In this document: positions 1-47,126 of the stretch, piece after piece
How positions within the stretch are numbered: the stretch's first letter is position 1
How the letters are laid out: every line of letters begins with the position of its first letter
The notes under the pieces: generated by a model
Databases searched by the model: none
What the model saw: only the letters and a program-made list of their open reading frames with translations
What the model was told of the DNA's origin: nothing
Position numbers and translations under genes: made by a program
Source of the DNA: a virus
Length of the DNA: 47,126 nucleotides
Reading direction: 5' to 3' (one strand)
Virus record (IMG/VR): IMGVR_UViG_3300032523_001802
Coordinates: 1 to 47,126 of that record

Positions 1-1223
1 GATTCAAGATTGTCTGAAGTTCCTTGAGAACGGTCTAATAGGTCGTCTATAACATCCGCAAATTCTTCTTCTATACGTTTTCCCGTTGGGCTGGTTTGAC
101 TTCTGACCCCACGCCGTGGTTCGTCAGTCGGTATTCTTCCTCTTAGTCCGCCCCTATCTGACCGAAAATCTTCACTAATAAAAGTGTCGGAGGCATCTGT
201 CCTACGACCTGGTCTCATGTCTACCGGAATAGACATTCTGGCCCTAATTGCCGATTCATCCATGGCTGGTTTGAATCTTGTTGGGTCTGGCATTTCGCGC
301 CACGTTCCATCAAAAATCATTCCGTCGCCATCTACGTCACGACGCTTGTTTGGGTCGAGGACACCAGCAATAACACGCGACGCAACACCACGACCGCCTC
401 TGCCAGGCCTGTTAGGGATTGATGTTCTACGTGCCGCACCACCAATTGCACCACCGATTGCTCTACCAATTCCTTTTTGGTGAAAGTCCAAAATTTCTGA
501 TGTCTTAAAACTCATTTTCTTTCTTTTCTTACGTCTACGTCGTCTTCCAAAAAGGAACCCCGCTATAAATTCTCCTGGGAACTTTGTCTCGGTATCAGAA
601 AATGAAATGTTGGAATTAATTTGCTCAACAATTTGTTTACCAAATCTACGCTGCATCCCAGCACTAGACTTTCTGTTAAGCCTGTCAAAGTCAATACTTT
701 TAAAGTTAGAATTTGGCCTAGGGTTAAATTTATTATTTTCAAGATTAAAAGCAAGTTGGTTGAATCGGCTCTTTAAAGCAATCTCGCTACGCAAAATATC
801 GTTTTTAAATACCGCAACCTTAAATGCTATTACCAAAGGTTTCGCAGTGGTGAACTCTCCTAATGGTATGTCAGAAACAGATGGGGTTTTTGATTTAGTT
901 TCTAGAAATTCTGATTTAACAAATATAGTATTTTTGATATTTTTTGTTAAAACTTGACCCGTAATAGATTTTGTTTCCGGTAAATCACCACCGCCTATTT
1001 TGAAACCAAATTGTTTAGCCATGTTTTCTGTAAGGTCGCTAAATTCGTCAATCGACACACCATCCGGAATTTGGGAGATATCTAAACTTTTCTGGTTTGC
1101 CCATTCTGCCCATTGACAACTTTGTTCATTTAATCCAAAAAACTCAATTATGTCATTGCTTTTTACGGCAACGCCATAGTGCGTATTAGAAAGTGTGTCT
1201 TTTAGGATTGCGTATTGCTTCAT
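1..1223 (-). CDS. Large phage protein with shared DPxKRRD/DxDxDG module, truncated by window edge
   Basis: The reading frame starts at the ATG at 1223 and stays open to the left edge, giving at least 407 residues; its 3' end lies outside the window. The start overlaps the upstream stop as TAATG, which indicates translational coupling. Residues 1-230 match nothing I recognise. A strongly basic stretch follows (a run of Arg/Lys near residue 230), then Gly/Arg-rich sequence. At 290-311 comes the module DPNKRRD, acidic loop DVDGDG, IFDGTWREM, which also occurs in the 1365-aa protein and in the prohead protease fusion of this operon. The acidic loop resembles calcium-binding DxDxDG loops. Function is unknown. 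Position in the portal/protease operon suggests a virion or head-assembly protein. Confidence 0.8.
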   Translation of the reverse strand, partial: MKQYAILKDTLSNTHYGVAVKSNDIIEFFGLNEQSCQWAEWANQKSLDISQIPDGVSIDEFSDLTENMAKQFGFKIGGGDLPETKSITGQVLTKNIKNTIFVKSEFLETKSKTPSVSDIPLGEFTTAKPLVIAFKVAVFKNDILRSEIALKSRFNQLAFNLENNKFNPRPNSNFKSIDFDRLNRKSSAGMQRRFGKQIVEQINSNISFSDTETKFPGEFIAGFLFGRRRRRKKRKKMSFKTSEILDFHQKGIGRAIGGAIGGAARRTSIPNRPGRGGRGVASRVIAGVLDPNKRRDVDGDGMIFDGTWREMPDPTRFKPAMDESAIRARMSIPVDMRPGRRTDASDTFISEDFRSDRGGLRGRIPTDEPRRGVRSQTSPTGKRIEEEFADVIDDLLDRSQGTSDNLE

Positions 1224-3283
1224 TATTCACCTTCTAGAATTGCGTTAATATTTTCGCCTACTGTTTGCAGCATCTGCACACGTTGCTTAAATAATATTTC
1301 TAGGATATTTAAGTGGGTTTTTTCACCGTTTGACAATTCACCATCTGAGTAAAGTTTTGACTTAAAATTAGAAAAATTAAAAAGCCTGGCTCGTTCTACA
1401 AGTTTAACAACAAACAATTGGTACTGGCGGCGTTGACCCTCTTTTAACTGAGCGTAATGTGACTTATAGAAATCATTGATTACTTCGTTACCAAAATTGT
1501 CAATATCGGCAAGTGTTCTTTCGCGAATTTCGATTTTTGACAACTCTAAAAGTCCGGAATCGGGGTTACTTGTAGCCACAATCCTCTTCTTGCCTGTTTC
1601 GTCTGTTAGTAAGGTAATTGAACCTATATTTCGATTCCTAGTATCAGTTAACAAATCAGAAATCATCAAAGCGGGGATGTCTGCTAGTTGTGCTTCAGAA
1701 ATACTATTTTCCCTATCTATTGAGTAACCCGACAGAACTTCGCCCGGTGATTGAACTAAGTATTTTCTCTTATCGCCAAGTCCTACAAAAAATACGTCAG
1801 GCGATGCTAATTGCATGTGTTCTTGCAGGCTAGCCGCATACTGTTCTGCAAGATGTTCAAATCGCGACCTACTTGACTTCAAAATAAATTTGTTAGTGTT
1901 CGGTAGCGTGACCAAGGACTGAGTGTCGTTAATTTTTTCAATTTTAACACCCGACATACGAGCCAAGACTTCTTGAAGGATGCTTGGAGAGATATCTGCA
2001 AGTGTGCCATTGTTTTTAAGATGCTCAATTGCGCCATCTACTGAAGAAATATCTTTGCCTGCGGAACTTAGACTATCGACAGGTTTTTCTGTTTCTTCCG
2101 AAACAGTAACTTTTCTATTTTTGCTGAAAGCAATAGTGGCCCACCGCTGTTTGCCATTTTCGAGAATTTTATTTGGATTCTTTATCCCAGAGAAATTTTC
2201 ACTGTAGCCAATACCGTCACCAGTTTCTGTTGCTACATATTTAAGTCTTGCCGCTGGGTCTTTGTCTATAGAAATTTCCGCGGCGGAATTTACTGTGCGT
2301 CCAAGTTTTCTTCGCTCCCCAACCGTCAATAGTCTTTTTTTCTCTAGAGTTAAAACAGAACCCCCTGGCAAAACATACTTAAGACTTTGTATTCCGGTGT
2401 TTGAAAGTAAGCCCAATTCCTCACCACCCATCTTTTCTGCAGATAAATAATTTGCAAGATAAGTTGCACCGTCCATGTCTCTGTTGTCTGGGATTGTTCT
2501 TAAAACCGAAGGTGAAACAACTGGCTCTAACACAAAACCGTCTCGTCGGACCATTCGAACCGCAGATAATTTACTTACACCCAGTGGGGTGACGAGTTTT
2601 TGAACTTCAAGTTCAAGTTTTTTAGGGTTAGGTAAAGATACTTTGGGTATTTGGGGTGCCCTACTAATACCGGTGTTGTTTTGATAATCTCCGGCACCTA
2701 ATGGCGTACCGGTGGCAGTAATGGGCTTGTTTACAAATCTGTCAAGTTTTCGAATCGCGGCAATTGTTGCACCAAGTATTCCAGGAAGTGCAAATAATTG
2801 TTTACCGCATGTAGAAAATTGATTATCGGTAAATCGACCGCCGTATTGATACCCTTCAGGGCAGCGCGATTGTCCGTCGCCTACATTGGCGATTCTTCTA
2901 ATTGAACCCAAACCTGGAATTCTTGGTTTGCCAGGAATTAGCGCTCCGTAAGCCGCCGAACGAACAGGACTTCTAAATTTACTTATATCCCCCGGCGCAA
3001 AATAAGAACCCACGGCTTGCACACCTTGAAGAATTGGTGAATTAGAACCTATTGTTCCGACTCTTTTAATATTGTAATTTCTTTCATTCGTGCCTCTTTT
3101 AATAAGGGCTTTAAATGAAATAATCTCTTGCTTATTAGCACCAAAACCGCGCAAAATATTTGTTGGGCTATTTTCTTGAGAATTAAAAACAATTCGTAAT
3201 TTTGTGATTTTGGAGTCAGGGCAACACGAACTAGGCGTAGTTAGTCTTTTGATTTCACGTATATTTATAGATTTATTATTCAT
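1223..3283 (-). CDS. Conserved phage protein with CPxG/FTD/C motif and possible kinase-like C-terminus
   Basis: This encodes 686 aa. I chose the ATG at 3283, which overlaps the upstream stop as TAATG, rather than the ATG five codons earlier. The N-terminal third is basic with a CC pair. At about residue 141 it has C-P-E-G, then G-R-F-T-D and a C-G about 19 residues on; a similar C-P-P-G/F-T-D/C-F motif occurs in the 2187-aa protein. The C-terminal half (about residues 430-580) has an F-I-L-K lysine, an E-H-L-A-E-Q-Y helix and a later D-T-R-N-R-N-I-G segment. That layout loosely recalls HipA/phosphoinositide-kinase-like folds, but the catalytic residues look degenerate and I do not assign activity. 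Likely a structural or internal head-operon protein. Confidence 0.8.
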   Translation of the reverse strand: MNNKSINIREIKRLTTPSSCCPDSKITKLRIVFNSQENSPTNILRGFGANKQEIISFKALIKRGTNERNYNIKRVGTIGSNSPILQGVQAVGSYFAPGDISKFRSPVRSAAYGALIPGKPRIPGLGSIRRIANVGDGQSRCPEGYQYGGRFTDNQFSTCGKQLFALPGILGATIAAIRKLDRFVNKPITATGTPLGAGDYQNNTGISRAPQIPKVSLPNPKKLELEVQKLVTPLGVSKLSAVRMVRRDGFVLEPVVSPSVLRTIPDNRDMDGATYLANYLSAEKMGGEELGLLSNTGIQSLKYVLPGGSVLTLEKKRLLTVGERRKLGRTVNSAAEISIDKDPAARLKYVATETGDGIGYSENFSGIKNPNKILENGKQRWATIAFSKNRKVTVSEETEKPVDSLSSAGKDISSVDGAIEHLKNNGTLADISPSILQEVLARMSGVKIEKINDTQSLVTLPNTNKFILKSSRSRFEHLAEQYAASLQEHMQLASPDVFFVGLGDKRKYLVQSPGEVLSGYSIDRENSISEAQLADIPALMISDLLTDTRNRNIGSITLLTDETGKKRIVATSNPDSGLLELSKIEIRERTLADIDNFGNEVINDFYKSHYAQLKEGQRRQYQLFVVKLVERARLFNFSNFKSKLYSDGELSNGEKTHLNILEILFKQRVQMLQTVGENINAILEGE

Positions 3284-3915
3284 TAACCACCACAGCACTC
3301 ACTGGGAACGTAGGGCATAGAGACTTTGACGTTCTCATTATTCTCCCCGACCATTTCCCAACTATCATCATTGCGCAGGTACTCTACGAATTTGGGCTCC
3401 ATGTCCATAAAATCCCGCAGCACCATCATGGCATGTTTTACATCCATACCGGTGACAACCGGGGATAATTCTTCTGTTTGACGCCATTGTTTAGTTGAAA
3501 AAAATTGTTGTTCGTCATCTTCACGGTCAAGTTGTTTTAATTTACCAAGTCCTCCCGGGGGGTTGATTGGCTTGTTTATTCTTCTTAAAAATTCGGCATT
3601 GGTCCAATTACGTTTTTTTAACTTGTTTTTACAGTTTTTCATTCCCGGATGGTGACACCCCTCGTTGGGCCAAACACCGGTTGTCTCGTGGTGAAGCCAG
3701 GCACAAATGTTGTTTAATGGGTACAGTTCTGGATGGTCCGCTAAAATTATTCGACACCGAGTAAAGCCACCGGGTTTATTCATTATCGGACGCCAATATC
3801 GTAAAAGTCTCTCCAAATTACCTCTTCTGGGCCCGCGCCCGCGAAGGACATCGCCAGTAATACGCTCTTGTGGGATTAACCCACCAAGTGGGTCGGCTTT
3901 GGAGTTTTGGTCCAT
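3283..3915 (-). CDS. Conserved Cys/His-rich phage protein of unknown function
   Basis: This encodes 210 aa. An ATG at 3984 would lengthen it but overlap the upstream gene by 62 bases; the ATG at 3915 lies just after that gene's stop and is preferred. Residues about 50-100 hold C-R-I-I-L, then N-I-C-A-W-L-H-H, W-P-N-E-G-C-H-H-P-G and N-C-K. These closely spaced Cys and His residues could bind zinc. The rest is rich in Lys/Arg and Asp/Glu. The protein ends in E-C-C-G-G, and its stop overlaps the next start as TAATG. I recall similar CAWLHH-containing proteins in actinophage head operons but cannot name a function. Confidence 0.75.
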   Translation of the reverse strand: MDQNSKADPLGGLIPQERITGDVLRGRGPRRGNLERLLRYWRPIMNKPGGFTRCRIILADHPELYPLNNICAWLHHETTGVWPNEGCHHPGMKNCKNKLKKRNWTNAEFLRRINKPINPPGGLGKLKQLDREDDEQQFFSTKQWRQTEELSPVVTGMDVKHAMMVLRDFMDMEPKFVEYLRNDDSWEMVGENNENVKVSMPYVPSECCGG

Positions 3916-3922
3916 ATTTGAA

Positions 3923-4327
3923 TTATGTTTCCAATTCGCTTGATTTTTGCGAGAGCAGTTGTTGTCCGTACCATTCTGCAACATCGTCTTTGTCTACAAG
4001 TGTACCATCTTCATATTTTTGCCAAGCGTCAGCATTGCGTTCTGTATAAATTAAACTCTCGATACCTGAACGTAAAGGGTTGACACGATTTCTAATAATT
4101 CTTTCAGGTATTTGTGATGCTTGATTCAATAATTTGCTCAATGCTTTGTCAGAATCCTCTTCAGAAATTTTGTTTGCCATTACTTGGATTTTGTGCGAGA
4201 AAACTAAGTCACCCCAATAATCTCGATTGTCGTAAGGCCAGATATTGCCAAAAACCCGTATCCATTTTTTTAACCATTCCGGAGCATCGTTATAGCCGTT
4301 TATTTGTTCTGGTTTTAAATAAGCCAT
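3923..4327 (-). CDS. Small hypothetical protein of the head operon
   Basis: This encodes 134 aa, starting 13 bases inside the 3' end of the 1365-aa gene. The N-terminus is aromatic-rich (W-L-K-K-W-I-R-V-F, then D-Y-W-G-D-L). The centre is helical and charged, and the C-terminus is hydrophilic. It has no signal peptide, membrane segment or recognised motif. The tight packing between two large minus-strand genes supports it as real, probably a virion or assembly factor. Confidence 0.7.
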   Translation of the reverse strand: MAYLKPEQINGYNDAPEWLKKWIRVFGNIWPYDNRDYWGDLVFSHKIQVMANKISEEDSDKALSKLLNQASQIPERIIRNRVNPLRSGIESLIYTERNADAWQKYEDGTLVDKDDVAEWYGQQLLSQKSSELET

Positions 4328-7300
4328 CTGTCCTCTCTCTGTTTTAATGACTCGGTTTGTAATGATTTAATCTCCGGAAGTTTTTTTTCATCTGGACGCA
4401 TCCATTGAATAAGTTTTGTTAATGAATTTAGTTCTTCCTCGGTTAGGTTTCTACCATCGGTCAAAAACGGAATACCTGTTTCTAACAGAAGATTTAGTTC
4501 GGCATGTATTTCGGCCCACTCTAACCGTTTACCCAAAGTCATCAGTCTCAATGCACCAATCAAATGCCCCCCTTGTGCTGTCCTGTAATCATGCATTGCA
4601 TAACTTGGCTCACCAAGGTGACCACCCCACCTTTGTACTAAATTTAGAATTGTTTCAATTTCGTTTTCTGACAAGTCATCCCAGGAGAAGTAATTGAGCA
4701 TTTCTTTAATCAAAGGCCCAACAGTCTTAGGACCAAAACTAGTGCTTTCTTGCGCAGCAACAAACTTGGTCACAAAATCAATTACATAATTGTTGTCCAT
4801 ATTTCTATTTTGAAATTCTGGCCCAACCACCTGTGCAATCCGGTACATAAAGTCATTTCTAAACATCTCTTCGGTGGCACCATCGGTGCTCATAAATTGT
4901 GGTATTAATTCGGTCAATGACTGTATGAGGTTGCGCTTAGTCGTGTCGCTAAGACTTATATTTCCTTGCTTTAATGTTTTCTCTAAACTGTCGACTATGC
5001 CTTCGGCAAATTTGTCATCGTGTGATAGGGGTTCGAGAACGCGCTTCAATTGCATTTGCAGTGTGTCGTCAAAAATAGCCTTTCTCACCAATTTTTTTTC
5101 ATTAGCATCCAGCAATTTATAAAATTCAGAAAGATTGCCTTTTTTGGATTTGTCTTTAAGGACAGCATTTGATTCTATTAGTTTTGCCAAATTATACATA
5201 CCCAAATTAGGCATTGCACTTAAATAACTAGAGACCGTGTGATTTTTGGTGTCAGTATTTTCTCCGACAGTATTGGTTCTTAGCCGCCCATATGCGTTTT
5301 TTAGTATTTTGAAAGCACCTCTTGCAGAAATCAATTCAATGTCTTTTCGAGCATCGTTTGACGGCTTTACCAGAGGCTTGGTTTGACCCTGCACGGCATT
5401 GGCATAATGTCCAAGATGGGACAGTGCGTACGAATTAATGCTTCTAATAAAAGCCTTATTATCTTCCTCGTTAAAAAATTTTGGTAATCCATATTTTGCC
5501 ACCGTCGGTAAAATATCTGTAACATTTGCACCATATATAAGATTTGACTTATTTTCACCCGGACTCATAACAGCAATTGCGGAATTATTCGAACCGCGTA
5601 TTTCAATCGATGCGTCTGTTCCTAGTATGAGACCTTGTGGGTAATAAGTGTCTAAGTTGTGTGGTGAACCGGACATTCGTGTTGGTTTATCTAACCCAAA
5701 TTGACCAATGATTTGTTCCGTCGCAATAATTTTTAATAAATTTTCAAGAGTTAAATCACCACTTGTTGGAGTTAGTAGTTTTAATCTTTCTTGTATGTTT
5801 GAATAGTCGCCAATTGATGGGTTGTCTTGCAAAAACTTAATTGCGCTTCTATTTCTTTCCACTATTTTTTTAATAGTTGATTCTGATACCTGTACTGGCA
5901 AACTAGTGACTGGGTCAATAATTGATTCTTTTAACTTATGTTTATGTAATTCAACTACTTCTTTAAGTTGCTCATTGGCGGCAGAGGCAATGCCCGGATT
6001 TGAGTTAGTACGGTTTTTCTGTAGGGCTTCAACAAGTAGTCCAAGAATTGAATTTTTTCTAAGAACATTCAATTCTGTTGGACTGCCTGTATTGATATCT
6101 AAAGGCGTGCTTATATTGCCAAAAATTTGAATCAAACCAAGAATAGCCAGTTCTGTTTCGGTATCAATTAAGCGGGGGACGATTTCTTCATCTTCGGCAT
6201 TTAAGTGCAAGTGCTTAAATAGCCAAGGAAGAAGCATTTTATCGCTCAGGTCTGGGTTGTTTAAATAATCATATTCTTTTTGTTCATCTGGGGTCAACGT
6301 GGCGCTTTTGCTTCTAAGTTCAAGTATTCTTTTTTGTCTTTCTTCCGAAAGTTTTTTATATACGTCGTTTGATTTTGCTATTCCGTGAAGAAAGTGACCA
6401 TTTTCGTGGTACGTGGTTGCCGTTGTGGATATATTGTTTAATTGTTTTAAAAAATCTTGGGTTATTTCGTCTGTCAAGACAGATACATCACGTAATTTAA
6501 TTTCTAAATCTTGTAAATCTTTTTGCAAAATACTAAATTCTTCGCTCAAAGACAACTCAACCGTAGACTCTTTTAGTTTTGTTTGTTTTTTAATTATTCT
6601 GTCTATTTGTTTTTGTATGTTTTTTTTGTCTTTGACGTCACTAAGTTCTATTAATTCTCTAGCCACAAGTATTCGATTAGAAATCGACGACATTGAAAAA
6701 TATTGGTCAGTTAATGTCCCCGAGTTTCTTATGCCAGATATGCTTGAGGAGACCTTCCCGTCGGTTTGACTATCTCTATACATCATTCTAACAATTTCGG
6801 GACGGGTTTTATTTACAGGTAAATTTTGTTGCCGATTTTTTTCTAAGTCGTCCATATGGAATATCGAAGGCAAAAAATCTAACCCAAAAAACATGTTTGG
6901 CATATTTGGGTCCACCCCAACGTAACCCAACACTTCTCCCTGTCCTGCGACTTGGAAAAGTTCCAACGTCATCACCTGGGTTAATTCTTTAACGTGTTCT
7001 TTTTGGTCCATTCGAATTAATGGTACGAACATTTGCATATATGTTTGGTAATTTGTCCAATTGACTGAACCTGCTTTTTCTATTGATATTAGTTTCCAGG
7101 AAATATCGCCATTTGGGTCTACATTAATATACGGTATTATTGGGGTTTTGTCGTCAAGTATTTGGTCTCTTAGAAAGTCGGGCATCAAATCTATTAATTC
7201 TTCAAGCGAAGATATCCCGCCGCTTGACAATTGTTTAATGTATTTGTCGACAAATGATTTGGGCGCCCTGTATGAAGTGGTGCCAGATATGTAATGGACC

Positions 7301-8412
7301 ACACGTTGTGTAATTGTCTGGTTTTGCTGGATGAGCCTGAGATGGCTTAAAAACAAAGTTTTTTCCGAATCAGATAGTTGGTCATTTTCGTCTCTTCGGC
7401 TTCCGTCTGGGTTGTACCATAGAAATTCAAAAAATGTATGTTTCCTTTTTTTCCCAGCATCTCTGGGCAAGTATGCGTTTCTTTCTGTTACTGCATTAGG
7501 ATAGATAGATGCAAGTATTTCCCTAGCCTGCTTTGCGTTTTTAATTTCGTCAACACCAAAAACTTTAAGAATATCGTCTTCTTTTTTTCTTAGACGTTTT
7601 AAAATATCATTAATTGAAACACCTTTAAGGTGGTCCCTAAACCAATTTAATATTTCTTGTTTACCGGCACCTGGATTGGTTAATTTCAATAGTTGTAATA
7701 ATCTTTTTTTTCGGTTTCCCTGCATGTCTGTCCACTGAGGCAATGACTCACCGGGAGGAAGTTTCCTTGGCTGGTCGTCTACCGTGGCAATTTGTGATTC
7801 GGGTAGGCCGTCTACCGCAACTTGCTCACCGCTGGTAGATGAACGCAATCCGCGTGGAGGGGCTGGCATTTCTCGTATTGTGCCGTCAAATATCATTCCG
7901 TCGTTGTTGCCGTCACGGCGTTTTTGTGGGTCAAGAACCCCCTCAACCTCTCGAAAAACTCTTTTACCTATTTTTCGATTTGGCCCAATAGCGCGTCCAA
8001 TCCTGCGACCCATTTGCCCGAGAATCTTTTTTTCAAGCGTTTGAGAAGATAAAGCAATTTTGAAATCTAGGGCCCTATTTGCTATCTGATTTATAATTTG
8101 CGTTCTGTTTAGAACGTCGTTATTGACGACAATCGAATCAATTAGGTCATCGTCTGGGGCAAGACTTTTGGTTATAAAAATTGATTGCCATTTTCTTTTT
8201 TCTATATTTGTTGGTTTATTCCAAAGAAATTTATGAAATTTACTATGTTGCATTTTGTTAATATTAGATTTTTTACTAACAAATTCCCAAAAATTAATAA
8301 CTTTAATATTTCCGACATCATCAACAAGAACGCCGTCATTATTGTTCGAATTTGCGTCTAATACATAATAAATTTTAGTATTATTAGATTTACCTACTAA
8401 AACAGATTTCAT
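4315..8412 (-). CDS. Giant virion-operon protein with HExxH metallopeptidase motif and shared DPxKRRD module
   Basis: This encodes 1365 aa and starts by ATGA overlap with the 2187-aa gene. Residues 130-160 are basic (G-R-R-I-G-R-A-I-G). The shared module follows at 161-182: DPQKRRD, loop DGNNDG, IFDGTIREM, then P-A-P-P-R-G-L-R-S. The long middle region is helical and charged, with a coiled-coil-like stretch near 600-650. At 669-673 lies H-E-N-G-H in the context T-Y-H-E-N-G-H-F-L-H, which fits the zinc-binding helix of HExxH metallopeptidases; I could not fix the third ligand. About 690 further residues follow with no recognised domain. An internal virion enzyme or large capsid-associated protein is a plausible inference. 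Activity is unproven. Confidence 0.8.
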   Translation of the reverse strand: MKSVLVGKSNNTKIYYVLDANSNNNDGVLVDDVGNIKVINFWEFVSKKSNINKMQHSKFHKFLWNKPTNIEKRKWQSIFITKSLAPDDDLIDSIVVNNDVLNRTQIINQIANRALDFKIALSSQTLEKKILGQMGRRIGRAIGPNRKIGKRVFREVEGVLDPQKRRDGNNDGMIFDGTIREMPAPPRGLRSSTSGEQVAVDGLPESQIATVDDQPRKLPPGESLPQWTDMQGNRKKRLLQLLKLTNPGAGKQEILNWFRDHLKGVSINDILKRLRKKEDDILKVFGVDEIKNAKQAREILASIYPNAVTERNAYLPRDAGKKRKHTFFEFLWYNPDGSRRDENDQLSDSEKTLFLSHLRLIQQNQTITQRVVHYISGTTSYRAPKSFVDKYIKQLSSGGISSLEELIDLMPDFLRDQILDDKTPIIPYINVDPNGDISWKLISIEKAGSVNWTNYQTYMQMFVPLIRMDQKEHVKELTQVMTLELFQVAGQGEVLGYVGVDPNMPNMFFGLDFLPSIFHMDDLEKNRQQNLPVNKTRPEIVRMMYRDSQTDGKVSSSISGIRNSGTLTDQYFSMSSISNRILVARELIELSDVKDKKNIQKQIDRIIKKQTKLKESTVELSLSEEFSILQKDLQDLEIKLRDVSVLTDEITQDFLKQLNNISTTATTYHENGHFLHGIAKSNDVYKKLSEERQKRILELRSKSATLTPDEQKEYDYLNNPDLSDKMLLPWLFKHLHLNAEDEEIVPRLIDTETELAILGLIQIFGNISTPLDINTGSPTELNVLRKNSILGLLVEALQKNRTNSNPGIASAANEQLKEVVELHKHKLKESIIDPVTSLPVQVSESTIKKIVERNRSAIKFLQDNPSIGDYSNIQERLKLLTPTSGDLTLENLLKIIATEQIIGQFGLDKPTRMSGSPHNLDTYYPQGLILGTDASIEIRGSNNSAIAVMSPGENKSNLIYGANVTDILPTVAKYGLPKFFNEEDNKAFIRSINSYALSHLGHYANAVQGQTKPLVKPSNDARKDIELISARGAFKILKNAYGRLRTNTVGENTDTKNHTVSSYLSAMPNLGMYNLAKLIESNAVLKDKSKKGNLSEFYKLLDANEKKLVRKAIFDDTLQMQLKRVLEPLSHDDKFAEGIVDSLEKTLKQGNISLSDTTKRNLIQSLTELIPQFMSTDGATEEMFRNDFMYRIAQVVGPEFQNRNMDNNYVIDFVTKFVAAQESTSFGPKTVGPLIKEMLNYFSWDDLSENEIETILNLVQRWGGHLGEPSYAMHDYRTAQGGHLIGALRLMTLGKRLEWAEIHAELNLLLETGIPFLTDGRNLTEEELNSLTKLIQWMRPDEKKLPEIKSLQTESLKQREDRWLI

Positions 8413-11400
8413 TGAGCGTCAACTTTTTCTTTAGATGAATCCTTAAAAGTTGATTTATTGTTTCTAATTTTTTCTCTGAGTGTCCTAATTTGTTCATTTG
8501 TGGCAACTGGCTTACCAAGACCTTTTAATATTTCTCTTACATCGTTTGCCATCCTGTCATTAAGGAGGTCATCAATACTCATTCCTTCTAGGTAGTTTTT
8601 GTAGGTTTTTGGGTCGTCGTAATCAAGCCCATCATCATTAGGGAAAATAATTCTTGGACCACCACCACTACGCACGGATGTATTTATTCGATTAGAAAAT
8701 GCTATTCGTGATTCTCTTTGTTTTTTAAGTTGCTGAACATATATAATCTTCTTCTTTAATTCCTGAGCGGCTTTTACTTCTTCTGGTGTTTTAGGTTTTA
8801 AAATAATGTTTTCAGCATTAATTAAATCGTTGTTCACGGACATTTGTGACAAGATTTTTGTGGCTAGAGCCAAATTAGGTTCCGTAAGTTTTTCTTCTAT
8901 GTTTCGTTTAACATAGTCTGCGCTTAGGTGTATTTCTTCAACTTCATTCAATTTAAATCCACCGGCAATAATTGCTTCGGAAAAATGTCGGTTTCCTTTA
9001 TCGTCTTTAGTAATATCCCCATAGCCGTTTTTGCCGATAGATGCATTTAGGAGGTTAACAATTCTTTGTTCTGTGGTTAGTTTGGTTTTCTTGGAGTCGG
9101 GAGATTCTTCGTTGTCTATCCACCTATTTCTAAGCATTGCTATAAGAAGTTGTTCATCACTGTCTTCGTTGTCTAAACTGATTGGAGTTCTTGCTCCATC
9201 AAGCGAGTCACCAAGTGTCATAAGTGTTCGGTGTGCTATTTGTGGCTTAAGCACAATTTCTGTTTGCCCTCGTTCTTTTGGAAGTGCATTTAATGAATCT
9301 TTTGCACCGTATTCACCTATAGACATTAATTGAGGAAGATATTCTGGTTTAATTTTTGCTGGATTAATCCCTCTTTTTTCAAAATTGTCTTTCTTCTTTG
9401 CAATTTCTAATTCCGCCTTCATTGCACGTTTTTTAATTTCGTCATTATGTAGCAAATAGCCGCGAACTGGTTGAATATCCGCTTCCAAATTCTCAGGTAT
9501 ACCCAATCTCAATACGTAACGAGAATTTAACTCAATATCATTATTGGTATCTCCTAAATTGGCTACCCATAAACCACTATTGATAAAATTGTCAAAAGGG
9601 CTTTCTGGTGTTGGCGAGTTCATATCGTTGTCGTTAAATCTAAAGCGTGGACGTTTGTCTATGCCTTTAACATATTCCCTTGATGCTTTTACTAAGATTT
9701 TTTTAAATTCATCTTCCGTCATTGATTTAAGACGTTTTAAAACTTCTGGGAAAATAGTTTTTATTACATCTTTGTCTTTTTTGACTGATGATAGAATTTT
9801 TTTAATTTCTTTATCAATGGCGACAATTGACTCTTGGTCTGATTCAAATCTGGTGTCATTTGATAACCTAGTCGGACCATTAGGGTCTGTGGCAAGTACC
9901 GTTGTGGCACCAGGTAATGCCTCGCCCCATTTTGCTCCGCTGTCTTCTAGTCTTTGAAGAATTTGTTCAGAATTTTGATTAATAGTTGTTGGTATTTCAA
10001 GTACTGTTTTACTGGTTTTGGGTACAAACAAACTCGGACCACCGGTTAGTTCTGCGCTTCTCCGTGCTTTGATTACGCTCAATGCTCGTTGTGCCTCAAT
10101 TTTATGAGAACCACGGTTATTGGGATTACTGATAATTTCTTGTAATTTATTTTCAAGTTTCAACAAAGATTTCATCGGTGTATTTTGTTCAACCAATCGA
10201 CCAACAAGAGTGCCATCTTCTTTTTTGCCTTCAATTTTAATTTTGCCAGGCGCAAGAAGCATTGACGCGATTGAGCCACGTGGGTCAGGTGTCCCCGAAG
10301 AAGGTCTTTTACGGCTAAATATACGAGATGGCTTTGCTGGTGATTTGTCTTTATTAAGCATTTTGATAAACGGTAACATTGCGTAGATAAAAGCCCCCAT
10401 GGGTAATTCGTTTGTTGTTGCTGTTGGGGTTTTTGATTTTTTTGTTGGTTTTGCGCTTTTAACTCTTGGCCCTAATTGTTCTAACAACGGTGAAATAATG
10501 TCGCTTAGCGCTCGTCGGAATCTCGATGCGTCGCGTTCATACACGTAATTTTCTAAATTTCCCGACACTGGCGATGTCCCCAACTCTGTACCTGCAAACA
10601 GAAACCAAGCCATCCACGCCTCGGCAACTTTTTCTGTTTCACTTGAAAGACCATACAGCGAAACCGATGGGGAATTTGTAAATGAGTCTGGCATTCCTGG
10701 AGATGTTGATTGAAATATCCCTCGGTCTGATGCCTCGCCCTGTCGCGCTCTAATAACCTCTCTAATTAGTGGACGCTCGGTTCTAATGTTGTCGCCTGTA
10801 CTTCTTTGAGTAAAGTCTAAATAATGACCAATTTCGTGAACCGAAACACCGTAGGCCAGTCTTTGTCGGAATTGGTCATCTACCGATTGCCAATATTCCA
10901 AATCTGGAGAATCTTCTCCGGGAAAAATATATTCAAAATAATTAGGGATACCTAATCGTTGAAACAAATCCTGTACGTTTTCTGCTCTTGTGCCTTTACC
11001 CTGAACTTTATCGTACCAACTATCTTGAATATTGGCTCCAGCAAGTTCACCCAAACTAATACTTATTTTTGACCTAGTGTCATTGTCGCCAAATTTTGTT
11101 TGAGAAAACCAATTTTGCCTTACATTGAATTCGCCTTGATTTTGATTTAACAGCATTCGTTCAAGAGAAATTTCCAACTTATCTCTTCCTACAAGAGACT
11201 TGCTGTCTATGTTTGCCAAAACGTCGTCGATTGCTTGTAACGACCCATAAATAACAGTTTGTTGTTTTCTTCCTACCTCTCCATCCATAGACAAAGACTT
11301 GTCTGAAACGTTTACTGGTACGCCGTGTTTCTCACTAAAATATTTATTTATTTCTTTACTGGTTTTGCCAAATCTTTGTACCAACACATCCACGCTTGCC

Positions 11401-14400
11401 ATTGTTGGTGTGCCATCTTCGTTCCTGCCATTTACCAACAATCTTGGTCCTCTGTCTAATTTTTCTTTAGTTGTCCGTTCGGGCAATTTAAGGCCGGTAG
11501 GGGTTCTTGATGCAAGACCTAAATTCCTGATTCTTTCTGCTTCTACTTGACGGTTTTCTTCTTCTGCTATTTGGTCCGCTGTGGGTCTGCCCCCTCTGGG
11601 TTTTTTCCCAAATTTTTTTCTGCGCGTTATTTTGTTTTCTTCGTTTCTTCGGAACAATTCCTCAACATCGTCGTCCGCTAATTGTCCAGTTCCAAAATCG
11701 CGGTCGCCGTCAGGTTTACGCATTCCATCACCCCTGCGGTAATAAGGGTATTTTGGTTCAACATCTAAATCGTAGTCAGGTTTAATCACTCCACCATCCT
11801 TGCCGGACCCAGGATATTTTGGTGCAAAATCAAAATCAGGGATTCCACGAGACCCTTTGGGGACCTTGACTATCATTTTTTGATTTTGTCTTGGAAAATC
11901 ATCTGTTTCATATTTTTGTTTGTTTAGTGCAATACCTGTACGCACAAAATTAACAAATTCCAAAAATGTTACACGGTTTGGATTTTTGCTTTGTTTTATG
12001 TTTCCAATATCAACAACAACAGCAATGTCTTCTTCTAGTGGATTATTTTCCATTAAATCTAAAATAGGAATAATATCCTCTTCGAGTTTTTTGTCAAAAG
12101 TTTTTCCTTGACTAAGTCCATCACGGATATTGCCACTATCGTCAAGTTCGGCAATCAATAAACCATCTAAGTTTATAATTTTTGCATTATTTTGTTCAGG
12201 AAGTTCTTCTGACATTGCTTTTTTTTGTTTTTCGGTAGCCTTTAACATTATATTTTTTCTAATTTCAGAAAACCGAGATACTATACTTTCTTTACTTTTA
12301 TGGGACTCTGTTGAATCCATAATAGAAATTGGGTCATCGTTGCCGATTAAGCGTTTTTGGCGTTCTGTATAACTCTCGCCGGTTATGTCGCCTTTTTTTC
12401 GTTTTTTTCGTTTTCCGCTAAATGAGATTCCACGCTCTTTCTCGTTAAATTCATCGAATGTATTAAGTTTTAATCTCCCATGTTCGTCAAGTGAATTTTT
12501 GAACTTATGAACTTGGTCCATGGGACCATTGATGTGTTCGAGCACTTTTTTAATTTCGTCAGTTGGCTGTATTAGTCCCATTTTTACAGCGGCATTTAAT
12601 TCAGCAATCGCTTCAGCAAACATAAGCGCACGTTGTCCATTGATGGCTTCTTCTAGTTTTTGATTCCCGTCCAATACTTCACCAATACTATTTAAGGCCA
12701 TATTTAATGCGCTTAGTCTTTGACTTTCTTCGGTTGTAATAAAACCAGCATTCATTGCATCTTCCAAAATGGTTGCTTCCCTATTTAGGTTTTCTGCCGC
12801 AGCAAGTCTTTGGCTTGGTGGAAGCGACAATAATTCTGACAAAATATTCATTGCGTTCAAATGCGATTGTGGGTATGCCCCTGCCATACCGTCCGTAACA
12901 AGAGCCTCAACCATTGTCCCCATTTCCGCAAAAGCGGAAGCCATTACTCGTGGGTCACTGAGAACTGATTCTAGGCTCATTAATGAATTTCTACCACCTA
13001 TTAATTCGTCTACCAAATTCAACACCTCGGCATTTGTCATACCTTTTAGGCGTCTGCCGCTTGGGTCATGAGATATCAAATAAGCCAATAATGCATATTG
13101 TTTAGCGTGAGTTAATTCGTGCTGAAAGATAAACATTGAACGACCAAGTCGCCCAGCATGTTCTTCCATGATAATGTTAAGGTGCTTTCCTTTTTGCGTT
13201 GCTGAATCTGAAGAATTTGTTTGTTTCAAAAACTCATTAAGAAGACGTTTCCTGGTATCGGCATCAACAACCCTGGAGATTGCTTGTATTTGTTCAATTT
13301 CTAATCCCTTACCGTCACCCTCATACATTCTCCACTCACCGTTTTTTGGCGCTGATGGTGGATTGTCCATCATCATCCCAATCGGGTTAAACGCCATTGC
13401 TAATTTGCCGTCTTCTGTTGGTATAACCATAGCCTCAACGTTTTTGTTAGAAGAGTCCATTGGGTCCATCAGTACAAATCTTTGTATTAATTCAACATCT
13501 ACTGGATTCTCTTTGTGCTCTGCAACGATAGACATAAGAAAGCCGTGCTCTGATGCCCAATAGTCGTTCATTCTTTCGATAACTTTAGTAGCAACTTTTT
13601 TTTGCCCAGTGCTCAACTTTGATAAATCGTTATTTAAAACAGCGTTAGAAATGTTCTTAACAATTTCATCAGTATCGCCTTCAAGGTCGGCGAATAATTC
13701 ATCAAGTTCTTTTTCGGAAAAATGCTCAGTTGGGTTACCTAGAACTATTTCTACTGCTGTTTGAACAACTCCTTTTGTATGAAGTGCAACTTTTTCTTCC
13801 ATCGATAGAGATTGGTTATTGGTTAAATCAACGCCCCACAAAAGACCGTCAAAATCAATGTCCCAACCAAGTTTTTGTAATTTTTCAATTGCCGACATTA
13901 ATCCGGTTGTCAAACTCTGTGGGTCATTTTCGTCAACATTTATTCCAAGTTCCGTTAAATAATCAAGCGCTCTTTTGATTTGACTATTCATGCCCTGGAC
14001 CATGCCCGCTTTTTGTTCTGCAAGTTTTACTATTCGTTCTCTTTCTTCCATGTCTATATTTGGATAATCTCGGGCCAATTGCGCTCTCACAGTTTCTGCG
14101 TAGACAATTGGTTTTATGGTAGAGACAATTGAAAGAATTTTGCCGTCTGGTCCAAGAATATGGGGGATAATTAAATTTTCTGACGGGGGCAATATGAGAC
14201 CGCTAGTATTCGGAACGATTAAACCACTATCTCGACGCGCAGTTTGTTCAATATTGTTAAGCATTGCTAAATGCGACATTTGTTCACGACCAAATTGAAC
14301 CGCTTCGCTTAAAAGCCTTTTTGCTACTGCTGGCAAAAAATTAAAACAATTGGAACCAACCGAATCTGTAAATTGGTTTGCTGCAGGCACCCCTGGCGGA

Positions 14401-14972
14401 CATCTTAGTTTTCCAAGCGCATCAACGATTAAACCCAATTTTGATGCAGCCCTAGCACCAATATCGCCTCCTGGGACCAATGTCCCCAAAGATGGTCCTA
14501 ATGCCTTTTTTTCAAAACCGCCCGTTCGTGGATTTGGTTTAGAGTCTTTGAATCTATATCCAGGTTTGCTTTTATTTAAAGCAATTAGGTTTTTGACTGT
14601 TTTTGAAACGTCTTTGGGTTTGAGGGTTTTCGGCGGCGTAATCCATCCAACATTTGGTACGTCATCACCAGAGACCCTATTGTTTTTCATAATCCACGGA
14701 ACAAATACTTTGCCCGGTGACCATTTGCCGTTGGGGTCAAATACCGCTACACCATATCTTTTTATTGGACCACTGGCCTTTTTCCTCTTAGCCTTATTGT
14801 CTGCGTTTGGGTTTGCTTTTGGTTTTAGGGCTTTTGTCGATAACTCTGGCGAAAAGTCAAGTGTAAAATTTTGTTTTTTTAAAAAATTAAGCGCGCGCGA
14901 ATCTATTGTTTCGACTGGGTTAAAACGCATACTCTCATAAGAGCGCGTGATTTTTAATTTTTTACCCGTCAT
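8409..14972 (-). CDS. Giant (2187 aa) virion-operon protein with two HExxH metallopeptidase motifs
   Basis: I chose the ATG at 14972 because GGAG lies six bases upstream; an ATG at 14984 has a poorer site. The N-terminal 150 residues are basic. At about residue 191 there is C-P-P-G, F-T-D and C-F, as in the 686-aa protein. H-E-L-T-H lies at 618-622 (F-I-F-Q-H-E-L-T-H-A-K). A second motif, H-E-I-G-H, lies at 1379-1383 and is followed within about 70 residues by E-T-E-K-V-A-E-A-W, which could supply the third zinc ligand as in gluzincin-like peptidases. Low-complexity charged linkers separate these parts. A later region (R-G-Y-L-L-H, then E-I-V-L-K-P and G-D-S-L) resembles a segment I recall from actinophage giant proteins. 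At over 2000 aa it is among the largest genes here. Likely a virion protein; proteolysis is inferred only. Confidence 0.82.
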   Translation of the reverse strand: MTGKKLKITRSYESMRFNPVETIDSRALNFLKKQNFTLDFSPELSTKALKPKANPNADNKAKRKKASGPIKRYGVAVFDPNGKWSPGKVFVPWIMKNNRVSGDDVPNVGWITPPKTLKPKDVSKTVKNLIALNKSKPGYRFKDSKPNPRTGGFEKKALGPSLGTLVPGGDIGARAASKLGLIVDALGKLRCPPGVPAANQFTDSVGSNCFNFLPAVAKRLLSEAVQFGREQMSHLAMLNNIEQTARRDSGLIVPNTSGLILPPSENLIIPHILGPDGKILSIVSTIKPIVYAETVRAQLARDYPNIDMEERERIVKLAEQKAGMVQGMNSQIKRALDYLTELGINVDENDPQSLTTGLMSAIEKLQKLGWDIDFDGLLWGVDLTNNQSLSMEEKVALHTKGVVQTAVEIVLGNPTEHFSEKELDELFADLEGDTDEIVKNISNAVLNNDLSKLSTGQKKVATKVIERMNDYWASEHGFLMSIVAEHKENPVDVELIQRFVLMDPMDSSNKNVEAMVIPTEDGKLAMAFNPIGMMMDNPPSAPKNGEWRMYEGDGKGLEIEQIQAISRVVDADTRKRLLNEFLKQTNSSDSATQKGKHLNIIMEEHAGRLGRSMFIFQHELTHAKQYALLAYLISHDPSGRRLKGMTNAEVLNLVDELIGGRNSLMSLESVLSDPRVMASAFAEMGTMVEALVTDGMAGAYPQSHLNAMNILSELLSLPPSQRLAAAENLNREATILEDAMNAGFITTEESQRLSALNMALNSIGEVLDGNQKLEEAINGQRALMFAEAIAELNAAVKMGLIQPTDEIKKVLEHINGPMDQVHKFKNSLDEHGRLKLNTFDEFNEKERGISFSGKRKKRKKGDITGESYTERQKRLIGNDDPISIMDSTESHKSKESIVSRFSEIRKNIMLKATEKQKKAMSEELPEQNNAKIINLDGLLIAELDDSGNIRDGLSQGKTFDKKLEEDIIPILDLMENNPLEEDIAVVVDIGNIKQSKNPNRVTFLEFVNFVRTGIALNKQKYETDDFPRQNQKMIVKVPKGSRGIPDFDFAPKYPGSGKDGGVIKPDYDLDVEPKYPYYRRGDGMRKPDGDRDFGTGQLADDDVEELFRRNEENKITRRKKFGKKPRGGRPTADQIAEEENRQVEAERIRNLGLASRTPTGLKLPERTTKEKLDRGPRLLVNGRNEDGTPTMASVDVLVQRFGKTSKEINKYFSEKHGVPVNVSDKSLSMDGEVGRKQQTVIYGSLQAIDDVLANIDSKSLVGRDKLEISLERMLLNQNQGEFNVRQNWFSQTKFGDNDTRSKISISLGELAGANIQDSWYDKVQGKGTRAENVQDLFQRLGIPNYFEYIFPGEDSPDLEYWQSVDDQFRQRLAYGVSVHEIGHYLDFTQRSTGDNIRTERPLIREVIRARQGEASDRGIFQSTSPGMPDSFTNSPSVSLYGLSSETEKVAEAWMAWFLFAGTELGTSPVSGNLENYVYERDASRFRRALSDIISPLLEQLGPRVKSAKPTKKSKTPTATTNELPMGAFIYAMLPFIKMLNKDKSPAKPSRIFSRKRPSSGTPDPRGSIASMLLAPGKIKIEGKKEDGTLVGRLVEQNTPMKSLLKLENKLQEIISNPNNRGSHKIEAQRALSVIKARRSAELTGGPSLFVPKTSKTVLEIPTTINQNSEQILQRLEDSGAKWGEALPGATTVLATDPNGPTRLSNDTRFESDQESIVAIDKEIKKILSSVKKDKDVIKTIFPEVLKRLKSMTEDEFKKILVKASREYVKGIDKRPRFRFNDNDMNSPTPESPFDNFINSGLWVANLGDTNNDIELNSRYVLRLGIPENLEADIQPVRGYLLHNDEIKKRAMKAELEIAKKKDNFEKRGINPAKIKPEYLPQLMSIGEYGAKDSLNALPKERGQTEIVLKPQIAHRTLMTLGDSLDGARTPISLDNEDSDEQLLIAMLRNRWIDNEESPDSKKTKLTTEQRIVNLLNASIGKNGYGDITKDDKGNRHFSEAIIAGGFKLNEVEEIHLSADYVKRNIEEKLTEPNLALATKILSQMSVNNDLINAENIILKPKTPEEVKAAQELKKKIIYVQQLKKQRESRIAFSNRINTSVRSGGGPRIIFPNDDGLDYDDPKTYKNYLEGMSIDDLLNDRMANDVREILKGLGKPVATNEQIRTLREKIRNNKSTFKDSSKEKVDAQ

Positions 14973-15007
14973 TGCGGGCTCCATTTTCTAAAAGTTGAAA
15001 ATTCTGT

Positions 15008-16423
<1,416 letters not shown>

Positions 16424-16589
16424 AATGCTGACTCCTTGATAGTTGTGAATAGACACGTAACCCTCCGCTCGTTAGAACGGCACGTATCTACACTGTTATA
16501 TGAAATTACTAATTTACAAATTATACTTCACAGGCTGTTCTGCGGCGGAACTATTCCATTTTTAGTTATTATCATCACTTATTTAAATT
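16424..16589. other. Intergenic leader between protease gene and 471-aa gene
   Basis: This 166-base gap is the longest in the minus-strand operon. Read on the minus strand it holds a GTTC/GAAC inverted repeat near 16537-16551, a TATAAT hexamer at 16525-16520 without a convincing -35 partner, and the ribosome-binding site AAGGAG just upstream of 16423. It could carry a second promoter to raise expression of the acidic protein, as expected for a scaffold-like product. No terminator with a U-tract is visible. Confidence 0.4.
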
Positions 16590-19500
16590 TTAGTTCTTTT
16601 TTATTTTTGGGGCAATTGGTGGTGTAGTTTTTTCTATAAACGTTGACATTGCTGCACTGGAAATTTTTTCTAACAGTTCTGCAAAAATTTCACCCCTAGA
16701 ACCAGCAGTACTGACCTGCCTATCAACAACACTCATTACGGCATCAAGAATTTGGTCAGCCTCACTAGCCGTAATCGTTAAGGAACCAGCATTTGTTCGT
16801 TTTGGGCCAAGTTTCCCAGACTCTTGACGACTTAGTATCGATTTAAGCAAATCTAAACCGTCTTTTGTTTTTTTGTCTGTTGCTTTAGAAATTTCTTTTT
16901 GTAGTGATGACTCAATCTTGTTCCACCATGTGGCTTCAGCGGTAATTTCGGTTCTGGGTTCTTTTGTTGTTGATGTACGTTGTGTTGAGCGAAGCCCTGT
17001 TGCGCCCTGTTTTCTTCTTGAGCGAGCCGAAAGATAGTTTGTTGCTGACCTAAGCCCCCTGGCTGGCGATACGGAGTATCTGATATTACTATCTTCATCA
17101 GGGCCAGAGTAACTCATGGCGGACATATCAAATAATGGGTCTAGTGCTCTGGTGACTTCCGATTCAGGAGACTCAATTGACTCCCTTTCAGCACGGCGTG
17201 CTGCCATGCTTGATGCGACCCTTTCTAGATATAGTTTGATTTTGGCTTCTTCTGGTGGCGCGTTGTTTGCTGTTACGTCTTTATTCATTTCTGTCAAAAG
17301 TTTACTGATTGCGTCTTCGGCTTCCTGAAGTGCTTCGATTGTCTCTTTTTCTGCCAACGCGGTATTGACATCATTTAAGGTTTGTTTAATTTCATCAACC
17401 AAAGACTTCCTGATTGCTCCTCTTTTTTGCTCAACATTGTCTAGGTGTTGACGCAATCTTTCTGTTACAAGCAAAAACTTAGAAGGGTCATCTAGTTGCG
17501 TAATCCTCACGCCCGATTCAGGAGAGTCAGCGTCCTGTTCATTGCTTGGTTTTCTTGTGGTTGGAGGTTTTGTTTCCTGTGCTTCAAGTTCAACCCGAAA
17601 CGCTTCTCGTCTCCTATTTCTAATATTACGTTTATCTTCATTATCAATTTCAATAGAAATTTTGTCAAGTTGATTAGTCCGAACCAATTCGTCAAGACCC
17701 AATTTTGGCGCCTCAGTAATTAACCATTCTTCCTTATCGGTCAAAGACATAAGATTCCAATTATTTGGTTTTATCTCAGACAACTTTTTACGGACCACTT
17801 TTTCACCGCTTGGAGTCACGATAGTTGTCACGTTTGTTTTTGAACCAACTTTTCGGCCACCACCGCCCGCCCTAGACCTAACTGGTTTGCCTTCTTTAAC
17901 ACTCCCTAAAACTTTTTTAAGGTATTCGTCTTTAAAATTTGCGCTTTCGAGGTCTGCTAATTCTTTGATAGCGCCATCCAGTATTGACTGAGGCATTTCA
18001 AATCCGGCATCGTTTTTGTATTGGCTATTTATTAAAAATGTACGTATTTGATGAAGTGCCGTATTTTCCGGATTTGGCATGCCTGAATCTTTTAAGATTT
18101 TCTGAATTGCATCCGTCGTTTTTTTTGATTCACTTCTAGTAAACGATGCTTTGATTGTTTTGCGCACGGGGTCATTGGGTCCAATAGATGAACGCAGTCC
18201 GCGCACAGGGGCGGCCATTTCTCTCCACGTACCGTCAAAAATTAAACCATCGTTGTCCACGTCTCTTCTTTTACGTGGGTCCTGTATGCCTTCGATTCTT
18301 GAAAGCGCGCCTCTAGCGCGCCTTACTTTTCCCGAACCACCACCGCCACCCAGAGCGCGACCAATTCTTCGACCGATACCTTTGGTTGCTGTTTCTATTG
18401 CATTATAAGCATCTTCACCAATTTCTGACGTAATCATAATTCCGTCTTCAGTAACAAGTGTTTCTACGCGATGATAATCAAAAACTGGGTCCAATAATTG
18501 TTTTGTTTTGAAAGCAAGTTCTGGGTCACACTTAACAATAAGGCTTGATTTTGTTTGAACTTCAGTACCAACGATGTCTTGTAGGGTCTGGATTACGTTC
18601 TTTAGTTTGTCCATTGTTCTATTGTTAATTGCACGTCCAACTTTTGTTTCTTGGTTGATTTCGTCAAGCAATATATCAATCTCGTCCATCGCTGATTTTT
18701 CATAGTTTTTGGGCATTACTGTTCCAAAAACAATACTTGGATTTTCTGGATTTTTAGGGGCCGAATATGCGAGAGCGGGAATCGATGGGACATTTTGTGG
18801 TCGTGGGGTTGGGGTTGCCATTTGTTGACCAATCGGTTCTGGTTTTCCAAACATAAATTGGTTTCCGTCAAAATAATAACCCAACCTGAAAATACCCCTA
18901 CCTGGTTTATTAAAGACAACTGATGAATCGGTTGCTCTCATGACTTCAATAGGTCCGCCAGTTCTATTAACTAGTTCCTGTTTTAGTGCGGAAGTTCGTT
19001 CATCAGAAAGAGGCATCGCGATTCCTTGTGAAAAAGGGTCTCGTGGTTCTTGTGCTTCTTCTGGCTTCGGAGTAGCGGTGGGCATTATTTGGTATTGACC
19101 AGAGGGCATCCCCATACCGTAGGCATGATTTTTTTCTTCTTCGCTTTTAACGGAAATTGTGCCAGTTAATTGATTTGCTCCATGCAAAACAGGGCTAACC
19201 TCGTAAAGTTCAACTTCCCTCAAAACGTTTGCCTGTCGGGTGTTGTCGTAAATGGCATCAAGTGTCTTGTAACCAATTGACCATTCTTGTTCTTCGCCAA
19301 AAAAAGCAATATTAGCAAACGCTTCTTTCCCTTTTTCTGAATTTAGATTGAATTGAACTTTTGCGAATAGGCCACCAATGTTGGCTGCCTTCATTTTGGC
19401 TGGAAGTCTTGGGTCGTTAGGTGGAACTTCGTAAATTTCAAGAACTTTACCGATTGGGTCATTCCAGTTATGTCCCCAAACAACACGTGGTTTTCTACGC

Positions 19501-19649
19501 ATAAGACTTTTTGTGAATGCACCAGAAATTACAATGTCGCCAACTGAGTCCTTATTACCAATTCCGGCAACAAAACACTCAACAATGCCCTGAGCGGAAT
19601 CAATATTGATTTGACCCGTATTGGCTTTAAACTGGATTTGTGAGTTCAT
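16590..19649 (-). CDS. HK97-type prohead protease (S78) with 800-residue C-terminal extension
   Basis: This encodes 1019 aa with AGGTAGG just upstream of the ATG. Residues 1-165 match the HK97/S78 prohead protease: C-F-V-A-G-I-G-N-K-D-S-V-G-D, the catalytic-type His in V-V-W-G-H60-N, Ser in E-W-S124-I-G-Y, and E-L-Y-E-V-S-P-V-L-H-G-A-N. This enzyme normally cleaves scaffold and capsid N-termini during head maturation. Typical members are about 200 aa, so the extension is unusual. It includes a basic Gly-rich stretch, the shared module at 457-478 (DPRKRRD, DVDNDG, IFDGTWREM), and R-G-L-R-S at 483-487 and again at 864-868. Much of the rest is charged and probably disordered or coiled. The extension may act as scaffold or as internal cargo; that is inference. 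Confidence 0.9.
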   Translation of the reverse strand: MNSQIQFKANTGQINIDSAQGIVECFVAGIGNKDSVGDIVISGAFTKSLMRRKPRVVWGHNWNDPIGKVLEIYEVPPNDPRLPAKMKAANIGGLFAKVQFNLNSEKGKEAFANIAFFGEEQEWSIGYKTLDAIYDNTRQANVLREVELYEVSPVLHGANQLTGTISVKSEEEKNHAYGMGMPSGQYQIMPTATPKPEEAQEPRDPFSQGIAMPLSDERTSALKQELVNRTGGPIEVMRATDSSVVFNKPGRGIFRLGYYFDGNQFMFGKPEPIGQQMATPTPRPQNVPSIPALAYSAPKNPENPSIVFGTVMPKNYEKSAMDEIDILLDEINQETKVGRAINNRTMDKLKNVIQTLQDIVGTEVQTKSSLIVKCDPELAFKTKQLLDPVFDYHRVETLVTEDGIMITSEIGEDAYNAIETATKGIGRRIGRALGGGGGSGKVRRARGALSRIEGIQDPRKRRDVDNDGLIFDGTWREMAAPVRGLRSSIGPNDPVRKTIKASFTRSESKKTTDAIQKILKDSGMPNPENTALHQIRTFLINSQYKNDAGFEMPQSILDGAIKELADLESANFKDEYLKKVLGSVKEGKPVRSRAGGGGRKVGSKTNVTTIVTPSGEKVVRKKLSEIKPNNWNLMSLTDKEEWLITEAPKLGLDELVRTNQLDKISIEIDNEDKRNIRNRRREAFRVELEAQETKPPTTRKPSNEQDADSPESGVRITQLDDPSKFLLVTERLRQHLDNVEQKRGAIRKSLVDEIKQTLNDVNTALAEKETIEALQEAEDAISKLLTEMNKDVTANNAPPEEAKIKLYLERVASSMAARRAERESIESPESEVTRALDPLFDMSAMSYSGPDEDSNIRYSVSPARGLRSATNYLSARSRRKQGATGLRSTQRTSTTKEPRTEITAEATWWNKIESSLQKEISKATDKKTKDGLDLLKSILSRQESGKLGPKRTNAGSLTITASEADQILDAVMSVVDRQVSTAGSRGEIFAELLEKISSAAMSTFIEKTTPPIAPKIKKN

Positions 19650-19752
19650 TGTACCTACCTGTTGCAGAAGTAATTAAATAATAAGCGACAAACACCCTTT
19701 CGCCTAGAAGGTATCAAATATAGTTTTAGTAAAATGTTTTAATTTACTGAAA
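19650..19752. other. Intergenic region between portal and protease genes
   Basis: This 103-base gap contains the ribosome-binding site AGGTAGG upstream of the protease ATG. On the minus strand there is a TATATT hexamer about 70 bases before the start, and a small CCTT/AAGG inverted repeat. No U-tract terminator is present. A weak internal promoter is possible but not supported by a clear -35 box. Confidence 0.3.
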
Positions 19753-21735
19753 CTAACTTGCGAACTGCCATGCTCTTCTGGCTTCCTGTTCGGCAATTTC
19801 GTAAATATCGTTACCTAAAAGACCACTAAAGGCGGTTACGCATTCAGCCCTAAAAACAATATTTCTATTTTCGGCATCAATAACTGGCAGTGAACCAAGA
19901 TATGCCATATTGATAAGTGAATATGTATTTTGGTTAACTTCTTTTATTCTCAGCATTTGGGCATCAAGTTGAGCGTCAACATCTATCTGTTTTAAACTCT
20001 TACTAGAAATTTTTGTTTTGCCCGCTTCTTGAATTATTGTTGACAATATTGGTCGGATATCTTCATCCATTTGTTTATCCCAAATATCGGTAATAAAAAT
20101 AGTGCCGACATCTAGATTGCCCAAGACAAGAGATTTTTTGGCTTTAATACCTGACGCTTTTTCCATCACCACTCGTTGTTGACGTTCAATCGTTCGCTCA
20201 AGACTTCTATTCAAGATTTCAGTCCATCTTTGAAGTGCTAGGTTTTCGTTCTTGGTTTCAATTCCACCAAATGCATTTGCTGAAAGTTGACCTTCGGGGA
20301 CTGGGGCTGCCGCTGTTTGTGGTGCAGCGCCAGCCTCTGCGGCTAATGCGCCAGACATAGTGTCAGGTGCTGGTTGTTGTTGTGGGGCTAAAGGACTTGG
20401 CATACTTCCATCTGGGGCCATTTGCATTTCTGGTGGCATCCCTGGCGCACCTGGCGCACCTGGCATCCCCGGAACTGCCGCCTGTGGTTGTTCCATTTCT
20501 TTTTCGGTGTTAGCAATTGGAGTAAGGTTTGGATTCATGAGTAGGGAGTCCGCCAAATCACTCTTAACTGTTTTTCTACCAGTTGCGGTTCTGTATTCGT
20601 TAGGGCTAACTAACCCAACATTGAATTCATCCATAAAATAACGAGTGCGTTCCTGTTTGTAAAGAATCAAGATTGGAACATTGCTTGTATCAAAATCAAC
20701 ATAATTGACATCGTCGAGTTCGTCAAAGGCTCTTGCTAGTAAATCCAAATGCGGGAGCATTGTTTCGTTCCAAAAAACCCGATGTTCTTCTGCGGCATTA
20801 GAAAACGTTCGTCCAGAAGCATTGCCAATAACTGATTCAGGTACTCCAAAAGCGGCAAGAATTTCTTCTTTCTGGATTTGTCTCATCTGCACATAAGACG
20901 CATCTCTTGGGGTTGCTGATGTGTCTACAAAATCAACACCATCATCTGCGGCAATTACTGTTGTTGCTCCAGCGCGGGTTAAATTCCCCCTGAACCTATT
21001 ACGTAACTCATCTTTGTCGTCTTCGTCAATTTCTCCCTTGACGACAAGGATGCCACCCGGACGACCATCGTTTAGTAAATAGTTTCTATTATAAACTTTT
21101 GCAAGATTTTCAATTTCAATTGCGATACCGGCAGATTCCATGGGCGTTAATGATAGGTATGGGTCTAGCGGGTGAGGTCTTCTAATCCACAAAACATCAT
21201 TTGGCTTTAGAATTATTTTTTCGCCAGTAGGCATTGCAACCTCAAAACCAGAAACAAAAGTTTTAGGGTCAGGGATTGGTGCCGTGTGTTGTGGTGGCAA
21301 TAGGTTTAATGCCATAATTCTTCCGTCGCGCCCGCGTATTTTTTCTATAAATGCCCCACGAGAACTCATCAGTAGTTGTGAAGTAAGGCGATATCTAAAA
21401 ATAAAAGCGTTTTCACCAATATTGCTTTTTGTATTAAGAATTTCAATTAATGGATTATCTAACGCTCTTCGACCTATCAATATTTCGCCGTCACGTGAAT
21501 TTTCTTTTCTTAAGATGATTGGGAGTCTTGCCTGATTGCCAGCAATTGCATCTATACACCGTGTTACCCAAGTAACTTTTTGAAAACCCTCCCTGTATGC
21601 CCTTTCAATATCCCACATATCGCGATATGGTTTTCCAGCAAATCCTGGATTTTGGGCGACTGGAGCACCAGGCCCAATACTCTTAATCTCATACGGCTGC
21701 TTACCCGACTTGTTATTAAATGAATTCCACGCCAT
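19753..21735 (-). CDS. Portal protein (HK97-type) with Pro/Gly/Ala-rich linker and extra C-terminal domain
   Basis: This encodes 660 aa and starts two bases after the stop of the 59-aa membrane protein gene. Residues about 40-400 match HK97-type portals: W-V-T-R-C-I-D-A-I-A-G, the N-L-L-P-P stretch, D-V-L-W-I-R-R, S-L-T-P-M-E-S-A, and the helix with I-L-A-A-F-G-V-P-E-S-V-I-G. The portal forms the dodecameric ring through which DNA enters and leaves. Residues about 414-490 are a low-complexity linker rich in Pro, Gly, Ala, Met and Gln. A further 170-residue helical domain follows, so the protein is longer than the usual 400-500 aa. It lies directly upstream of the prohead protease, as is usual, while the terminase is on the opposite strand. 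Confidence 0.93.
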   Translation of the reverse strand: MAWNSFNNKSGKQPYEIKSIGPGAPVAQNPGFAGKPYRDMWDIERAYREGFQKVTWVTRCIDAIAGNQARLPIILRKENSRDGEILIGRRALDNPLIEILNTKSNIGENAFIFRYRLTSQLLMSSRGAFIEKIRGRDGRIMALNLLPPQHTAPIPDPKTFVSGFEVAMPTGEKIILKPNDVLWIRRPHPLDPYLSLTPMESAGIAIEIENLAKVYNRNYLLNDGRPGGILVVKGEIDEDDKDELRNRFRGNLTRAGATTVIAADDGVDFVDTSATPRDASYVQMRQIQKEEILAAFGVPESVIGNASGRTFSNAAEEHRVFWNETMLPHLDLLARAFDELDDVNYVDFDTSNVPILILYKQERTRYFMDEFNVGLVSPNEYRTATGRKTVKSDLADSLLMNPNLTPIANTEKEMEQPQAAVPGMPGAPGAPGMPPEMQMAPDGSMPSPLAPQQQPAPDTMSGALAAEAGAAPQTAAAPVPEGQLSANAFGGIETKNENLALQRWTEILNRSLERTIERQQRVVMEKASGIKAKKSLVLGNLDVGTIFITDIWDKQMDEDIRPILSTIIQEAGKTKISSKSLKQIDVDAQLDAQMLRIKEVNQNTYSLINMAYLGSLPVIDAENRNIVFRAECVTAFSGLLGNDIYEIAEQEARRAWQFAS

Positions 21736-21737
21736 AT

Positions 21738-21917
21738 TTACTCAGCGCCCAAAATGTAACCAAATATGCCGCACGATAAACCTGCCACCAGGAAGCCAAT
21801 TGGTGGTGCTATAAGAAATCCTCCAATTGCACTAAACAGTATAAATGAAAACATTAGGGTATTTGCGAAGGTAACACGGTTGAGTTTAGATTTTAAGAAA
21901 AGTAGTACTTTTTTCAT
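21738..21917 (-). CDS. Small two-helix membrane protein upstream of portal
   Basis: This encodes 59 aa from the ATG at 21917, with a GGTGAG ribosome-binding site just upstream, and ends two bases before the portal start. The first 19 residues are basic (M-K-K-V, then several Lys and one Arg). They are followed by two hydrophobic segments at about 20-37 and 39-56, separated by P-P, with G-A-E at the end. This is the first gene of the minus-strand head operon. Size and topology fit a holin-like or membrane-anchoring protein, but the real holin candidate lies near 45.5 kb. Function unknown. Confidence 0.72.
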   Translation of the reverse strand: MKKVLLFLKSKLNRVTFANTLMFSFILFSAIGGFLIAPPIGFLVAGLSCGIFGYILGAE

Positions 21918-21974
21918 TACTCACCAACTTAGCGTATTTTGTGACATAATGATAGAACTCATTGGAGATTAATT
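21918..21974. promoter_or_regulatory. Divergent promoter region between head operon and terminase operon
   Basis: This 57-base gap separates the leftward membrane protein/portal operon from the rightward terminase gene, so both operons should start here or nearby. It is AT-rich and holds CATAAT on the plus strand and TATCAT on the minus strand as -10-like hexamers, with no strong -35 boxes. GGAG lies seven bases before the terminase GTG, and GGTGAG precedes the minus-strand ATG. Confidence 0.5.
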
Positions 21975-23279
21975 GTGAATGACTGGAATAAAGTTTTAGA
22001 ATATCTTGAACCTAAAAAACCACTTTTTTGCCCTGAAACACCATCCATAAATCAAAGAGTTTTTTTAAGAACATATTCAATTGAAGCACTATTTGGTGGT
22101 GCTGCTGGCGGCGGCAAATCATCAGCATTACTAATGGCGGCCCTACAGTACGTTGATGTGCCTGGTTATTCAGCACTTTTATTGCGTCGCACATTCGCTG
22201 ACTTGTCTTTACCTGGAGCATTAATGGACAGATTTAGGACATGGATGGGCCAATATGATGACGTACATTGGAATGCAAATAGTTTTGTTGCAACATTTCC
22301 GTCTGGGGCAAGAATATCTTTTGGTTACCTGAATAATGTCGGAGACTACATGCGGTATAAGGGCTCGGAATTTCAATTTATTGGGATGGACGAGGTCACC
22401 GAAATCCGAGAAAGTGACTATAGATATCTTTTTTCTCGGTTACGTAGACCGGCAAGCGGACCCTTGTCTGAGGTTCCATTACGGATGAGGTGTGCATCTA
22501 ACCCAGCACCCAATTGGGTTAGGCAGCGTTTCATTGTTGAGGGCAAAGAAAAACAACGGGTCTTTGTCCCCTCAAAACTTACTGACAATCCAGGCATTGA
22601 TGCGGTTTCTTATAGGCAGTCACTTTCGGCTTTGGACCCAGTTGAAAGACGGAGGCTTGAAGAGGGAGACTGGTGGTCAACAACGTTGGGGACAATGTTT
22701 GAAAGAACCTCTGTAGTTATTATAGATAATAATGAACTACCACCAATTGCGTCAACAGCAAAAATTGTTCGTTTTTGGGACCTCGCAGCAACCGAGCCAT
22801 CGGATAAAACCCCCAACCCCGACTGGACTGTTGGTACTTTAATGCTTTTTGACCAAGGTATTGGTTATGTTTTGGATGTTAAGCGTGCTCGTTTAAAGAA
22901 CGAAAAAGTAGAACAATTCATCGCACAGACAGCATATGAAGATGGTTTGAGTGTACCTATCAGGATGGAACAAGAGCCAGGCTCTTCGGGTAAAGCGCTT
23001 GTGGACCAGTTTGCTCGGTATGTTTTGCCTGGTTATGATTTTACGGCAATCCGCTCAACTGGCGACAAAGTTACGCGAGCGCGCCCTTTTGCTGCAGCAA
23101 TGGCAAACGGGAATATTCGTGTAATTAGGGGGTCTTGGCTATCTGATTGGATGGACGAACTTGCATCGTTCCCCGAAGCGTCGGACCACGATGACCAAGT
23201 TGACTCGGCTGCTGGTGCCTTTGCACATTTAACAGGACTCGGGTTGCCACAAAGGAAAAAAGTCAGTATAGTCGTTTAG
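21975..23279 (+). CDS. terL: Terminase large subunit
   Basis: This encodes 434 aa from a GTG start with GGAG seven bases upstream. The ATPase domain has Walker A G-G-A-A-G-G-G-K-S at 41-49 and Walker B F-I-G-M-D-E with D139 and E140. The C-terminal RNase H-like nuclease domain has R-F-W-D269-L-A and the late H-D-D-Q-V-D cluster at 405-410. TerL powers DNA packaging through the portal and cuts the concatemer. It opens the plus-strand operon and is divergent from the portal; no small terminase gene is recognisable beside it. Length and motifs are complete. Confidence 0.95.
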   Translation: MNDWNKVLEYLEPKKPLFCPETPSINQRVFLRTYSIEALFGGAAGGGKSSALLMAALQYVDVPGYSALLLRRTFADLSLPGALMDRFRTWMGQYDDVHWNANSFVATFPSGARISFGYLNNVGDYMRYKGSEFQFIGMDEVTEIRESDYRYLFSRLRRPASGPLSEVPLRMRCASNPAPNWVRQRFIVEGKEKQRVFVPSKLTDNPGIDAVSYRQSLSALDPVERRRLEEGDWWSTTLGTMFERTSVVIIDNNELPPIASTAKIVRFWDLAATEPSDKTPNPDWTVGTLMLFDQGIGYVLDVKRARLKNEKVEQFIAQTAYEDGLSVPIRMEQEPGSSGKALVDQFARYVLPGYDFTAIRSTGDKVTRARPFAAAMANGNIRVIRGSWLSDWMDELASFPEASDHDDQVDSAAGAFAHLTGLGLPQRKKVSIVV

Positions 23280-23317
23280 GTTAATTACTACTAACTTACT
23301 AACTATCAAAGGAATTT

Positions 23318-23824
23318 ATGACCATACAAGAAAAGAACCTCAATTTCGTCAACGAATTTGCATCTTACCTAAACAATCTTGATGCCGTTTTGACGGATGT
23401 TTCAAAATCGGAAATACAAATTATGGAATTAGCGGAATTGCTTTTAAAGTTAAACCAGATGAAACGTGATTTTTCTGTTATCTACGATTCTTTTTCGCAA
23501 AAAGTTATGAACTCTATGGGAGATTCTTCATTAATAGAACTTCCATCTGGTGGTTCTATTGAGAAAAAAGGCGCCACCGAACGCAAGAAATGGCGTCATC
23601 CAGAATTGGCCACTCGTGTTGCTGAGAGATTGTCAGAAATGTCGGTTGATATGGATACTGGCGAAGTAGTTCTAGATGCTCAAGGCATGGTTGTTAAGTT
23701 GCTTGATTATGCGGCGGTTTCTTATTGGCGCGTTGGAAAATTAGGCGAAATTGGTATTAATCCAGACTCTTATTGTGAGCAAGGCGATTATAAAACAAAC
23801 CTAATTGTGAAAGCGGGTAAATAA
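23318..23824 (+). CDS. Hypothetical protein next to Rad52-like gene
   Basis: This encodes 168 aa with AAAGGAA upstream. The N-terminal 70 residues look helical with heptad-like spacing, and a central stretch reads I-E-K-K-G-A-T-E-R-K-K-W-R-H-P-E. No catalytic motif is visible. Its stop overlaps the Rad52-like start as TAATG, so the two are probably translated together. I recall similar small proteins next to phage annealing proteins, which suggests a recombination accessory role; this is weak inference. Confidence 0.75.
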   Translation: MTIQEKNLNFVNEFASYLNNLDAVLTDVSKSEIQIMELAELLLKLNQMKRDFSVIYDSFSQKVMNSMGDSSLIELPSGGSIEKKGATERKKWRHPELATRVAERLSEMSVDMDTGEVVLDAQGMVVKLLDYAAVSYWRVGKLGEIGINPDSYCEQGDYKTNLIVKAGK

Positions 23825-24465
23825 TGAGCAATATGTATCAATTACTAACAGAGCCGTTCCCTCAGGAAATGGAAAAAAAACTAAACAAGGGTGGCGTAAG
23901 TCTTACGTATGTGCCCGTTAGTGAAGTCATCACCCGATTGAACAAAATTATTGGTGTGGAAAATTGGTCTTATAAGGTCGTGACATGGCAACAACTTGGC
24001 ACATCAATAGTTGCTCACGTAACACTCGTAGCAGACATTGAAGGAAAAACCATTAGTCGTGACGGTGTCGGTGGTCAAAAAATTAAGTTAAGCAAGAACC
24101 AAGAACCATTAGATATTGGTGATGAACTAAAGGGTGCTGTTTCTGATGCTCTAAAAAAAGCAGCACAGACACTTGGTATTGGTTTGTATCTTGCTCGTTC
24201 GGGTGAAGCAATGGAGATTGAGCAAGTCATTGATGCATCAAGCGAACCGCTAAGTCAGCATGAAGAAAGTTGGGAAAAATTCAAACAGGTTTCCAAGTCT
24301 CTAGACAAAGCCCAAAAAGAACAATTAAACATCGCATGGAAACAAGAGTTTAAAGACGCACCAAAACCAACTTCTGCAAGCGAAGTCACCGAAAGTGTTC
24401 TTGGATTTTTGCACACCGAAGCAGTTCGTCTTCAAATGGGTGGGCAATATGTTGAGTCCAAGTAG
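23824..24465 (+). CDS. Rad52-family single-strand annealing protein
   Basis: This encodes 213 aa. The N-terminal 145 residues match the Rad52/Rad22 family: T-Y-V-P-V-S-E-V-I-T-R-L-N-K-I-I-G, N-W-S-Y-K-V, a beta region ending R-D-G-V-G-G, then D-E-L-K-G-A-V-S-D-A-L-K-K-A-A and L-G-I-G-L-Y. Such proteins anneal complementary single strands during phage recombination and concatemer formation. The C-terminus is charged and variable. The downstream nuclease gene overlaps its end, making an annealase-nuclease pair comparable in principle to Red beta/exo. Confidence 0.9.
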   Translation: MSNMYQLLTEPFPQEMEKKLNKGGVSLTYVPVSEVITRLNKIIGVENWSYKVVTWQQLGTSIVAHVTLVADIEGKTISRDGVGGQKIKLSKNQEPLDIGDELKGAVSDALKKAAQTLGIGLYLARSGEAMEIEQVIDASSEPLSQHEESWEKFKQVSKSLDKAQKEQLNIAWKQEFKDAPKPTSASEVTESVLGFLHTEAVRLQMGGQYVESK

Positions 24466-25240
24466 CGAGAACCTACAACCACCACCACATTTATCTCCGT
24501 CATCATTGGCGACTTTTGAACAATGCCCATTAAAATTCAAATTTAATAAAATTGATTTAATTCCTGATGCTTCAGGTAAGGAAGCATTGATGGGCAATTT
24601 TGTGCACGACGTGCTTGAAATTTTTTACAAGTTGCCGCCAGATGAAAGAAATATTCAGTATGCGCGGATTATCGCAACCGACTGTTGGGCGAACAAGGGT
24701 TGGGGTGAAAAAATTACACAACTACTTAGAAGTGCGACAGATGTTAAAAAAATTCGTTGGCAGGCTTGGTTCTGTATTGAGAATTTATGGCTTGTTGAAG
24801 ACCCTAAATTAATTAATCCAGTAGGCATAGAGCATGAACTTAATTCGTCACTAGATGGTGTTGTGTTAAAAGGTTTTATTGATAGATATAGCAAAGACGA
24901 AAACGACAGTTTGGTTATTAGCGATTACAAAACTGGCAAAACCCCAAACAAACTTTGGTTGTCTGACAAATTTGAACAGTTACGAATTTATGCTGCATTG
25001 ATGAATGTCACACAATCTTTTCGTACGTCAACACTTGAATTGATTTACCTTAAAGACGGAGTTAAGTTTGTTGAAAAAGTTACAGACGAATCCATAATTA
25101 GTGCTATTGATAGAATCAAGAAAATTAAAACAGCGATAGATGAAAGATGTGTTTCTGGGGTTTTTGAGCCCAAAAAATCAAAACTGTGCGATTATTGTTC
25201 ATATAAATCAATCTGTCCTTTATGGGGTAAAAAATCATGA
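24449..25240 (+). CDS. PD-(D/E)XK nuclease with Cys cluster (RecB/Cas4-like)
   Basis: This encodes 263 aa from the ATG at 24449, which overlaps the annealase gene by 17 bases; a longer start at 24395 would overlap it by 71. Family features are S-L-A-T-F-E-Q-C26-P near the N-terminus, H53 in N-F-V-H-D, G-F-I-D145-R, and S-D159-Y-K161-T-G-K. The C-terminal cysteines C247, C250 and C256, with C26, form the pattern of an iron-sulfur-stapled RecB/AddB/Cas4-like nuclease. It probably resects double-stranded ends to feed the neighbouring Rad52-like protein. Confidence 0.87.
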   Translation: MLSPSSENLQPPPHLSPSSLATFEQCPLKFKFNKIDLIPDASGKEALMGNFVHDVLEIFYKLPPDERNIQYARIIATDCWANKGWGEKITQLLRSATDVKKIRWQAWFCIENLWLVEDPKLINPVGIEHELNSSLDGVVLKGFIDRYSKDENDSLVISDYKTGKTPNKLWLSDKFEQLRIYAALMNVTQSFRTSTLELIYLKDGVKFVEKVTDESIISAIDRIKKIKTAIDERCVSGVFEPKKSKLCDYCSYKSICPLWGKKS

Positions 25241-25764
25241 GTTATGAGGAAATATTAAATGATGATGCTTTTGCTCGTCTTGTTTCAGAAGATGTAAAAA
25301 ATAAAGTTTCGTCATCACAAAAACAAATTTTATTAAATCCTAAAAATTTAGAACGATGGAGAGATGCCCTGCTTTTTCTTACCGGCAACCTAGTAGACCA
25401 ATTGCGCAATATTGAATCAGATGCCATAACCGACGCGGAACGCTATACGGATATGGGGGAAGTAATGCTCGTACAAGAAGCGGCAGTGTTTTACCAAAAT
25501 AAACAAAACAAAATTGCAAGGTTTAAATTTCATGTGGATAGACGTATTGACGAAGTTGTTTCTTTAATTGAAAAAAATGAAATTCCAAAAGATTATTCAT
25601 TGACCACACCGGACCCGTTGGTTGATTTTTATAGAAAAGCAATTACTACTCATAGGTCTTTAATCCATGAATATGATTTCGAAGAAACACCAATTGACAG
25701 GTCTCTTTGGGCGGCCCTTGATGGGAGATGGGAATTTCCTAAAATTAATGTTGATTCTTTGTGA
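25237..25764 (+). CDS. Hypothetical protein in recombination block
   Basis: This encodes 175 aa, starting by ATGA overlap with the nuclease gene. It is helical and charged throughout, with N-L-E-R-W-R-D-A-L-L-F-L and V-D-R-R-I-D-E-V-V stretches. No catalytic motif, membrane segment or zinc cluster is visible. Its stop overlaps the HNH gene start, so it is embedded in a coupled DNA-processing operon. Function unknown. Confidence 0.75.
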   Translation: MSYEEILNDDAFARLVSEDVKNKVSSSQKQILLNPKNLERWRDALLFLTGNLVDQLRNIESDAITDAERYTDMGEVMLVQEAAVFYQNKQNKIARFKFHVDRRIDEVVSLIEKNEIPKDYSLTTPDPLVDFYRKAITTHRSLIHEYDFEETPIDRSLWAALDGRWEFPKINVDSL

Positions 25765-26069
25765 TTCGAAAAAGAAGTAAAAAAAAAGAACTTGAATACG
25801 AGTTACGACGGCCTTTTGTCCGTCAAATATTGGACAAATACCCAAATTGTCAGGCGTGTCCCATATTTGCCAAGCATGACAAATTGATTACTTACGTAAG
25901 GCTCCAGTCAACGGATGTTCATGAAATTGTCAGAAGGTCTCAGGGGGGGTCAATATTAGACGAAAATAACGTTTTAGCCGTTTGCCGTAAATGCCACAGC
26001 CGCATAGGTAATTATCCTGCTTTGGCTTTTGAGTTAGGTTTAGCAAAACATGGATGGGATAAGAGTTAA
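25761..26069 (+). CDS. HNH endonuclease
   Basis: This encodes 102 aa from a GTG start that overlaps the previous stop as GTGA. The HNH fold shows C30-x2-C33, then D-V-H54-E55-I-V, N70, and C75-x2-C78-H79. The two CxxC pairs should bind a structural zinc and the His/Asn/His set a catalytic metal. Small HNH proteins near terminases often take part in cos-type packaging cleavage. A homing or recombination role is the alternative. The compact size argues against a free-standing intron endonuclease. Confidence 0.87.
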   Translation: MIRKRSKKKELEYELRRPFVRQILDKYPNCQACPIFAKHDKLITYVRLQSTDVHEIVRRSQGGSILDENNVLAVCRKCHSRIGNYPALAFELGLAKHGWDKS

Positions 26070-26089
26070 ATCTAGGCTAATGTAGGTTC

Positions 26090-26644
26090 ATGTTGCCTAC
26101 TAAAGTCATGGGTTTAGATTTATCGTTAACATCTACTGGTGTTTGTCTGCTTGGAAAACCCTTTTCTATTAATAGCAAGAACAAAGGCGTAAAAAGATTA
26201 ATTGAAATATCCGAAAGGGTGCTACACACTGCCGTTCTTGAAAAACCACAAGTCATTATGCTTGAAGGCTATTCTTTTGGGTCCAAATTTAGCAGGGCTC
26301 ACTCAATAGGTGAACTGGGCGGTGTTGTAAAATCTGTTCTTTATCAAAATGGTTTTACCGTTATAGATGTTCCGCCAACATGCCGAGCCAAATTTGCAAC
26401 AGGTAAGGGCAATGCATCGAAGATTGAGGTCATGCTCTCTGTTTCAGAATTTGCAAAGGTTGAATTTTCTGGTGCGAGCGCTGATGATTTATACGATGCC
26501 TGGGTATTGGAACAAATGGGTTTAGCAAAATTGGGTTTATCGGAATTCCTATGGTCAAAAATACAGTTGTCGTCGTTGGACAAGATAGATTGGACTCCAT
26601 TACTGCAATCGTTTGATAAAAAGGTGGTTTTAAATGACTCGTAG
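26090..26644 (+). CDS. RuvC-like Holliday junction resolvase
   Basis: This encodes 184 aa with AGGTT just upstream of the ATG. The RNase H-like fold shows G-L-D10-L-S-L-T-S-T-G, V-I-M-L-E59-G-Y-S-F-G, G-E-L-G-G, and the acidic A-D-D-L-Y-D136-A motif. These acidic residues would bind catalytic metal for resolving branched DNA before packaging. The last 40 residues extend past the core. It follows the annealase, nuclease and HNH genes, completing a recombination set. Confidence 0.88.
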   Translation: MLPTKVMGLDLSLTSTGVCLLGKPFSINSKNKGVKRLIEISERVLHTAVLEKPQVIMLEGYSFGSKFSRAHSIGELGGVVKSVLYQNGFTVIDVPPTCRAKFATGKGNASKIEVMLSVSEFAKVEFSGASADDLYDAWVLEQMGLAKLGLSEFLWSKIQLSSLDKIDWTPLLQSFDKKVVLNDS

Positions 26645-26972
26645 TTTTCCAATTAGTCAAGTCGACATTGAAGAAGAATTATTGCGCTTAATAGATTTGC
26701 TTGAAAATGAAACCGAAGTTTTTGAGGTCCTAGCACTAGACGCTGCAAAAAAGGAAGCACTATATAGGTCAAATTGGGCCAAAGAGTATCTAGCCGCAAA
26801 AGGTTCAATTAAGGAACGAGAGGCTTGGGCAGATTATAAAATGGACCAACAAAATTTTGATTTTAAATGTGCCGAAGCGTTGGTTAAATCAAAACGAGAA
26901 AAATTATTATCACTTCGTACATCGATGGACTCAATGCGAACCTTGAATGCAAACGTTAGGGCACAGGTGTAG
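26634..26972 (+). CDS. Small helical hypothetical protein
   Basis: This encodes 112 aa, starting inside the end of the resolvase gene with AAAGGTGG upstream. It is predicted to be almost all helix, with W-A-K-E-Y-L-A-A-K-G-S-I-K-E-R-E-A-W-A and a C-terminal K-S-K-R-E-K-L-L-S-L-R stretch. Proteins of this type recur beside phage resolvase and recombination genes, but no function is known to me. A DNA-recombination accessory is a guess. Confidence 0.78.
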   Translation: MTRSFPISQVDIEEELLRLIDLLENETEVFEVLALDAAKKEALYRSNWAKEYLAAKGSIKEREAWADYKMDQQNFDFKCAEALVKSKREKLLSLRTSMDSMRTLNANVRAQV

Positions 26973-26974
26973 GT

Positions 26975-27775
26975 ATGGTAGAGAATATCCACCGTTCGCT
27001 AAAAGGTTTAATAGTTTCAGTTGACTCGTTATTGAATCTTGACAACAATCCAAGAAAAGGCAATATTGACGCAATTGCTGCATCGTATAAAGAGTTTGGG
27101 CAAATTAAACCCATAGTTGCGAAAAAAAACGAAGATGGTACATCTACAGTGATTGCTGGAAACCACCAATTAATGGCTGCCAAAAAACTTGGTTGGGAAA
27201 AAATTGCATGTATTTTTCTTGAAGGTGACGACAAACGCGCAATTGCGTTTGCGTTAGCCGACAATAGAACCATGGAGTTGGGTTATACCGATGATGATTT
27301 ATTGCATCAAATGCTGGTTGATGTCTCTAGTGACTATGGTTCGCTATGGGACAATTTGGGTTGGGACGAATTTGAAATAGCGGCTATTGACGAAAAAGCA
27401 ACACGCAAAGAAGTTAATTCATCAAATAATGATTATTTTACACCAACGATTATTGACCCACTAACGTCTGCATTAATAGAAAAAACAACCGAAGAATTAA
27501 AAAACTTAGTGAAAACTGACGAAGACGACGGCAAGTCAAAAATTATGGCCGATGGTTCTTTGGACCAAAACGATATAGCAATTAGGGGCTCGACTATTGC
27601 TTTACCCAATTCCGCACCACAAGCAGTTGTCCAATACACGATTGTTTTTGACAATCCACAGCAACAAGCAAAATGGTACGACTTTGTTCGGTGGCTGAGA
27701 AGTAATCCAAGCATTGATGGCAACACAACAGCAGAACGCTTGATGAATTTTGTTGATGAACATTGTGAAATTTGA
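26975..27775 (+). CDS. ParB-like nuclease-domain protein (first of two)
   Basis: This encodes 266 aa with AGGTGTAGG upstream. Residues 1-110 match the ParB/sulfiredoxin fold: N-N-P-R-K-G, F-G-Q-I-K-P-I-V, V-I-A-G-N-H-Q-L-M-A-A-K-K-L-G, and A-L-A-D-N-R. The C-terminal 60 residues form a separate domain of the Y-T-I-V-F-D-N-P-Q-Q-Q type. It sits immediately upstream of a PAPS-reductase-like gene. ParB-fold proteins paired with such enzymes are known as DndB-like or IbrB/IbrA-like sets. Likely a DNA-binding or nucleotide-hydrolysing partner rather than a plasmid partition protein, since no ParA is present. Confidence 0.87.
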   Translation: MVENIHRSLKGLIVSVDSLLNLDNNPRKGNIDAIAASYKEFGQIKPIVAKKNEDGTSTVIAGNHQLMAAKKLGWEKIACIFLEGDDKRAIAFALADNRTMELGYTDDDLLHQMLVDVSSDYGSLWDNLGWDEFEIAAIDEKATRKEVNSSNNDYFTPTIIDPLTSALIEKTTEELKNLVKTDEDDGKSKIMADGSLDQNDIAIRGSTIALPNSAPQAVVQYTIVFDNPQQQAKWYDFVRWLRSNPSIDGNTTAERLMNFVDEHCEI

Positions 27776-27784
27776 TAAACAGTA

Positions 27785-28918
27785 ATGACTAGGCAGCGAA
27801 TGTTTTTAGATATTAATTGTGTAGATGCGGCGCGTGCACGGATACGGCACGTTTATGACACCTTTGACACAGTTTGTGTGCAGTTCTCGGGCGGCAAAGA
27901 TTCAACAGCGGTTTTATATCTTGCAAAAGAAGTTCACGAAGAGCGAGGACTTGGCCCGGTCAAAGTAATATTTAGAGACGAAGAAATGGTTAGCCCAAGA
28001 ATTGCTGAGTATATTGAAAAAGTTAAGAATTATCCGTGGGTCGATATGGAGTGGTATTGTTTGCCAACTACTTCAGAAATATGGGTACTTGGGCGTAGAC
28101 AGTCTGTCATTTTTTGGAGCGATAAACGTAAGGCCGAAGGGCGATTAGTGAGAGATATGCCCCCATGGGCAATTAGTGGCCATCATTTTGGCTTACCCCA
28201 CGACAAACCAATTCCTCAATCAATTGACTACTACACGACACAAGGCAAAACTGGCAATATTGCTTTTTTGACTGGCGTAAGGGCAAATGAATCAATGGTT
28301 CGTTACCGCTCATTGGTTCAAAAACTTCACGAGAATTACATTGTGTCGCCTTATAAAATGAAAAAAAGCATCCCTTTAAAAATGGCTAAGGTTATATACG
28401 ATTGGCAAACAAATGATGTTTTTAAGTACATAATCGAAGAACATAATGCTGAATATTGTTCTTATTATGACGTTGCGGCAATGACTGGGAGTAATACGAG
28501 AGTTGGAATTCCTTTGCACGCAGTAGCCATTAGGAGAATTGGTGACGTGATTAAAACGGAGCCAGAATTTTACGACAGACTTGTTAAGGCTTTTCCTTAT
28601 ATTGACGCTCAACGTTTATATTGGTCATCCCTTGATGTTGATGCAATCATTAAAAATTACGCACAGTTTGGTTTTGATGGAGCAAAAATGTTTATTGATG
28701 ACTATATGATTGGCGAAACAAAAACTACACGCGCACGCGCTTATGTCGCTGAATTTCGTAAAAAACATTCGTCTGACCCAAAATCTTATACCGTGTACCA
28801 AATGATTAGAACAATGTTTTTGGATTCAATCAATTCAGTAGTTTCGGTAAGCCCAATTGGCCCAAAAACAAAAGTATACGCGGTTCGTGAATTGTCAGAA
28901 ATGATAGACGAATTGTAA
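27785..28918 (+). CDS. PAPS reductase / DndC / IbrA-like PP-loop ATPase
   Basis: This encodes 377 aa. The PP-loop V-Q-F-S-G-G-K-D-S at 32-40 binds ATP, and G-V-R-A-N-E-S-M-V-R-Y-R matches the second conserved motif of the adenosine-phosphosulfate reductase family. The protein is longer than metabolic CysH and lacks an obvious C-terminal Cys motif. That fits the DndC/IbrA-like group, some members of which act in DNA phosphorothioation or in unknown nucleotide modification. No DndD/DndE or desulfurase is in the window. Flanked on both sides by ParB-fold genes in the same orientation. Confidence 0.88.
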   Translation: MTRQRMFLDINCVDAARARIRHVYDTFDTVCVQFSGGKDSTAVLYLAKEVHEERGLGPVKVIFRDEEMVSPRIAEYIEKVKNYPWVDMEWYCLPTTSEIWVLGRRQSVIFWSDKRKAEGRLVRDMPPWAISGHHFGLPHDKPIPQSIDYYTTQGKTGNIAFLTGVRANESMVRYRSLVQKLHENYIVSPYKMKKSIPLKMAKVIYDWQTNDVFKYIIEEHNAEYCSYYDVAAMTGSNTRVGIPLHAVAIRRIGDVIKTEPEFYDRLVKAFPYIDAQRLYWSSLDVDAIIKNYAQFGFDGAKMFIDDYMIGETKTTRARAYVAEFRKKHSSDPKSYTVYQMIRTMFLDSINSVVSVSPIGPKTKVYAVRELSEMIDEL

Positions 28919-28959
28919 TAATTTAACAAAAATAAACAATAAGAAAGCAGGATGGTGGT

Positions 28960-29508
28960 ATGGAAATCGAATTTATCAATATTGATAAACTTACTAAACC
29001 TGAATGGCACGCGACCTATATTCTTAGGCCCGACCTACTCGTTCTTTCCACTTCTCTTTTGCGGTACGGATTCCTGACTCCAATAATTGTTCAAAAAGAT
29101 ACAAATATTATTATTGATGGTTACCAAAGATGGATGCTTGCTAAAGAAATAGTTGAGTTAAATAAAAAAACCAACAATTTGGTGCCCGTTCTTTTTGTTA
29201 GTTGCGACTCACTTGAAGCCATGGTGATGCATTTACAGTTAAATCGGGGTAGGGGGAATCTTTTGGCACACAAGGTTTCGTCAATTGTTAGGGATTTATT
29301 CAATAGTGGCGAATACGCCGAAAAAGATTTTGACCGTTTATTGATGATGAAGCATGATGAACTGGATGTTCTTTTTGACGGCACAATTATCAAGCATAGG
29401 AAAATCTCTGAACATAAATATTCACGTGCGTGGGTGCCAGTTGAGGCGCCTGCTGGGACAGTAGGTGTCGTGCCAGTAATTGAGCGTCCACCCAACAAAG
29501 ATAGGTAG
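28960..29508 (+). CDS. ParB-like nuclease-domain protein (second)
   Basis: This encodes 182 aa with AGGATGG upstream. It has a ParB-like core: R-Y-G-F-L-T-P-I-I-V-Q, I-I-I-D-G-Y-Q-R-W-M-L-A, then M-H-L-Q-L-N-R-G-R-G. It is shorter than the 266-aa paralogue and differs strongly from it in sequence. It closes the ParB / PP-loop / ParB cassette, which suggests the two ParB proteins have distinct roles. The C-terminal 40 residues are Pro/Val-rich with no recognised domain. Confidence 0.85.
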   Translation: MEIEFINIDKLTKPEWHATYILRPDLLVLSTSLLRYGFLTPIIVQKDTNIIIDGYQRWMLAKEIVELNKKTNNLVPVLFVSCDSLEAMVMHLQLNRGRGNLLAHKVSSIVRDLFNSGEYAEKDFDRLLMMKHDELDVLFDGTIIKHRKISEHKYSRAWVPVEAPAGTVGVVPVIERPPNKDR

Positions 29509-29511
29509 TAA

Positions 29512-29542
29512 CCATAAAGTAGCAATATGCTACACTTTATGG
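29512..29542. promoter_or_regulatory. Strong hairpin between second ParB gene and structural genes
   Basis: An inverted repeat of 13 bases pairs 29512-29524 with 29528-29542 across an ATA loop, with a two-base AC bulge in the right arm. It lacks a following U-tract, so a simple intrinsic terminator is unlikely. It marks the border between the DNA-metabolism block and the connector genes and may be an operator, RNA-processing site or part of a promoter. Confidence 0.55.
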
Positions 29543-29566
29543 AGTATTGACTATTTGGGAGACAGA

Positions 29567-29782
29567 ATGGACACACAAAACAATATTGGTGGCGACGAAT
29601 CAGAAGGTCGTGGTGGCACTATCCGTAGGTTGGCAAATCGAGTAAATGAGGCGATTGCTCGTCGTCGAACTGGTCGTATCCCTACGGCTTCCACTGGTCA
29701 AATTCTGGCCGAATCTGGTGCTGGACGTTTACTAGACCGAGCATTGCGTAGAGTTAGACGCCGTCGTACGCCTGTCGCTTAA
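29567..29782 (+). CDS. Small Arg-rich protein at start of the tail/connector operon
   Basis: This encodes 71 aa from the ATG at 29567 with GGGAG five bases upstream; an earlier start at 29480 would overlap the ParB gene and lacks a site. The protein is acidic and Gly-rich at the N-terminus and very Arg-rich afterwards (I-A-R-R-R-T-G-R, then A-L-R-R-V-R-R-R-R). It could bind nucleic acid or be a small internal virion protein. No family recognised. Confidence 0.7.
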   Translation: MDTQNNIGGDESEGRGGTIRRLANRVNEAIARRRTGRIPTASTGQILAESGAGRLLDRALRRVRRRRTPVA

Positions 29783-29812
29783 ACCAATACTCCAGAACTG
29801 GGGTAAAAAATT

Positions 29813-30445
29813 ATGTTAGTAACTTCAACAGACCTAAGAACCTACATGGACGTTACGTTGTCTAATAGACAATTAGACGCTGCCGATATTGTTCTTGCTG
29901 GTCTTCAAAGCGAACTTGAAGCCTTCTTAAATCGCCCGATTGAGGTTGGTACTTTTACAAACGAGACACACGTATTTCCGGCAACACATGTCGGTATTCC
30001 GTTGACTTCTTTTTTCTATAATCAGAGCCTAGACAGCACATCAGCCGCAGGAACCGTAACTTATAGTGAACCGCCAACAACTATTTATTTAAGAAATAGC
30101 CCGGTGGTGACTGTTAGTAATGTCACTTTATTTCCAGTTCAATCGAATTCTCAAGTCTTAGTTGTCGACCAAGATTATACCGTGCGCAGATATGGTGTCG
30201 ATGTTTACCGTGGATTTGCAAACGATGTTATTAAAGTGACCTATACCGCAGGTCTTGTTGGTGCGAACATAAAAATGTTTAAATTAATGATTCTAAGAGC
30301 AGCAACAAGAGAAATGCAAAACATGCATGACGATGTTGTCGGTGTTAAAGATTTAAACCCTAGAAATGTAGCAATAGCAGAAACTGGCTTTACTGACAAA
30401 GAATTAATAATGCTAAAACGGTACAAGCGTCATCGGATTTCTTAA
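29813..30445 (+). CDS. Head-tail connector / adaptor protein
   Basis: This encodes 210 aa. The N-terminal helices (L-R-T-Y-M-D-V, then V-L-A-G-L-Q-S-E-L-E-A-F-L-N-R-P-I-E), the beta-rich middle with Y-L-R-N-S-P-V-V-T-V, D-Y-T-V-R-R-Y-G-V, and V-T-Y-T-A-G followed by a helix match head-completion adaptors of the HK97 gp6/SPP1 gp15 type. Such proteins attach below the portal and seal packaged DNA. The next gene starts directly after its stop. Confidence 0.85.
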   Translation: MLVTSTDLRTYMDVTLSNRQLDAADIVLAGLQSELEAFLNRPIEVGTFTNETHVFPATHVGIPLTSFFYNQSLDSTSAAGTVTYSEPPTTIYLRNSPVVTVSNVTLFPVQSNSQVLVVDQDYTVRRYGVDVYRGFANDVIKVTYTAGLVGANIKMFKLMILRAATREMQNMHDDVVGVKDLNPRNVAIAETGFTDKELIMLKRYKRHRIS

Positions 30446-30907
30446 ATGGGGTTTTTACTTAAGGCTCGCATTGACGAAGACGGTATGTCTGACGCCAAAG
30501 ACAAATTAAAAGACATTAAACACCGCTCAAAGAATTTACAACCCGCGCTTGTAAAAGCCGGTTTATCTTTAAGAAAATATATGGCCGAAAATTATACTTC
30601 GCAAGGTTTACTGGTTGGCGGGTGGGCACCATTAAACCCTAAGTATGCAGCGTGGAAATCTACACATTTCCCAGGAGCACCTCCGATGGTTAGGACTGGC
30701 GCTCTTTTCAATTCGGTGGCCGTTGTTGGCCCAGAAATTGATGCTCACGATACTTGGGCTACTTATAGTACAAATATTCAATACGCAAAATTCCATCAAT
30801 ATGGGACAACCAAGATGCCAAAGCGCGAAGTTTTGTTTGCGCCAGAAGTTTGGCAAGAAGAACTGGCATCAATAGTTAAAAAATATGTAGTGGATGGGAC
30901 GCTCTAA
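30446..30907 (+). CDS. Virion morphogenesis / tail completion protein (HK97 gp10 or Mu gpG-like)
   Basis: This encodes 153 aa, starting immediately after the adaptor stop. Residues 75-135 hold P-P-M-V-R-T-G-A-L-F-N-S-V, Y-A-K-F-H-Q-Y-G-T, and P-K-R-E-V-L-F-A-P, the standard signature of phage virion morphogenesis proteins. These act at the head-tail interface or in tail completion. The following gene overlaps or abuts its end. Confidence 0.88.
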   Translation: MGFLLKARIDEDGMSDAKDKLKDIKHRSKNLQPALVKAGLSLRKYMAENYTSQGLLVGGWAPLNPKYAAWKSTHFPGAPPMVRTGALFNSVAVVGPEIDAHDTWATYSTNIQYAKFHQYGTTKMPKREVLFAPEVWQEELASIVKKYVVDGTL

Positions 30908-30908
30908 T

Positions 30909-31547
30909 ATGCCCGATTCATATCAGTTAATGCATGGTGCGCAATTCGCAAAAGAATATGTTTCTAATTATCTAGAATTAGATATCCCAACCCGTTGCAA
31001 TCGTTATAGAAATGGTTGGCAATTAAGCGACACCCAATTACCGACTCCAGAAAGGTTTTTTACTTTTGAACCATTAGCCCTTGATACTTGGCCAACTATT
31101 ATTACAGTTGTCATTTCAACTTCTTCTTTTAGTCGTGATTCATACGACGGATACGACCCCCTATACAGGGTGACTTATCAGATGAGGACCTATGTTTGGT
31201 GCAGGGGATTGGGTTCCGAAGAGGCAACTATTGCAAGAGACAGGCTCACCACTGTTGTTCGGTCTGCTTTACTGGACTATCCGTGCCTACAAGCCACCGA
31301 TACTCGGCAAACATTTCAAGCAAAGATTGAAGAATCAACTATTAGAGAAGAATTTTCTGATACAACACTTTTAAAAGGTGACAGAGTTATGGCTGGTTCA
31401 TATATCGGTTACGAAATGTCAATAAATGAAATAGTTACACGTGCGGACATATTCCAGCCAACTTCCCAAAACCCTACAGATATTTCACTTGAGGTACTAC
31501 AACAGGGTGTGACCGACACCAATCTTTCTACGGCTAATTGGTCTTAG
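30909..31547 (+). CDS. Tail terminator-like protein
   Basis: This encodes 212 aa from the ATG two bases after the preceding stop; a GTG at 30894 would add five residues. The beta-alpha pattern with a long variable loop, Y-R-V-T-Y-Q-M-R-T-Y-V-W and a helix A-R-D-R-L-T-T-V-V-R-S-A-L-L-D, and the position between the completion protein and sheath, fit tail terminators (lambda gpU-like fold), which cap the tail and join it to the head. Sequence similarity alone is weak. Confidence 0.7.
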   Translation: MPDSYQLMHGAQFAKEYVSNYLELDIPTRCNRYRNGWQLSDTQLPTPERFFTFEPLALDTWPTIITVVISTSSFSRDSYDGYDPLYRVTYQMRTYVWCRGLGSEEATIARDRLTTVVRSALLDYPCLQATDTRQTFQAKIEESTIREEFSDTTLLKGDRVMAGSYIGYEMSINEIVTRADIFQPTSQNPTDISLEVLQQGVTDTNLSTANWS

Positions 31548-31609
31548 TTCTCTTTCTGCTCTTGTTTTTTGGGTACACTTTATATAAGTAATTAGATTGG
31601 ATTTAAAAA

Positions 31610-31903
31610 ATGGCTCAATTATTAACATTCTTAGATTTAAACGTGGATATCACGAAACTCAAAGAATCTGGGATTGTGGTCAAAAATCAATCAGGTGGTC
31701 CATTTGACCTTGACTCAGGCGGCACATTACTTCACTCTAATCAAATTGTTATGGTTTCTCAAATGACTCCAGTAATTGAAAAAGGCCTAAAGGACGAAAA
31801 ATTAACAATCCTCAAACCTCTTAATCAAGAAAAAGCACCACCGAATAAACAAGAAGTTCCGCAAACAGTTGCTACGAGCAGCGAGAAAACATCTGTACAA
31901 TAG
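31610..31903 (+). CDS. Small hypothetical protein upstream of tail sheath
   Basis: This encodes 97 aa. A short beta-rich region carries V-V-K-N-Q-S-G-G-P-F-D-L-D-S-G-G, then a Pro/Gln/Lys-rich, probably disordered C-terminus. No recognised family. Its place just before the sheath suggests a tail or connector accessory. The upstream 62 bases contain an AT-rich promoter-like stretch with TACACTTTAT. Confidence 0.65.
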   Translation: MAQLLTFLDLNVDITKLKESGIVVKNQSGGPFDLDSGGTLLHSNQIVMVSQMTPVIEKGLKDEKLTILKPLNQEKAPPNKQEVPQTVATSSEKTSVQ

Positions 31904-31961
31904 AAGAAAACAAGGTGTCATTTTTCTGCAACTCGAGTGTGAAAAAGATTAGGAAGGTTTT

Positions 31962-33431
31962 ATGGTAGGCGTAAACATACAAACAGCAGTAAGAACAGGT
32001 CCGACAAACTCAGTAACTCCATCTGCTTCCCAGATGTTTTTGGTGGGCGTTACGGAACGCGGTTCTGTAACTCAGGCTAATCTTGTAACTAGCCTTTCTG
32101 AATTTGAAGCAATCTATGGTGGCTATATTTCAACAGGCTACGCACACCCAGCAGCCCAAACATTTTTTGAAGAAGGTGGAACTCGTGTGTGGATTGGTCG
32201 AACTGCAGCGGCTTCGCCAACAACAGGAACCTTAGCATTACTCAATAGTGCTGGTTCTCCTGCTACGTGTGTAACTATCAATGCTAATGGTCCTGGTTCT
32301 TGGAGTACTGGTATTAAAGTGGTTGTAGCAACAGGAACTGTTGCTGGAACAAAAATTGTTACTCTTTTTGACAATGACGTTTTGTTTTTTAGTTCGGGCA
32401 ATTGCTCGACATCTTTACAAATTGTTGGAAGAATCAATGCACATCCGGTTGCTAGCAAAAGAGTCGTTGCGGTAGATGCAGGAACAGCAACACTCCCTGC
32501 CAACCTATCAACAAGCAATACGCTTAGTGCTGGCAGTGCCTCTGCGCCGTTAGTTGCCGATATTGTAAATACTGCTAATGATTTGTTCCTAGAGTCTTAC
32601 GGAACTGGCGTAGTTATTTGTCCAGAAAGTTCGCATACAACAGTTCAAACTGGTCTTGCAACCCACGCAAACTCTTATAACCGAATTGCGTTTTTGTATG
32701 GTGCGTTTGACGACACAGTCGCTGAAGCAACTACTGCTGGCGATGCGTTGGCTGGTGCAGCAATATACCCAGAGCATGTTTCTTACCTCTATCCATGGGT
32801 TTACGTTCCAACATCCACGTCTGGAGTTAATCGCTTAATTCCGCCAGACTCTTATGCCGCAGCCAAAAGAGCGGTTGCGCACATTCAAGTAGGACCGCAT
32901 CAACCAGGTGCTGGTTTGATTTCTTCTGCTCGATTTGTCAATGGTGTAGCCACAGATATTAATAAGACCAACGGTGACGCACTTGATGTTGCATACGTAA
33001 ACGCAATTCGTTTGATTAATAACTCGGTTCGTATTTATGGTGCACGAAGCGTGAGCAGCGACACACTAAACTTCCGTTACATCACAGCGCAAGACGTTGT
33101 AAATAAAGTGGTTGTTGAGGCCAATAACTCTCTCGAAGACTTGGTCTTTAGCGTGATTGACGGACGCAATACGGTGTTTGCAAGCGTTGAGTCAAAATTG
33201 TTCTCAGTGCTTGAACCACTAAGAACAATGGGTGCTTTGTTTGAAGCGTTTGACGCAAATGGAAAACAAGTTGATTTTGGCTACACAGTAAAGTGTGATT
33301 CAACAATTAACCCAGTTACACAACTTGCTGATGGCCTTATTAAGGCGCGTGTTGGCCTACGGGTCTCAAGCGTTGGCGACAAAATCGAAGTCGACATCAT
33401 TAAGTCAAACCTGACTAAGTCAGTCGTCTAA
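31962..33431 (+). CDS. Contractile tail sheath protein
   Basis: This encodes 489 aa with AGGAAGG upstream. The N-terminus has F-L-V-G-V-T-E-R-G, L-V-T-S-L-S-E-F-E-A-I-Y-G-G, and A-A-Q-T-F-F-E-E-G-G-T-R-V-W-I-G-R, as in myovirus sheaths. The C-terminus carries V-Y-G-A-R-S-V, F-R-Y-I-T-A-Q-D-V-V, and ends in a beta strand that interlocks subunits. It forms the outer contractile tube, establishing myovirus morphology. Confidence 0.95.
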   Translation: MVGVNIQTAVRTGPTNSVTPSASQMFLVGVTERGSVTQANLVTSLSEFEAIYGGYISTGYAHPAAQTFFEEGGTRVWIGRTAAASPTTGTLALLNSAGSPATCVTINANGPGSWSTGIKVVVATGTVAGTKIVTLFDNDVLFFSSGNCSTSLQIVGRINAHPVASKRVVAVDAGTATLPANLSTSNTLSAGSASAPLVADIVNTANDLFLESYGTGVVICPESSHTTVQTGLATHANSYNRIAFLYGAFDDTVAEATTAGDALAGAAIYPEHVSYLYPWVYVPTSTSGVNRLIPPDSYAAAKRAVAHIQVGPHQPGAGLISSARFVNGVATDINKTNGDALDVAYVNAIRLINNSVRIYGARSVSSDTLNFRYITAQDVVNKVVVEANNSLEDLVFSVIDGRNTVFASVESKLFSVLEPLRTMGALFEAFDANGKQVDFGYTVKCDSTINPVTQLADGLIKARVGLRVSSVGDKIEVDIIKSNLTKSVV

Positions 33432-33449
33432 GCCACGGAGGAATAGAAC

Positions 33450-33917
33450 ATGGCAAAAGTATCCCAAAGACAAGTCCTAGCAAGAATTGCACCGCACGAA
33501 AACGCGGCGCTCCCTAAGTGGGAATCGTTTCTTTTTGCTCAAGTATCAGGTGGGGAAATGACCGCATCTGTAGAAAAAATTTACGAAGGTGGGGCGTCTT
33601 CTCCTACCGTTCTATGTGCTCCGTTTGATATTGGCGACATTACTCTTACGGCTCACTACGACGATGACAGAATTCCTACAGACGGCAAAACTGGACTTGC
33701 AGCAAAAATCGCTTCTTTGCGAAATTTCGTAGGTAAAGGTTATTACGACATTTACGTAGAGACTTACAATTGCGATATTGCAGTTCCTGGTCTTGACCGT
33801 GTGTATTCAAAAGCACTACTTGTTGGTCTTACTGAACCAGATGGAGATTCATCGTCTGGTGCTCCTTCAACTTTTGCATTAACCTTCTCGGTTTCAAAAG
33901 TAGCAAGTAAAGCCTAA
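33450..33917 (+). CDS. Tail tube protein
   Basis: This encodes 155 aa with GGAGGA upstream and 18 bases after the sheath stop, the usual sheath-tube order. It is beta-rich: G-E-M-T-A-S-V-E-K-I-Y-E-G-G, I-G-D-I-T-L-T-A-H-Y-D, and a C-terminal F-A-L-T-F-S-V-S strand, consistent with a T4 gp19-like inner tube. Size is typical. Confidence 0.87.
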   Translation: MAKVSQRQVLARIAPHENAALPKWESFLFAQVSGGEMTASVEKIYEGGASSPTVLCAPFDIGDITLTAHYDDDRIPTDGKTGLAAKIASLRNFVGKGYYDIYVETYNCDIAVPGLDRVYSKALLVGLTEPDGDSSSGAPSTFALTFSVSKVASKA

Positions 33918-33954
33918 AAGATTCCTTAATCTTTGACACTTTATTAAGTGTCAA
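33917..33954. promoter_or_regulatory. Two adjacent hairpins after the tail tube gene
   Basis: Directly after the tube stop, AAAGATT at 33917-33923 pairs with AATCTTT at 33928-33934 around a CCTT loop. TTGACACTT at 33933-33941 then pairs perfectly with AAGTGTCAA at 33946-33954 around TATT. They share two bases, so they may compete. Position suggests attenuation or transcript processing to make less chaperone than tube. No U-tract follows. Confidence 0.55.
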
Positions 33955-33972
33955 TGTGTTAGTTTGACGTTT

Positions 33973-34506
33973 ATGACAAATGAACTTTACTCAGAAACTA
34001 ATGACGACAAAAAAACACGTAGCGCAAAAACAGAAGCATCGCCGCGTAAAGAAGAAACTGTTTTAGAACAGTTAACTTCCGCCATCAAGAAGAAAGTTGA
34101 ACGACCAATTGTTCATCTTGACGTGCCTGAGCGTCCAGGCGTAACTTTGATTATTAGTCCAAATATCACACAAAACCAATTACGAAATTGGCGAAAAAAT
34201 GCAGGGGAAGACTCAAAAAACGGTATGGATTCATTAAAGTTTGCCTGCTCGGTAGTTGGTCATACAACTAAGGGAATGATTTTTAACGAACAAGAAGTAA
34301 TGGATGAGAATAGTAACGAACTTACTTTTGCATCTGACACAATTTTGGCAATGACTGACACTACTCGTCCAGTCCCAGATTGCGTACGTGCTTTTTTTGG
34401 AGTAGACCCGCACGTTGAGGGAGCAGCATTGGCCATTCTTGAGGCTGCTGGGTATTCGGATACCGTTGATACATCGGACCCGCTGAAGGAGTCTTCGACG
34501 AATTAG
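33973..34506 (+). CDS. Tail assembly chaperone, short form
   Basis: This encodes 177 aa from the ATG at 33973; a TTG three codons earlier is unlikely. The charged N-terminus is followed by a compact domain with L-R-N-W-R-K-N-A-G, F-A-C-S-V-V-G-H-T-T-K-G, and a C-terminal helix. Placement between tube and tape measure, with an overlapping open frame downstream, is the classical arrangement of chaperones (lambda gpG/gpGT) that hold the tape measure during tail assembly. Confidence 0.8.
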   Translation: MTNELYSETNDDKKTRSAKTEASPRKEETVLEQLTSAIKKKVERPIVHLDVPERPGVTLIISPNITQNQLRNWRKNAGEDSKNGMDSLKFACSVVGHTTKGMIFNEQEVMDENSNELTFASDTILAMTDTTRPVPDCVRAFFGVDPHVEGAALAILEAAGYSDTVDTSDPLKESSTN

Positions 34507-34667
34507 TTGAGGACTCTAATATTATCAACGCTGCCAGATTGGGAGAGTTGTGGGGCACAAATCCACTTGAATTACTAAATTCGTCGCCAGATGAATGGAT
34601 GGTATTAATGGCATGTGCTAAAGTTGTTAGTGAAGACCGCGAGCGAGAACGGCGCGAAAACAAGTAG
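34470..34667 (+). CDS. Frameshift extension of tail assembly chaperone (-1 frame)
   Basis: The -1 frame relative to the short chaperone is open from 34470 to the TAG at 34665-34667, overlapping the end of the short frame. It encodes L-G-E-L-W-G-T-N-P-L-E-L-L and ends in a highly charged E-R-E-R-R-E-N-K, typical of the gpT-like part. It has no suitable start codon for the full frame. A shift between 34470 and 34503 would give a fusion of about 230 aa. No canonical X-XXY-YYZ heptamer is visible; a CCG to CCC slip near 34480 is one candidate. Start given is the first possible codon of the open frame. Confidence 0.7.
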   Translation, partial: YIGPAEGVFDELVEDSNIINAARLGELWGTNPLELLNSSPDEWMVLMACAKVVSEDRERERRENK

Positions 34668-34681
34668 CACTCCCCTCGAAC

Positions 34682-34702
34682 GCCCTATTTAAAAAATAAG
34701 GC
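34682..34702. promoter_or_regulatory. Hairpin upstream of the tape measure gene
   Basis: Nine-base arms (GCCCTATTT and AAATAAGGC, one mismatch) around an AAA loop lie between the chaperone frameshift stop and the tape measure ATG. The start has no clear Shine-Dalgarno sequence. The hairpin may tune translation of the tape measure, or may be chance in AT-rich DNA. Confidence 0.35.
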
Positions 34703-34713
34703 TGTTTCGACAT

Positions 34714-37700
34714 ATGGCAGAAAAAGAACGCATAAAACTTAAAATCAGCACGGCTGCTGACTTAGGTGCTGTCTTAAAATCCATAGGAGCACTTAAGGGC
34801 TTAAAGTCATCCCTAGACAAAACCAGTAGGTCGATGCTTAAACTTGCTTCCTCGTCAGTACTTGCGGCAAAAGGGATAAGTTCGCTTGGTAATAAAGCAT
34901 TATTGGCTAAAGCCAAATTTGACTTAACGGATAAAGCGATTATGGCTTTTGGTAAAGCCATGATGAAGGGTGTTGTTCGCGCCCTAAAAATAGCAACAAT
35001 GCAAATGGGTATTTATGCCATAGCCATGATGGGTGTTCACGCTTTATTTATCGCTGGAAAATTTTTAATCAAAGCGTGGAACGCAACCCTTGCCGCAACT
35101 GCTGGGGTTGCTGCTAGCGCGGCGATGGCAATTGGTTTAGTTTCTGCCGCGGTCAGAGAACAACAGGCCGCTATGTATGCGTACAAAACCAAAACGCATA
35201 AAGAGTTTAGTGGCGGGCTAAACCAAACACGAATGATTATGCGGTCTCTGCAGACAGACACCACTTTAGCAAGTCTTGGTATTGAAAACTTAAACAAGGC
35301 TTTTGGTGCAGTTTCTAAATCAGGAACAGTAAGTTTTAATGCTCAAAGCAAATCATTACTAAAAGGTTTGATGAATTTTGCAGCGGCTGGTCAACCTCTT
35401 GAACAGGGCGTCGAAAAGGCTGGCGAACTTATTGCCGTGTTACAAGATACAAAGAAAAGTTATTCAGAGGTAAAAACAGCAGCAAAAGCACTTGGTCCAG
35501 CAATGGTTGAAGCAATGAAAAAAGCAGACAAAGCCGGAATCAACTCAAAAGCAAAATTTATTTCTGCATTAAATAGTGGTCAACTTTCTTCATTGGGTGG
35601 CGTTGAAGGACAATTTGATGCCGTCAGTGGCACACTCATGGGTCAGGCTAAAGGATTTTTTACTCAAATAAGAAATATGTTTGCTGATTTTGGTCAAGAG
35701 TTTTTAGAGCCTGCAAAAGTTGCTTTTGAAAAAATGTTTAAAAGTGTTTCCGTCGCATTTAAGTCTACGTCAGGCCAGTTAAGCGCATTTGGTAAAAGGG
35801 GTGGTCTTTTAGATTTTATGGTAAAAGCAGTGCAAAAAGTAAGTGATTTTTACGTAAAACTTATTACTGACTATTTACCTAAGTCTGAAGGAATGTTTAA
35901 AAGAATAGGTATGTTTTGGAACAAGTTCACCAACGGCTGGAAAGATATGAACAATACGTTGCGTCCTTTGATTGATGGGGCAAGGGTCTTAGAGGGTTTA
36001 TTCGGCAGAGTTTTCAGACCCGTGTGGACAGAAATTAAAGAAGCAACTATGAACATGAATGATATGTTGCAAAGCAATCAGGTTGGCTTAAATAGGTTTG
36101 CTGATTCACTTGGGCAAACACTTGCTCTGTTGGTTAAGTTTTTTGGAATTGTTGGCGACAAAATTGGAAATAATCTAAGTTTCTTAACACGCATTGTTGA
36201 GGGCGTTAAAGAACAATTTGAATTTTTTGGCGACATTCTTGGCGGTATAGAAAAAATGTTTGGCAGTCGTGGCACGATGCAGTTACTTATGGGACTTGGT
36301 CGAAGCGCTAAAACCAATTTTGGTGGAGTCACAAGTGTTAAAGCAATGAACGTAACGGCTAATAGCGTAAACATTGGTGGGGCAATCAAGGGTGGCATGG
36401 CTGGGTTTAAAGTAGGTGGACCATGGGGTGCTGCGGCTGGTGCGGTTGGTGGTAGTGGTCTGTTGGGGCCAGAAGTAGCAAAATTAACTGGGATTGCTGG
36501 CAGTCTTGCCTCGCCCGCAGGAATGGCGGGTCTTTTGACGGGCAAGGGCACAAGTGGCATAGGTGGTGTCGCGGGATTAAAAGGTTTGTTGTCAGGCAAG
36601 GGAAGCACCGGGCTAGGTATTCCTAAAGGCATGGAAGGGTTAAGGGCTTTAATGAGGCCAGTACCAGGTGCTGCAAGTGCTAGTCCAGCCGCAGCAATGC
36701 CATCGGCTGTTTCAAGTTTGGGTTCATTAAGCAGTTCGGCAACCGCAGCGTCAAGTGCTTTAAGTACTGTGGCGGCTACGGCTGGTAAGATTCCTAAAAT
36801 TCCTGGCTCAGGGCTTACTCCTACTGGTCCAGTATCGCCAGTGCCTCCGCCAGGTGGACCCCCAGTAGGTGGACCTCCTGCGCCAAAAGGTATGGGTTTT
36901 GGTCTTCGTGGGATGGGTGCTGGTTTTAGGGACGCAAGGTCAGGTGGCAGATTAAACGCAAGATTATTTGGTGGAACATATACAGACAAATCTGGACAAC
37001 AACAGATGAGAAAGGGAGCACTCTCTGGCGGTATGTCGTCCATAGCGCTTTCTATGGCTTTGTCTAAAGCATCAGATAAAGCACCAGATGAATTAAAAAA
37101 TGGTTTAGGTCTTGCGTCAATGGTGAGCATGTATAGCCCAACTGCTGGGTTGGCACTTGCTGGCGGAACACTTGCTACACGGTCGGGAAACACTGCACTT
37201 GCCGCAGGTGGCGGCGCTGCTGCTGGCGGACTTATCGGCGCAAAACTAGGCGGAGCACCTGGCGCAATTATTGGTTCGGCTTTAGGTTTTGCAATGGGCG
37301 CAATTATGGCCCCAATTAATAAAGCAAAAATTGAAGCCAAAAGAATAAAAGCGTCAGTAACTGACGTAATGCAGAATACGCTTGGTGAATTATTGGCGCA
37401 AGCCGCGTTGTTAACAAAAACAAGAAAAGGCGAGTCTGCAAACCTTGCAGCAATGACAAAGTTTTCAAGAAAACGTAAAGACCTTGCCGAAATTGCCGGT
37501 AGAAACAATAAAAAAATAGGCAACCGTCGTAGTTTTATGAACATGGTGCTTTCGGGTGCGGGTGCTGGTGCCGCTGGTGGCGGTATGGCTGGTGCTATTG
37601 GTGGCACTATGGTTGGCGGACCATTAGGCACATTGCCTGGTGCTGGTCTAGGTGCGTTAGTTGGTGGTGTTGGCGGTGCAGCAGTCGGTGCCCTTGGTTA

Positions 37701-39381
37701 TGGAGCCAATCAACTTAGAGATTTATTTGGCAAACGACAAAGAGATAAAACAAATCGAGCGGCACAAAAAGCAAGTTTATTAGAAATTTTTAATAATCAA
37801 AAAGACTTAGGCATTAACATGTCGGCATCGCAATTTGGAGACATGAACAAAAACGACAATACTCGTAAAGAGGCGTTGCAAAAGTTTGAAAAACAGGGGA
37901 ATGCGGAAGCAACAGCGTCAGACAGATTGACGACCATGGCACAGAACCGAATGAATGTCTTTACACAAATGACTGGCAAAACAGAAACAGAAATTGACCG
38001 TCTGGCACAGAGTATTGGTCTTAATCTTTATGACTCAACAATAAGCATGACCGATGCTTTGAATAAATTAGGGATTACTGTAAAGCGAACAAAAGAACAA
38101 GTCAACGCAGAGTTGGCGCAGATGCTTATGGAAAACTTGAGCATTTTTGACCAAGTCGCAAAACGACAAAAAGCACCGCTTATATACGATGAAGCAATCG
38201 CTGCTTTTGGTCAGTCCAGAAGACAACAACTAAAAGATGACCCAAATTCAGCCGTAGACGTGTCTGAACTTGGACAAATGATAGGTGTAGCACAAGAACA
38301 GTTAATTACCAGAGCGGGCGGAGATACTGGTGCGGCATATTTTGAATTCCAAAAAATGTTTGGTGAGGGCACCGGTGCTTTATTCAACCAAAAAGGTGGA
38401 CAACTTGAAGGGATGAGTTCCCAAATCTATGCCGGTGGGAGTGCCAGCAGAGCAGCGATGACTGGCTATAACGAAAAAAATCTTAAGGGCGTCAAAGCAA
38501 GTCTTGGCCAAACCCTTTCACAAAAATTGGCCGAAGCACCTGAAGCACAGGCACTTTCCGCATCAGGCAGAAAGTCTATTCTGGATTCGTTTGGACGCAT
38601 GGATGTTGGTAGTCAAGAAGAATTCTACAACCAGGTAATGAGCGGAAAATTAACAACTGGTAATTTTACAAATAATTTATCAAGTTTTGGCATTAGCGGT
38701 ATTGACCCATTACAAAAATTAGATAAAGAGAGTGCTGCTTTTGCGTTGAGTGATTTGAGTGATAAAGAAGTAATGGTTTTGGACGCTCAGAAAAAAATTA
38801 CGGATATGCAGGCAAAGTTCTACGACCCAAATGTAGCAAACAATCCAGAATGGTTCAGTAAAGATGCGCTTAAAGAAATATTTATTGCTGCGGGTGTTGA
38901 AATAAAAAAACCAGACACAACCACTCCGCGTGGTGACACAACATCTTCCCGATTAACCCAAACACTAGGCCGTCATGCCTCAATGAATTCTTTAATTTCC
39001 GGCAAAAGAAACATTACCTCATCTTACAGAACCAATAATCTGGGGTCAATAAATTCAGACCACGTAACTGGTCGAGCATACGATTTAGTTGGTAATCAAT
39101 TAGGTATGTACAAAACCACGGTTGAGCGAAATGGGGGGTTTGCTGAGTTTCACGGAGGTACGTTAAATAGACATTTACATGTGGTTCCTGGCCCAACCGG
39201 AGACACAACCGTTCCGTCAATGAGTGCGGGGGGCGGTAAAACAATGAGTATGGCAAGTGCCCCTAGTGCCCAAGGTAACAACTATACAATTAACGTCTAC
39301 GGTGCTGGTACTGATGAAGTTGTAGCGCAAGTTAAAGAACACCTCACAAGACTTGAGCGCGACAAAAGACAGAGAGCATAA
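34714..39381 (+). CDS. Tape measure protein with C-terminal M15-type peptidase domain
   Basis: This encodes 1555 aa. It is long, helical, Ala/Lys-rich, with membrane-like segments near residues 85-145 and Gly/Ala-rich glycine-zipper-like stretches near 840-880 and 950-1000. These features, its position after the chaperones and its length identify the tape measure, which sets tail length and enters the cell during infection. Near the C-terminus, S-D-H1450-x2-G1453-R-A-Y-D1457 and R-H1487-L-H1489 match the zinc-binding HxxGxAxD and HxH motifs of M15 (VanY/D,D-carboxypeptidase-like) peptidoglycan peptidases. The last 70 residues are a Gly/Ser linker and a charged helix. Confidence 0.92.
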   Translation: MAEKERIKLKISTAADLGAVLKSIGALKGLKSSLDKTSRSMLKLASSSVLAAKGISSLGNKALLAKAKFDLTDKAIMAFGKAMMKGVVRALKIATMQMGIYAIAMMGVHALFIAGKFLIKAWNATLAATAGVAASAAMAIGLVSAAVREQQAAMYAYKTKTHKEFSGGLNQTRMIMRSLQTDTTLASLGIENLNKAFGAVSKSGTVSFNAQSKSLLKGLMNFAAAGQPLEQGVEKAGELIAVLQDTKKSYSEVKTAAKALGPAMVEAMKKADKAGINSKAKFISALNSGQLSSLGGVEGQFDAVSGTLMGQAKGFFTQIRNMFADFGQEFLEPAKVAFEKMFKSVSVAFKSTSGQLSAFGKRGGLLDFMVKAVQKVSDFYVKLITDYLPKSEGMFKRIGMFWNKFTNGWKDMNNTLRPLIDGARVLEGLFGRVFRPVWTEIKEATMNMNDMLQSNQVGLNRFADSLGQTLALLVKFFGIVGDKIGNNLSFLTRIVEGVKEQFEFFGDILGGIEKMFGSRGTMQLLMGLGRSAKTNFGGVTSVKAMNVTANSVNIGGAIKGGMAGFKVGGPWGAAAGAVGGSGLLGPEVAKLTGIAGSLASPAGMAGLLTGKGTSGIGGVAGLKGLLSGKGSTGLGIPKGMEGLRALMRPVPGAASASPAAAMPSAVSSLGSLSSSATAASSALSTVAATAGKIPKIPGSGLTPTGPVSPVPPPGGPPVGGPPAPKGMGFGLRGMGAGFRDARSGGRLNARLFGGTYTDKSGQQQMRKGALSGGMSSIALSMALSKASDKAPDELKNGLGLASMVSMYSPTAGLALAGGTLATRSGNTALAAGGGAAAGGLIGAKLGGAPGAIIGSALGFAMGAIMAPINKAKIEAKRIKASVTDVMQNTLGELLAQAALLTKTRKGESANLAAMTKFSRKRKDLAEIAGRNNKKIGNRRSFMNMVLSGAGAGAAGGGMAGAIGGTMVGGPLGTLPGAGLGALVGGVGGAAVGALGYGANQLRDLFGKRQRDKTNRAAQKASLLEIFNNQKDLGINMSASQFGDMNKNDNTRKEALQKFEKQGNAEATASDRLTTMAQNRMNVFTQMTGKTETEIDRLAQSIGLNLYDSTISMTDALNKLGITVKRTKEQVNAELAQMLMENLSIFDQVAKRQKAPLIYDEAIAAFGQSRRQQLKDDPNSAVDVSELGQMIGVAQEQLITRAGGDTGAAYFEFQKMFGEGTGALFNQKGGQLEGMSSQIYAGGSASRAAMTGYNEKNLKGVKASLGQTLSQKLAEAPEAQALSASGRKSILDSFGRMDVGSQEEFYNQVMSGKLTTGNFTNNLSSFGISGIDPLQKLDKESAAFALSDLSDKEVMVLDAQKKITDMQAKFYDPNVANNPEWFSKDALKEIFIAAGVEIKKPDTTTPRGDTTSSRLTQTLGRHASMNSLISGKRNITSSYRTNNLGSINSDHVTGRAYDLVGNQLGMYKTTVERNGGFAEFHGGTLNRHLHVVPGPTGDTTVPSMSAGGGKTMSMASAPSAQGNNYTINVYGAGTDEVVAQVKEHLTRLERDKRQRA

Positions 39382-39386
39382 ATTAG

Positions 39387-41111
39387 ATGAGAGCACCAAA
39401 AACCGTTTTAGTCGGCGGTACTACCTATATAGAAACAGATTTGATTATTACCAACGCCTTGGCTGATATATACAAGGAAAGTGGTGGAAATCCAGTTGTT
39501 TACCAAATCCTAAATGGAGTTGAAGTTGGTGACGCTAAATATATTTTAAGAATCAGTTCAAAAACAATGGCACGGTACGCTGATGCAATCAATGAAAACG
39601 AACCCGACCAGTGCTGTGGGCAGGTTGTGGTCAAACAAAATTACAGTAAACAAATTTCAACATATACGGTTACGCAAGGGCAAAGCAATCTATCTACCAC
39701 TCAAGTAACCGACATCAATACAAAACCAGGCTCCCCGCAAATCATTTTGGAGGTACCAAAATTTCAAACAAGGGGTGTTGTGACTAGTCGCTTATTGGGG
39801 ACTGGCTCAAATGATTTATTCGTTGGTCAAAGCAATATTGGTGCGGTTAGTAAAGATGAAATTATAAGACGTTTCAAATCCTATTTGGCTGACACCACAG
39901 ACGCTGACAAGCAATTGTTTTACTATGACCCAAAATCCACAAGCGGTGGTGGAAAGGTGCAATTAAAAACCTGGGATGATGTATTTGAAAAATATTCAAA
40001 CTATTTTGTACACGAATACGAAATGAGTTTGAATTCGCAATCCACTTTAAGTGGAAGTTTTAATGCAAAAGGATTTTATGCAGACGGGCAATGGTATGAA
40101 TCTGGCAGCATTGGTTTATGGGATGCATTTAAAATGCGTGGTCTCAGTAGTGAATCAATTCGAAAAGAACTACTAGATTCTGGGTATACATTAGAACAAG
40201 TAAACAAGTTTTTAAATCAACCTAAATCCAGTTCTTCTACGTCGCGTGTCGGAAGTATTGGGGGTCCTGGCGGGTCAGGCAGTGGCGGCAGTGGTGGAAG
40301 TGGCGGCAGTGGCGGCGGTAACGGATATGTTGACGATGGTTTACCTGGGGTTGATTCTGGTGCTTTGACAACAATATCTATTCAGCGAAGCCGCAATTTA
40401 TTTGCTGACAGCGTTAATGTCAATAATTCTTTTATAATTAAAAATAATAGCGAAAAAGATAAATATTTAAATTCACCTCAAATATTCCAATTGGTCCCAA
40501 CCATTAACGAAGACTGGGGGTTCTTGGACTATGTAACAAATCGTTATATTTTTACCCATAGACCAAACGATATTCAATACTCTGGTCTTGGTAGCGAATG
40601 GGTAACCATCGATAGAACTGCTGGTTTTTCGTTTGTTGATTGGAAAAAATTTCAATTACTGCAAATTAGCCTTTCTTTTGTTATTGCAAAGGATGGTGAT
40701 GGATTAATTGCTCACGTAGAAGACGAAATAAAATTATTAAGAAAGATTGCTCAAACTCCATATCCAGTATCGTTTTTTAATTTTGACTCTATGTTTACTC
40801 AGCAATTTAGATATGACGACTTGGGCAATAGCAGGGGTATCCAGTTTGTTATAACCGATTTTTCGATTAACGCACAACAGCGTGATAAGAGCATGAGAGT
40901 AACTAGGGCGCAGGCAAATTTGACATTACAAGAAATACCAATAGAAGCGCAAACACTAATTGCCATGCCACGACTCACTTCAAAAAATCCTCCGCCACCG
41001 CCACCACCAGGCAGTATCAGTGAAGAATTTACGCTACCCTCAGACACAAATAGTTCAAATTATGGCAAACATGTTGGCTGGACAAACAATCAACCAGAAG
41101 AAGACAAGTAA
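39387..41111 (+). CDS. Baseplate/tail protein with Gly-Ser linker
   Basis: This encodes 574 aa and follows the tape measure by five bases. An N-terminal region of about 280 residues is separated from the rest by a Gly/Ser-rich linker at about 292-312. The C-terminal half holds Y-I-F-T-H-R-P-N-D-I-Q-Y-S-G-L-G and a region ending in N-L-T-L-Q-E-I, resembling the tail/baseplate-initiator proteins that follow tape measures in myoviruses (XkdP-like position), though I see no certain LysM domain. It ends with a Pro run and acidic tail. Likely a hub or tube-initiator component. Confidence 0.72.
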   Translation: MRAPKTVLVGGTTYIETDLIITNALADIYKESGGNPVVYQILNGVEVGDAKYILRISSKTMARYADAINENEPDQCCGQVVVKQNYSKQISTYTVTQGQSNLSTTQVTDINTKPGSPQIILEVPKFQTRGVVTSRLLGTGSNDLFVGQSNIGAVSKDEIIRRFKSYLADTTDADKQLFYYDPKSTSGGGKVQLKTWDDVFEKYSNYFVHEYEMSLNSQSTLSGSFNAKGFYADGQWYESGSIGLWDAFKMRGLSSESIRKELLDSGYTLEQVNKFLNQPKSSSSTSRVGSIGGPGGSGSGGSGGSGGSGGGNGYVDDGLPGVDSGALTTISIQRSRNLFADSVNVNNSFIIKNNSEKDKYLNSPQIFQLVPTINEDWGFLDYVTNRYIFTHRPNDIQYSGLGSEWVTIDRTAGFSFVDWKKFQLLQISLSFVIAKDGDGLIAHVEDEIKLLRKIAQTPYPVSFFNFDSMFTQQFRYDDLGNSRGIQFVITDFSINAQQRDKSMRVTRAQANLTLQEIPIEAQTLIAMPRLTSKNPPPPPPPGSISEEFTLPSDTNSSNYGKHVGWTNNQPEEDK

Positions 41112-41117
41112 AACCTG

Positions 41118-42320
41118 ATGGCTCAATATCAATCATTTGCTGACGACGGAAGTTCATTTAATAGTCGCCGAGACAATTCTCAGCAATTACAAATTGTTGG
41201 GTCTAATAGGGATGTGCCGTTGGTTTTTATTGATAAAAATAAAAATGGTTTCGTTACTCAACTTCACAATAATTTATTGTCGTTAAAAATTAGTTTTACT
41301 ATGGACGAAGCGTCTGCTTTAAGTTTTGACATTGTAGACCCTGGTTTTGAAATGACTAAAAATAATTATTTTCAACCTGGGCAAACTTTAATATATAAAA
41401 GTTTAAGTATTGATGACCTAGCAACTTCTAGCACGAACATATTTGGACATACGTATTTTGGTTATCCATTTGAAATTGCAGACGTCACATATACCCAATC
41501 GCAGGGGGCATCGCCAATTGTGAGTATTTCGGCTTACACAAAAGCAATTCAACAAATGAAACGTGACAGAAGTGAAATGGGCTCAATAAAGGACACTGGC
41601 ACTGCGTTTGTAAAAAACGCTGCTCAGAAGTATGGATTAGAGTTTGTTGGTGAGCAAACAACAAAATCGCAAACAATTACTAAGGCGTCAGGAGAACAGC
41701 AAGCCGACAGTCTGTGGGATGTAATTAAAAAACTTGCTGGGGATGCAAAATTTATGTGTTTTGAAGCAGATGGTGTTTTGTATTTTGGTAGTCAAAAATG
41801 GTTACTGCATAAATGGGGTGTAGAAAAATACACGTACAGTAAATATCGAAAAAAATTAAAGAAAAACGTAGATGAAATTAGGTATAGAACTTTTCTTACA
41901 TATCCAGCATATGTTGACCCTGTAACAAAACAAATGAATACTAAATTTATATTGCAACAGTTGCCTCAAATGCAGCAATCGATAAATGACCCACTTGAAG
42001 GTAGTGGGACATGTATTGTCGACCGCTTAAACGGAGTTCGTCTTAGACCAGGCATGACTGCTTATGTTGGAGAAATTCCCTACCTGAGCGGATATTATTT
42101 GATTACCAGTGTTGAGTACGAAGAATTAAGCCCCAACCCAGTTACGGTCAATTTTAGGACAATAGAAAAACCAGCAAAAGACATTAAACAAATAGCAATT
42201 GGCGAACGTTGGCCTGGTAAATATAAACTTCCTACAAGTATGTTTAATGATTCTGGACGCCAAGAATCGCAGCCAGCAAGAGTGGGTCGAAGCGGTGGAA
42301 GTAATTCGGAGGTCGTGTAA
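41118..42320 (+). CDS. Baseplate hub protein (gpD/gp27-like)
   Basis: This encodes 400 aa. It shows L-S-F-D-I-V-D-P-G-F-E, V-S-I-S-A-Y-T-K-A-I-Q-Q-M-K-R, a middle A-D-S-L-W-D-V-I-K-K-L-A motif, and R-L-R-P-G-M-T-A-Y-V near the end. This pattern and its place before a small OB-fold protein fit the P2 gpD / T4 gp27-type hub that sits under the tube and carries the spike. The C-terminal 30 residues are Ser/Gly-rich. Confidence 0.82.
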   Translation: MAQYQSFADDGSSFNSRRDNSQQLQIVGSNRDVPLVFIDKNKNGFVTQLHNNLLSLKISFTMDEASALSFDIVDPGFEMTKNNYFQPGQTLIYKSLSIDDLATSSTNIFGHTYFGYPFEIADVTYTQSQGASPIVSISAYTKAIQQMKRDRSEMGSIKDTGTAFVKNAAQKYGLEFVGEQTTKSQTITKASGEQQADSLWDVIKKLAGDAKFMCFEADGVLYFGSQKWLLHKWGVEKYTYSKYRKKLKKNVDEIRYRTFLTYPAYVDPVTKQMNTKFILQQLPQMQQSINDPLEGSGTCIVDRLNGVRLRPGMTAYVGEIPYLSGYYLITSVEYEELSPNPVTVNFRTIEKPAKDIKQIAIGERWPGKYKLPTSMFNDSGRQESQPARVGRSGGSNSEVV

Positions 42321-42659
42321 ATGGTTAATGAAATTAATATTGGCGAATTTGGAGAAAAAGCAGCGTCATACCCTCTTCGGGGTGGGGGTTTCTATCGAGG
42401 CACTGTTGTGTCAATGGTCGGTGGCAGGGTTCAAATAGATGTTAGAGATTTAGATTGTGTTTTCAAAGACGTTGAATTTTTGGGTCAAACAACAACCTAC
42501 TCCCTAGATATTGGCGACCAAGTGATATGTGGGTTTTTGGGTCATCAAACCAAAGATATTTTTGTTGTCGGAGCAATTTCTAAAAAAGATGATGTTTTTG
42601 CGTCCACGGCTGATTTAACGGCCCTTGAAGCAAGAGTTGAAGCGTTAGAGGAGGCCTAA
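42321..42659 (+). CDS. Baseplate spike/OB-fold protein (gpV/gp5 N-terminal-like)
   Basis: This encodes 112 aa, starting directly after the hub stop with GGAGG upstream. The beta-barrel-like core has F-Y-R-G-T-V-V-S-M-V-G-G-R-V-Q-I-D-V and I-G-D-Q-V-I-C-G-F-L-G, then V-G-A-I. It ends in a short coiled coil L-E-A-R-V-E-A-L-E-E. It resembles the OB domain of spike proteins and lacks a long beta-helix, so the spike tip is probably supplied by another gene. Confidence 0.78.
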   Translation: MVNEINIGEFGEKAASYPLRGGGFYRGTVVSMVGGRVQIDVRDLDCVFKDVEFLGQTTTYSLDIGDQVICGFLGHQTKDIFVVGAISKKDDVFASTADLTALEARVEALEEA

Positions 42660-42691
42660 TAATATGAGATACTTTAAATACAGGAAAACAT

Positions 42692-42994
42692 ATGGACTCT
42701 CTTAAATTCCCAATTTCGTTTGATAACGATGGCACAATAACAAAAATTAAACAAGGCTCTGATAATTATTTTAAGCAATTAATAAGTTTCTGTTTACTTA
42801 CTGAGCCTAATTCATTAAGGCTTACGCCAGATTTTGGTGTTTTTGATATAACATTTGCTCGTGTTTCGCCAGAAATGGTTGCTTTATCAGTCGGTAAATT
42901 TATCCCAGAAATTCAGATTAAAAATGTTAGTGGTTCGTTGATTGAAGATGACGGAACATTAACTATCAGTTTTACATACAACTTAAGAAGATAG
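42692..42994 (+). CDS. Baseplate wedge protein (gp25/gpW-like)
   Basis: This encodes 100 aa with AGGAAAA upstream. It is small and matches the gp25 family in length and position: N-Y-F-K-Q-L-I-S-F-C-L-L-T-E-P-N-S-L, P-D-F-G-V, and a C-terminal beta strand. gp25-like proteins nucleate the sheath on the baseplate. Directly followed by the J-like gene, the standard order. Confidence 0.85.
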   Translation: MDSLKFPISFDNDGTITKIKQGSDNYFKQLISFCLLTEPNSLRLTPDFGVFDITFARVSPEMVALSVGKFIPEIQIKNVSGSLIEDDGTLTISFTYNLRR

Positions 42995-43001
42995 GTTTAA
43001 A

Positions 43002-44216
43002 ATGACAATAGATTTTACACAATATGTTGATTTAAGAATTATGGATGTTGAACCAACGTCTATTTATTTTGATTCAATAAATCTAGCCAGGCTTGTTTTG
43101 CCAGATTTTAATTTACGTCCTGGGACGCCAGAGGATGCAATGTTTCAGGCCTTTGCGTATATGAGTGCTTTGAATATTAATGCAATTAATAGGTTGCCTA
43201 ATTCTTTGATGTTAGGCGTTTCAAAGATGTTGGGGTTTCCGACCAACGAAGGGACCAGGGCTACCTTGATTGCTCAACTTACTGCCGTAAGCAGTGGTGG
43301 CGCAGTTGTCCCAGAAGGCACTTTGCTCGCTTTTGAAATTACTCAAAACGACCAAATTTTAGAATATGCTTTTTCCACAGACGAAATTTTAACAATCGCA
43401 TCAAACCAACCAGGGTCAGCGCTACCAACTGGGACTGTTGGTTGTACGTGTTTAGTTTTTGGTGGTATCCCTCAAATTGCAAACGATACTAATCTAAAAA
43501 TCTTAACCTATAGCCAGTCGCTTTATTCTGCAAAAAGTAGTAGTGCTTTTGTAAATGGTTTGAATTCCGAAACGACTGATGAATTTTTAAATCGTGCAAC
43601 AACATACATACAATCAGTAACATCAGCAAGAACAACAAAATTGCAACTTCAATCATATTTGTCAACTTCGTATCCAGAGTTAATAACACGAACAAAAGTT
43701 TATGACCTAACAGATTCTGGCGGCGCGCTACTAAACGGTGAGGGCGATTCTGCTGGATATGTAACAATATATCTTTATGGCCCAAATAGAGTGCTTACAA
43801 ATGGAGAAAAAACCGACATTCTTGCGGATATTGTAAGCAAAACAACTGCTGGTCTTGATATTGGAATCATGGACCCACCATTAGTGACTTTTAATATTAC
43901 GGCAACAATTTTATACAATTCAGCATACGATTCGACCGTGGTTTCGGATGCAATTAAGGCTTACGTCGCAGAAAGATTTTCTCCTAGAAATTGTCAATAC
44001 ACAGAAGAACGAGTGCGATATAACGAAGTCTTGTCTGCACTTCAACAAAACTCTGCTGTTATTCACGTTACGGTGCTTACTTTGGCGACCGTTGGCGGCA
44101 ATACTTATTGGGATTCAAACGTAGGGAATGATTTGATGTACAACAAAAAAGGAACTCTTTTAAATTTAACTACCGCAAACATAACCTTAACGATGACTCC
44201 GTACACGGCTGAGTAA
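43002..44216 (+). CDS. Baseplate J-like protein (wedge)
   Basis: This encodes 404 aa. Typical features are R-P-G-T-P-E-D-A-M-F near residue 40, R-A-T-L-I-A-Q-L, V-P-E-G-T-L, G-L-N-S-E-T-T-D-E-F-L-N-R-A in the middle, and the C-terminal V-Y-D-L-T-D-S and Y-V-A-E-R-F-S-P-R-N stretch. It corresponds to P2 gpJ / Mu gp47 / T4 gp6, which forms the wedge ring around the hub. Confidence 0.9.
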   Translation: MTIDFTQYVDLRIMDVEPTSIYFDSINLARLVLPDFNLRPGTPEDAMFQAFAYMSALNINAINRLPNSLMLGVSKMLGFPTNEGTRATLIAQLTAVSSGGAVVPEGTLLAFEITQNDQILEYAFSTDEILTIASNQPGSALPTGTVGCTCLVFGGIPQIANDTNLKILTYSQSLYSAKSSSAFVNGLNSETTDEFLNRATTYIQSVTSARTTKLQLQSYLSTSYPELITRTKVYDLTDSGGALLNGEGDSAGYVTIYLYGPNRVLTNGEKTDILADIVSKTTAGLDIGIMDPPLVTFNITATILYNSAYDSTVVSDAIKAYVAERFSPRNCQYTEERVRYNEVLSALQQNSAVIHVTVLTLATVGGNTYWDSNVGNDLMYNKKGTLLNLTTANITLTMTPYTAE

Positions 44217-44222
44217 TAATTT

Positions 44223-45404
44223 ATGGGTACAACCTTAAACATTATTAGTCCAGCCAATGCTCTTTCTAGATTCGGTACTGATGGCCAAGAGTTAAGCCCT
44301 ACGGGCTACGCCAATAACTGGTCTGTTACTGGGGCAACAATTTCTGTCATTGCGGAAGAAAACGTTCACCCACTTCAATATTCTTTTAAAGTACAGCCAA
44401 CAAGCGAAATCAATAATATTGTTTTAACTCTAAATAATATAACCTCTGCTAATACGTTACTCATAAATGATGATTTTCAATTTCATGCACGGTATTTTGC
44501 TACAAGAGCATTAAATTTAAGTACTTCAATCCATAACGACCAAACAAATGTTACTACAGTACATGAGGATACAACAAAACCATCACAGTGGTCCACGGGT
44601 TACTCTCCCGTCATTAATGCTGGCGGCGTTTCTATTTCTTTTGACATACAAATTACAATCTCTAACCATGGTGGAAATATTTTTTATGTTTCCTTGCTTA
44701 CATTGATTAGTGATAACAGTTTTTATAAAAATGTTTTTGTTAGAAATTTAAGACAAAACATCCCCTCTTTTATTTGGGACAAAGACGGCCTACAAGAGTA
44801 TCCAACTTACCCTTTTTATAAATTATTTCACGTACTAACATCTAGGGCAAATGACGCCGCTCAATTATATTCCGATGCTTACCAATATCTTTCAGAAGAA
44901 ATTCCTGCTGAGTATAGTGGTGATGAACCTTGGACAAATAGTGTTTTGACAGACCCTGAAACAGTGAGACCAGAGTTTATTAACTGGCTTGGTCAATTTA
45001 CTGGTTCTAGAATTTTAAGAAATATCAACGTTAACGGCGCCGAAATTCTTGCTGCTAATTCGGTTGACGCCGATGAGTTTGTTTTGTGGCAATTAGAAAA
45101 TTCTTATTTTGGTTGGGGTGCTGGCAGTGTTGAGGCGCTTAGGGAGTCAGTAAAACAACTTTTGTCTGGTCAAAAAATTGTATACGTTTTTCCTGGGGGT
45201 TCAAGTTTTCTAATTAATATTTACACCCTATTGACAGAAACACCCGGTGTGGTTTCTAATGGGGATACCAGTGACGAGATTGTGGCTATTGCCCAATTGG
45301 CTAAACCGTTAGGTTTTGATATTGTCCATGCGGCGTATACGTCGCTGCCGTTTTTGCTCGACGATGAAGTTTATGGCCTATTGGATGTTGCGCCACTCGG
45401 GTAG
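44223..45404 (+). CDS. Tail protein, P2 gpI-like C-terminus with added N-terminal domain
   Basis: This encodes 393 aa. The C-terminal half (S-F-I-W-D-K-D-G-L, F-I-N-W-L-G-Q-F-T-G, F-G-W-G-A-G-S-V-E-A-L-R-E-S-V-K-Q-L-L-S-G-Q-K) matches P2 gpI/gp7-like tail proteins that link baseplate wedges to fibres. Residues 1-180 form a beta-rich domain not usual in gpI and may bind carbohydrate or another fibre; that is inference. Located just after J, as in P2. Confidence 0.8.
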   Translation: MGTTLNIISPANALSRFGTDGQELSPTGYANNWSVTGATISVIAEENVHPLQYSFKVQPTSEINNIVLTLNNITSANTLLINDDFQFHARYFATRALNLSTSIHNDQTNVTTVHEDTTKPSQWSTGYSPVINAGGVSISFDIQITISNHGGNIFYVSLLTLISDNSFYKNVFVRNLRQNIPSFIWDKDGLQEYPTYPFYKLFHVLTSRANDAAQLYSDAYQYLSEEIPAEYSGDEPWTNSVLTDPETVRPEFINWLGQFTGSRILRNINVNGAEILAANSVDADEFVLWQLENSYFGWGAGSVEALRESVKQLLSGQKIVYVFPGGSSFLINIYTLLTETPGVVSNGDTSDEIVAIAQLAKPLGFDIVHAAYTSLPFLLDDEVYGLLDVAPLG

Positions 45405-45447
45405 TGGTAAAATTAAAATAAGAAACAAACACAACAAGGAGAACAAT

Positions 45448-45663
45448 ATGAGCATGGCATTTATTAAGCAAGTAGTTGAACAGGCAGTAAAGACATTTGT
45501 TACAGCATTCCTGGGTGCATGGGTTGCTGCTGGTTCTGATTTTGATGCATTGACCGATTCTGCCAATTTGAAAATTGGGGTTACTGCTGTTGCCGCGTCA
45601 ATTGCGATAAGTATGGGTCTTAAGAAGGTTGGCTCAAATAAGGACTCTGTTTCAGCACTTTAA
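45448..45663 (+). CDS. Holin (r1t-type)
   Basis: This encodes 71 aa from the ATG at 45448 with AAGGAGA upstream; a longer start at 45316 overlaps the previous gene. The pattern F-I-K-Q-V-V-E-Q-A-V-K-T-F-V-T-A-F-L at the N-terminus, a second hydrophobic segment at about 42-57, and the C-terminal S-N-K-D-S-V-S-A-L match the r1t-type holins of Gram-positive phages. It would permeabilise the membrane at lysis. No endolysin gene is adjacent within the window. Confidence 0.82.
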   Translation: MSMAFIKQVVEQAVKTFVTAFLGAWVAAGSDFDALTDSANLKIGVTAVAASIAISMGLKKVGSNKDSVSAL

Positions 45664-45690
45664 TCTGAAACTGTCCTTAAAGACAGGGGT

Positions 45691-45724
45691 TCCTAATCTA
45701 CAATTTAAGTGTCTTTGATTAGGA
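45691..45724. promoter_or_regulatory. Hairpin that could mask the ribosome-binding site of the next gene
   Basis: TCCTAATC at 45691-45698 pairs perfectly with GATTAGGA at 45717-45724, and the right arm contains most of the AGGAG site at 45721-45725 used by the ATG at 45735. A second possible stem (CTGTC/GACAG) lies just upstream. The arrangement suggests translational control of the fibre-region genes. There is no U-tract for a terminator. Confidence 0.5.
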
Positions 45725-45734
45725 GAGCGCGCCC

Positions 45735-46130
45735 ATGATTGCTGGTGTTTATAACATAACAATAGAACAGGGCTCTACTTTTGGGCGCCTCATCTCTCTT
45801 GAGCAACCAGACCTGATAACGGACCCTACGGGTGCAACTTTCGAAAATTTTAATTTGGCTGGTTTTACTGCTCGGATGCATATCCGTAGAACTATTGACA
45901 GTACGTCCACAATTATTGTTTTGACTACAGAAAATAGTCGAATAACAATAAATCCAAATATCGGTGTGGACGCAACAAAGAATAACGAAATTTCTTTAAG
46001 CATCACTGCCGCTGACACAGCCACCATTACAACTAGTGGGGTTTATGACTTAGAAATCATAAGTTCTGATGGAACAGTTTCAAAGGTTATTCGTGGGGAT
46101 GTCACCTTGATATCTGAGGTTACCCGATGA
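45735..46130 (+). CDS. Small tail/fibre-associated protein
   Basis: This encodes 131 aa, using AGGAG nine bases upstream. It is beta-rich: I-T-I-E-Q-G-S-T-F-G-R, F-T-A-R-M-H-I-R-R, I-S-L-S-I-T-A-A-D-T, and G-V-Y-D-L-E-I-I-S-S-D-G ending G-D-V-T-L-I-S-E-V-T-R. I recall this pattern from small proteins beside fibre genes in T4-like and cyanophage genomes. Probably structural. Overlaps the next gene by ATGA. Confidence 0.75.
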   Translation: MIAGVYNITIEQGSTFGRLISLEQPDLITDPTGATFENFNLAGFTARMHIRRTIDSTSTIIVLTTENSRITINPNIGVDATKNNEISLSITAADTATITTSGVYDLEIISSDGTVSKVIRGDVTLISEVTR

Positions 46131-46435
46131 GCAATGTGCCCAATCAGGTTTACATCAACCAAGACACCGCTAATCAAGTAATTGTTAATCAAGACTCACC
46201 AAATCTCGTAACTGTCAGGGCATTTGCTGGCGCAGCCAACACTCGACGTCATGAATTTACCCAAGGACAGGCCGCTACCTCTTGGGTAATTACTCACACT
46301 CTTGGTGGAAAACCATCGGTGACAATCGTGGACTCTGCAGATACACACGTGTTTGGTGATGTAACATATAACAGCACGACTCAAATCACAGTTAATTTTT
46401 CAGCGGCGTTTTCGGGTAAGGCTTATCTCACATAA
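46127..46435 (+). CDS. Small fibre-region protein with conserved HxLGGKPSVTIVD core
   Basis: This encodes 102 aa, starting by ATGA overlap. Repetitive N-Q-D/V-I-V-N-Q-D segments at the N-terminus resemble short beta repeats. The second half has W-V-I-T-H-T-L-G-G-K-P-S-V-T-I-V-D-S and V-N-F-S-A-A-F-S-G-K-A-Y-L-T, a pattern I know from environmental phage fibre clusters. Likely a tail-fibre or baseplate decoration. Confidence 0.78.
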   Translation: MSNVPNQVYINQDTANQVIVNQDSPNLVTVRAFAGAANTRRHEFTQGQAATSWVITHTLGGKPSVTIVDSADTHVFGDVTYNSTTQITVNFSAAFSGKAYLT

Positions 46436-46444
46436 GGAAGTAAA

Positions 46445-47126
46445 ATGGCACAAAAATTTCTTACAAACCTAGACCTTAATCAAAACGAACTCCTTAATGC
46501 CACTTTTCAAAAGGTAGCAACTGACCCCACTACGGGGAACTTTGAAGGCCGCCTCGTCTACAACACAGCGACCGACACCATCAAGGTGTACACGGGTTCA
46601 GCGTTTGTTTCTATTCCCCACACCTTTGTTTCTGGTGGTGGCGCAGGTATTGCTGAAGCGCTTACGGTTTCTGAATCAAACGGCACGGTAACCCTCACAC
46701 TCAATGTCGCTGACACCGATAGTGCTGGTTTGTTGCCAGCCGCAATGTGGCAGATGCTTACGGATGCAACTGATGCTGCAACCGCTTCCAAACTTGTAAA
46801 ACGTGATGCACAAGGTAACGCTAAAGTTGCCACCCCGACAGATGCCGCACATATTGCGACCAAGGGTTATGTAGATGCCGCACGACAGGGTCTTGATGTT
46901 AAAGCATCGGTAAGAGTTGCAACTACTGGAGCAATCAACCTTGCAACAGACCTTGAGGCTGGCGACGTAATCGACGGTGTAACACTTGTCAATGGTGACC
47001 GAGTTCTTGTTAAGAACCAAGGAACCGCTTCCGAAAATGGTATTTACGTTGCTGTTACTTCTGGTGCTGCTTCACGCTCATCTGATGCAAACGGAACAGC
47101 CGATACAGGCGAACTAACCAGTGGAA
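46445..47126 (+). CDS. Tail fibre protein, truncated by the right edge
   Basis: At least 227 aa are present, from the ATG at 46445 with AAGGAAG upstream; the 3' end is outside. It has the N-terminal Q-K-F-L-T-N-L-D-L-N-Q-N-E-L-L-N-A and G-R-L-V-Y-N-T-A-T-D-T-I-K-V-Y motifs, A-A-H-I-A-T-K-G-Y-V-D-A, and then V-N-G-D-R-V-L-V-K-N-Q, typical of phage fibres and their trimer-forming repeats. It should mediate host recognition. Confidence 0.85.
   Translation, partial: MAQKFLTNLDLNQNELLNATFQKVATDPTTGNFEGRLVYNTATDTIKVYTGSAFVSIPHTFVSGGGAGIAEALTVSESNGTVTLTLNVADTDSAGLLPAAMWQMLTDATDAATASKLVKRDAQGNAKVATPTDAAHIATKGYVDAARQGLDVKASVRVATTGAINLATDLEAGDVIDGVTLVNGDRVLVKNQGTASENGIYVAVTSGAASRSSDANGTADTGELTSG

Follow-up and report, generated by a model that had tools for sequence, protein, structure and literature searches.

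Why would a phage encode, beside its portal and prohead protease, two giant proteins that carry three HExxH motifs, and do these motifs mark zinc-peptidase-like domains that process the head or that are delivered into the host? The window, i.e., the whole stretch of DNA analysed here, corresponds to a linear virus record in IMG/VR with a length of 47,126 bases. Its minus-strand set encodes the portal, a prohead protease (S78), an acidic protein, the two giants (GIANT-A and GIANT-B), two small genes, a 691-aa protein, and a 407-aa protein whose frame is open (Table 1). The plus-strand set comprises the terminase, PD-(D/E)XK nuclease, ParB-like, and PAPS-reductase-like genes, followed by putative tail genes, which, judging from their sequence and from the gene order of phage DalanDe, we take to encode sheath, tube, tape measure, and baseplate. 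The genes with ParB_N and PAPS-reductase domains lie side by side (26975-28918, plus strand).

The minus-strand genes had been called a head operon in an earlier note on this DNA, and the label was borne out by matches of the portal to PF04860 (1e-51) and of the prohead protease to PF04586 and phrog_80. By their coordinates, the GIANT-A and GIANT-B genes share 4 bases (8409-8412), as would be expected under coupled translation. When the major capsid proteins of cultured relatives were compared with the minus-strand proteins of the window, there was no match except a weak one of 45 residues. Because the capsid gene in relatives sits after the end of this head operon, that of the window phage is probably located off the contig, past its truncated left end.

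All three HExxH motifs are present as the earlier note had claimed, HELTH and HEIGH in GIANT-A and HENGH at residue 669 of the 1365-aa frame of GIANT-B. Because the 2187-aa numbering used previously begins 4 codons downstream of the first ATG of the 2191-aa frame of GIANT-A, its HELTH 618 and HEIGH 1379 become 622 and 1383 here.

Table 1. Coordinates of the genes, domains, motifs, and modules discussed, in positions of the window.
Feature	Position	Strand	Basis
Portal protein	19753..21735	-	PF04860 1.4e-51
Prohead serine protease, N-terminal S78 domain and long extension, 1019 aa	16590..19649	-	phrog_80 6e-28 at residues 3-174; PF04586
DxDxDG module copy in prohead-protease protein	18186..18296	-	sequence similarity
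GIANT-A, 2191 aa, two zincin-like domains	8409..14984	-	open frame
GIANT-A N-terminal module, residues 1-250, with RCPPGVPAANQFTDSVGSNC	14235..14984	-	alignment A1
GIANT-A zincin-like domain 1, about residues 430-830	12495..13697	-	alignment A4 and model
HELTH, motif 1, residues 622-626	13107..13121	-	HExxH in slot, 43/45 distinct giants
E791, probable third zinc ligand of domain 1	12612..12614	-	invariant 45/45; inside predicted helix 345-372
GIANT-A zincin-like domain 2, about residues 1190-1530	10395..11417	-	alignment A5 and model
HEIGH, motif 2, residues 1383-1387, with D1390	10824..10838	-	A5 conservation
E1451 and E1455 (ExxAEAW), candidate third ligands of domain 2	10620..10634	-	conserved in A5
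GIANT-A C-terminal region, about residues 1563-2183	8436..10298	-	homologous in several relatives
GIANT-B, 1365 aa, zincin-like domain 3	4315..8412	-	open frame
GIANT-B N-terminal module, residues 1-196	7825..8412	-	alignment with relatives
DxDxDG module in GIANT-B (KRRDGNNDGMIFDGTIREMPAPP)	7843..7923	-	similar to copies in two other operon genes
HENGH, motif 3, residues 669-673	6394..6408	-	HExxH invariant in 14/14 aligned sequences
EIHAEL, residues 1301-1306, candidate third-ligand helix of domain 3	4495..4512	-	conserved Exx[A/S]E[L/I]
DxDxDG module copy in left-end protein (407+ aa)	276..395	-	sequence similarity

Domains 1 and 2 of GIANT-A

Scans of viral contigs drew a blank when the query was a single sequence from the window (GIANT-A, domain 2, or GIANT-B), whereas relatives were found with the portal (97 candidates confirmed, 80 retained) and with a profile of alignment A1, which covers the N-terminal module of GIANT-A in 15 sequences and has 17 invariant columns, mostly around RCPPGTPAANQFTD...C. 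For this module, 281 IMG/VR candidate stretches were confirmed by tblastn and 80 of the 281 were retained (L171-L250). GIANT-A relatives were present in 20 of the 40 IMG/VR records searched, and a tblastn search of GIANT-A against 50,697 phage records gave no match. None of the 15 sequences of A1 matched PHROGs, and the A1 profile, when run against genomes, found only two contigs (one Phycisphaerae MAG), which were not counted as host evidence.

The position of motif 1 is fixed, after the conserved N-terminal module. Among the 45 distinct IMG/VR giants running far enough, 43 have an HExxH 250-560 residues past the Cys motif, and 41 of those 43 have Gln three residues beyond it. Across alignment A4 (45 sequences, mean column identity 16%), H622, E623, H626, E791, and one Gly are invariant, and Q629 and another Gly are nearly so. 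HExxH is absent from the motif-1 slot of L184. The GIANT-A homologue of L203 has HEVGAH there, i.e., the HEXXXH form, and an active-site variant of this type has been described among polyvalent MPTase domains (PMC5512222).

The minimal zincin core consists of an N-terminal helix, three strands, an HExxH helix, and a Glu helix (PMC5512222). Our model of GIANT-A spans residues 430-1545 (mean pLDDT 62.5, pTM 0.48; model numbering is residue minus 429) and has these elements in this order in both domains, whose modelled secondary structure agrees with the polyvalent MPTase core of that study. Domain 1 is predicted with high confidence to have the zincin layout (helix 30-63, strands 71-76, 89-93, and 99-103, HExxH helix 173-209, and Glu helix 345-372), its block having pLDDT values mostly of 80-96. 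For domain 2, the same layout is predicted with moderate confidence (helix 806-828, strands 839-846, 855-861, and 874-881, HExxH helix 933-967, and Glu helix 1020-1034), the pLDDT of its Glu helix being about 50-60. A comparison of the profiles of the two domains gives a weak match in which their HExxH motifs coincide (hhalign 61%, E 8e-5).

Alignment A5 (8 sequences) comprises the window and seven relatives, L180, L186, L187, L190, L191, L194, and L202, which carry [VI]HExGHxxD and then, where the sequence extends, a conserved ExxAEAxxxWFLF helix. HExGHxxD is invariant in all 8, and ExxAEA is found in all seven sequences reaching that far. An Asp three residues past HExxH, as D1390 is, marks one phage-type clade of polyvalent MPTases (PMC5512222), and the Glu helix aligns over 25 columns with zincin-like proteins of cultured Gordonia and Brevibacterium phages (hhalign 84%, E 7e-6). 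In the window giant, domain 2 comes after residue 1075 and ahead of the C-terminal region; in L180, L187, L191, and L202, it follows that region. In the sister L171 (record G002), whose portal is 85% identical to that of the window and whose giant has ends 55% and 44% identical to the window's, the interval of domain 2 holds a different sequence without HExxH. By eye, this replacing stretch (residues 1061-1640 of L171) resembles a second copy of GIANT-A 1563-2183 (YGD...LRPEV..RT...GDS).

Domain 3 of GIANT-B and searches of known families

GIANT-B had a match in 22 of the 40 records searched, some of the matches being to the shared DxDxDG module only. Its N-terminal 186 aa are common to the next gene of many relatives, and in several of these the counterpart has 143-185 aa, with little beyond the N-terminal module. 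The HExxH of motif 3 is kept in 13 of 13 homologues (14 sequences including the window), and Exx[A/S]E[L/I], 630 residues past HENGH, is found in all 12 sequences extending there. Although the GIANT-B model is poor (mean pLDDT 49.2), HENGH is predicted to lie within a long helix (pLDDT about 72-79). Judged from these two conserved elements of its sequence, domain 3 is a fair candidate for a zinc-peptidase-like domain.

The earlier proposal that the motifs mark zinc-peptidase-like domains is thus well supported for motifs 1 and 2, where an invariant HExxH is accompanied by a downstream Glu (E791 in domain 1, ExxAEA in domain 2) and by the zincin layout of the model, and only fairly for motif 3, which is conserved but poorly modelled. 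A downstream Glu-rich helix had been noticed for at least the second motif; ExxAEA confirms it, and motif 1 has one too. Conservation of the His and Glu residues in homologues had been named as a test of the proposal, and HExxH proved to be conserved for all three motifs. The structure prediction and fold comparison that had also been suggested yielded the zincin layout of domains 1 and 2, a poor model of GIANT-B, and no significant fold match.

Known families are little help in classifying these domains. Neither giant had a Pfam match over the cut-off, nor did either match PHROGs, a search that covered the two whole giants and alignment A1. Among 50 + 14 homologous fragments, Pfam gave scattered single-member matches, none common to two members and none to a convincing zincin family; one fragment matched PF15887, a putative zinc metallopeptidase, with an E of 0.04 in a mode without displayed cut-offs. 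PF18818 (MPTase-PolyVal) was absent from the Pfam matches both of the window giants and of these fragments, and hhalign comparison with the PF18818-type domains of relatives gave 5% for domain 1 and 27%, with HE aligned, for domain 2. A PDB sequence search with profiles of domains 1 and 2 returned no credible match. Fold searches of PDB and BFVD with the 1116- and 1200-residue models found nothing significant, and no solved metallopeptidase in PDB matched either model at E <= 0.001, long multi-domain queries being a weak test.

Polyvalent proteins and cultured relatives

The giants resemble polyvalent proteins (Iyer et al. 2017, PMC5512222) in being very large (2191 and 1365 aa) and encoded beside virion (late) genes, here those of the portal and prohead protease, in having one or more domains with HExxH and a Glu helix at varying positions, and in two details of the site, namely the Asp of domain 2 and the HEXXXH-type variant of L203. 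They differ in that domains 1-3 match no Pfam model, domain 1 does not match the MPTase-PolyVal profile, and no second known enzyme domain was found: the only enzyme domains recognised in the window giants are zincin-like, and ArdC-N, absent from them by Pfam, was seen in the protease polyprotein of the relative L022. The earlier note had held that it is rare for a phage to have several such domains next to its portal and prohead protease. For this kind of phage, the claim is not supported: MPTase domains, 1-5 per protein, occur in about 36% of published polyvalent proteins (PMC5512222), the portal and protease genes of DalanDe enclose the genes of two HEIGH proteins, and most relatives of the window phage have at least one. 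Another parallel is gp50, the virion RNA polymerase of phage N4, a giant multi-domain protein that is ejected and has a conserved HExxH subdomain in its C-terminal, polymerase-regulating domain (PMC12633501). Unlike the giants, gp50 contains an RNA polymerase and belongs to a short-tailed phage with Gram-negative hosts, and the likeness is one of description.

The nearest cultured relatives of the window phage infect actinobacteria. The portals of DalanDe, GMA6, and Cantare are about 39-44% identical to that of the window, and all three phages have zincin-like proteins between portal and prohead protease, i.e., at the same locus. These proteins, annotated as hypothetical (DalanDe gp21 and gp22 and GMA6 orf14 from Gordonia phages, and Cantare gp11 from a Brevibacterium phage), combine HE[IL]GH with a downstream N-x-x-E-x-x-AETWA helix, as in the kind of site found in the window, but they are much shorter than the giants (742-1040 aa), and only their Glu helix aligns by profile with domain 2. 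GMA6 orf14 has, in addition to HELGH and the Glu helix, an HNH domain that is extra as compared with the window giants; its neighbour is annotated as an ADP-ribosyltransferase. GMA6 virions have been analysed by mass spectrometry, with S5 Table of that paper as the source (PMC4524720).

In L022, one open frame (6539-16429) contains S78, which comes first, ArdcN (3e-26), and MPTase-PolyVal (3e-42), with Sigma70_r4 above and WYL just below the cut-off. Similar frames occur in L011, L017, L018, and L019, these being prohead protease frames of 2000-3300 aa; that of L022 is the only one domain-tested, and the other contigs show an HExxHW[TS] motif (HELMHWTG-type). In the polyprotein of these relatives, the prohead protease occupies the N-terminus, whereas the assemblin-like peptidases of polyvalent proteins are reported to be always C-terminal (PMC5512222). 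Because the S78/ArdcN/MPTase-PolyVal frame of L022 and the HNH/zincin combination of GMA6 orf14 are hallmarks of polyvalent proteins, we place the giants among these, a label that for the window's own proteins is an analogy drawn from their relatives.

Possible roles and shared modules

On balance, we favour the view that the giants are polyvalent-type proteins of a contractile-tailed phage, made with the head and probably packed into the virion, with domain 1 as the core peptidase and domain 2 as a mobile accessory. We infer packaging, ejection, zinc binding, and cleavage for these proteins, and the roles that the earlier note had considered, i.e., packaging and delivery or the processing of head proteins, are consistent with the locus and with the polyvalent literature (PMC5512222). 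The conserved N-terminal module of each giant may help bring the protein into the prohead. Domain 1 is assigned the core function because almost all homologues have it, and in the same position; its most likely substrates would be the giant that carries it or the partners of that giant in the head, at about the time of assembly or ejection. We regard domain 2 as accessory because it is optional and occurs at two different positions in the chain, and domain 3 because genes that retain only the N-terminal module lack it; both would more likely have accessory roles, perhaps the cleavage of host or defence proteins once delivered.

Were all three domains purely assembly factors, they would be peptidases that process scaffold, capsid, or the giants themselves in the prohead alongside S78, with nothing delivered to the host. 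The locus between the protease and (in relatives) the major capsid protein would suit such a role, as would the near universality of domain 1 and the example of P1 DdrB, which carries an MPTase domain and is processed before packaging (PMC5512222). However, neither domain 2 nor domain 3 is present throughout, and the former is mobile in the chain, a pattern more in keeping with accessory cargo than with a step essential to assembly. We consider a role confined to assembly unlikely. The domains may instead have kept a zincin-like fold and metal site without being peptidases, as structural or regulatory domains of ejection proteins; this may hold for the C1 domain of N4, whose ejected polymerase has its HExxH subdomain in a regulatory region (PMC12633501), and protease activity is known for none of the families considered here. 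Such a loss of catalysis is quite improbable given that the catalytic Glu of HExxH, and not only the histidines, is invariant in 45 and 14 divergent sequences.

It is scarcely credible that the motifs are chance or compositional matches in large helical proteins. Long proteins do contain HExxH at random, and the domains of the window match no curated family, but composition-preserving shuffles lead one to expect only 0.02 HExxH for GIANT-A (2191 aa) and 0.03 for GIANT-B (1365 aa), and the motifs are conserved in 45, 8, and 14 homologues (motifs 1, 2, and 3, respectively). For the slot that corresponds to motif 1, the number expected from composition is 0.005 HExxH per protein, as compared with one in each of 43 of the 45 distinct giants. 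For motifs 1 and 2, shuffles and conservation together rule out a chance origin.

The giants and their conserved sites fit a known phage strategy, in which large multi-domain proteins are packed in the virion for delivery or processing, in forms not yet recognised by Pfam. The analysis adds three zincin-like families that Pfam misses, in an uncultured phage group with 281 relatives of the N-terminal module in IMG/VR, and it shows peptidase domains moved and lost between related phages. Because cultured Gordonia and Brevibacterium phages have similar sites at the same locus, packaging, and action on the head as against the host, are testable in laboratory phages.

The protease protein, GIANT-B, and the left-end protein have in common a segment that ends in DxDxDGxxxDGTxRE, the window copies being 55-73% identical over the stretches that align. 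Among 20 copies from 8 genomes, a small hand-picked set chosen by eye and compared without a significance test, mean identity over the 26-residue core was 64% between different genes of one genome, 53% for the same gene between genomes, and 34% for the same gene across two clades. This likeness within genomes, in so small and hand-picked a set, suggests a common partner, and the module might bind calcium as a loop, serve as a docking tag, or mark a protease site. We put forward, as a tentative model only, that the DxDxDG and CPxGxxxxxxFTD...C modules recurring across the operon genes would all be read by one phage-specific partner (the prohead or the prohead protease), with the peptidase and other domains behind them being gained, lost, and moved. 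The greater likeness of DxDxDG copies within a genome than of the same gene across two clades would be expected if one such partner reads them all.

In the 691-aa protein (window 1223-3298, minus strand), RCPEGYQYGGRFTDNQFSTC resembles the Cys module of GIANT-A, and the same pair is also found in most relatives examined. Other large proteins of the relatives include one of 2861 aa with three HExGH sites and pentapeptide repeats (PF00805, 3e-21; L144:3988-12570, minus strand, record G023) and one of 2543 aa with KTSC domains (PF13619, 5e-13; L146:6123-13751, minus strand, record G025). Two further relatives (L053:1899-2924 and L059:1897-2895) encode, on the portal strand and about 7 kb before the portal gene, a small protein in which HETAH is followed downstream by EEDWAESF and which is itself a zincin-like candidate.
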